Shown one piece after another: positions 1 to 43,579 of a stretch of 43,579 bases of DNA (position 1 is the stretch's first letter; every line of letters begins with the position of its first letter). The stretch spans positions 1 through 43,579 of the forward strand of contig JABMNW010000194.1 of the NCBI GenBank assembly GCA_013204455.1, given 5' to 3'. A program made the translations under genes and the position numbers. The notes below the pieces were generated by a model that saw only the letters and a program-made list of their open reading frames with translations, had not been told where the DNA came from and ran no database searches. This DNA is from Acidimicrobiaceae bacterium. GTDB lineage: Bacteria > Actinomycetota > Acidimicrobiia > Acidimicrobiales > Ilumatobacteraceae.

Positions 1-591
1 CCCAGCAATAAGCCCAGCATGTGTGCCGCCACTTGAAGTTGTAAACACAATTGCATCAGCAGCGAAACCGTTTGCTGTGCATTGCCCAACTATTTCTTCG
101 TAAGCAACGGCGTATCCGATTGCGCCAACCGGAGTGCTACCACCAATCGGTATCGAATGTGGTCGTTCGCCATCAAGTGTGAGTTTTGCAGTCAGGTCTG
201 CTCGTATGGCTTCGAGACGTGCCCAATCATTTGCGGCAAGACCAGTGTGATGCAATATTGCTCCAAACATTGCCGACAACAATTGGTTGCCTTCAAGTCG
301 CGCCGGTTTTTCGCCCGACAATACGAGATGTGTTGGTAAACCTAGTCGAGCACCCGCGGCTGCAGTCATCCGACAATGATTAGATTGCGCGGCACCAACA
401 GTCACTAAACAAGTCGCGTTGTTGTCAAGAGCTTCGCCACAGAGAAATTCGAGTTTGCGCGCCTTGTTTCCGCCAACTCCAAGACCAGTTAGATCGTCAC
501 GCTTAACCCACAAATTCGCACCACCCGGTAACAATCCCCCCGACTCAAGTGGCGTGGGAAGTGTTGCCAGCGTTACGCGCCGTTGCGCCAT
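1..591 (-). CDS. PLP-dependent D-cysteine desulfhydrase / ACC deaminase family protein (partial, runs off left edge)
   Basis: Minus-strand reading frame absent from the ORF track because it is open at the edge. Translation begins MAQRRVTLATLPTPLESGGLLPGGANLWVKRDDLTGLGVGGNKARKLEFL and reaches ...IPIGGSTPVGAIGYAVAYEEIV...TTSSGGTHAGLIAG. The NKARKLEF lysine region and SSGGTHAG match this fold-type II PLP family. Confidence 0.88.
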   Translation of the reverse strand, partial: MAQRRVTLATLPTPLESGGLLPGGANLWVKRDDLTGLGVGGNKARKLEFLCGEALDNNATCLVTVGAAQSNHCRMTAAAGARLGLPTHLVLSGEKPARLEGNQLLSAMFGAILHHTGLAANDWARLEAIRADLTAKLTLDGERPHSIPIGGSTPVGAIGYAVAYEEIVGQCTANGFAADAIVFTTSSGGTHAGLIAG

Positions 592-2048
592 GAAACCCCC
601 AATGGCCAGCGGCCAACGCCACCATTTTCCAGCAACATTCCAGTCAGAGTTCGATCAGTGTGATGCGACCGCCACAACAACATTTCTTGGGCGAGTGGCA
701 GGACTCGCGTTGGATCATCGAATATTGTCCGCCAAGTTGGATCTTTGGCAAGATCAAACGCCAGCCAACTTCCGTCTCCGAATTGTACGTACGCGGCGTC
801 TTTCGTGCGACGGACTGCCAGGTGTTGTCGCTCGAGGCGACCGTCGATTGGCCAATTTTTCGCCGCGCCCGCTGGATTGTCATCTATATATACGTGTCGC
901 CAGTCGTATTCGTATGATGCGCCATTGCGCCAACGAGTTGGCGTTTCACCGCGAAGAAACTCACCGAGAGGAGCCCCATCACATTGCAGCGGCACCGGCG
1001 CACCAATCGCCTCGGCAATGGTCGGAAAAATATCAACATTTTCTGTGAACTCTTGCACCACGCGTCCGTGCGCTTGTTGTTTTTTTGGATCACGAACGAT
1101 ACCGATGATGTGATAACTACCTTCAAAATACCCAAGTTTCTCCTTTAATCCGTGATCACCTAGTTGGTCGCCATGATCTGCAGTCACGATTATCAGCGTG
1201 TTATCCCACTCGTTTCGTTGGCGCAGTTTGTCGCAAATTCTGCCAATGTGATGATCAACTTCGCCGATCATTCCGTAATATTGTGCCCGCATGTGGCGAA
1301 TACCAGCCTCAGTTTTTGGTGCGGCTGAGCCTTCGATTTGCATCGCCCCATCATGGAATGGATGTCGATTTTCAGAAGGCGTAATCGGCATGTCTATTTC
1401 TTCAGGCGAGTACTCGCGCGACCACTTTCCTGCGGCTGCGTATGGCGGATGCGGGCGTAGATAACTTAGATGAGAAAACCACGGTTCATGTTGAGTGTCG
1501 ATCCAACCAAAGAACTCGTTAGTAAGAAATGTTGAGATGCTGAGATCTTCATGACGATCTGGTTCGGTATTGACTGCTCGGGCGTAATCGAGGCCCATAT
1601 CGTGGCCGTTAGCTTTTAGATGAGCAAGCCATGGCAGGTATGGTTCGGAAAGATTTAGCACTCGATCGAAACCCGGAAGCACCTCTTGGTAAGTAGAAAG
1701 TCGTGGATCGTCCGGTGACGTCGTCGTGCGCGGGTCAGCTCCTTGATCCGTGTATCCAAAAAGCACCGGCGCGTATCCGTGACGAGTCGCAAAACGTGCA
1801 ACATTGTCAAAACGATCATCGAGCGGTGTGCCGTTCGTGCAAACTCGGTGGTTCATTTGATAAAGACCGGTGTACAAACTCGCGCGACCAGGGGAGCACG
1901 GAGCGGCCTGGCTGTAATGCTGTGCAAAACGCACGCCATGTTTTGCTAGTTCGTCTAGGTGAGGAGTGCGCACAATCTTGTGGCCAGCGCTGGATAAACA
2001 ATCACCACGAAACTGATCCAGCGTGATAAGCAATACGTTTGGTCGCAC
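573..2048 (-). CDS. Sulfatase / alkaline phosphatase-superfamily hydrolase
   Basis: 491 aa; N-terminal RPNVLLITLDQFRGD metal site, CSPGRASLYTG (C-x-P-x-R sulfatase motif), ADHGDQLGDHGLKEK. Confidence 0.9.
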   Translation of the reverse strand: MRPNVLLITLDQFRGDCLSSAGHKIVRTPHLDELAKHGVRFAQHYSQAAPCSPGRASLYTGLYQMNHRVCTNGTPLDDRFDNVARFATRHGYAPVLFGYTDQGADPRTTTSPDDPRLSTYQEVLPGFDRVLNLSEPYLPWLAHLKANGHDMGLDYARAVNTEPDRHEDLSISTFLTNEFFGWIDTQHEPWFSHLSYLRPHPPYAAAGKWSREYSPEEIDMPITPSENRHPFHDGAMQIEGSAAPKTEAGIRHMRAQYYGMIGEVDHHIGRICDKLRQRNEWDNTLIIVTADHGDQLGDHGLKEKLGYFEGSYHIIGIVRDPKKQQAHGRVVQEFTENVDIFPTIAEAIGAPVPLQCDGAPLGEFLRGETPTRWRNGASYEYDWRHVYIDDNPAGAAKNWPIDGRLERQHLAVRRTKDAAYVQFGDGSWLAFDLAKDPTWRTIFDDPTRVLPLAQEMLLWRSHHTDRTLTGMLLENGGVGRWPLGVSWRNGA

Positions 2049-2076
2049 CGTTTGAGAGTACTGCCAGAACCCGACT

Positions 2077-2700
2077 TTAATCTTGTCTGGCGGAGTCTTC
2101 GCAGGCAGTTGGGTCTTCTTTAATCACTCGATTTTTCGCTTTGACTGGCGACTTGTTAATTCCTTTGCGCCAGGCGTCAAGAAAACGCCATGGCCAGATC
2201 TCACCTTGCAAAACGTTTGTCCCGTCGCGTGGACAAATTCTTGAGATTCCAAGATGTGTATGGCATTTTGTGATCCGAGCGTTACCTGAAGATCCCATTA
2301 CACCGATCCATTGACCTGGCGCGACGACGTCACCATGTTTAACTTTTATTCGTCCAAGGTGGGCAAAGTAATAACGAACATTATCGTCGCCGTGAATCGT
2401 GATAGTAAGTCCGCCCCGTGTGCCATCAAGATCTAGTTTCTCGTCCCAAAGATCCTTTTTCGTAACATCAAAAACGACTCCGGATGTAGGCGCGAGAACA
2501 TGCGCGTAACAACCGCTTACATCAGTCGCCGGATAGTTGAGATGGTCACGCGAATAGGTAACTGGCACATTAGAAAATGGAAACACATATGTGAAACGCG
2601 AATTTGAATCTTTCGCAGTTGAAACAATGTCGGTCGCAGAAGCCAACGACGAAAATCCAAGTGAGAATAGAACAACGGCGACAAATAGCCGTCTAGCCAT
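2077..2700 (-). CDS. M23-family metallopeptidase (secreted)
   Basis: Signal-peptide-like N-terminus; YPATDV...APTSGVV...YYFAHLGRIKVKHGDVVAPGQWIGVMGSSGNARITKCHTHLGIS pattern of LytM/M23 domains. Confidence 0.8.
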   Translation of the reverse strand: MARRLFVAVVLFSLGFSSLASATDIVSTAKDSNSRFTYVFPFSNVPVTYSRDHLNYPATDVSGCYAHVLAPTSGVVFDVTKKDLWDEKLDLDGTRGGLTITIHGDDNVRYYFAHLGRIKVKHGDVVAPGQWIGVMGSSGNARITKCHTHLGISRICPRDGTNVLQGEIWPWRFLDAWRKGINKSPVKAKNRVIKEDPTACEDSARQD

Positions 2701-2710
2701 TACTTAGTGA

Positions 2711-3595
2711 TCACTTTTCTTTAGATAAAACTTCGGATGCACGTTGTATTAGTAGTTCGCGCTCGCGGTCGGAAAGTGGTCGCGAGGTTCGCACATTAAG
2801 TTCGACTCTGTCGCCATCTCCAGCGGCTTGAATTTCGTCTACGAACAAAACAGTCGTTAGACCCTTAGATCCAGCAAGGTCGCGCATCGTGTTTGACACC
2901 GTGTTGGCGCTCGCATTGCTTGGTGAAATCAGCATCTCGAGTTTGGTTGTTACTGGTTCTTGACTCAGATTTCGCACGCTCGCTAAAGCGCTATGTGGAA
3001 CGTGGACCGTGCTGATTCCGTCCCGTAATCGTGTTGTGACCATGCCAACATGTTCGACGAATCCATGGATTGGTTTTTGCCAACCGAGTTCGGCCTCAAT
3101 TTCGTCGCCAACGCCGTAGCGATCTTCTAACAGCACGGCGAGTCCAGTGAGATAGTCATTGACGCGGTGTTGTCCACCAATGGCAAGACCGGCGCCAATG
3201 AACCCAGCACTCGAAAGGAAGAACGCCGCATTCAAGTCCAATACCTTAAATATTGCAATCAGCGCAATGATCCACGCGACAAGGCTGATGAAGTGGTGCA
3301 ACATCCGAGTTGCCGCATCAATACGTTGACGACGACGGTGCTCGCCGCCTGCGATTGTTTCTGCGCCAACTCGACGGACACTAATGCGCCACCACTTCGC
3401 AGCATTTGATGAAGAGCGATCGGCGATTCGACGAACCACGATGCTCAAAATTACATATGAAATGCGAGTGAAAATGAAACATCCGACGACTATCAGCAGA
3501 GCTATAACTGGTTTTGTTAAAAACCGTGTGAATCCGGTCGCCTGATCGGTCTTTTGTGCGGCGATGAAGACGAAATTGGTTAGTGAAAACATCAT
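2711..3595 (-). CDS. MscS-family mechanosensitive ion channel protein
   Basis: Several TM segments, then SSAGFIGAGLAIGGQHRVNDYLTGLAVLLEDRYGVGDEIE and HVPHSALASVRNLSQ, typical of the MscS beta domain. Confidence 0.85.
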   Translation of the reverse strand: MMFSLTNFVFIAAQKTDQATGFTRFLTKPVIALLIVVGCFIFTRISYVILSIVVRRIADRSSSNAAKWWRISVRRVGAETIAGGEHRRRQRIDAATRMLHHFISLVAWIIALIAIFKVLDLNAAFFLSSAGFIGAGLAIGGQHRVNDYLTGLAVLLEDRYGVGDEIEAELGWQKPIHGFVEHVGMVTTRLRDGISTVHVPHSALASVRNLSQEPVTTKLEMLISPSNASANTVSNTMRDLAGSKGLTTVLFVDEIQAAGDGDRVELNVRTSRPLSDRERELLIQRASEVLSKEK

Positions 3596-3646
3596 CTCTA
3601 GTGTGCCTCACTTCTTTGGGGACCGTGCGCCACTAGGGTTAATTGC

Positions 3647-4252
3647 GTGGTTATACGGCGAATTGGCATGTTTCTTGCACTCTGCTTGGTTGCTGGTTGT
3701 GGTGCGGGTTCTGCCCCACAATATGCAACCGAGACGTCCAATGTGCCAGAAGTGACAAAGCCAGCGGGTACAACAGTTACCGATAGCGACACAACTGTTC
3801 TAACTACTTCGACAACCAGCACTACGACTAGCACGACGAGCACTACGACTAGCACGACGATACCGCCAACCACAACAACGGTTCTTGACACAATGTGTAT
3901 CAAACTTACGCAGTGCCAATACGCGAATCTTGTCGGTGTCGACTTCTCTCGCCTGCAACTTGACTACACAGACTTCAGTGTGGCGACTATGACTGGCGCA
4001 AATTTCACAGGTACAAATCTGACGCAGTCGTTATTAATTCGAGCAGATTTATCGAATGCCAACTTCCTTCGTGCGAATCTGACAAATGCCAATCTCACCG
4101 CAGCGTTGATGTCTGGCGCGAACTTGGAAGGCGCAAATCTGACCGGCACAATTTTGTGTGATGTTGATTTAAAAACGGTCGTCGGTTTGACAGACGCACA
4201 ACTTGCGAAGGCCAAGAAATTTAAAACTAAGGGCAAGGTGTACTGCCCATAA
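3647..4252 (+). CDS. Pentapeptide-repeat lipoprotein with Thr/Ser linker
   Basis: Lipobox LCLVAGCGAG; (STT)n linker; repeated A(N/D)L/F pentapeptides: GANFTGTNLTQSLLIRADLSNANFLRANLTNANLTAALMSGANLEGANLTG. Confidence 0.82.
   Translation: MVIRRIGMFLALCLVAGCGAGSAPQYATETSNVPEVTKPAGTTVTDSDTTVLTTSTTSTTTSTTSTTTSTTIPPTTTTVLDTMCIKLTQCQYANLVGVDFSRLQLDYTDFSVATMTGANFTGTNLTQSLLIRADLSNANFLRANLTNANLTAALMSGANLEGANLTGTILCDVDLKTVVGLTDAQLAKAKKFKTKGKVYCP
3818..3859 (+). repeat. Perfect 21-bp tandem repeat x2 (AGCACTACGACTAGCACGACG)
   Basis: Units at 3818-3838 and 3839-3859 are identical; they encode the Thr/Ser linker of the lipoprotein. Confidence 0.95.
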
Positions 4253-4325
4253 TAATTGTTAGTCGTACCTGACATGGTGTCAAAAATCACGCAGATAATT
4301 GTGTACTCCAGATAAATACTTTCTG

Positions 4326-4354
4326 ATGTATCAAGTAGTTTTAGTTATACATCG
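4326..4354. promoter_or_regulatory. Inverted repeat GATGTAT-N15-ATACATC upstream of the multicopper oxidase gene
   Basis: 7-bp perfect arms at 4326-4332 and 4348-4354, about 10 bp upstream of the ORF start; function unknown. Confidence 0.4.
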
Positions 4355-4363
4355 AGAAAGGAT

Positions 4364-5818
4364 GTGCTCGTGATGACCGAGATAACTCCAAAATCAGAAA
4401 AAGACGAAAGTACATGGACGCGTGGAATAACCGCGATGATGCTTGCGGCAATCGCAATGTCAACTGTTGTCCTTGGGGTAGTGGCAATAGTCGCGATGAG
4501 CAAATCTGATTCTGACGGTACTTCAGGTGCTTCACCTGCCGAGACGGTCTCTGCAGCGACCATTGTTGTTGATATCAAGGAGTTTTCGATCACGATGTCA
4601 CCCTCAGCAGTCAGACCTGGTGATGTGACATTTGAGATTCGCAACAGTGGTGCTGTGCCACATGACTTTGTGATAACAAAACTTGATATTCACTCATCAT
4701 TATTAAACTCTGGTGCATCTGAAACCATCGTGGCGAAGAATGTGGTAGCAGGTACATACGAGGTGATCTGCACCGTTGCTGGTCATGCGGACGCCGGGAT
4801 GAAGGCGACGTTCACTGTTTCGGCCGATGCACCGAGCGCTGAAGCAAAGGGCCATGAGATGGCGGGCGTGACCCCGGCTTCTGGCACCGCCGCTCATGAC
4901 GAAATGACATGGCAAGAAATGGACGCGATTATGCATGAAACCGCACTGAAGTTTCCAGCAAAGACAGAAGGTTTGGGTAACGGCGAGATCACTCCGACGC
5001 TAAGCGACGACGGTTATAAGGTCTTTAATCTCACAGCCTCAATAATTAAGTGGGAAGTCGAGCCAGGCAAGTTCGTTGACGGTTGGGCATATAACGGGCA
5101 AATTCCAGGACCAGTAATTCGTCTCAACGTTGGCGACAAGGTGCGCATCGTACTGAAGAACGAACTGCCCGAATCAACCACTTTGCACCCCCATGGCGTT
5201 CGGGTTCCGAACAAGTTTGACGGGGTTCCGCCGTATACGCAAGACCCGATCAAGCCAGGCGAAACATTTACGTACGAGTTTACCGCACAAGAAACAACTG
5301 TTGGTATGTATCACTCGCATCACAACCCCCAGGTGCAAGTACCCAACGGTCTCTTGGGTGCATTAATCGTTGGAGATTGGAAAGACATTGCAATGAAAGC
5401 GGCTGGAACGCGCGTTGTCGACGATGATGACGGTAAAGCCGAACAAGAAATTGTCATGGTTCTCAATGACGCAGGAACAATCGGTCTATCGCTGAACGGC
5501 AAGTCATTTCCGGCGACAACTCCGTACACGATGAAGGTAGGCGAATCGCTAGTTGTGCACTACTTCAACGAAGGCAACCAGATGCACCCGATGCACTTGC
5601 ATCAGACAGCAGGTCTTGTGGTCGCTAAGGATGGCAGAGTGCTCGAGAGCCCTTTCTGGGCTGACACTCTTTCTGTGGCGCCCGGCGAACGCTGGACGAT
5701 GATTTATACCGCGTTAGATCCGGGGGTGTGGGCGTGGCATTGTCACATTCTTCCCCATGCCGAAACCGCGACAGGGATGCGCTATATGGTTACTGCGGTG
5801 ATTGTTAGTCCAAAATAG
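4364..5818 (+). CDS. Membrane-anchored multicopper oxidase with N-terminal cupredoxin domain
   Basis: N-terminal TM helix; cupredoxin with PHDF and CTVAGHADAGM; MCO copper motifs HPHG, HSHH, HPMHLH and HCHILPHAETATGM. Start may be the internal ATG at 4373. Confidence 0.92.
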   Translation: MLVMTEITPKSEKDESTWTRGITAMMLAAIAMSTVVLGVVAIVAMSKSDSDGTSGASPAETVSAATIVVDIKEFSITMSPSAVRPGDVTFEIRNSGAVPHDFVITKLDIHSSLLNSGASETIVAKNVVAGTYEVICTVAGHADAGMKATFTVSADAPSAEAKGHEMAGVTPASGTAAHDEMTWQEMDAIMHETALKFPAKTEGLGNGEITPTLSDDGYKVFNLTASIIKWEVEPGKFVDGWAYNGQIPGPVIRLNVGDKVRIVLKNELPESTTLHPHGVRVPNKFDGVPPYTQDPIKPGETFTYEFTAQETTVGMYHSHHNPQVQVPNGLLGALIVGDWKDIAMKAAGTRVVDDDDGKAEQEIVMVLNDAGTIGLSLNGKSFPATTPYTMKVGESLVVHYFNEGNQMHPMHLHQTAGLVVAKDGRVLESPFWADTLSVAPGERWTMIYTALDPGVWAWHCHILPHAETATGMRYMVTAVIVSPK

Positions 5819-5911
5819 CTAATCCGTCGGCGCACGCTGATATCACAAAATAATTCCTCAAGAGTTAGGTTTGAGAGAACTTAACGAACAACAAATAATG
5901 GGGGGTTTATT

Positions 5912-6961
5912 TTGACCGTGACAATTCCAGCATCAATTGACGATCTAAGTGCCGAGTGGCTCAAGAATTCAACCGGTCTGAATATTGCTTCAGCCGACAT
6001 TCAATTAATTGGGGTTGGTGTCGGAGTATCGAGTGCGGTATATCGCGCGAAGTTGACCGGTGCAGACTGTCCGGCAAGTGTGATTATTAAGATGCCCGCG
6101 CTTGATCCTGCGGCGGTATTCACTTCGACTGTTTTGCGGATGTATATCCGCGAGGTGCGATTTTATAATTCGCTTGCTAAGCAGTGTCCGGTGCGTACGC
6201 CGCGCTTGTATTACGGTGAGGTCGACGAAGCGACAAGTCAATTTGCACTGGTGCTCGAAGATATTGGAGCAATGCGAATAGTCGATCAGAACGTTGGCAT
6301 GGCAATTGATGATGCGCGGCGTGCGATAGATGCACTTGCAAAATTCCATGCCACATGGTGGGGCAAAGGAGATGCGCTTGCTGCTAACGGCACGACGATC
6401 AGCCTCGGCGATCCGATCTATCCAGCAATTCTTCCAACGGTATTTGCTGAAGGTTGGGAAAAAGTCAACAGCGAACTAGACGTTCCAGATTCGATTGCCG
6501 AAGTCGCCGCAAAATTCGCACCGGCGATCGCGGGCATGTTGAATTCGTTGATGGAAGGTCCAACAACACTTTCCCACGGGGATTTTCGTGCTGACAACAT
6601 GATGTTCACGGGGGAAAATGAACTCGCTTTGTTCGATTTTCAGTTAATTGGCACAGGAACCGGCGCTTACGATCTTGCATATTTTGTGACGCAGAGCATT
6701 AGTGCAGATGATGCAAGTAAATATGAGCGCGAATTATTTGATCGATGGATTGAAGGGCTTCGTGCGAACGGTGTGAAAGATATAGATCGTGATCAGTTGT
6801 GGCGGCACTATCGGACTACTGCATTGTTTTGTCTGGTGTACCCAGTTGTCGCAAGTCGCGGGATGGATCTAAATGAGCCACGCTCGCGAGCGCTTGTCAA
6901 CAATATGAATACTCGCTTTGATCGCGCGTTGCGTGAACTTGATCTTGCCTCGTTGATTTAA
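5912..6961 (+). CDS. Phosphotransferase family protein (aminoglycoside/ecdysteroid-kinase-like, CHK-like)
   Basis: LSHGDFRADNMMF catalytic loop and LFDFQLIGTGTGAYDLAYF metal-binding motif; TTG or GTG start after a GGGGGG stretch. Confidence 0.82.
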   Translation: MTVTIPASIDDLSAEWLKNSTGLNIASADIQLIGVGVGVSSAVYRAKLTGADCPASVIIKMPALDPAAVFTSTVLRMYIREVRFYNSLAKQCPVRTPRLYYGEVDEATSQFALVLEDIGAMRIVDQNVGMAIDDARRAIDALAKFHATWWGKGDALAANGTTISLGDPIYPAILPTVFAEGWEKVNSELDVPDSIAEVAAKFAPAIAGMLNSLMEGPTTLSHGDFRADNMMFTGENELALFDFQLIGTGTGAYDLAYFVTQSISADDASKYERELFDRWIEGLRANGVKDIDRDQLWRHYRTTALFCLVYPVVASRGMDLNEPRSRALVNNMNTRFDRALRELDLASLI

Positions 6962-6966
6962 CACGA

Positions 6967-7554
6967 ATGGAACTTATTCTCGTACGACACGGTCTTCCGC
7001 TACGCCGCGAAGCCGTAGATGGACCTGCCGACCCAGAATTATCCGACGAGGGTTACGATCAGGCCTCACGATTGGCCAAATATCTTGCCACCGAGTCAAT
7101 AAATGCAATTTATTCGAGTCCGATGCAACGTGCGATGCAGACAGCAGATCCGTTATCCAAAAAGATTGGGATACCGATTTCGGTCGTGGATGAAATCGCC
7201 GAGTTTGATCGACTATCAAACGAGTACATTCCGATTGAGGAATTACGTGCGGCAAATGATCCGCGATGGCACAAACTTGTCGCAGGCGAGTGGGATTCAG
7301 AGTCGGACACGTTTGAAGAGTTTCGCAATCGTGTGGTGTCTAGCATCGAGACGCTTGTTAACTCTCACGCATCACAACGAATTGTCATTGTCTGTCATGG
7401 TGGGGTGATCAACCAATATTTATCGCATGTGCTTGGTATCTCTACAGAACGCGGATTTTTCTATCCGCACTATACGTCGATACATCGAGTAATTGCGTCG
7501 CAGAGTGGACTGCGTTCGCTCGTAACACTTAACGAGACCGCGCATCTGCGTTAA
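6967..7554 (+). CDS. Histidine phosphatase family protein
   Basis: N-terminal ELILVRHGLPLRRE, YSSPMQRAMQTA, IVIVCHGGVINQYL. Confidence 0.9.
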   Translation: MELILVRHGLPLRREAVDGPADPELSDEGYDQASRLAKYLATESINAIYSSPMQRAMQTADPLSKKIGIPISVVDEIAEFDRLSNEYIPIEELRAANDPRWHKLVAGEWDSESDTFEEFRNRVVSSIETLVNSHASQRIVIVCHGGVINQYLSHVLGISTERGFFYPHYTSIHRVIASQSGLRSLVTLNETAHLR

Positions 7555-8399
7555 TAAATTCGTGTAAGCGGGGCAGTCAAACAGGTTGGTCCGCCGTCGC
7601 CTTTAACGGCGACGTTCGCACCATTAAAAATGTGAACGTTTACTCCATCTTCGCGCAATTTTCCCTCTATCTCGGGGTTGCCGGCCGACAGCACGACTAC
7701 GTTCGGTTCGATGGTCAAAATATTTGCGCCCTGCGTAAAGACTTCCGTATCGTTGACGGTTAGCCAGCGAATTCCGCGTGACTTGAGAAACTCAAGCAGA
7801 CGCACCGGGGCAAGTGGCTCGTAGACGACTGCTTTATCGTGTGCGATTGGCGAGAGAACGGACATTAAATGCAAAACTGCATCAGGTCCTTGAAAATGCG
7901 GAAGATCAAAAGCATGTACTTCAACGCCGAATGGAGCGAGCATCGATCGGATTTGTGCGATGCCTTCGTTGTTGGTGCGATAACCGTGACCGATCAGCAT
8001 TGTTTTGGCATCTAGCCAAACTTTGTCACCACCATCGGCGATAGCCGAACCACCAAGCTCGCCAAGAATTGGTACACCAAGTCGCTCCAAATCTTTGCGC
8101 ATCTGTGCTGGCTCTAGTTGGCGGATGCGTTTTCCCATCCGTAACAAAATTGCGCCATGTGGCGTCATGATCATCGGGTCGTGCATGTAAACCGCATCGA
8201 CCAGACCATCTGTTGCTTCGGCAATGTGCACAATGCAACCAAGCATGCTCAGCAGATCTACAAATTCGCAATGCTCCGTCACGAGTGCGGCGCGATCTGG
8301 TTCTCGCCACTGAGCATCCGTTACGAAATTGCCAACCGTCGTTGGTCGGCGCACGAGCACATGCTCAAGTTTGGACACCATGTCTGGGGTTCCCCACAT
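7551..8399 (-). CDS. Dimethylarginine dimethylaminohydrolase / amidinotransferase-superfamily protein
   Basis: N-terminal MWGTPDMVSKLEHVLVRRP; LGGSAIADGGDKVWLD; C-terminal active-site-like GDGGPTCLTAPLTR. Confidence 0.82.
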   Translation of the reverse strand: MWGTPDMVSKLEHVLVRRPTTVGNFVTDAQWREPDRAALVTEHCEFVDLLSMLGCIVHIAEATDGLVDAVYMHDPMIMTPHGAILLRMGKRIRQLEPAQMRKDLERLGVPILGELGGSAIADGGDKVWLDAKTMLIGHGYRTNNEGIAQIRSMLAPFGVEVHAFDLPHFQGPDAVLHLMSVLSPIAHDKAVVYEPLAPVRLLEFLKSRGIRWLTVNDTEVFTQGANILTIEPNVVVLSAGNPEIEGKLREDGVNVHIFNGANVAVKGDGGPTCLTAPLTRIY

Positions 8400-8424
8400 A
8401 GGGTTTAACGCTAGGCGGTGAATC

Positions 8425-9774
8425 TCAATCGTGTTGGCGTGGTCTTTCTATTGCCAGAACTTGCCGAATTGAGAGAGACATTTTGTCGACCATTTCAGTT
8501 AATTCTGCATCCGTTGAGTTATATGGGGGAGACAAAATAACCACATCTCCATTGATTCCGTCAACATTTCCGCCGACTGGATAACAAATCAGGCCATTGG
8601 CGAGAGCTTGTTGTCGAATCTTGATGTGCAATCCGTGCGATGACCCAAAGGGCTGTTTAGTTTCCTTGTTGGCCACAAGTTCTATACCGATGAAATAACC
8701 CCGACCGCGAATGTCGCCGACGGCGTCAACATCACGCAACGAATCAGCGATCATCTGTTTTAAGGTGCTTTCATTGGATCGAACTCGCTCAACTAGCCGC
8801 TCTCTTGTGACAATGGTTTGCACGGCTACACCAGCGGCACATGAGGCGGTGTGCCCCGTAAATGTGTGTCCGGTAAGTGGTGCGCCGTGGACAGAGTTGA
8901 TCGGTGCCGCAACTTTGTCGTTATATATGGCAGCTCCCAATGGCATATATCCACCGGCAAGACCCTTGGCAACCGACATGATGTCAGGTTCGGCACCGTC
9001 CTGCTCGAGTGCGCGCCACCATCCGGTGCGTCCTGCGCCACACATAACTTCATCGGCAATCATCAACACCCCGTATCGATCACAAATCTCGCGCACTCTT
9101 ACCGCGTAAGTTTCGGGAGCCGGCACGCATCCACCAGCAGCGCCGACCACTGGTTCAAAAATAAATGCCGCAACATGTTCTGGACCGATGCGAATAATTT
9201 CGTCCTCAAGTTCTTTCGCGCAGACCTCGGCTGTAGTTTCTGCACAAGCACCAAGAATTGGTCGGTATGTGTTTACGGCAGATACCCGGGCAACGTCGAT
9301 CAATGAGCCTTCGAATGCGGTTTTGCGTTCGAGAAAATCCGAAACAGAAAGTGCGCCGAGTGTGTTTCCGTGCCAAGAGCGGCGTCTGGCGATAAATTTT
9401 CGCCTATGCATGTCGTCGCGTGCTGCGTGATATTGCAATGCAAGTTTGAGACATGATTCAACTGCCTCGGAACCACCCGTTACAAAGACCATGTGGTTGA
9501 GTGTTCCGCCACACCGTGTGCTAATTATCTCGGTTAATTGTTCGAGCGCGTCCGATGTGAACGTGTAGCGATAACCGTGCGCAATGCGACCAAGCTGACC
9601 GATTATCGCCGCGTTCACTTCTTCGTTGGAATGACCAATGCAATAGACGGCTGGCCCGCCAGATCCATCGATGTATTGCTTGCCGTTGGTGTCATAAACA
9701 TATGAGCCCTTGGCCCATGCGACTTTCGGTAATGGACTTTGTGAATCAAAAATTGGAGGTTGTGTCATGGTCAT
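8425..9774 (-). CDS. Class III PLP-dependent aminotransferase
   Basis: YIDGSGGPAVYCIGHSN, VTGGSEAVESCLKLA, GVLMIADEVMCGAGRTG, SVAKGLAGGYMPLGA (lysine). The ORF opens at 9834; the internal Met at 9774 (or 9768) is the better start. Confidence 0.92.
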   Translation of the reverse strand: MTMTQPPIFDSQSPLPKVAWAKGSYVYDTNGKQYIDGSGGPAVYCIGHSNEEVNAAIIGQLGRIAHGYRYTFTSDALEQLTEIISTRCGGTLNHMVFVTGGSEAVESCLKLALQYHAARDDMHRRKFIARRRSWHGNTLGALSVSDFLERKTAFEGSLIDVARVSAVNTYRPILGACAETTAEVCAKELEDEIIRIGPEHVAAFIFEPVVGAAGGCVPAPETYAVRVREICDRYGVLMIADEVMCGAGRTGWWRALEQDGAEPDIMSVAKGLAGGYMPLGAAIYNDKVAAPINSVHGAPLTGHTFTGHTASCAAGVAVQTIVTRERLVERVRSNESTLKQMIADSLRDVDAVGDIRGRGYFIGIELVANKETKQPFGSSHGLHIKIRQQALANGLICYPVGGNVDGINGDVVILSPPYNSTDAELTEMVDKMSLSIRQVLAIERPRQHD

Positions 9775-9936
9775 ATGGTGGGGCGGACAAAGCGTATATC
9801 TTGTGGCACACAACGAAAGAGCCAGCATTTCCATCTAGACGTCACTGTGGTGGCAACGATCGTGATGGTCGTCTCCCTGCCAATCGCCTGGCTCGCGCAA
9901 CGCCTGTCTGATCCTCCGGCAGGCGACGGGGTATAG
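9775..9936 (+). CDS. Possible small single-pass membrane protein (53 aa)
   Basis: Short frame below the ORF-track cutoff: MVGRTKRISCGTQRKSQHFHLDVTVVATIVMVVSLPIAWLAQRLSDPPAGDGV, a basic N-terminus followed by one hydrophobic helix, in the gap between two divergent genes. Confidence 0.3.
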   Translation: MVGRTKRISCGTQRKSQHFHLDVTVVATIVMVVSLPIAWLAQRLSDPPAGDGV

Positions 9937-9945
9937 ATTTAGATC

Positions 9946-11319
9946 GTGAGTACTACTTCGGACTTACGTCAATCAAGTAATCCATTTCTTTCGGGAAATC
10001 TGGCACCAGTCGCCACTGAGACCACTGCCTTTGATCTGAATATCACGGGGACTTTGCCGCAAGAACTTGACGGTCGATATTTACGCAACGGACCAAACCC
10101 GATTGGGGATGTAAATCCAGATTCGTATCACTGGTTTCTTGGTTCTGGAATGGTGCATGGGATTCGTTTGCGTGACGGCAAGGCCGAGTGGTATCGCAAT
10201 CGTTGGGTGCGAGATCGCAATGTGGCGAATGCACTTGTCGAGCCACCCACGCCATCGGACTGGCCGGCGACGCATCAGCAATTTGCCTCAAACACCAATG
10301 TGATTGGCCATGCTGGTCGCACTTGGGCACTAGTCGAAGGCGGCTCACCACCAATCGAAATGGGTTACGAACTCGAAACAGTTCGAGTTTCTAATTTTGC
10401 TGGCACATTGCCACAGGCATTTTCTGCGCACCCTAAGCGTGACCCGCAAACTGGTGAATTGCATGTGATGGCTTATTGGTGGGGCTGGGGCAATCAAGTT
10501 CAGTATCTCGTTGTTGGCGTAGATGGCAAAGTTCGACGCACTGTCGATATTGCGTTGCCCGGTGGTCCGATGTTGCATGATTGTGCGATCACGCAGAAAT
10601 ATGTGCTCGTGTTCGACTTGCCGTGCGTGTTCAATCTCGAGTCGGCAATGGCCGGTAAGTCATTTCCATACCAATGGGATGCCAATTATCAAGCAAGAGT
10701 TGGTTTGTTACCACGCGATGGCGTCGCCAGCGATATCACATGGTGCCCAATCGATTCTTGCTATATCTTTCATCCGTTAAATGCCTACGATGCCGCCGAC
10801 GGCACAGTTGTTCTAGACGCTATTCGACATCCAAAAATGTTTGATGTTGAACTACGCGGCCCAGACGAAGGAAAGCCAACGTTGGATCGTTGGGTGCTGA
10901 ATCCAAAAACTGGCACTGCAACGCAGGAACGTCTGGATGATCGGCCACAAGAGTTTCCGCGGATCAACGAATCGCTAGTTGGATCAAAAAATGATTTTGG
11001 TTACTGCGCCGGAATTACAAACGTTTTCAATCAATCGGACTTGATCAAACAAAATCTGGATGCACGCACATCGCAAATACGACACGACGGCGACCACATG
11101 GGTTATGGCGAACCAGTTTTTATTTCAAAGGAAAATGCAACCAGTGAGGACGACGGCTGGGTAATGGCGCTTCGCCACAATTCGCAAACAGACTTGTCGG
11201 ATCTTGTTGTTCTAGATGCGAAAGACTTTACTGGTGAGCCAGTTGCGGTGGTTTCGCTACCTGTTCGTGTACCCAATGGATTTCACGGCAATTGGGTTGC
11301 CGACACCGAAGTTTTATAG
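9946..11319 (+). CDS. Carotenoid oxygenase (RPE65/CCD family)
   Basis: LDGRYLRNGPNP; iron-ligand His contexts AHPKRDP, MLHDCAIT, IFHPLNAYD and terminal FHGNWV; GTG start. Confidence 0.92.
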   Translation: MSTTSDLRQSSNPFLSGNLAPVATETTAFDLNITGTLPQELDGRYLRNGPNPIGDVNPDSYHWFLGSGMVHGIRLRDGKAEWYRNRWVRDRNVANALVEPPTPSDWPATHQQFASNTNVIGHAGRTWALVEGGSPPIEMGYELETVRVSNFAGTLPQAFSAHPKRDPQTGELHVMAYWWGWGNQVQYLVVGVDGKVRRTVDIALPGGPMLHDCAITQKYVLVFDLPCVFNLESAMAGKSFPYQWDANYQARVGLLPRDGVASDITWCPIDSCYIFHPLNAYDAADGTVVLDAIRHPKMFDVELRGPDEGKPTLDRWVLNPKTGTATQERLDDRPQEFPRINESLVGSKNDFGYCAGITNVFNQSDLIKQNLDARTSQIRHDGDHMGYGEPVFISKENATSEDDGWVMALRHNSQTDLSDLVVLDAKDFTGEPVAVVSLPVRVPNGFHGNWVADTEVL

Positions 11320-12231
11320 ATAGTTGAGGCGCAGGCCCTTATCAGGCCACTTCATCGAAACTAAGCGTCCTGTCCCCGAAAGCGTGATGTAAGCCGTGCG
11401 GTAATCGGGTCCTCCAAAACAAATGTTGGTAGTTAGCGGATCGCCCGTGGCAATGTGTTCGAGTATCTCGCCGCTCGGCGAAATTACGGTGATGCCACCG
11501 TTTAATAATGTTGCGACGCAGATATTTCCGACGCCATCAACGGCGAGCGAGTCGAGATATTGCAAGCCAGGTAATCCACATAAACAACTTGAAGGATCGG
11601 CCGCAGATACAGGTGAAGTTTTACCAGCGCCAGTGATCGTTGCCTGGAATACACGACCGGTAAAAGTTTCTGCCCAATACAAAGTTTTGCCGTCAGGCGA
11701 GAGGCCGATGCCATTAGGTGCGTCGCATGGGAAAATCACTTCGCGGATCATTGAGCCATCGGTTTTTGCATAATAGATTCCAGTTCGATCGGCGGTGCGT
11801 TCGTGGCGAATGCCGTGATCGGTAAACCACATCGCGCCATCGCGGTCAAAGACAATATCGTTTGGTCCGCGTAGTGGATGTCCATCACATTGTGTGTACA
11901 GATTAGTGACGGCGCCAGTTTTTAGGTCGACTCTTTGAATACTCCCGCCTATATATATAGACGGATCAAATGGACCAGGAAATGTCAATCCGTTGTAATT
12001 GACTTCGGTGAACGAGCCACCGTTGTTGCATAGGTACAACGCGCCGTCTGGTCCGAGTGCGATGCCGTTGGGGCCACCGTCAATGTGTGCGATGGTCTGC
12101 TTTGTACCGTCGGGCATTATTCGTGTAATGCATTTGCCAAACATCTCGACGAGGACCACACTTCCGTCGGGCATCGCAATTGGACCCTCGGGAAATCGTA
12201 GGCCGTTGGCAATTTCGACGAACTCAACCAT
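11314..12231 (-). CDS. SMP-30/gluconolactonase/LRE family protein
   Basis: GLRFPEGPIAMPDGSVVLVE, GPNGIALGPDGALYLCNNGG, GPNDIVFDRDGAMWFTD, PNGIGLSPDGKTLYWAET. Confidence 0.9.
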   Translation of the reverse strand: MVEFVEIANGLRFPEGPIAMPDGSVVLVEMFGKCITRIMPDGTKQTIAHIDGGPNGIALGPDGALYLCNNGGSFTEVNYNGLTFPGPFDPSIYIGGSIQRVDLKTGAVTNLYTQCDGHPLRGPNDIVFDRDGAMWFTDHGIRHERTADRTGIYYAKTDGSMIREVIFPCDAPNGIGLSPDGKTLYWAETFTGRVFQATITGAGKTSPVSAADPSSCLCGLPGLQYLDSLAVDGVGNICVATLLNGGITVISPSGEILEHIATGDPLTTNICFGGPDYRTAYITLSGTGRLVSMKWPDKGLRLNYL

Positions 12232-12255
12232 GATTCACGCCATGTTAGCCATACG

Positions 12256-13164
12256 TTACTCTGTCAATAGCTGAGCAAGCGCACTTCGTTGCACTGTGCA
12301 CTTGCCGGTATGCAAGGTGTTTGCAGTTTGACAAACGCCGGTGTTTGCGACCATTGCCAAAAAGAGTGCGGCATCAACACGCGAAATCGCGCAGTCATGC
12401 TCCACCCAGGAGAGAAGTTCGTCAAACGCGCGCCCTACTGCGCGATCAAGCGTAGTGTCTGACACAACAGTAGTTAACGCGTAAGCCGTTTCGACCCTAG
12501 GCCACCTCATGGCAGCAGGTTTCGGTCGTAACTCAACACTTGCAGTGATTCTCGTGCCAACTTCTGGCGCCTGCACAATTTCTCCGTCACCCATGATCGC
12601 CTTTGCATCGCCGAAATAGAGCATTGCGCCGGGCAGTGCGACTGGCAAAATCACTGTTGCGCCAGCGCACATTTCATTGCAATCCATATTGCCTCCGTAT
12701 ACGCCCTGCATTTTGCTGAATACTGTCTCACGTGCTGGGGATGTAGCGATGCAGCCAATCAATGGGGCTACTTGAACTCTTTGTGAATCGCTGAAATATA
12801 GGAAACCATCTTTTATCGGGTATGACTTACACCCGTACCACTGGCTCCACCAGTCGCTAGGTGTTGGATCGTCGCAGGGGCTCAAAGCCACGCTTCCAGA
12901 TGTGGTTATTTCAATCTCGTGCAGAGTAATCGCGACGACATCACCAGGTTTGGCACCGACGACTTCAATTGGCCCTGTCACTCCATCTAAATTGTCAAGC
13001 ACCCATGCCAATGTTTCGGCGCTGAAGTTTTCTGAATCGCGAAACTTACCAGTAAAGCAGTCTTGAGTATCAACACTAAATAATTCGCCAGGTACGACCT
13101 TACCAATAGGGGAATGGGTCGGGCTATATGTGAATTTCAGACTTTCTGAGTTGAAATGTTGCAT
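12256..13164 (-). CDS. Acetamidase/formamidase family protein
   Basis: VDTQDCFTGKF, GAKPGDVVAITLHEIE, YGGNMDCNEMCAGATVILPVALPGAMLYFGDAKAIMGDGEI typical of FmdA/AmdA. ORF opens at 13278; MQHFNSESL at 13164 is the likely start. Confidence 0.9.
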   Translation of the reverse strand: MQHFNSESLKFTYSPTHSPIGKVVPGELFSVDTQDCFTGKFRDSENFSAETLAWVLDNLDGVTGPIEVVGAKPGDVVAITLHEIEITTSGSVALSPCDDPTPSDWWSQWYGCKSYPIKDGFLYFSDSQRVQVAPLIGCIATSPARETVFSKMQGVYGGNMDCNEMCAGATVILPVALPGAMLYFGDAKAIMGDGEIVQAPEVGTRITASVELRPKPAAMRWPRVETAYALTTVVSDTTLDRAVGRAFDELLSWVEHDCAISRVDAALFLAMVANTGVCQTANTLHTGKCTVQRSALAQLLTE

Positions 13165-13225
13165 CATTCTCCCTTTGCGACAGACATGGAATGGCTGTCT
13201 TTCTCTTGTAGTACAAACTTGATCG

Positions 13226-13495
13226 TTAGAGTGTGGCGATTGCCTCCTCGGCCTTTTCGAAAGCAAACTCAATGTCAATTGGGGTATGTCCTAATATGTG
13301 TGGTCCCATTCCCATTACAAAGTCTAAATATTCGTTGCCGTCTACGTCCCAAATATGTGACCCTTCGGCACGAGTAAAAGTCAAAGGGCAGGGATCTCCA
13401 TATAAGCGAACATTGCTGTTCACCCCGCCTGGTATTGATCGTTGAGCTCTTTGCCAAAGGAGCATCGATTTGGGGTAACGTTCACCGTGATTCAC
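13226..13495 (-). pseudogene. Truncated glutamate-1-semialdehyde aminotransferase-like fragment (N-terminal ~89 aa only)
   Basis: MNHGERYPKSMLLWQRAQRSIPGGVNSNVRLYGDPCPLTFTRAEGSHIWDVDGNEYLDFVMGMGPHILGHTP matches the N-terminus of class III (HemL-like) aminotransferases. The frame stops at 13226 and no PLP-lysine region follows in any nearby frame. Confidence 0.75.
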
Positions 13496-13624
13496 TGTGG
13501 AAGAAGCTCATTTTGACACGGCATGGCAATCGTGGCCCGGGTCGTTTTCACATGTTCATTGACAAGTTTCAGAAAAAGCCCAATCTAGACGGATTTTGAG
13601 TGGTTTTTAAATGATAATATAAAT

Positions 13625-13653
13625 TTGACAAGAGAATATAATATTGATACAGT
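13625..13653 (+). promoter_or_regulatory. Candidate promoter/operator of the ABC transporter operon (TTGACA ... AATATAATATT ... TACAGT)
   Basis: TTGACA at 13625-13630; inverted repeat AATAT-A-ATATT at 13635-13645 also contains TATAAT; upstream of the binding-protein gene. Confidence 0.45.
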
Positions 13654-13699
13654 CAAATCTAAGAGAGGTCAAAAATGGCTTCCAGGGGAAGGGAAAATC

Positions 13700-15049
13700 A
13701 TGAAACATAAGAGTTCTAATCGTATGTTCTTAGCCGTCTTGGGTGCTACTGCATTAGTAGTTGGCGCCTGTGGTGGTGGTGGGAGTACTACGCCAGATAC
13801 ACAGGCAGTTGTCGCGGATACGCAAGCGCCTGTCACCGAGGACACCGTCGCGGCATTACCATTTGAGGGGGTCACCCTTACGTTCGGTAAAGCACCACAC
13901 GGTGAAGACGAAAAGGCAAATTGGGGAGAATGGTTGCCAGAGTTTGAAGCTCAGACAGGTATCAAAGTTGAGTTGACTCAGGTTCCATGGGATCAGCTCG
14001 AGGCTTTGTACACAGCCAATTTCGCGTCCGACACGCCATATGACGTGACTTACCAAACAAGTACTCACCTCACACTCTTTGGTGAAAGAGGTACATTTGA
14101 GGACCTAACAGCTCGTATTAATGGGGCCGATTTTGCCGGGGATCTTCCAAACTTCCCTGCCGGAGTCCTCGGTGCAAGCACTTACAACAATAAGCTCTAT
14201 GGTTTGCCCTTCGTAGTTGGTACAACTGCGATGTTCGCGAATCTTGACATGTTGAAGAGCGCAGGCGTTGAAGTTCCTACATCAGATGTTGAACTCGTTG
14301 CCGCAGCCAAGGCGATTATTGCCGACCAGAAAGCAAAGGGAAATAAGGGAGTTTTAGGCTTCTATACACCGCGAACAGTGGCTGACTACGGCTGGTATTT
14401 CACATTGCAAGATGTGCACAACCGTGGTGGTGACTTCCTTTCGGCGGACGGTAAGACAGCTTTGATGGATTCAAAAGAAGTCAAGGAATCTGCTCAGTTT
14501 GCAGCAGACATGATCTGCAAGGACAAAGTCCAACCAGCTAATGGTCTGTACAACCGCGAGGCAGCGATTGAGCTCTTCAAAGCCGGAAAACTTGCTTTCA
14601 TCCAGGACGAACCAAGTCGTGTTAAGACATTTGAGGAGGCGGTGCTTCCATTCGCTTGGGACATCTACATGCCAGTGGGCCATAACGGCAAAGCGACACA
14701 GTTCGCAACCACAGGTCATTGGGCAATCTCGGCCAAGAGTAAGAATGCAGACGCTGCCTGGGAGTTAGTGAAGTTCCTAAGTTCTGCTGCGTTCAACTCG
14801 ACATATAACCAGCGTTATGGATTCGTTCCAGCTCGTCTCGATGCCGATGCAAGCGGTGGAAATGAAAAACTCGCTCGCAACGCTTCTTGGGTTGCAGTAT
14901 GGGACGGCTTGAAGACTTCTCCAAAAGTTTCTCAACTGCTTGATGAGTACGCAAAGGCACTAGAGGCAGCAACAAGTTGCAAAACTTCTGTCGATGATGC
15001 ATTTGCGAGTGCTCAAAAAGGAGCGACAGAGGCTCTAGCTCAAGGTTAA
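13700..15049 (+). CDS. Extracellular solute-binding protein, family 1 (sugar-type ABC importer lipoprotein)
   Basis: MKHKSSNRMFLAVLGATALVVGACGGGG lipobox; family-1 SBP body. ATG at 13700 has an AGGGGAAGGG ribosome site; the ORF opens at 13625. Confidence 0.93.
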   Translation: MKHKSSNRMFLAVLGATALVVGACGGGGSTTPDTQAVVADTQAPVTEDTVAALPFEGVTLTFGKAPHGEDEKANWGEWLPEFEAQTGIKVELTQVPWDQLEALYTANFASDTPYDVTYQTSTHLTLFGERGTFEDLTARINGADFAGDLPNFPAGVLGASTYNNKLYGLPFVVGTTAMFANLDMLKSAGVEVPTSDVELVAAAKAIIADQKAKGNKGVLGFYTPRTVADYGWYFTLQDVHNRGGDFLSADGKTALMDSKEVKESAQFAADMICKDKVQPANGLYNREAAIELFKAGKLAFIQDEPSRVKTFEEAVLPFAWDIYMPVGHNGKATQFATTGHWAISAKSKNADAAWELVKFLSSAAFNSTYNQRYGFVPARLDADASGGNEKLARNASWVAVWDGLKTSPKVSQLLDEYAKALEAATSCKTSVDDAFASAQKGATEALAQG

Positions 15050-15070
15050 ATAATAATTTAGAAATTTATT

Positions 15071-15107
15071 GAGTGGGGTGGTTGACTCATGGTCAATCAC
15101 CCCACTC
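15071..15107 (+). terminator. Strong intra-operon hairpin (terminator or mRNA-stabilising stem)
   Basis: GAGTGGGGTGGTTGAC-TCATG-GTCAATCACCCCACTC: 16-bp stem with one G/T wobble, 5-nt loop, followed by TATTATTT. Confidence 0.8.
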
Positions 15108-15186
15108 TATTATTTGGATCCGATGGAGACTTTTTGTGGATTTGGTAGAACAGAATCTTTCAGATCCAGATTGGCAAGAGCTTACG

Positions 15187-16095
15187 ATGTCGGACGAAGA
15201 ATTTCGTAGAGCACGTTCGCGCTACAAATTACGAGCACTTGTTCCAGTAGTTGGATTCCTTGGACCGTTTTTATTTCTCTGGTCTGTGTTTTTGGCAACT
15301 CCAATGGTTTGGTCAATCTGGCTTAGTTTCAATACGGGTGGGCTGATTGACGAAGCGAAGTTCGTTGGTCTTGAAAACTGGTCCCGAATGCTGTCGAATG
15401 ATGAACTTGTTAGGTCGCTTAAGAACACAGCAACTTATGTTGTGATTGCAATTTTTGTTGTCTTTAGTCTTGCATTACTAATCGCCAGTTTGCTCAACAG
15501 TAATAAAAGAGGCCAGAATTTCTTCAAAGTCGCGTTATATTTTCCACTTCTAGTGCCACCAATTATGGCTGGAATGATTTTCTTTTTTTTAACGCATTAT
15601 GACATGGGTATTATTAATCTTGTGTTACAAGCAATGAATCAAGAAAAATTAAATTTCTTGGGCGATAATCCAAATGCCCTACTAACCATCGTTTCTCTCG
15701 AAGTGTGGCGTGGACTCGGATTTTGGGTTCTATTCTTCCTCGCAGGATTACAAAGTATCCCAGCAGATCTCATCGATGCCGCAAAAATTGACGGCGCAGG
15801 ATCTATGAGACGGTTTCGAAAAATTTCAATTCCAACATTGAGGCCACTTTTATTGTTCGCGGTCATAATTGCACTCATTTTTAATTTTCAATTATTCGAC
15901 TCTGTCCAAGTTCTGACCAAAGGTGGACCAGTTCTTGGCACAACCTCAGTGGTTTGGTTTATTTATAAGAGACTATTTGCGTTCCAAGATATTGGCCTTG
16001 CGTATGCAACAAGTGTAGGACTACTCCTACTAGTGGTCGTACTTACGGTTGTAGCTTATGGATTTCTTGGTAAAAAATCAGAGAACTCGAACTAG
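15187..16095 (+). CDS. ABC transporter permease (MalF-like)
   Basis: Multi-TM; EVWRGLGFWVLFFLAGLQSIPADLIDAAKIDGAGSMRRFRKISIPTLRPLL EAA-loop. Start could be 15187 (ATG) or a GTG near 15136; the ORF-track start at 15073 lies inside the hairpin. Confidence 0.9.
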   Translation: MSDEEFRRARSRYKLRALVPVVGFLGPFLFLWSVFLATPMVWSIWLSFNTGGLIDEAKFVGLENWSRMLSNDELVRSLKNTATYVVIAIFVVFSLALLIASLLNSNKRGQNFFKVALYFPLLVPPIMAGMIFFFLTHYDMGIINLVLQAMNQEKLNFLGDNPNALLTIVSLEVWRGLGFWVLFFLAGLQSIPADLIDAAKIDGAGSMRRFRKISIPTLRPLLLFAVIIALIFNFQLFDSVQVLTKGGPVLGTTSVVWFIYKRLFAFQDIGLAYATSVGLLLLVVVLTVVAYGFLGKKSENSN

Positions 16096-16103
16096 GTCAA
16101 CGC

Positions 16104-17003
16104 ATGTCTCTGAAGTCTGAACATACTAAAGAACTCCATGATCTTGCTCTGCAAAATTCTCGCATTCGTCGGACGAAGTCTGTGATTGCGTATGCAGTTT
16201 TAGGGCTATTTGTGTTTGCGTCCGTGGGACCAATTATCTACATTATTTCTCCTGCGTTTCGTGAGAGTAAATCTCTCTTTTCCTATCCGCCACAGTGGTT
16301 ACCTAATAGTTTTTATCTTGGTAATTTTAAGTTTTTGCTTTCGGAAACTAATTATATTCGCTGGGGCATTAATACTTTTATATTTGCAACGGGCGTCACA
16401 GTAATCGCATTGATAATTGACACCCTCGCGGGATACGCATTCGCTCGAATGGAGTTTCCCGGGAAAAAAATAATATTTGGGCTTGTCCTCGCAACGCTAA
16501 TGGTGCCAACAGCGGCACTTCTTGCGCCAACTTATTTGCTTGTTCGAAATTTGGACGATTGGACATTTGGTTTAATTGGTCTTGATACTTATGGTGGTTT
16601 GATCATTCCGATGACGGTGTCTCCATTAGGTGTGTTTATGATGCGACAATTCATTGAGACCCTGCCAAAGGGTCTTTTTGAAGCCGCACGTATTGATGGA
16701 GCAAGCGAATGGCGTATTTTTACAAGAATAGTTTTGCCTCTGATGAAGCCCGCCGTCGTTGTGCTCGGAATATTTGTGTTCATGATGCAGTGGGCAAATT
16801 TTCTTTGGCCGCTTGTCATTACTACGAAGGATGAGACTCGGGTTTTGACCGTTGGAATTGCGACCTTACAGGGACAGTTCGTTACGAACTGGGGTGTAAT
16901 AGCAGCGGCAACACTTATGACTCTTGCTCCTATAACTCTAGTTTTCTTATTTTTTCAAAGGTGGTTTGTTCAGGCAAGTATGGCAGGAGCATTAAAACAA
17001 TGA
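16104..17003 (+). CDS. ABC transporter permease (MalG-like)
   Basis: Multi-TM; FIETLPKGLFEAARIDGASEWRIFTRIVLPLMKPA EAA-loop. Confidence 0.93.
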   Translation: MSLKSEHTKELHDLALQNSRIRRTKSVIAYAVLGLFVFASVGPIIYIISPAFRESKSLFSYPPQWLPNSFYLGNFKFLLSETNYIRWGINTFIFATGVTVIALIIDTLAGYAFARMEFPGKKIIFGLVLATLMVPTAALLAPTYLLVRNLDDWTFGLIGLDTYGGLIIPMTVSPLGVFMMRQFIETLPKGLFEAARIDGASEWRIFTRIVLPLMKPAVVVLGIFVFMMQWANFLWPLVITTKDETRVLTVGIATLQGQFVTNWGVIAAATLMTLAPITLVFLFFQRWFVQASMAGALKQ

Positions 17004-17024
17004 GTCAAAGAAATTGGAGACGTA

Positions 17025-18131
17025 ATGGCTGAAGTAATCATCCGAAAGTTAACTAAATCATTTGGCGACAATACAGTAGTCAAGTCTGTCTCGCTCAAAG
17101 TAGAAGATGGGGAATTCTTGGTTCTACTCGGTCCCTCTGGTTGTGGGAAAAGTACGATTCTTCGGCTAATCGCCGGATTGGAAGACGTAACATCCGGTGA
17201 GATTTTGATCAATGGGGAGATCGTTAACTTCGTAAGCCCAGTAAAGCGCAATGCGGCATTTGTTTTTCAGAACTACGCTCTGTATCCGCATATGACGGTA
17301 AGAAAAAACGTGGCCTTTCCGCTCGAGACGGCACGCTTACCGAAAGATGAGATAAATAAAGCAATTGATGAGGCTGCACGGATACTTGAATTGCAGCAAT
17401 TGCTAGATAGGTTACCTAGTCAGCTCTCTGGCGGGCAAAGACAGCGAGTAGCTCTTGCTCGGGCAATCGTTCGTAAGCCTGTAGTTTTTTTGATGGACGA
17501 ACCTCTTTCTAATCTTGATGCTCAACTTAGACAACAGACACGAATTGAATTAATGGAACTACACCAACGTCTTGGAGTTACAACTATTTATGTGACTCAC
17601 GATCAGATCGAGGCAATGACAATGGGTAAACGCATTGCCATTCTGAAGGATGGGGAGTTACAGCAAGTTGATACTCCTTCGGAAACCTATGACAAACCTG
17701 CGAACACTTTTGTGGCGAGATTTATGGGTGCACCCCCAATGAATTTAATTCAAGGGAGGATCGAGGCAGGCGTTCGTCAATTTACGTTTAATGGGGACGG
17801 TATTTTGGTCACACTTAACTCATCTCAAATGGGTTTAACAGATGAAGTGTTATCACTTCAGCTGAATGCGGCAGTCTGCCTCGGCGTGCGGCCCGAGCAT
17901 GTTCGTATTTCTACAGATTTGTCTGTGGAAGGAGTATCTGGAAAAGTCAAATTTCTCGAGCCAACCGGTGCCGATCTTTTCGTGACTGTTTCAATCGGAA
18001 TACAAAATGTTGTTGTACGTTGTCCACCTAAGACTCCCATGCAGATTGGGTCAACTGTCACCATTGCCTTTGATATGACTCACACCCATATTTTCGGTGC
18101 TGATGGTTGGAATTTGCGCAGAAGTAATTAG
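17025..18131 (+). CDS. ABC transporter ATP-binding protein (MalK/UgpC type)
   Basis: Walker A GPSGCGKST, signature LSGGQRQRVALARAI, Walker B VVFLMDEPLSNLDA, C-terminal TOBE-like region. Confidence 0.95.
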   Translation: MAEVIIRKLTKSFGDNTVVKSVSLKVEDGEFLVLLGPSGCGKSTILRLIAGLEDVTSGEILINGEIVNFVSPVKRNAAFVFQNYALYPHMTVRKNVAFPLETARLPKDEINKAIDEAARILELQQLLDRLPSQLSGGQRQRVALARAIVRKPVVFLMDEPLSNLDAQLRQQTRIELMELHQRLGVTTIYVTHDQIEAMTMGKRIAILKDGELQQVDTPSETYDKPANTFVARFMGAPPMNLIQGRIEAGVRQFTFNGDGILVTLNSSQMGLTDEVLSLQLNAAVCLGVRPEHVRISTDLSVEGVSGKVKFLEPTGADLFVTVSIGIQNVVVRCPPKTPMQIGSTVTIAFDMTHTHIFGADGWNLRRSN

Positions 18132-19390
18132 AAATAGGTTGAAACCACCGAAATTACGTTGTAGTTGTCATCGACTATTGGGATCATTCGCCATTTGTCA
18201 AATGCAGTGCAGGGGTGCGATATACCTGCGCCGACGAAATCTCCTACGTTTAGGTCTGTATTCGAATCTAAACGAACAAATGCATGTTGGTCATTTAAGT
18301 CAAATATTGTTAGGCCGCCTGCAGACTCTAATTTATTATTTCCCAGACGTTTTATCCATAATCCTGTTGGTAGGTCAATATCGTACGCGACGTCACGTTT
18401 TCCAAAGTTTAGCAATGCGAGGTTTCGCTCGGGACGTGAAATTACCGCGCCCCAAATCTCGAGTGCAGGTTTAAGAGCTTTAGTTTGAAGACGTGACCCA
18501 AATGGCGATGCACGGCTATAAAGTCCATGGTCATGCGTTATGTAGCATCCGCTACGTAAAACGATGCGAATTGGAGTTTGCCCAGTCCAACTAGCACTAA
18601 ATTTTGCTGCCACACGATCTGGAAAAGCACTACCGCCCGCGCTAAGTATGACTTCTGGTACGTTTGAAAAATGTCCTTGCTGCTCAAGGATTTGAGCAGT
18701 CTCAAACACCTGTTCAAGGAATGAATCAACTTGTTTGACACCGTCTGGGTCGTAGTGGATCACTCCTTCGAAAGCCTCAACTCCGGCAAGGGTTAAGTGA
18801 TTGGATCTAAGCACGGCGGCAACTGTCGAGCTAATTTGCTCTTTGTCTCTACATCCAGTTCGACCATTTGGAATTCCGAGCTCAAGTAGGACCTTAAGTG
18901 GGGAGCTCTTTGGAGTTTTACTCAGTACGTCATCCATTATCTCGACACCCAGCGCTGAATCGACTAGGCAGAAAATCTCAAAATTTGGGTCATTCAACTG
19001 TTCGGAGATCCAGGACAAGGAACTAGGTTCTACAACTTCACTTGCAATTAAAATTCTGGGCGACCCAAACTGCCGAAAAATTTTAGCTTGGCTAACTGTT
19101 GCGGCCGTGATTGCCCAAGATCCTGCTTCGAACTGGCGTGAGATTATTTCTGGAGACATTGTGGTCTTACCGTGAGGTGCAATTGAAAATCCGCGTTCTT
19201 TGCAGTAACCGTGAACGACATCGAGGTTGTGGTTCATCGCTGTTTCTTTTAGAACGAGTACCGGGAGGCATAGGTCGCCGGACAATAGATTCCAGTTTTG
19301 CTCTGCAATAAAGTCTGGACTCATATTGTCTGTAACAGGAAAACCCTTATGCCTCCAATCAACAATCGTTTCTTGACGGAGCGTTGTCAC
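18128..19390 (-). CDS. DSD1-family PLP-dependent amino acid deaminase/dehydratase (alanine racemase-like fold)
   Basis: LPVLVLKETAMNHNLDVVHGYCKERGFSIAPHGKTTMSPEI; C-terminal GAGISHPCTAFDKWRMIPIVDD (His/Cys Zn-site region of DSD-like enzymes). Confidence 0.85.
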   Translation of the reverse strand: MTTLRQETIVDWRHKGFPVTDNMSPDFIAEQNWNLLSGDLCLPVLVLKETAMNHNLDVVHGYCKERGFSIAPHGKTTMSPEIISRQFEAGSWAITAATVSQAKIFRQFGSPRILIASEVVEPSSLSWISEQLNDPNFEIFCLVDSALGVEIMDDVLSKTPKSSPLKVLLELGIPNGRTGCRDKEQISSTVAAVLRSNHLTLAGVEAFEGVIHYDPDGVKQVDSFLEQVFETAQILEQQGHFSNVPEVILSAGGSAFPDRVAAKFSASWTGQTPIRIVLRSGCYITHDHGLYSRASPFGSRLQTKALKPALEIWGAVISRPERNLALLNFGKRDVAYDIDLPTGLWIKRLGNNKLESAGGLTIFDLNDQHAFVRLDSNTDLNVGDFVGAGISHPCTAFDKWRMIPIVDDNYNVISVVSTYF

Positions 19391-19770
19391 TTGGCAGTTG
19401 CCGACCAGAGAATCGCGTCAATTTCAATACCTATCCCACCCAAACCACAAGAAACTGTCGTGCGAGTTGGATACGGCAAAGGAACAACTTCTTTATAAAT
19501 TCTGTCCATGGTCTCAAAATTTTCCATTGACTCGATGTACACATTTATTTTCACTGCGTCACCAAGAGAGAATCCAGCTGCTTGTGCGACTTGGCTTAAA
19601 TTCATAAAAACCTGTTGAACTCTTTGTTCGAAACTTGGGTTAACAGGTTCACCATCGGGTGCAGCTGGACCTTGACCAGAAAGAAAAAGGAACTGACCAG
19701 CGCGAATCGCCTGGTTGTATCCGCCACTCGGAGCAGGTGCTTTATCTGTGAATATAGGTATTTTTGACAT
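19387..19770 (-). CDS. RidA family (enamine/imine deaminase)
   Basis: FTDKAPAPSGGYNQAIRAGQFLFLSGQGP ... LGGIGIEIDAI; 4-bp overlap with the downstream DSD1-like gene. Confidence 0.9.
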   Translation of the reverse strand: MSKIPIFTDKAPAPSGGYNQAIRAGQFLFLSGQGPAAPDGEPVNPSFEQRVQQVFMNLSQVAQAAGFSLGDAVKINVYIESMENFETMDRIYKEVVPLPYPTRTTVSCGLGGIGIEIDAILWSATAK

Positions 19771-19813
19771 TGGGTGAATTCCTTTTTAGTAGTTTATGGT
19801 TTCGCTGGCATCG

Positions 19814-20107
19814 CTACTCAGCCTTAGCAATTGCCGCATCGCGCCGATCACGTAAGGCAGAGCAGCCAGCGCGTACCACGCGAAGTTCTTCAGTCAAACT
19901 CATTGAACAGTTGCTTCGACGTGTGTTTGCAGGGTATTCGCGCGTACGGATATATACCTCAGCAATCTTGGGACTGCAGAATGGAACCTGCTCTTCATCG
20001 ATATTTTCAAGCCAAATCGATCTTGGAATATTCTTGCCGCAATAGTCGCAATTATAAAGATCGAAAGAGAGGTACATCGGCGATCTCTCTATCCACTTCC
20101 CGCTCAT
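19814..20107 (-). CDS. Small Cys-containing protein linked to HyuB (zinc-ribbon-like N-terminus)
   Basis: 97 aa; YNCDYCGKNIPRSIW...VPFCSPKIAEVY; 4-bp ATGA overlap with the upstream hydantoinase B gene. Confidence 0.6.
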   Translation of the reverse strand: MSGKWIERSPMYLSFDLYNCDYCGKNIPRSIWLENIDEEQVPFCSPKIAEVYIRTREYPANTRRSNCSMSLTEELRVVRAGCSALRDRRDAAIAKAE

Positions 20108-21891
20108 GACTTATCCTTTCTTCCAATTCTTGGTGTGACATTCCAATTACCGTCTGAATCTAGTTCCGCTTTCAGTCCATAATCATGCTCTGCGGCCTCG
20201 GGTGTTATAAAGCCCTCACGCAAATCAGCCTCAACTCTCTCCGATGAACGTCTCATCGGATCTCCCCACCCACCACCTCCTGGCGCAATTATTTTTACTT
20301 GGTCACCCCTTCGCAAAGTAATGTTGGAAAATTTTGATGGAGAGGTAGTTCCGAACGCATTACTAAACGTTTCCCAATCCTTAGAACCTTTGCGACGAAA
20401 ATAAATTCCACTGTTCTTTCCTGGTTTTCCACCATGAATACCAAATGGATCAACTGTCATTCGATTGAATATCGCACTGACTGTTATCGAGTCTGCCTCC
20501 ATTGTCATGATTCGTTCAATTCCAAGTCCGCCCCTGTTCTCTCCAGCGCCACCTGAATCTTCAAGAAGTCGGTAAGACTCAACTCGTATTGGATAGCGAG
20601 TTTCAAATACTTCGACCGGGGTATTCCGACAATTACCGTTAATCACGATGATCTGACTGTTTCCGTCCTTTGTCGGGCGTCCACCCCATCCAGTCCCTTC
20701 AAAATGAAAATGAGAATACAAATCGCCAGATCCTGGTTGAGCACCTCCAAAGAGGAAGCAACATGAAGTGCCTCCCTGTGACGCGGGAACTCGGTCTGGG
20801 AGGGCGTTCGCGAGAGCTCCAAAAATAATATCTGTAATTCGCGGGCTAAGTTCCGTATTCCCACCGACCAGTGGTGCTGGAAACTCGCAGTTAACGATTG
20901 TCCCAGGTGGAGCGATTGTATGTATTGGACGGTAGCAGCCCTCATTCCGAGGAATTGTTGGATCTGTCAAATGCATCAACGCGTTGTACACCGCTGACGC
21001 AGTGACGGCGAATGTCCCATTCATTGGTCCTGCAGCTTGTAATGAAGACCCAGTGAAATCGCAGGTAATCTGATCATCGTCAACGACAACTTTGCAGCGC
21101 ACCGTGTATGGAATATTAAGGACACCGTCATCTTCAATGATGTCTTCGAAGAAGTACTCGCCATCTGGGATTTGTCTAATTTCTTCACGCATTCGTCGCT
21201 CCGCAATCCGGATGAGATCGTTAGTCGCATTTTGGTAAGTCTCAAGTCCATATTTTTCAATGAGACTAGTTAATCGACGTTCGGCAACGTTGAGTGATCC
21301 AACCATGGCCATCAGGTCTCCGTAGGTTGTCTTTGGTGTTCGGTGGTTAGCAAAAATTATTTTCCAGATGTCTTCTTGTGGTATTCCTTCGCGTTGCAGC
21401 CATAGTGGCGGTAGCCGAAGTCCTTCTTGAAATATGTCAGTTGCATCGCCAGCTAGTCCACCCGGTGCCTTGGCTCCTGGTTCGGCTAGGTGGGCACAAT
21501 TGGCAACGAAAGCGACAATCTCGCCCTTGTGAAAAACTGCCTTAAGCAAGGTGTGCTCTGGGATATGACCACTCCCGCGATAAGGGTCATTCATGATGAT
21601 TACATCTCCCGGTTTGTAAACGTCGGGACCTAACTCATCAATCATCCATTCAACAGTGAATTTAATAGTTCCAATCTGCGAAGGACAGAACTCAGCCTGT
21701 GAGATCATTCGACCATACTTGTCAAAAAGCACACAAGAGAAATCAAGTGATTCATTGAACATCGGAGAGTATGCGGTGCGCATCATGGCTATACCCATTT
21801 CACGACACGTTGTTGCTAAGTAATTATCAATTACGGTGAGCGTAACTTGATCTACTTTTAGATCAGGCGAACTGGAAACTCTAGTCGTCAT
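20104..21891 (-). CDS. hyuB: Hydantoinase B / oxoprolinase family protein
   Basis: EMGIAMMRTAYSPMFNESLDFSCVLFD, GDVIIMNDPYRGSGHIPEHTLLKAVF, GGAGENRGGLGIER, APGGGGWGDP. Confidence 0.93.
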   Translation of the reverse strand: MTTRVSSSPDLKVDQVTLTVIDNYLATTCREMGIAMMRTAYSPMFNESLDFSCVLFDKYGRMISQAEFCPSQIGTIKFTVEWMIDELGPDVYKPGDVIIMNDPYRGSGHIPEHTLLKAVFHKGEIVAFVANCAHLAEPGAKAPGGLAGDATDIFQEGLRLPPLWLQREGIPQEDIWKIIFANHRTPKTTYGDLMAMVGSLNVAERRLTSLIEKYGLETYQNATNDLIRIAERRMREEIRQIPDGEYFFEDIIEDDGVLNIPYTVRCKVVVDDDQITCDFTGSSLQAAGPMNGTFAVTASAVYNALMHLTDPTIPRNEGCYRPIHTIAPPGTIVNCEFPAPLVGGNTELSPRITDIIFGALANALPDRVPASQGGTSCCFLFGGAQPGSGDLYSHFHFEGTGWGGRPTKDGNSQIIVINGNCRNTPVEVFETRYPIRVESYRLLEDSGGAGENRGGLGIERIMTMEADSITVSAIFNRMTVDPFGIHGGKPGKNSGIYFRRKGSKDWETFSNAFGTTSPSKFSNITLRRGDQVKIIAPGGGGWGDPMRRSSERVEADLREGFITPEAAEHDYGLKAELDSDGNWNVTPRIGRKDKS

Positions 21892-23936
21892 TTGAGTACC
21901 TCTAAGATCAAAATATCGTATGGATTACGGATTACTTTCATACCAGGTTCAACAAGAGTTGTTGAACCGTCTTCTTCGATGATCAGTGGGCCTTCGAAAG
22001 AAACATTAACTGGCATTGATTTTCGACGGATCACAGTGCAGGGGACTGTCCCGAGCATTTCAAAATGAACGCTTCGTGTTTGAGTAATTTGTGTCCCTGT
22101 ATCTGTAAGAGTTGCGAGTTTCGGATGCTGGATCAGACCAATTGCAGCAACTTTGAAACTGATCATTTCAATTACGGCTTCGTTCATACTGTATTCATAC
22201 ATCGCGATATGTTTGCGATTGAAAGCCTCGTAGGCGCTTTCGATCTGCTCCTTTGCTGACTCATTATTAGTACTACGTAGTGACGGAACAACAACTTCCA
22301 TTTCATAATTTTGCCCTAGGTATCTCATGTTTATTGAGTATTCATAGGTTGGCTCACCTTCGAAACCTTGTTGCCTAAGTTCGATAGCCGCTGCATCGGC
22401 AATAACATCAAATCGTTCTACAACTTCGCTCGGCGTAACTCGGTCTGATCTAAATGACTGGGTCCATACCTTGTCCACACGTAAATCGCCCATCAGTAGT
22501 CCCAACGCACAAAATCCACCTGGATATGGGGGAATAATAACCTTTGGTATCCCTAATTTACGCGCGATCGCGGATCCATGCAGCGGCCCAGCGCCGCCAA
22601 AGGCGAGGAGGGCGAAATTACGGGGGTCATGTCCACGTTCAATACTTACCATTCGAATCGCATTCGCCATGTTCTCGTTTGCAATTTCTACAACTGCTAG
22701 TGCTAACTCGAGATCTTTCATTCCTAGAATTTTTGATAATCTCCCGAGCTCGGCATCGATCAAAGATCTATCAAGTTGTAGCTTTCCTCCGAGGAAGTAA
22801 TCCGGGTTCAGTCGTCCGAGAGTTAGATTTGCGTCAGTTAACGTAATATTTGTGCCACCTTGGCCGTAACAGATAGGACCTGGAACGGCACCAGCGCTTC
22901 TTGGTCCTACTTGAAGAAATCCGCCCGAATTGACTGAAGCAATGGATCCACCTCCGGCTCCAACCGTCTTAATGTCGATAAGCGGAATTGCTGCTGGGAT
23001 TCCCCATTCAATTTCGTATTCAGTCGTATAGCTAATTTGTCCATCCAGAACCATTCCAACATCTGCGCTTGTTCCACCTACGTCAATGGTCACTACATTA
23101 TTGAGTCCGAGCAGCGCAGAAACACGTTGACTAGCGACAGCTCCACCAGCAGGACCAGACATCGCCAAGTGGATTGGCTGTAATGCTGCAGCATCCGCAT
23201 TCATAAGACCACCATTTGACTTCATCAGTGACCATGGGTGAATGAAGCCTGCATCTGCAAGACCACTTTTTAGGCTGCTCACATAATTTTGAATTAATGG
23301 TTTGATGAATGCGTCAGCGATTGTGGTGCTAGACCTCTCGTACTCGCGCCAAATCGGCGCAATTTCATGCGAAACTGAGATTGGAAGATTGGGGAATCTC
23401 TCTCGCAGTCGGTTCGCTAGAAGTTTCTCATGAGTAGTGTTTAGATATGAGAACAATAGGCAGATCGCTAAAGATTCATAATTTCCAGCATCTACGTGAT
23501 CTATAACGCGATCGATATCAGCGTCTTCTAGTTTTGTGACTATCTCGCCTTTGGCGTTTACGCGCTCGTTAACGCCAATGCAGTTTCTCCTACTTTGAAA
23601 CAACGGCGTGGGTTTATCCCAAGTTAAGTCGTAAAGAAATTGACGATTCACACGCTGAATATAGGCCGTATCTTCATATCCAGCGGTACAAATAAAACCC
23701 ACTTTCGCTCCAGTTCTCTGGATAAGCGCATTCGTTGCAACTGTTGTGCCATGAACCAGTCCCTCAATATTATTTAGGGGCACTTCGGACTGCTTTAGCG
23801 CTCCGACAAAGGCTTGAAGTGGCTTACTGGGAGTACTCGGAACCTTGAGCGATGAGATCTCGCCCGTGCTCATGTTAAATCGAACCAGGTCTGTAAAAGT
23901 TCCGCCCGTGTCTATACCAATTCGGTAGTTAGTCAT
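21888..23936 (-). CDS. hyuA: Hydantoinase A / oxoprolinase family protein
   Basis: YRIGIDTGGTFTDLVRF, GLVHGTTVATNALIQRTGAK, VVTIDVGGTSADVGMV, FGGAGPLHGSAIARKLGIPKVIIPPYPGGFCALGLLMGDLR. ORF opens at 23972; MTNYRIG at 23936 is the likely start. Confidence 0.93.
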   Translation of the reverse strand: MTNYRIGIDTGGTFTDLVRFNMSTGEISSLKVPSTPSKPLQAFVGALKQSEVPLNNIEGLVHGTTVATNALIQRTGAKVGFICTAGYEDTAYIQRVNRQFLYDLTWDKPTPLFQSRRNCIGVNERVNAKGEIVTKLEDADIDRVIDHVDAGNYESLAICLLFSYLNTTHEKLLANRLRERFPNLPISVSHEIAPIWREYERSSTTIADAFIKPLIQNYVSSLKSGLADAGFIHPWSLMKSNGGLMNADAAALQPIHLAMSGPAGGAVASQRVSALLGLNNVVTIDVGGTSADVGMVLDGQISYTTEYEIEWGIPAAIPLIDIKTVGAGGGSIASVNSGGFLQVGPRSAGAVPGPICYGQGGTNITLTDANLTLGRLNPDYFLGGKLQLDRSLIDAELGRLSKILGMKDLELALAVVEIANENMANAIRMVSIERGHDPRNFALLAFGGAGPLHGSAIARKLGIPKVIIPPYPGGFCALGLLMGDLRVDKVWTQSFRSDRVTPSEVVERFDVIADAAAIELRQQGFEGEPTYEYSINMRYLGQNYEMEVVVPSLRSTNNESAKEQIESAYEAFNRKHIAMYEYSMNEAVIEMISFKVAAIGLIQHPKLATLTDTGTQITQTRSVHFEMLGTVPCTVIRRKSMPVNVSFEGPLIIEEDGSTTLVEPGMKVIRNPYDILILEVLK

Positions 23937-23943
23937 GGAAGAA

Positions 23944-23953
23944 TTATATATAA
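23944..23953. promoter_or_regulatory. AT-rich palindrome TTATATATAA upstream of hyuA
   Basis: Perfect 10-bp palindrome just upstream of the preferred hyuA start. Confidence 0.35.
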
Positions 23954-24023
23954 TATAACCTTCGGTGGACAAATTAATAGATGATTTTCTAGCGCCAAAA
24001 TTACAACAACAAACATTTTCAGC

Positions 24024-24037
24024 ACCTATATATAGGT
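24024..24037. promoter_or_regulatory. Perfect 14-bp palindrome ACCTATATATAGGT upstream of the SDR gene
   Basis: Sequence equals its own reverse complement; ends 10 bp before the ATG at 24048. Confidence 0.5.
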
Positions 24038-24047
24038 ATCAGTAATC

Positions 24048-24830
24048 ATGTCTCAGATCTTAAAAAAACGCCTTAGCGGTCGTGTTGCAGTGGTTACGGG
24101 GGGAGCGAGAGGAATTGGCAAGGCCATTGTTCTTCGTTTGGCAGAAGAAGGTGCGACAGTAGTGTTTACTCAGCGTTCCCAAGACGAAGGTATTAATTTT
24201 GAATCAAGTCTTATATCGCGGGGATATGGTGCAAAATTTATTTCTGCGGATATTAGATCACCCAATGAAGTCAAGAGAGTTTTCGATTTCGTTCGTAGCG
24301 AATATCATCGCCTCGATATCGTTTGCAACAATGCCGCAGTTGGGCTTTTGAGGTCAGTAGTCGATACAACCGATGAGCAATTTGTGGACTTGATGGCGAC
24401 AAACGTTCAAAGTATTTTTTTGACTTCACGGTTTGCTATTCCACTAATGATGGAAGGGTCGGGAGGAAGTGTGATCAATATTGGCTCTATCGCCGCAGAT
24501 GTTGGGTTACTAGATGACGCCGCGTATTGTGCGTCCAAGGGTGCAGTTCATGCATTAACTCGTCAAATGGCGTTAGATTACGCGAAAGCAGGGATTCGTG
24601 TTAACTGTGTTGCTCCTGGATTTATTGAGACAGAACAAATGCGTGTTTACATTGCTAGTCATCATGATGATGCTCATAGGGTCAAACAACAGATCATTGA
24701 TCTTCATCCATTGGGTCGGGTTGGTCAACCTTCGGAAGTTGCGTCAGCCGTAGCTTTTTTGGCATCCGATGATGCGTCTTTTATTACTGGAACTTCACTT
24801 GCGGTTGATGGCGGATTACTAGCTCGATAG
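24048..24830 (+). CDS. SDR family oxidoreductase
   Basis: VAVVTGGARGIGKAI, NNAAVG, YCASKGAVHALTRQMALDYAKAGIRVNCVAPGFIET. Confidence 0.93.
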   Translation: MSQILKKRLSGRVAVVTGGARGIGKAIVLRLAEEGATVVFTQRSQDEGINFESSLISRGYGAKFISADIRSPNEVKRVFDFVRSEYHRLDIVCNNAAVGLLRSVVDTTDEQFVDLMATNVQSIFLTSRFAIPLMMEGSGGSVINIGSIAADVGLLDDAAYCASKGAVHALTRQMALDYAKAGIRVNCVAPGFIETEQMRVYIASHHDDAHRVKQQIIDLHPLGRVGQPSEVASAVAFLASDDASFITGTSLAVDGGLLAR

Positions 24831-25574
24831 TAACTCTTCGAAATAAACTCCGCGTGCATCCATTTCGAATTCTATATCGAATACAGGAGGTCGAGTGAAA
24901 AATACTTGCAAACCGAATCGATCCGCATCGCGAATAAAATGCCGGAGGCTTTCATTGAGTATTGAATTTACAGGTTGAACTGTGTAAATTGAAATACTTG
25001 TCACGTCCGACCATGAAACACCGAGTCCACTTAAACGATCAGACATTACGTCACGAACAAAAACTACTTTCTCTTTTAGCCCTTCTTGGCTTGTGTCGTG
25101 ACGGCGAACAATATTCATGGAGTCAAGATCCGATCCGCGTAATTCGCCAGATCCAGCAACGACAAAGGATTTTGGACCATTGTTTTCTCTTCGACGAGTA
25201 TAAGAAAATGCATGCACCGTAGTTTCAGTTATTTCGCATTGATCAGGGACAACATTCGTTCGTGCTATTGGGTTTAAATCATTTGCTAGGAGTCCGAATT
25301 TGTTAATTACATTCATGTATTGTGAATTAAAATCAACGAACTCTTGCATTGTACGAACCTTTGGAGAACGAAGTTCGATCGAAGCCAGGGCACGCATGTG
25401 GTGTGGTTGATTACTTAAGTGTTGGTAAATTTTATTAAATCCGTCCTCCCACTGGGTATTGCGCAACATAGTTACTCGGACGAGTTCGTAATTCTCATCA
25501 GCGATAACTCCACACGAGTAAGGCTCTATTCCTTGCAAAAATCGAAAATGGCCTTCAGTGTTATGGTGCAACAT
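24819..25574 (-). CDS. Uncharacterised protein, possibly Rid-like fold
   Basis: 251 aa intact ORF; C-terminal GVSWSDVTSISIYTVQ...FFTRPPVFDIEFEMDARGVYFEE resembles the C-terminal pattern of YjgF/RidA-like proteins; assignment tentative. Confidence 0.55.
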   Translation of the reverse strand: MLHHNTEGHFRFLQGIEPYSCGVIADENYELVRVTMLRNTQWEDGFNKIYQHLSNQPHHMRALASIELRSPKVRTMQEFVDFNSQYMNVINKFGLLANDLNPIARTNVVPDQCEITETTVHAFSYTRRRENNGPKSFVVAGSGELRGSDLDSMNIVRRHDTSQEGLKEKVVFVRDVMSDRLSGLGVSWSDVTSISIYTVQPVNSILNESLRHFIRDADRFGLQVFFTRPPVFDIEFEMDARGVYFEELLSS

Positions 25575-25597
25575 GCCGATTTGGTTTTAAATGTATC

Positions 25598-26512
25598 TCA
25601 TTGAACAGCGATTTTAAGTAACTCAAATAATCGATCTACTTCCATGCGGGTCTCGTTATCTAGTCGATAACTAACCGGTCCTCGAATAATTTCATTCCTA
25701 AATACTTGTTGCCGATTAAGGAGATACTTTTCTACAGCGAGAAACGCATCGAGACTGTTTTGAAGTGAAATCATTGAAGTCAGTGGTCCATTAATTGCGT
25801 TTATCCGATTAGTGTCGTTTGATTCGAGGGCCCGCCAGAGAGCCACAATTGCCCAACACATATCAGCACCAGGCATCGTTGCTTGTGCTCCGCGATGGTA
25901 ACTATCGACTAAAGCAATGCCGCCACTTCCTTCGAAAATATGCGCTTTTCCATTGGTCAGATCGCGCAGTGCGCTCAAGCGTGGGCCTATCGGCGTCGCC
26001 TCCGGCTTGTACATCACGCGCTCACCGAATGTCTTAAGTAGCGAAGCCTGCATCGTTAATGACATCGGTCGACCCACATATCCGCTTGCATCTTGAACAA
26101 TTACGGGGATATTTATTGAGTTAATCAAATGTTCGTAGTATTTTAATAGTTCGTTATCATCGGCAGAAGTTGATGTCGGAGGAATTGCCATAACAGCACT
26201 CGCTCCGACACTCTCGGCATATTTTGCGTGACGAACAGCAACTTTTGTACTTTCTGCGCCAACACTAATAATGACTTGACCGCGTTTTGTACCAAGCCGA
26301 CAGGCATTTTCTGCCAAACTGTCCCTTTCCTCAGAAGAAAGGCGTAAAACCTCTGAAACCATTGCCATCACTATTCCTTGAACTCCTTGGTCGTATAGCC
26401 AAGAAATCTCTCCATCCAAGGTTTCAACATCGATTGATTCGTCTTCCAAAAAGGGCGTCTGAAATACAGGGTAGACACCCTTAAATGCATGAGATTTGCC
26501 AATTTGGGACAT
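25598..26512 (-). CDS. Dihydrodipicolinate synthase family protein (DapA/NanA superfamily)
   Basis: GVYPVFQTPFLEDESIDVETLDGEISWLYDQGVQGIVMA, PVIVQDASGYVGRPM, VMYKPEATPIGP (Schiff-base Lys). ORF opens at 26524; MSQIGKSH at 26512 is an alternative start. Confidence 0.9.
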   Translation of the reverse strand: MSQIGKSHAFKGVYPVFQTPFLEDESIDVETLDGEISWLYDQGVQGIVMAMVSEVLRLSSEERDSLAENACRLGTKRGQVIISVGAESTKVAVRHAKYAESVGASAVMAIPPTSTSADDNELLKYYEHLINSINIPVIVQDASGYVGRPMSLTMQASLLKTFGERVMYKPEATPIGPRLSALRDLTNGKAHIFEGSGGIALVDSYHRGAQATMPGADMCWAIVALWRALESNDTNRINAINGPLTSMISLQNSLDAFLAVEKYLLNRQQVFRNEIIRGPVSYRLDNETRMEVDRLFELLKIAVQ

Positions 26513-26564
26513 AAAGATGATCACCTTTTACTCGATTATGGAAATTTTTCGAATTGAACTAAAG

Positions 26565-26575
26565 AATATAGTATA
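26565..26575. promoter_or_regulatory. AT-rich element AATATAGTATA upstream of the DMFase-like gene
   Basis: 9 of 11 positions match AATATAATATT at 13635. Confidence 0.3.
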
Positions 26576-26594
26576 ACAAGTATCAAATCTTCAA

Positions 26595-28865
26595 TTGGGG
26601 GAAATCATGGCAATCAAGCGACCTGATGCTAAACGAGCTGAATTACTTGGGTATTCGGATCGACCAAGTGCGTGCCCGGGCGAGAACATGCAATTTATGG
26701 TCAGCTCAGAGTTCGCAAGTTACGAAGCAAGTCTTGTTCGCCTCATCCATGGAGATACGAATAACGCTGGACCAGGTTTTAAAGAAGCGGTAATCGAATC
26801 GCCAATAAATGGTGTCTATGCAGGTACTCATCAAGAGTCGCATGTTGGGTCTCACATAGAAATCAAAAACTCCGGAGTTATTGGCGCGCTTAGGTCATTT
26901 ACTGTTCAGGCATGGATTAAGCCATCTAAACCATCATCTAGTTCCGATCAAGGGGTCGTGTCGTCTTGGTCAACTAATAATTCGGGGTTCAGCCTTGGAT
27001 TAGATGTAGTTGGGCACGCATTTGTCGAAGTTGGGTCGAGTAGTGGGCTGGAGCGGGTCACATCGGGTCATCCTTTGCGTGCTGGGGTTTGGTATTTTAT
27101 TGCTGGCGGATATGACAATCGTACAAAAAAATTAGTCCTTGTCGTACATGGATCACCAAAGTGGCCTCTTTCGGATTCAGATATGGTTGCTGAGCGAAAT
27201 TTGTCGAAAAATTTCAAAATTGATTGCTCAGCGGATCTATTGATCGGGGCTAAGTCTCAAAAAAAGAGTCTTAAAGGAAAGATGGCTACAGCGGGACACT
27301 TTAATGGAAAGATTGAACATCCCCGTTTATTCTCGCGGCTACTTGATACAGATGAGTTATCGGAACTGAGCAACCTCGCAGACCCGAAGAAATTTGGCTC
27401 CGTTTTTGGGATATGGGATTTTTCAAGCAATTTTGAATCCAGTGAGATTAAAGATTTATCGCAGAATCGAATTGATGGAGTATGTGTAAATTATCCGACC
27501 AGAGCGTTACTCGGGCATATTTGGGATCGTGAAACTTTCGATTTTCGAACTAATCCCTCGTTGTATTGCGCCATCGAATTTCATGAAGATGACAATGCAG
27601 ATAGTGATTGGGATGTAAGCGTTGATTTAAAAATTCCGGATGACCTAAAGAGCGGAATTTATGCGCTTAGATTACGAGCGGGTGACACTGAGGATCACAT
27701 TCCATTTTTTGTTCGGCCCAGACGAGGAAAAACCACGGCTGATATCTGTTATTTGATTCCCACGATCACGTATCAGGCATACGCAAACGAAAGTGTCCTT
27801 GCTACATCGCTTGATACCGATTGGAGCGCGATGACAGACATAGAGATTGTTCCTGATCTATATGACACTTATGTCTGGGATCATCCAGAGCTGGCTTACT
27901 CAATTTACGATAGACATTCCGACGGATCGGGGATTAATTATTCAAGTTGGAAACGTCCGATATTAAATATGCGTCCAAAGCACCGATTTTGGGTGACTGG
28001 TGCACCCCGTCATTTTGCGGCAGATCTTTACGTAACGGACTGGCTAGAAGCCAAGGAGCATAAATATGACATCTTGACTGATCATGACCTTCATCAAGAT
28101 GGCGTGTCATCCATCTCTGATTACAAAGTGATAATCACCGGAAGTCATCCAGAATATTGGACGGAGGCAATGCAAAATGCACTAGAGACTTATCTCGCCG
28201 ATGGAGGGCGGCTGATTTATTTGGGCGGCAACGGTTTCTATTGGGTGACGGCAGTCAATCCAGAACAATCTCATGTAATAGAAGTACGACGGGGCTACGC
28301 CAGTTCTCGAACCTGGACCAGCCATCCGGCCGAACTTCATCTTGCATCAACTGGAGAAAAGGGTGGAATCTGGCGTTTTCGTGGGAGATCACCGAACTCC
28401 TTAGTTGGAGTTGGATTTGCGGCTCAAGGTTGGTCAAAGACGACGCCAGGGTATAAACGTCTTCCAGATAGTTATGATTCGCGCGCTGCCTTTATTTTTG
28501 ATGGAGTAGAAGACGAAATAGTTGGCGACTTTGGTCTTGTGATGAATGGCGCATCGGGAGACGAAATAGACCGATTTGACTATGGCCTTGGCACACCAAC
28601 TCACGCCATGCGCCTTGCAACATCTCAGGGATTGCAAAGTTCGTATTACCTAGTCACGCACGAAGACTTACTTGTGACAGACAAGAATGTTGATGGAACA
28701 AATAATCAAAACGTTCGGTCCGACATTGTCTATTTTGAGGGAGTGGGAGGATCAGCGGTCTTTTCTATTCCTGCAATGGGGGCGTCTGGAAGTCTTTCGC
28801 ATAATAATTACGAAAATAATATTTCGAGAATTATGGATAATGTAGTTCGTGAATTCACGAAATAG
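26595..28865 (+). CDS. N,N-dimethylformamidase large (beta) subunit homologue with internal LamG-like domain
   Basis: GYSDRPSACPGENMQFMVSSE...VRLIHGDTNNAGPGFKEA; LamG-like SFTVQAWIKPS; ITYQAYANES, SDGSGINYSSWKRPILNMRPKHRFW, ITGSHPEYWTEAMQNALETYLADGGRLIYLGGNGFYW, as remembered for the DMFase beta-subunit family. ATG at 26607 is an alternative start. Confidence 0.88.
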   Translation: MGEIMAIKRPDAKRAELLGYSDRPSACPGENMQFMVSSEFASYEASLVRLIHGDTNNAGPGFKEAVIESPINGVYAGTHQESHVGSHIEIKNSGVIGALRSFTVQAWIKPSKPSSSSDQGVVSSWSTNNSGFSLGLDVVGHAFVEVGSSSGLERVTSGHPLRAGVWYFIAGGYDNRTKKLVLVVHGSPKWPLSDSDMVAERNLSKNFKIDCSADLLIGAKSQKKSLKGKMATAGHFNGKIEHPRLFSRLLDTDELSELSNLADPKKFGSVFGIWDFSSNFESSEIKDLSQNRIDGVCVNYPTRALLGHIWDRETFDFRTNPSLYCAIEFHEDDNADSDWDVSVDLKIPDDLKSGIYALRLRAGDTEDHIPFFVRPRRGKTTADICYLIPTITYQAYANESVLATSLDTDWSAMTDIEIVPDLYDTYVWDHPELAYSIYDRHSDGSGINYSSWKRPILNMRPKHRFWVTGAPRHFAADLYVTDWLEAKEHKYDILTDHDLHQDGVSSISDYKVIITGSHPEYWTEAMQNALETYLADGGRLIYLGGNGFYWVTAVNPEQSHVIEVRRGYASSRTWTSHPAELHLASTGEKGGIWRFRGRSPNSLVGVGFAAQGWSKTTPGYKRLPDSYDSRAAFIFDGVEDEIVGDFGLVMNGASGDEIDRFDYGLGTPTHAMRLATSQGLQSSYYLVTHEDLLVTDKNVDGTNNQNVRSDIVYFEGVGGSAVFSIPAMGASGSLSHNNYENNISRIMDNVVREFTK

Positions 28866-28877
28866 TTTGAGGAATTA

Positions 28878-29684
28878 CTATTTGCAGTTTTCTTTCATCC
28901 AATTTAAAGTCACTGAATTAAATTCATCTGGGGATTCCATTGTCACTAGATGAGGACCGTTTTTGAAAATAACTAATTTGGCACCTGGGATAGTGTCAAC
29001 TATTTCCTGCGATGCTGAAACTGGTAGTAAATAATCGGACTCTCCAACTGTTACAAGCGTTGGAATTCTTAAATTCTTGGCATCATCTAATAGATCATGC
29101 GAGAGATTCGCTTCAATTTGTCCCATTAATCCTTCTGGAGTTGCAGCGTTAGCCCGCATGTGAGACAAAATGGATTTAAGACGTTCGTAGTCAGAACTCA
29201 AAAATTGTGGAGAAAATAGCAGCGGCAATGCTGCTTCGTAATAGAAATCAATCCCACCGCGTAATAGGTATTGCTTGAGCAAATTAAGAGAAAATTCCGT
29301 ATACCCGTGCGTTTTCAACCAACTTGAGTGCATCTGCAACGAGCGGATTCGGTCTGGATGTCTAAGTGCTGCATGAAGCGCTATCGCTCCGCCAAGTGAC
29401 GAACCAGAAAGATGGCACTCTTCAATATTCAGTCTGTCAAGCAGAGACATTGTGTCGTCAGCCATATTCTTTACGGTGTAGGGGCCCTTTGGTGTGTCAC
29501 TTTTCCCAGCCCCTCGATTATCGAAAATTATTACATGGAAATCTTGTTTGTACACCGCAACTTGCGGCATCCAACGACTTGAGTCCGCGCCAGTTCCTCT
29601 AATTAATACGACAGTTGGATTACTGCGTTCTCCGAACTCTTCGTAGTACAACGAGAGTGAAGGGGATACCGAAGTTTGACTCAT
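28878..29684 (-). CDS. Alpha/beta hydrolase
   Basis: VVLIRGTGADSSRW, FDNRGAGKSD, LSGSSLGGAIALHAAL nucleophile elbow, GPHLVTMESPDEF. Confidence 0.9.
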   Translation of the reverse strand: MSQTSVSPSLSLYYEEFGERSNPTVVLIRGTGADSSRWMPQVAVYKQDFHVIIFDNRGAGKSDTPKGPYTVKNMADDTMSLLDRLNIEECHLSGSSLGGAIALHAALRHPDRIRSLQMHSSWLKTHGYTEFSLNLLKQYLLRGGIDFYYEAALPLLFSPQFLSSDYERLKSILSHMRANAATPEGLMGQIEANLSHDLLDDAKNLRIPTLVTVGESDYLLPVSASQEIVDTIPGAKLVIFKNGPHLVTMESPDEFNSVTLNWMKENCK

Positions 29685-29706
29685 TGCTATTCTCCCTGTT
29701 AGTTAG

Positions 29707-31092
29707 CTAGCTGGTTAGTTGTGTCACTGGTGAAATTGGGGGATTTGGGATCCTGATAATTCCTGCTTCTTCCATCGCTGACGAAATATGCAATAGAAGC
29801 GTTTCGCTAAATGGTGGGCCAGTCATTTGGATACCAATTGGCAAGCCGTCATCAAAGCCAAATGGAAAGGTTATTGACGGGAGACCAGCAAGATTCTGAG
29901 GGACTGTGCTGGGCATTACCGAATTTCTCAAAGGTTGACGATCACCATTTATTACGACAAAATCTGGATCAGAAATAGAACTTGGACCGGTGCTACCTAC
30001 AACCGTTAGAAGAACGTCAACAGTTGTGAAAACTTTAAGGAATTGACGGTAGATATCAGAGGCTGATCGCCGTGCTTCGATGTATTGCGTTGCAGTCACC
30101 TTGGATGCCAGTTCCAATCGGGCTCGAACATCGTCTCCGTATAGCTCTGCTTTTTCTGGGTATGTCTTGAGTATCTGTGTGTGTATGTGGAATGCCTCAG
30201 CCATTTGGTAAGGCACAAATGCTGCAAGTGATATTTTTGGATTTGGCGCGGGGACTTCAATCACAGCAGCGCCTATGGATCTCAAAACTTCACAAAGATT
30301 AATGAACGCGGTCTCTCTTTCGCGGTTAAGTGGAATTGAGTTTTCGACGTCAGATATTCCAAAGCTAAAAGTTCGAAGATCTCGGTCGGTTACTTTCATA
30401 TGCCCAACTTCTGGAGTAGAGAGTGTTGCGGAATCATTCCAATCTTTTCCGGCTGTCGCAAAAAATGCTGCAGACAAAATTTTGGTTGATCTCGCAAAGA
30501 ATCCTGGTGAGTCAAAGGAAGGAGCGAGTGAAACCCCACCATCTCTAGTGATCCGTCCCCAAGTTGTCTTTAAGCCGAGTACTCCACAAAATGCTGCTGG
30601 GATTCGAATTGAACCACCGGTGTCGCTGCCGACAGCGAGCGGTACAAGTCCAGCTGAAACTGCCGCAGCAGATCCTCCACTTGACCCGCCTGGGACTTTC
30701 GAGAGGTCCCAAGGGTTTAATGTTGATCCTCGGGTCGCATGCTGTGTAGTAATACCCCAGCCGAACTCATGCGATCTAGTTGTGCCGACAATTATTGCTC
30801 CAGCTTTACGAAGTCGCTTGACGATTTCGGCATCGTTCTTGGCAATAAATCCGTCTCGTGTTAGAGAGCCGTAAGAATTGTCGGCACCTGCGACATCGAA
30901 GAGCTCCTTGACTCCGACTGCGATTCCTGCAAGTCCGCCAAGGTCATTTCCTTGTGCAACACTCTTGTCCATTTCGCGCGCTTCTTGTTCTGCGCGACTG
31001 TCTAAAATATCAACGAATGCGCCAAATTTAGGATTCTGATTATGTATGTGCTTCAGAATCCCGACGATTCGGTCAGTTATTTTGGTCTCCAA
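29707..31092 (-). CDS. Amidase signature (AS) family amidase
   Basis: GVKELFDVAG, VPGGSSGGSAAAVSAGLVPLAVGSDTGGSIRIPAAFCGVLGLK Ser-Ser-Lys amidase signature. Confidence 0.94.
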   Translation of the reverse strand: METKITDRIVGILKHIHNQNPKFGAFVDILDSRAEQEAREMDKSVAQGNDLGGLAGIAVGVKELFDVAGADNSYGSLTRDGFIAKNDAEIVKRLRKAGAIIVGTTRSHEFGWGITTQHATRGSTLNPWDLSKVPGGSSGGSAAAVSAGLVPLAVGSDTGGSIRIPAAFCGVLGLKTTWGRITRDGGVSLAPSFDSPGFFARSTKILSAAFFATAGKDWNDSATLSTPEVGHMKVTDRDLRTFSFGISDVENSIPLNRERETAFINLCEVLRSIGAAVIEVPAPNPKISLAAFVPYQMAEAFHIHTQILKTYPEKAELYGDDVRARLELASKVTATQYIEARRSASDIYRQFLKVFTTVDVLLTVVGSTGPSSISDPDFVVINGDRQPLRNSVMPSTVPQNLAGLPSITFPFGFDDGLPIGIQMTGPPFSETLLLHISSAMEEAGIIRIPNPPISPVTQLTS

Positions 31093-31094
31093 GT

Positions 31095-31496
31095 TCAGGG
31101 CAATACTTCCGTGACAGATTGGTAACCCGCGCGTTCAAGCGAAGAGACTCCTCCAAGTACCCACAGAATGACCATGTCTTCATCGCTTGTGCAACATGCT
31201 GAGTGTGGAGTATTTTTGGGGACGAAAACCACATCACCTGGCGAGATGTCATAGATGCTCTCACCAACTCGATGCCAACCGGATCCGGACATTACTATCA
31301 CGACTTCCTCCGCGTGAGGGTGGAGGTGGTGCTCATGGGTTCCACCACGAGCTGGGTAAATTGTTTGTCCGACACCAACTAATTGCGCTCCTTGGCGGAC
31401 TTCATTTACCAGCCACCTCACATCTAAGTGCGAAAATGCAGTACCCGTAAGATCTGATCGTGAGGTTGTCTTTGGATTTACGACATATTCAGCCAT
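31095..31496 (-). CDS. Cupin domain-containing protein
   Basis: YPARGGTHEHHLHPHAEEVVIVMSGSGWHRVGESIYDISPGDVVFVPKNTPHS. Confidence 0.9.
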   Translation of the reverse strand: MAEYVVNPKTTSRSDLTGTAFSHLDVRWLVNEVRQGAQLVGVGQTIYPARGGTHEHHLHPHAEEVVIVMSGSGWHRVGESIYDISPGDVVFVPKNTPHSACCTSDEDMVILWVLGGVSSLERAGYQSVTEVLP

Positions 31497-31563
31497 CTAG
31501 ATTTCTCTCGTTCAATTAGTTATAGGTGATATGGACAATCCTCGATTTGTAAATACTGATGTA

Positions 31564-31592
31564 ATATTATATTGTCTAGTTTTGTTAGTCAA
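31564..31592 (-). promoter_or_regulatory. Candidate minus-strand promoter TTGACT-N17-TAATAT overlapping AATATTATATT
   Basis: -35 at 31592-31587, 17-bp spacer, -10 at 31569-31564; the inverted repeat at 31563-31573 covers the -10. Lies in the divergent cupin/PhyH intergenic region. Confidence 0.5.
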
Positions 31593-31597
31593 ATTCG

Positions 31598-32506
31598 GTG
31601 TTTGAAAGGGATCCTCTTGTGACGACCGTCAGCGGTTTTGAGCGGCCTGGGACTGTTCGTAACGATGCCCTGAGCGGTGAAGAGATTCTGCAATTTACGG
31701 AAAATGGGTTTCTTAGGGTGGGTCGAGTTTTGAGCGACGAGAAACTTGAACAGATTCGTCTCGAAATCGCAAAGTTTCGCAAGACAGGAGAAGAGATAGA
31801 TCTCCTGGACCTATCGCAGTGGGAAGTTGGAGAAGGAGGAGTCCCACAAGAGCCCGGGAAGACCGTTGCTTTTCTATTTAATCTTTGGCGTACGAGCCCT
31901 GTCTATCGAACGCTGATAATGGATGAGCGATTCGCGCTTTGGTCAAGCCAAGTTCTGGGATGTCGTGATGTTCGTGTTCTGGAAGATAATGCTCTTTCGA
32001 AAGATCCTCTTTCGGGTGGAGAACTCAAATGGCATCAAGACTTTTCGTACTGGCCGCTGGCTCAGCCCAATGCTGTGACGCTTTGGATAGCCCTTGATGA
32101 TGTGACTTTAGAAAATGGTGCGATGCATATGGCGGTTGGAAGTCATTTGCTTGGGGAACGATTACCAACCGTATTTGGCACTGGGGCATCGTATTTTAAA
32201 GATCGCCGACCAAAATCGGTGATGCCGATAGTTGAGCCTCATTCGGTTGGTCTTGATACTGAGGTGATGACTTTAGGTGCGGGAGAAGCAACTTTGCATC
32301 ATTCTTTGACATGGCATGCATCGGGACCTAACAATACGAATGATCCGCGCAGGGCGGCGGTTTGTCGTTATGTGGCTGATGGAACTATCTGGCTCGGCGA
32401 AAGACGATACGAATATAACTATAGTTCCAGTGAAGTTGGTCTTAATCTGGGCGACCCAATTGGTGGCGCCTACTTCCCAGTAGTTAAGAAGAAGGAGTTA
32501 GTTTGA
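31598..32506 (+). CDS. Phytanoyl-CoA dioxygenase (PhyH) family protein
   Basis: FTENGFLRVGRVLSDEKLEQIRLEI; Fe ligands WHQDFSYWPL (HxD) and HHSLTWHASGPN; start may be the GTG near 31619. Confidence 0.87.
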   Translation: MFERDPLVTTVSGFERPGTVRNDALSGEEILQFTENGFLRVGRVLSDEKLEQIRLEIAKFRKTGEEIDLLDLSQWEVGEGGVPQEPGKTVAFLFNLWRTSPVYRTLIMDERFALWSSQVLGCRDVRVLEDNALSKDPLSGGELKWHQDFSYWPLAQPNAVTLWIALDDVTLENGAMHMAVGSHLLGERLPTVFGTGASYFKDRRPKSVMPIVEPHSVGLDTEVMTLGAGEATLHHSLTWHASGPNNTNDPRRAAVCRYVADGTIWLGERRYEYNYSSSEVGLNLGDPIGGAYFPVVKKKELV

Positions 32507-33825
32507 TTCCCACGCAACGATTTCGTCTAGATAATGCCCGCATCCTCACATGCGAGGACAAAACCATTATCGATAATGGTTCGCTAGTGGTAGTCGACGA
32601 CCGTATCGCGTGGTTAGGTCCAATCGCCGAAATGCCCACCGAGTTTAAATTGATTGATCAAATTATTGATGTCAATCAACGCACCGTAATGCCCGGACTT
32701 GTAGACGCACATATGCATATCAGTTTCGGTGAAGCCGCAAGTGAGGAGGAGCTTTCTTTATACACTCCTCCCGCGTATAGAGCAATTCGGGCGAGTGTTG
32801 ATGCTCGGAAAGTTCTCCTCGCTGGGGTTACCAGCGCATGTGATCCGGGTGGCCCCCGTGGAATTGCAACAGCTGTACGTGATGCGATTGATGCGGGTTT
32901 AGTCGTAGGACCACGATTGGCAGCGGCAGGTAGGCAAATTACAACTCAGCAAGGTATTGGTGACACTCTTCCTGCTCCATTAGGCGACTTGTCGACATCG
33001 TTTGGGGCAATCGTTCGGTCGCATGATGAGATCATTCAAGAAATTAGAAATGAGGTCAAGGATGGTGTTGACTTGATCAAAATCGCAGGATCAGGTCCAG
33101 GAACTCGTGAATTTGGTGCGTTTACTCTAACGGAATTGGAGCTCGCCGTTTCCGAGGCGCATCGGCTAGATAAGCCGATTGCGATTCATGCCAGAAGTCG
33201 TCAGTCGATAGCCGATGCAGTGAGTGCGGGTTTTGACTGGATTATGCACGCATCATATATGGATGAGCCAACGATGGAAATGTTGATAATGAGAGGGATT
33301 CCAGTTATACCAGCAATGACCTTGTTAGTTAACTCGCTTGACGCTGGAAAGGATGTTGTCCCAGCCGTAATACGTGATGGAATAAAGCGTGAACTTGAAG
33401 CGGCGGTGAAAATTCTTTCAAAGGCATATAAGAATGGCGCGCGATTGATTGCAGGCTCTGAGACCGGTTTTGCCATGACACCATATGGGCAGTGGCATTC
33501 AAGAGAGATGGAACTTTTCGTTGAACTTCTAGGATTCAACAACCATGACGCACTTCTAGCAATGACGAAATATGCCGCAGTGGCAATTCCGCGATTTGGC
33601 AATTTAGTGGGAACGCTTAGTCCAGGAAAGTATGCCGATCTTTTAGTTGTGGATGGAAAACCAGAATTAGATGTCAAGATTTTGGGAGATCAAAAAAATA
33701 TTCATAAGATCATCAAATCTGGAAGATTCGTCGAAAATCAAGAGGATGGACTTAACCGTCAGTCTCAATTATTTGAGCGGACTCGCCTTTTTACTAGTGG
33801 AATATATAATCGCCAGAAATCTTAG
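32503..33825 (+). CDS. Amidohydrolase family protein
   Basis: RTVMPGLVDAHMHISFG, KDGVDLIKIAGSG, KPIAIHARS, HASYMD, LIAGSETGF, GTLSPGKYADLLVVDG; TTG start with 4-bp overlap. Confidence 0.92.
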   Translation: MIPTQRFRLDNARILTCEDKTIIDNGSLVVVDDRIAWLGPIAEMPTEFKLIDQIIDVNQRTVMPGLVDAHMHISFGEAASEEELSLYTPPAYRAIRASVDARKVLLAGVTSACDPGGPRGIATAVRDAIDAGLVVGPRLAAAGRQITTQQGIGDTLPAPLGDLSTSFGAIVRSHDEIIQEIRNEVKDGVDLIKIAGSGPGTREFGAFTLTELELAVSEAHRLDKPIAIHARSRQSIADAVSAGFDWIMHASYMDEPTMEMLIMRGIPVIPAMTLLVNSLDAGKDVVPAVIRDGIKRELEAAVKILSKAYKNGARLIAGSETGFAMTPYGQWHSREMELFVELLGFNNHDALLAMTKYAAVAIPRFGNLVGTLSPGKYADLLVVDGKPELDVKILGDQKNIHKIIKSGRFVENQEDGLNRQSQLFERTRLFTSGIYNRQKS

Positions 33826-33871
33826 AAGAAATTCTGTACTTCTTGGATTTCAGAACTTTGAGGAAGTTTAA

Positions 33872-34696
33872 ATGAAGCAAAATAAGCAACTTTTAGATCT
33901 AAAAAATACGTCTTCGTTAGTTACTGGGGCCGCGCAAGGTTTTGGCTTTGCTATAGCACGAAGGCTGGCTGAAGCTGGGTCGAATGTTGTCGTTGCTGAT
34001 ATTAAATTAGAGAATGCACAGAAATCCGCGAAAAGAATAAGTGAGGAATTTGCCGTCGTAGTTGATTCTTGCGAACTTGATGTTGCCGACGAAAGTCAAG
34101 TGATCAAAATTTTTTCGAGATACCCAAATATTGATTTCCTAATAAATAATGCCGGAGTATTTTCGAACTATACAGTCACGAATCTCTCGTCTGAAGAGTT
34201 TGATCGGATCATCCGTGTAAATGTGAGAGGTGTATTTTTGTGTTCGAGGGAGTTTGCGAAAACCAAAGAATCTAATGGAAATGGAAATGGAAAAGTAATC
34301 GTCAACATTGCGTCAGTTGACGCATTGAACCCTTCATGTGTTGGTCAGGTTCATTACACTTCATCCAAACACGCGGTTGCTGGATTGACAAAAGGGTTAT
34401 CAGTTGAACTTGCGCCCAAAGGTATGCGTGTATGTGCAGTTTGTCCAGGAGCGGCGCTGACTGAAGGCGCGATTGAACTAGTCCAATCCGGTTCTCCAGA
34501 CGGCATAGATATCGCTGAACAGTGGGCGGGTATTGCCAAGCAGACGCCGATGGGTCGTCTCATTTCTCCTGACGATGTGGCTTTAGCAGTCCTTTTTCTG
34601 GTATCTCCTATGGGTGCTTCAATTACTGGGATTCTCCTTCCTGTTGACGGCGGGATAACCTCTCAGCCCTACGAGGGGTATTTGGAATCAAAGTGA
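33872..34696 (+). CDS. SDR family oxidoreductase
   Basis: SSLVTGAAQGFGFAIARRLAEAG, INNAGVF, YTSSKHAVAGLTKGLSVELAPKGMRVCAVCPGA. Confidence 0.93.
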   Translation: MKQNKQLLDLKNTSSLVTGAAQGFGFAIARRLAEAGSNVVVADIKLENAQKSAKRISEEFAVVVDSCELDVADESQVIKIFSRYPNIDFLINNAGVFSNYTVTNLSSEEFDRIIRVNVRGVFLCSREFAKTKESNGNGNGKVIVNIASVDALNPSCVGQVHYTSSKHAVAGLTKGLSVELAPKGMRVCAVCPGAALTEGAIELVQSGSPDGIDIAEQWAGIAKQTPMGRLISPDDVALAVLFLVSPMGASITGILLPVDGGITSQPYEGYLESK

Positions 34697-35025
34697 GTGA
34701 ATTCTTTCCCCCATTCATCCGTAACTTGCCTCGGCCGGACTCTCCTGTTTCGATGGATGCGCGAATTGTGCCAAGTGAGCATGCGCTGACAATGTTCTAT
34801 GAAACTGACCACGATGTTGAAGTTCCAGAGCATGATCACGGCGCTCAATGGGGTGTTGTATTGAAAGGCGAAATGGAACTAATCATTGATGGAGTTTCAA
34901 GAATCTATCGATCGGGGGATTGTTACTTTGTTTCAGATGGGGCTAAGCACATAGCAAGAATCAAGTCGGGGTACAAGGGTGTGGACGTCTTCGCCGACGC
35001 CAAACGGTACGTTCCAAAGGCATAG
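34693..35025 (+). CDS. Cupin domain-containing protein
   Basis: VEVPEHDHGAQWGVVLKGEMELIIDGVSRIYRSGDCYFVSDGAKHIAR; GTG start, 4-bp overlap. Confidence 0.88.
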   Translation: MSEFFPPFIRNLPRPDSPVSMDARIVPSEHALTMFYETDHDVEVPEHDHGAQWGVVLKGEMELIIDGVSRIYRSGDCYFVSDGAKHIARIKSGYKGVDVFADAKRYVPKA

Positions 35026-35083
35026 GAATTTTCTTCAGTTAATTGACTATTAAGACATCCATTAATAAACGAGGAGTTCGAAT

Positions 35084-36028
35084 ATGAAAGTAGCAATGAT
35101 CGAGACCATTGGTGGATCACCGAAGGTTGTTGAAATAGATGCTGTTAAATCTGAAGAGGGAATGGTATTGCTTGATGTTTGTGCTGTAGCCCTCAATCCG
35201 GTTGACATCGCCATTGCATCAGGAAAGTTTTTCGCAGGGCACCCACCTCTTCCATTCATACCAGCGCTAGAAGCCGTAGCGAAAGTTGGTGGAAGTCGCC
35301 TCGTGTATGCGCAAGGCGCTGGATATGGCATAAGTCGTAATGGATTTCTCGCCCAGCAAGTACGTGCTCCGGAGGCCTCACTTATTGATATCCCAATTGA
35401 GAGCGATCCAGCTATTGCAGTTGCGCTCGGTACTGCAGGTTTAGCTGGCTGGTTATCGGTGAGATGGAGAGCGAATGTTGGAATTAATGATGTTGTCGTT
35501 GTTCTTGGAGCAACAGGAGCGGTCGGTAAAGTTGCTCTACAAGCAGCCAAATTTGCGGGCGCTAAGAGGATAATCGCAGTTGGCCGTTCGGAAAATCGAT
35601 TAATGAGCAGCGATGTAATTGCATCCTCCAAAGTTGTGATTGACGACGAACTCGCAAAAAATGTATTGGAAGCGGCTGGTGAGCCTCCAACAGTTGTGAT
35701 TGATATGACTTGGGGGTCGCCTTTGTCGTCGGTGCTGTCAGTTCTTGCTGCTGGGGCCCGAGTCGTTCAGGTCGGAGCATCTGCTTCAATTGAAGCGACA
35801 ATTCTTTCAGCGCCAGTGCGCGGGAAACAGCTCAGCATTCTTGGGTATTCGAACTTTGGGGTGCCACGAGATGTACTTGTCAATACCTACAAGGAAATTG
35901 TTTCGCTTGCTAACGCAGGCAAACTTTCAGTTCCTATTTCAAAGTTCCCGTTAACAGATCTTGCGACGGCATGGAGCGCCGCAGTAAATGGTGAAGCGAA
36001 AGTCGTAATCGAAGTGGATAAAAATTAA
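35084..36028 (+). CDS. Zinc-type/quinone oxidoreductase-like MDR family protein
   Basis: ALNPVDIAIASGKFF, VVVLGATGAVGKVALQAAKFAGAKRIIAVGRS Rossmann motif. Confidence 0.88.
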   Translation: MKVAMIETIGGSPKVVEIDAVKSEEGMVLLDVCAVALNPVDIAIASGKFFAGHPPLPFIPALEAVAKVGGSRLVYAQGAGYGISRNGFLAQQVRAPEASLIDIPIESDPAIAVALGTAGLAGWLSVRWRANVGINDVVVVLGATGAVGKVALQAAKFAGAKRIIAVGRSENRLMSSDVIASSKVVIDDELAKNVLEAAGEPPTVVIDMTWGSPLSSVLSVLAAGARVVQVGASASIEATILSAPVRGKQLSILGYSNFGVPRDVLVNTYKEIVSLANAGKLSVPISKFPLTDLATAWSAAVNGEAKVVIEVDKN

Positions 36029-36297
36029 TGGTGCTTGAAGTGATAATGCCGAAACAAGGAATGTATGAAGGTGACGTAACTTTGATTAAGTGGCTTGTTA
36101 GTGATGGGGTATCTATTTCTGTTGGTGATGTCCTGTTTGTAATGGAAAATGAAAAAGTTGAGATCGAGATCGAGGCTGAAGATGCAGGAATTCTGGTGCA
36201 GAATCAAGCCGACGGTTTCGTTGGTCCGGTAGGAAGTGTCATCGGCTATTTAGTTTCCACCCGACAAGAATATGATCAATTTCAGCAGGATAAATAA
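36028..36297 (+). CDS. Stand-alone biotinyl/lipoyl attachment domain protein
   Basis: 89 aa: VIMPKQGMYEGDVTLIKWLVSDGVSISVGDVLFVMENEKVEIEIEAEDAGILV; single domain with ENEKV target lysine context; 1-bp TAATG overlap with the MDR gene. Confidence 0.88.
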   Translation: MVLEVIMPKQGMYEGDVTLIKWLVSDGVSISVGDVLFVMENEKVEIEIEAEDAGILVQNQADGFVGPVGSVIGYLVSTRQEYDQFQQDK

Positions 36298-36302
36298 ATC
36301 AA

Positions 36303-37265
36303 ATGATGATTTCTCTCCAGACGCTTGAGCATTCCTTTCGTGAAATGCTTCGGATACGATTATTTGAAGAGCGAGTTCGGCGCGAGTTTGGAAAAGGTGA
36401 CATGCCAGGATTTGTGCATGTCTATGTCGGCGCAGAGGCAATTGCGGTTGGGGTCTGTAGTCAATTAGAGCAGACCGACATGATAACTAGCACGCATCGT
36501 GGACATGGTCACTGTCTGGCTAAAGGAGTTGAAATCGCCCCGATGGTGGCTGAACTTTACGGACGTGAGGCTGGGTTATGTCATGGCCGTGGAGGATCGA
36601 TGCATATTGCGGATTTTTCTAAAGGAGTGCTTGGTGCCAATGCAATAGTCGGCGGTGGCATTGGCATAGCGGTTGGAGCAGCGCTTGCTGCTCAAACGCT
36701 AAAAGATGGACGTGTCGCTGTGACATTTTTTGGTGATGGTGCAGCGAATCAGGGCGTGTTGCACGAGTCGATGAATTTGGCATCGATTTGGAAATTGCCA
36801 GTGGTATTCGTTTGCGAAAATAATGGCTGGGCAGAATCGACACCAGCTAGTTATTCGATTTCGGTTTCAGATGTTGCAATTCGTGCTGCCGGATATTCGA
36901 TTCCTGGAGTCGTCGTTGATGCGACAGATTACAGTGCTATGCACGTTGCAGCCGAGCAAGCAATCCTGCGAGCTCGAATGGGAAACGGACCGTCATTTAT
37001 CGAGGCAAAGTTTCCTCGCCAGGTTGGTCATTTTGTCGGTGATGGCGAGGCATATCGAAGTCGTGACGATCGCAAAAGCGCGCGACAACTTGATGTAATT
37101 GCAAGGACTCGCCTCGAACTTGAATCTCGAGGTGTTGATGTGGGTGCGATAGTTGACGAATTAGGAAAACTTATTGGTGGAGAGTTGGACAGCGCCTTTG
37201 CGGCAGCGAGAGATAGCAAGTGGCCGAACATTGACGAGTTGGAGAGTTATGTCTATAGCAACTAG
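36303..37265 (+). CDS. Thiamine-pyrophosphate 2-oxoacid dehydrogenase E1 alpha (pyruvate/acetoin dehydrogenase type)
   Basis: HRGHGHCLAKGVE, CHGRGGSMHIADFSKGVLGANAIVGGGIGIAVGAALA, GDGAANQGVLHESMNLASIWKLPVVFVCENNGWAEST. Confidence 0.93.
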   Translation: MMISLQTLEHSFREMLRIRLFEERVRREFGKGDMPGFVHVYVGAEAIAVGVCSQLEQTDMITSTHRGHGHCLAKGVEIAPMVAELYGREAGLCHGRGGSMHIADFSKGVLGANAIVGGGIGIAVGAALAAQTLKDGRVAVTFFGDGAANQGVLHESMNLASIWKLPVVFVCENNGWAESTPASYSISVSDVAIRAAGYSIPGVVVDATDYSAMHVAAEQAILRARMGNGPSFIEAKFPRQVGHFVGDGEAYRSRDDRKSARQLDVIARTRLELESRGVDVGAIVDELGKLIGGELDSAFAAARDSKWPNIDELESYVYSN

Positions 37266-38283
37266 CTCGCAGATGGTTGAAATGACTTTCTTGAAAGCGC
37301 TCAACGATGCAATCTCATTTTCGATGCGTAACGACTCCCGTGTGATCGTATTAGGTGAAGATATTGCTGGTGGCGCTGGTCAGGGCGCTCCTCTTGAGGG
37401 ATCCATGGGTGGAACCTTTGGAGTCACAAAAGGACTTCTTGAAGAATTTGGTAATGCAAGAGTTAGGGATACTCCAATTTCGGAGGCTGGGATTACCGCC
37501 GCAACTGTGGGTGCAGCTATGGGTGGTTTGCGCCCGATCTTGGATTTGATGTGGGCAAGTTTTGCACCAAACTGTTTTGATCAAATACTGAATCAAGCAG
37601 CGAAACTACGGTTTATGAGTGGTGGTCAAGCAAAACTTCCACTTGTAATTCGGATGGCTGTTGGTGGCGGGTTGCGCGCTGCAGCACAACATTCAGACAC
37701 TCTGTACCCATTATTCACACACATTCCCGGTTTGAAGGTAGTAGTGCCTGCAACTCCTGAGGAAGCGCGTGGATTGTTGATCGCGTCCATAAACGATGAC
37801 AACCCAGTCATTTTTCTCGAACATATGGCTTTGTATCGCACGACTGGGTTGGTGCAATTAGAACCAATTGCGATGGAACTAGGCAAATTAGGAATCATGC
37901 GCCAGGGAAGTGATTTAACAATCGCGTGTGTGGGTCAAGCAGCGCTACTCGGTATGGACGCGGCGGAATTACTGGCCAAGGAAGGTATTGATGCTCAGGT
38001 GATCAGTCTGAGAACATTACAGCCGATTGATAACGAAGGGCTGGTTGCATGCGTCAAGGAAACCAGTCGACTGGTTGTTGTCGAGGAAGGACCTCCTCGC
38101 TGTTCGATTTCTGCTGATATTGCAGCATCAATAAATGAATCTCTTTTCGGGAGGTTGTTAGCACCCATAGGACGAGTGAACAGTGCAGCCACGCCTGTTC
38201 CGTTCAGCCCTCCGCTAGAGGATGCTCATTTACCTAGCGTTGCTCGAATTGTTGAAGCTTGCCATCGCGTGATGACTTTTTAA
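37249..38283 (+). CDS. 2-oxoacid dehydrogenase E1 beta (transketolase-like)
   Basis: VLGEDIAGGAGQGAPLEGSMGGTFGVTKGL, RDTPISEAGITAATVGAAMGGLRPILDLMW, VISLRTLQPIDNEGL. ORF opens at 37174; ATG at 37249 overlaps the E1 alpha stop. Confidence 0.93.
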   Translation: MSIATSSQMVEMTFLKALNDAISFSMRNDSRVIVLGEDIAGGAGQGAPLEGSMGGTFGVTKGLLEEFGNARVRDTPISEAGITAATVGAAMGGLRPILDLMWASFAPNCFDQILNQAAKLRFMSGGQAKLPLVIRMAVGGGLRAAAQHSDTLYPLFTHIPGLKVVVPATPEEARGLLIASINDDNPVIFLEHMALYRTTGLVQLEPIAMELGKLGIMRQGSDLTIACVGQAALLGMDAAELLAKEGIDAQVISLRTLQPIDNEGLVACVKETSRLVVVEEGPPRCSISADIAASINESLFGRLLAPIGRVNSAATPVPFSPPLEDAHLPSVARIVEACHRVMTF

Positions 38284-38286
38284 AAA

Positions 38287-38412
38287 CTAGGTGGACTCTC
38301 CGGTGCTCATCAGAATTTTAAGATCAGTTCGCTTACCACTTGCAAGATCGCTGAATGCAGAGGCCACTCCATCAAAGTCGGCCCGAGTCCAATTTGCGAT
38401 TTGACGCTTTGG
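38287..38412 (-). pseudogene. Possible C-terminal remnant of a dehydrogenase gene
   Basis: Minus-strand frame with no Met start: PKRQIANWTRADFDGVASAFSDLASGKRTDLKILMSTGEST-stop, resembling the C-terminus of MDR-type dehydrogenases. Confidence 0.35.
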
Positions 38413-38416
38413 TAAC

Positions 38417-38428
38417 AATATATATATT
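38417..38428. promoter_or_regulatory. Perfect AT-rich palindrome AATATATATATT upstream of the FAH-family gene
   Basis: 12-bp self-complementary sequence 17 bp upstream of the start codon. Confidence 0.4.
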
Positions 38429-38445
38429 ATATCTTTCAGAGGTAA

Positions 38446-39276
38446 ATGATGAAATTATTACGAATTGCAACCCAGAATGGCCCTCGTTGGGGAGTTTTGG
38501 ATCAAGAACGAGTCCGTTTAGCACCGCTAAGTGCGGGACCGTTAGCGGCTCATCTTCATGACATAACGAGAATATCTTCGTTAATTTCTGAGGAGCCGTT
38601 GGGGTTGAAGTTCAGTGATTACAAGATTCTTGCGCCATTGGATTCACCTTCACAATTTATTGGAGTTGGACTCAATTACAGAGATCATGCGATAGAAACA
38701 GGTCTTCCAATTCCGAAAGCTCCAATTACATTCGGACTATTGCAGACATCGATAATTGGCCCTGGAGATGCAATTATCATCCCACCATTTGCGTCAAAGG
38801 TTGATTGGGAAGCTGAACTGGGAATTGTGATTGGACAATCAGGTACCGATATTTCGATTGATGATGCAATTAATTATGTCGCGGGTTATGTAATTATCAA
38901 CGATGTCTCCGACCGACAAGTTCAGAATGACGAGGGGCAATGGGGAAGATCAAAATCCTTTAATTCATTTAAGCCAATGGGCCCATGGATCGTAACGCGA
39001 GATGAAATCGGTGACGCCAGTGATTTGGCAATTCAATTGTGGGTAAATGGGGTTCTCAAGCAGTCTTCGACTACGGCCGAATTAATTTTTGGGGTAAGCG
39101 AGATCGTTAGTCGGTTAAGTGCATCGACGACCCTGTTGTCAGGGAGTGTGATTTCGACTGGGACTCCACCAGGCATCGGACACTCTCGAGTTCCACCGGA
39201 GTATCTCAACGCTGGCGATGAAGTGAAAATTACAATCGAAGGAATAGGGACGCTTACAAATCCGATTTCACGTTAG
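38446..39276 (+). CDS. Fumarylacetoacetate hydrolase family protein
   Basis: IGVGLNYRDHAIETG, DWEAELGIVIG, GYVIINDVSDRQVQNDEGQWGRSKSFNSFKPMGPWIVTRDEI, GTPPGIG. Confidence 0.94.
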   Translation: MMKLLRIATQNGPRWGVLDQERVRLAPLSAGPLAAHLHDITRISSLISEEPLGLKFSDYKILAPLDSPSQFIGVGLNYRDHAIETGLPIPKAPITFGLLQTSIIGPGDAIIIPPFASKVDWEAELGIVIGQSGTDISIDDAINYVAGYVIINDVSDRQVQNDEGQWGRSKSFNSFKPMGPWIVTRDEIGDASDLAIQLWVNGVLKQSSTTAELIFGVSEIVSRLSASTTLLSGSVISTGTPPGIGHSRVPPEYLNAGDEVKITIEGIGTLTNPISR

Positions 39277-39282
39277 TGCCAT

Positions 39283-39966
39283 TCAATCAACTATTGATTT
39301 GGTAGCAGAAAAATTTGACTTACGAAAACTTTCATTCAATAACTCGACAGTTGATTGGAGGTGTAAGCCCAAGGCTTTGGCCGCACCGTGGTTATCGTTT
39401 GCTGCAAGCGCGTCGACAATCGCGTTGTGTTCCATATCTGCCGGATCCTTCCGAAAATTTAGTGAAAGACGTTGGTACCTTTCGGCGTGTGACCATAACA
39501 TTTCAATTAATCTCATGCGCCACGGAGATTTGGAGTGCAGATAAATAGTAAAGTGGAAATCTTTGTTGAGTCGAACGACCGAAGCTTTATCGCCTGAGGC
39601 CATAGCCTCATCTGCTCTATCGAGAATCATGCGCAATTTTTTGATATCTGCGGATGTAAGGTCGACGGCAGATTCAACTGCATCCATCTCTAGTGGAATT
39701 CGAACAGAATACAAATCATTTAGGTCGCTAATTGAAATTGGTGAGACCCACGCACCTCGGTTGTGAATGAAAGTGACTAATCCATCCGCCTCAAGCACTC
39801 GCATAGCTTCCCGCACCGGTATAAGACTGGTTCCACATTCCTCTGCAAGGACTTTAGGCAGTAGTTTTGTCCCCGGGGCATACTCACCATTAATTATCCG
39901 GTCTCTGGCGTATGCGAGCACATGTTCAACAGAACTATCTACAAGTTCTAAATTCGCTCTTATCAT
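39283..39966 (-). CDS. GntR family transcriptional regulator with FCD domain
   Basis: IINGEYAPGTKLLPKVLAEECGTSLIPVREAMRVLEADGLVTFIHNRGAWVSPIS winged helix; C-terminal FCD-like NKDFHFTIYLHSKSPW...DMEHNAIVDALAANDNHGAAKALGLHL. Confidence 0.93.
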   Translation of the reverse strand: MIRANLELVDSSVEHVLAYARDRIINGEYAPGTKLLPKVLAEECGTSLIPVREAMRVLEADGLVTFIHNRGAWVSPISISDLNDLYSVRIPLEMDAVESAVDLTSADIKKLRMILDRADEAMASGDKASVVRLNKDFHFTIYLHSKSPWRMRLIEMLWSHAERYQRLSLNFRKDPADMEHNAIVDALAANDNHGAAKALGLHLQSTVELLNESFRKSNFSATKSIVD

Positions 39967-39983
39967 GGTCGACCTTTGAATCT

Positions 39984-39998
39984 AATAATATAATAGAG
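39984..39998. promoter_or_regulatory. Imperfect AT palindrome CTAATAATATAATAG in the gntR promoter region
   Basis: Pattern CTANTANNNTANTAG is symmetric; 18-32 bp upstream of the gntR start. Confidence 0.4.
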
Positions 39999-40016
39999 TA
40001 ACTTACAAATGTTAAC

Positions 40017-40724
40017 TCAAAGTTCCTGTTCGGTTGGTCTTATAAGAACTTCGTTAATACTGCAGTGCTGGGGTTGATCAAGAACAAATTCAATTATTCG
40101 AGCAATATCGTCTGTGTCAAGTGGCCTAATTGAACTCATGCGTTTTTCGAGAGCTGGTTGACGTCTAGTCATTGGAGAGTCTACAAATCCAGGTTCGATA
40201 ATCGACACACGTACACCTGTCCCAACTAGTTCTTTGCGAACGGATTCGCAGAATCCGACTACCGCATATTTTGAGGCGACGTAAGCAGGTTCTCCAACAT
40301 ATGAAACCTTCCCAGCGACAGATGCGATCGCAATGATCGTTCCGTAACCCTGTGAGACCATCGGCGGGATGGCACTCCTAATCGAATACATCAAGCCGAG
40401 AGTATTTATTTCAAGCACTTGTTTCCATTTAGATGCCAAGGGTTCAGTTGCAGTACCTGCACAACTAACTCCAGCACAAATTATTATCGCATCTAATGCT
40501 TTACCTCCTCGCACGACAGACTCGACCACTTCTTGGATTGAATCGGGGTCGCTGACGTCAATGACGTGGTGCGAGTGTCTTGAATTAAGTATTGAAGTGG
40601 CTAGCTGCAATTGTGGTTTATCACGATCGACTAACACAAGATTCGTATTCAAACGACTGTCAAGACGTTTACATACTGCCAAGCCAATTCCGCTGGCCGC
40701 CCCAGTAACGATTATCGCTCCCAT
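40017..40724 (-). CDS. SDR family oxidoreductase
   Basis: MGAIIVTGAASGIGLAVCKRL, YVASKYAVVGFCESVRKELVGTGVRVSIIEPGFV. ORF opens at 40844; Met at 40724 is the likely start. Confidence 0.92.
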   Translation of the reverse strand: MGAIIVTGAASGIGLAVCKRLDSRLNTNLVLVDRDKPQLQLATSILNSRHSHHVIDVSDPDSIQEVVESVVRGGKALDAIIICAGVSCAGTATEPLASKWKQVLEINTLGLMYSIRSAIPPMVSQGYGTIIAIASVAGKVSYVGEPAYVASKYAVVGFCESVRKELVGTGVRVSIIEPGFVDSPMTRRQPALEKRMSSIRPLDTDDIARIIEFVLDQPQHCSINEVLIRPTEQEL

Positions 40725-40729
40725 CGTGC

Positions 40730-42166
40730 TTAGTGATCCTGCGTTGGCGGCATCGCGTGTGAGGGAATTTCCCAATTTGGTTTGGCTGCGGCGGGTCGTG
40801 CGGATTCGAACCATGAAGCGGCTTGCAGTACTGCGAGGTCGCAATAGCGTCGTCCAGAAATCTGTAGACCGATGGCTTTCCCATCCCGAGTGAACCCAGC
40901 GTTAATTGAAATGGCTGGTTGTTCGGACATGTTGTATGGCACGGTAAAGGCAATGTGATCCATTGCTCGATTCACATCGTTGCTGGGCATTGGCCACTGC
41001 GCCGGATACGTCGGTACCGGTGACACTGGAGACAACACGAAATCAAACTGTTCTGTCGCCAGTTGAGTTAGTTTTCGCACTTCGAGTTTGCGATTAACAC
41101 AGCGCATCATGGTAGATCCCGAAACATCTTTACCACCGTGAACCCACTCTTGGATAAACGGCAACATTAACTTTTGTCGCTCGGGCGGCATCGCCGAGTA
41201 ATCAACCCATGAGCGTACTCGCCAAAATAAGTCGAGATCATGGAGTGCCTCGGCAGAAAAGAAGGGGGCCAGCGGCTCGACATGCGCACCAGCATCTTCA
41301 AATATTTTTGCCGCGGTGATGATTGCAGCGTGTGTGTCGGGTTCAACTGGCATGCCAGCACCTGCATCAAGATGCAGGCCAATTCGCAAACCTTTGACCG
41401 AGATTCGTCCAACACTGGCCCAATCAATATCGGCTGGGGGCAAACTCATGAAGTCACTTGCATCGGGTTGTGCGATAACGCTCATAAGCAATGCCGAGTC
41501 AGCGACGGTCCGAGTCAGTGGCCCAGCAACTCGACCAAAGAAAGGGGCATTAATTGGAACGCGACCGTTGCTTGGCTTCAACGAGACGACGGCGTTCCAA
41601 CTCGCGGGCAATCGTAAAGAGCCACCGATGTCGGTGCCGACATGTAACGGGCCATATCCGGCTGCCGCTGCAGCACCACCACCGGCACTTGACCCACCTG
41701 GATTCCATGCAGAGTTCCATGGGTTGGTAGTCAATGCATGAAAACTAGAAAGTCCAGAAGACAACATACCAAGATCTGGCATCGTAGTTTTACCTAGCAG
41801 AATCGCGCCTGCTTCTCGTGTGCGTCTAGCGGGAGGTGCATCTTGTTCGGCAGGTCGCAAAACGGTTGATGCCGAACCGAGGGGCACTGCTGTGCCTTTA
41901 GTTGGAATGTTGTCCTTCAGCGTGATCGGGACACCATCAAGCGCACCCATCGGTGCGCCAGAGGACCAACGTTTAGTGCTGGCCTGCGCAGCAACTTTTC
42001 CGGCAACTGGGTCAGCAGCCCAGAGAGCCTTAACAACAGGCTCACGTTGTTCAATACGTTTTTGTACCGCTTCCATTACTTCGACCGGCGAAAAGATTTT
42101 TCGTCTGTAACCGTCGAGCATTTCTACTGCACTAAGGTCGGCGAGGTCATTGCTGATAGTGCTCAT
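40730..42166 (-). CDS. Amidase signature (AS) family amidase
   Basis: GVPITLKDNIPTKG, NPGGSSAGGGAAAAAGYGPLHVGTDIGGSLRLPASWNAVVSLKPSNGRVP. Confidence 0.93.
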   Translation of the reverse strand: MSTISNDLADLSAVEMLDGYRRKIFSPVEVMEAVQKRIEQREPVVKALWAADPVAGKVAAQASTKRWSSGAPMGALDGVPITLKDNIPTKGTAVPLGSASTVLRPAEQDAPPARRTREAGAILLGKTTMPDLGMLSSGLSSFHALTTNPWNSAWNPGGSSAGGGAAAAAGYGPLHVGTDIGGSLRLPASWNAVVSLKPSNGRVPINAPFFGRVAGPLTRTVADSALLMSVIAQPDASDFMSLPPADIDWASVGRISVKGLRIGLHLDAGAGMPVEPDTHAAIITAAKIFEDAGAHVEPLAPFFSAEALHDLDLFWRVRSWVDYSAMPPERQKLMLPFIQEWVHGGKDVSGSTMMRCVNRKLEVRKLTQLATEQFDFVLSPVSPVPTYPAQWPMPSNDVNRAMDHIAFTVPYNMSEQPAISINAGFTRDGKAIGLQISGRRYCDLAVLQAASWFESARPAAAKPNWEIPSHAMPPTQDH

Positions 42167-42936
42167 AGTGGCGGTGTGAAGCGACCATCAATCGCGGTCC
42201 AGCCAGCATCAACAGTTAATGTCGATCCGGTGACATAACTTGAGGCCGACGAGGCGAGAAAGACAACCGCACCAGCAAGTTCGTCGGCACGGGCCCAACG
42301 CCCAAGTGCCGATTTTGCAGCATAAGCGTCGTACCATTCTTGGTTGTTTTTAAGTTGTTCGGTAAGCGGTGTTTCCACAACACCTGGTCGGATGGCGTTG
42401 ATTCGAACGTTGAATGGTCCAAATTCTGCGGCGGCGGTTCGTACCAGTGATTCGAGTCCTGATTTTGTGGCGGCATAGACGCTTTGTCCGGGTTCGACGG
42501 TGCCTGCACGAATTGAGGAAAATGTGATGATGCTGCCCCGGCGCTGTTTGACCATCAGTGCGCCAAAGTTTTTTATCACTTCAAATGTGGCACGCAAGTT
42601 GAGTGCGATCACACGATCGAATTCCTCAAGTGTGTAATCAAGAATTGCCTTACGCACATTCATTGCTGGAGTATGAACGCAGACATCGAGCGTGTTTATA
42701 GTTTCGGCGAGTCTTGCGATTTCTCCGGCACCAAGCACATCCAGTTCCAATGCTTCGGCGCTGACGATTAATGCGGCGGTTTGTTTTGCATGACCCAGAT
42801 CGAGATCGGCACAAATCACATGCGCACCGTGCGCGCCAAGCGCCAGTGCAGCCTCACGACCAATTCCACTTCCGGCACCGATCACCAGTGCGCGTTGACC
42901 ATCGAGGCGAAATATCTTGCTGTAGTCAATATTCAT
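42163..42936 (-). CDS. SDR family oxidoreductase
   Basis: RALVIGAGSGIGREAALALGAHGAHVICADLD, YAATKSGLESLVRTAAAEFGPFNVRINAIRPGVVETPL; 4-bp overlap with the amidase gene. Confidence 0.92.
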   Translation of the reverse strand: MNIDYSKIFRLDGQRALVIGAGSGIGREAALALGAHGAHVICADLDLGHAKQTAALIVSAEALELDVLGAGEIARLAETINTLDVCVHTPAMNVRKAILDYTLEEFDRVIALNLRATFEVIKNFGALMVKQRRGSIITFSSIRAGTVEPGQSVYAATKSGLESLVRTAAAEFGPFNVRINAIRPGVVETPLTEQLKNNQEWYDAYAAKSALGRWARADELAGAVVFLASSASSYVTGSTLTVDAGWTAIDGRFTPPL

Positions 42937-42946
42937 TAGATACTCA

Positions 42947-43579
42947 TTAACTAGTCATGTCAAGGTTGGGGCGAATGATTGCCATACGAGTAACGGTGAA
43001 TTCTTCAACGGCAAACCGAGGGCCCTCGCGACCAACGCCCGAATCTTTTACTCCGCCGTATGGCATCGTGTCCGAACGGTAGCCAGGTACTTCATTGATC
43101 ACCACACCACCAACTTCTAGTTCGTTAATTGCGGCAAATGTGTTCTTGAGTGATGAGGTAAAAAGGCTCGCCTGCAAACCAAAGCGCGATGCATTAACCA
43201 AGTTAATGGCGGTCTCCAGATCTGGAACGGTACGAATACAGACTACGGGACCAAAGACTTCGTTATCCCATATCTCGACACCGTCAGGTACTTCGGCAAG
43301 CACAGTGGGGTTAATCATCCGATCCGTAGTTCCGCCACCTGTAACTATTTTGGCACCAGCTAAGACTGCGCGATCAATCCATGACAAGACTCGCGTCGTC
43401 GCATCTGGGTTAATCAGCGCAGATACCTGTGTTTCGCCATTGCGTGGGTCGCCGATCACGACTTTGCGCATAAGTTCGGCCAGATGTTTGGCAAATTCTT
43501 GGGCGACCGATTCGACAACAAGGATTCGCTGAATTGCAATGCATGCTTGACCCGATGCGTAGTAACCACCGCGTACGAC
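42947..43579 (-). CDS. Aldehyde dehydrogenase family protein (partial, runs off right edge)
   Basis: Frame continues beyond the listed ORF to the window end: YYASGQACIAIQRILVVESVAQEF...WDNEVFGPVVCIRTVPDLETAINLVNASRFGLQASLFT...MPYGGVKDSGVGREGPRFAVEEFT. Confidence 0.92.
   Translation of the reverse strand, partial: VVRGGYYASGQACIAIQRILVVESVAQEFAKHLAELMRKVVIGDPRNGETQVSALINPDATTRVLSWIDRAVLAGAKIVTGGGTTDRMINPTVLAEVPDGVEIWDNEVFGPVVCIRTVPDLETAINLVNASRFGLQASLFTSSLKNTFAAINELEVGGVVINEVPGYRSDTMPYGGVKDSGVGREGPRFAVEEFTVTRMAIIRPNLDMTS

Follow-up and report, generated by a model that had tools for sequence, protein, structure and literature searches.

N,N-dimethylformamidase (DMFase, EC 3.5.1.56) is the reference enzyme for an iron site of unusual make-up, with two tyrosines and one carboxylate. 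The ligands have been assigned as Tyr399, Tyr440 and Glu521, and the mutants Y440A, E521A, H519A, N547A and E657A are all inactive (PMC7686228). Glu657 has been proposed as the base and Asn547 as the stabiliser of the oxyanion, whilst the pocket is closed by Phe693, which is contributed by a neighbouring chain (PMC7686228). The large subunit of the Paracoccus enzyme is inactive by itself (PMC7686228). A second structure of the family, that of N-acetyl-(R)-beta-phenylalanine acylase (8huy), contains no chain other than the acylase, and none was matched as a small subunit; its substrate is taken from the PDB name.

Here we describe a homologue of the DMFase large subunit (DMFA2) from an Acidimicrobiaceae bacterium. 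It lies in a stretch of 43,579 nucleotides (contig JABMNW010000194.1), referred to below as the window.

Results

Gene, fold and iron site

The ORF at 26595-28865 on the forward strand is intact and encodes 756 aa when counted from a TTG start. The true start is probably the ATG at 26607 rather than the TTG at 26595, giving a protein of 752 aa. The ATG is preferred because a GGGGGA Shine-Dalgarno sequence lies just upstream, overlapping the TTG, and because the same arrangement is found in the 79%-identical homologue of another Acidimicrobiaceae MAG (L005). The features of the gene, with residue counterparts taken from the alignment and from PMC7686228, are as follows:

26607-28865, forward: solo amidohydrolase of the DMFA2 type, homologous to the DMFase large subunit, with 752 aa when read from the likely ATG
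26850-27359, forward: LamG/pentraxin-like domain (DMFase domain II), residues 86-255 (Pfam Laminin_G_3, 1.4e-13)
27522-28814, forward: DMFA2_C catalytic domain, residues 310-740 (PF20254)
27780-27782, forward: Tyr396, counterpart of iron ligand Tyr399
27906-27908, forward: Tyr438, counterpart of iron ligand Tyr440
28146-28148, forward: His518, counterpart of essential His519
28152-28154, forward: Glu520, counterpart of iron ligand Glu521
28230-28232, forward: Asn546, counterpart of Asn547, the proposed oxyanion stabiliser
28563-28565, forward: Glu657, counterpart of the proposed catalytic base Glu657 (59/59 alignment rows)
28674-28676, forward: Val694, at the position of the pocket-closing Phe693 of DMFase (alignment; low-confidence loop)

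The Pfam match to DMFA2_C (2.4e-88, 297.5 bits against a curated cut-off of 27) places the protein in this family; a search of NCBIfam with the same protein returned no match. The best phmmer hit in the PDB was the large subunit of Paracoccus DMFase (6lvb, residues 16-756, E 8e-143), a likeness that is not due to chance, and 8huy was also matched (E 3e-115). Identity to the Paracoccus aminophilus enzyme is 39%. An AlphaFold model (mean pLDDT 89.4, pTM 0.90) superimposes on the full chain of 6lvb_A with a TM of 0.92 and on 8huy with a TM of 0.86. The initial annotation, made from the letters alone, had proposed the DMFase large-subunit layout and a structure overlay as its check. The Ig-like, pentraxin and ThuA-like catalytic domains are indeed all present, as are the motifs that it listed (PSACPGE, RLIHGD, ITYQAYANE, GINYSSWKRP and GSHPEY).

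As residue identities, the two-tyrosine, one-glutamate iron site of DMFase and its essential His, Asn and Glu are all retained. The window protein and its entire clade have all six; across the family the ligand and catalytic positions are conserved in 58/59 aligned members, and Glu657 in 59/59. Loss of the iron ligands, which the initial annotation had named as grounds for abandoning its reading, was therefore not seen in the alignment. It had also placed the Tyr/Tyr/Glu set within the motifs quoted. The residues themselves are there, but the second tyrosine, Y438 in SIYDRHSDGSG, precedes GINYSSWKRP rather than lying inside it. The Phe693 gate of DMFase is not kept: the window protein has Val694 at this position, which is variable across the family and sits in a loop (residues 691-694) with a pLDDT below 50.

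The small subunit at the locus, in the genome and in the clade

Beside the gene only 70 bp of free sequence remain on the upstream side and 12 bp on the downstream side, and both neighbouring genes are oppositely directed. A small-subunit profile was seeded with the small subunits of P. aminophilus and Mycobacterium and iterated over all fetched loci. Searched against the six frames of the window, it found no small subunit (best E 0.21), in line with the earlier remark that no such ORF is adjacent. A 127-aa ORF at 19387-19770, similar in size to the small subunit, is a RidA protein. A 133-aa ORF at 31095-31496, considered as an alpha subunit, was ruled out, its Pfam match being to the cupins. 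No extra domain or big insertion that would obviously substitute for the small subunit was seen in the alignment of the window protein.

The genome to which the window belongs is 73% complete, so absence cannot be proved from it alone. A genome-wide search, which the initial annotation had called for, returned a single small subunit with a profile from a broader alignment (A3), at C168:24476-24757 (E 2.5e-33). A model of this 95-aa ORF (pLDDT 86) has 6lvb_B as its best fold match (TM 0.77). It lies directly upstream of a second DMFA2 gene, C168:24793-26937, which is 38% identical to that of the window and belongs to a different clade. The initial annotation would have been refuted by a small-subunit gene of matching phylogeny elsewhere in the genome; the 95-aa ORF adjoins a DMFA2 of its own, from another clade, and was ruled out as the partner of the window gene. 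The organism thus combines a two-subunit DMFA2 with a solo one.

A phylogeny of 59 full-length relatives, recomputed under the C20 mixture model with the longest row left out, places the window gene within a 19-member clade (SH-aLRT 98 in the first tree, 99 with C20) and outside the clade containing the known DMFases. Profile searches of the loci, and inspection in the case of L043, revealed an adjacent or fused small subunit in 0/19 members. The acylase 8huy was represented in the tree by its C-terminal part only, as read from the printed alignment; it joins L006 and L007 (SH-aLRT 100%), apart from the window clade. Small subunits are likewise lacking from the 8huy group and from a group of 14 rows, and occur only in the group of the known DMFases, in that of the C168 paralogue and in one or two isolated rows. 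The trait requires 2-3 changes by parsimony on this tree, whose root and deep joins are uncertain owing to several rows with long branches.

Whole-genome profile searches were made in 18 genomes carrying solo-type genes, and 16 of them had no small subunit (93-99% complete where stated). The remaining two, G406 and G411, have one directly before another DMFA2. No small subunit was found anywhere in five solo-clade genomes that are 93-97% complete (G316, G263, G675, G202 and G359), or by the profile search in G183 and the genome of L005. The only convincing small-subunit domain in G056, G098 and G130 is in frame with another DMFA2 paralogue. Absence across both clade and whole genomes makes the lack of a small subunit a property of the branch and not of incomplete assembly. 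The small alpha subunit of N,N-dimethylformamidase is thus missing here, with none adjacent, the only copy in the genome belonging to a paralogue and the clade devoid of it. The suggestion that this may be a single-subunit enzyme is well supported by the comparison, and the solo form appears, from sequence, to be a stable branch of the family that works without a helper subunit. The present analysis adds two points: being solo is a trait of a clade, and one organism has retained both types.

Gene neighbourhood

The genes upstream of DMFA2 in the window that recur at other DMFA2 loci are listed below:

12256-13278, reverse: FmdA/AmdA-family acetamidase/formamidase (domain match)
13625-18131, forward: ABC importer, with binding protein 13625-15049, permeases 15073-16095 and 16104-17003, and ATPase 17025-18131 (Pfam)
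18128-19390, reverse: BhcC/D-serine dehydratase-like PLP enzyme (PF14031)
19387-19770, reverse: RidA-family enamine/imine deaminase (domain match)
20104-23972, reverse: HyuB 20104-21891 and HyuA 21888-23972, hydantoinase/oxoprolinase-type ATP-dependent amidohydrolase (Pfam)
24048-24830, forward: SDR oxidoreductase (Pfam); an SDR also precedes DMFA2 in L039-L041 and L043

In the window these genes lie dispersed, some on one strand and some on the other. Among the nearest solo relatives, at 46-53% identity, the DMFA2 gene is part of an operon; in L040 the linked genes form a single one, in the order binding protein, permease, permease, ATPase, Amidohydro_3, BhcC/D-serine-dehydratase-like PLP enzyme, SDR, DMFA2, RidA. 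The link with DMFA2 is specific for the importer and RidA, whose best matches are DMFA2-linked copies in genomes of the same order. For the binding protein these are at the DMFA2 locus in G056, G098 and G130 (53% against 28% for the next best). For RidA they lie directly after DMFA2 in G056, G098 and G183 (49-52%), whilst the best copy in G130 is on another contig. The PLP enzyme matches the BhcC model below its cut-off, and the enzyme of the same family in L040, two genes before DMFA2, is 23-24% identical to it. A more distant solo carrier, G425, holds FmdA, HyuB, HyuA, DMFA2 and an ABC importer together, as in the window, with identities of 43% and 55% for HyuA/B and 33% for FmdA. Synteny between L005 and the window runs from HyuA through the E1 dehydrogenase pair. 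As annotated, the linked genes (ABC importer, RidA, BhcC-like PLP enzyme, HyuAB and FmdA) suggest the catabolism of an imported N-acyl compound.

The region of the window from 9946 to 42936 is dense in genes for the catabolism of amides, rings and oxo-acids, much of it syntenic in L005. It includes members of the carotenoid-oxygenase family, SGL, FmdA, HyuAB, a CnbZ-like protein, the DHDPS family and two amidases, together with a PhyH dioxygenase, an amidohydrolase, cupins, an FAH hydrolase, the E1 dehydrogenase pair and several SDRs. As a candidate pathway, the catabolism of homarine was looked into; a literature search returned nothing usable.

Other arrangements of the small subunit and breadth of the family

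A small-subunit domain was also found at the C-terminus of a branched-chain-type ABC permease (L117 6281-7936, Agrobacterium pAt, WP_099086993.1), with PF02653 at residues 132-395, the small-subunit domain at 434-550 and DMFA2 as the next gene. A second such fusion is present within the order of the window (L047 11585-13153, genome G181). Many plasmids of Agrobacterium and Rhizobium, and one of Aminobacter, have matches to the L117 domain beneath features annotated as this permease. These fusions raise the prospect that the DMFA2 enzyme may dock on its own importer. L108 was rejected as a further permease fusion; its ORF is artefactual in the upstream part, and a gene of its own encodes the small subunit.

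A different fusion is seen in L048 (9368-12121) and also in L035, L036 and L050, where an N-terminal small-subunit domain is followed by DMFA2 in a single ORF, the two being joined in L048 by a Gly/Ser-rich linker. These are apparently one-gene versions of the two-subunit enzyme. On p1 of Aminobacter niigataensis, a 149-aa ORF directly after DMFA2 (L116 10385-10834) is a marginal small-subunit match (E 0.073), and a clear match also lies upstream of that DMFA2. At 6728-8995 of L047 a paralogue without equivalents of Tyr440, Glu521 and His519 adjoins an intact DMFA2 copy; judged by these residues, it is likely a non-catalytic partner or a dead enzyme. Many genomes of the class to which the window belongs encode shorter PF20254 proteins of about 500-600 aa. 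These are too short for the full DMFase layout with its LamG insert, and the family is broader than the name DMFase would imply.

Discussion

Fold, residues and clade make it likely that the window gene encodes an amidohydrolase of the DMFase large-subunit family that has a single chain and a mononuclear iron. Fe(III) held by Tyr396, Tyr438 and Glu520 would serve as the Lewis acid, with Glu657 activating water and Asn546 stabilising the oxyanion, a chemistry that follows from the conserved residues and is established for DMFase. The working form would be a homodimer in which domains I-III are stable by themselves. More tentatively, the substrate might be a small N-acyl or N-formyl compound, not DMF, that enters through the linked ABC transporter and is hydrolysed to a free amino compound, which the BhcC-like PLP enzyme and RidA could then convert to an oxo-acid and ammonia. 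We infer the class of substrate from gene linkage and from the precedent of 8huy. An amide other than DMF is a plausible substrate because the Phe693 gate is replaced and the neighbours are unlike those of the DMF plasmids.

A bolder reading, which is conceivable but which we would not favour, is that the clade forms a distinct branch of single-chain iron-tyrosinate amidohydrolases whose dedicated substrate is a natural N-acyl amino compound brought in by import, the small subunit being an add-on of certain branches that the iron chemistry does not require. An N-acyl-D- or beta-hydroxy-amino acid, for example, would pass through the importer, be deacylated by DMFA2, undergo elimination or aldol cleavage by the PLP enzyme and reach RidA. 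The small subunit of certain branches could then be fused equally well to the enzyme or to the permease of its importer.

The window protein is unlikely to be a genuine N,N-dimethylformamidase or formamidase whose small subunit has been lost. It is 39% identical to DMFase with identical catalytic residues, and an FmdA-family formamidase/acetamidase is encoded nearby; yet the gate residue is Val, the gene is not in the clade of known DMFases and the linked genes resemble enzymes of amino acids and oxo-acids rather than of methylamines. The opening of a cyclic amide, be it a lactam, a hydantoin or the ring product of an N-heterocycle, is similarly improbable. The gene has HyuAB and a CnbZ-like deaminase in its neighbourhood, and DMFA2 is again accompanied by HyuAB in G425, but ATP-dependent ring opening would be the job of HyuAB itself, and the characterised members cut acyclic amides, either N-formyl (DMFase, PMC7686228) or, by its PDB name, N-acetyl (8huy).

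We think it more doubtful still that the enzyme has two subunits after all, its partner being missing from the 73% complete genome or the small subunit of C168 serving both large subunits. The one small-subunit gene on C168, and the inactivity of the Paracoccus large subunit alone (PMC7686228), speak for such an arrangement. Against it stand the five solo-clade genomes noted above, which lack any small subunit at 93-97% completeness, and G056, G098 and G130, where a domain in frame with the other paralogue could hardly be lent to a solo enzyme; elsewhere, the small subunit always lies directly before its own DMFA2. That the protein is a catalytically dead or structural paralogue, as the L047 copy at 6728-8995 may be, is scarcely credible given that all six ligand and catalytic residues are kept in it and in its entire clade, and that its ORF is unbroken, with 79% conservation in L005.

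A clade that keeps the iron site and is never found with a small subunit provides natural proteins for asking what the small subunit is for. With one ABC importer and a handful of catabolic enzymes linked to the gene in a conserved manner, the natural substrate of such enzymes should be within reach, beyond man-made solvents.

Comparison with known systems

The single-chain amidohydrolase proposed here shares with Paracoccus DMFase (6lvb) the full-length fold, domains I-III, the iron ligands and the equivalents of His519, Asn547 and Glu657. It differs in lacking the small alpha subunit, in having Val at the position of Phe693, and in its clade and gene neighbourhood. With N-acetyl-(R)-beta-phenylalanine acylase (8huy, 8i59, 8i5a) it shares the fold, the catalytic residues and the single chain, there being no partner gene in the window; identity is only about 32% and the two fall in separate clades. 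The novelty of the window enzyme is limited in so far as 8huy is an already solved single-chain member. The other DMFA2 of this genome (G000, C168:24793-26937) is of the same family, but unlike the window gene it is directly preceded by a diverged small subunit of its own, whose fold matches 6lvb_B. The solo DMFA2 operons of G056, G098, G130 and G183, from the same order, share 46-53% identity, the lack of a small subunit and a linked ABC importer, SDR, PLP enzyme and RidA that are orthologues or relatives of those in the window. These operons are compact and include Amidohydro_3, whereas the window genes are spread over both strands with HyuAB added.
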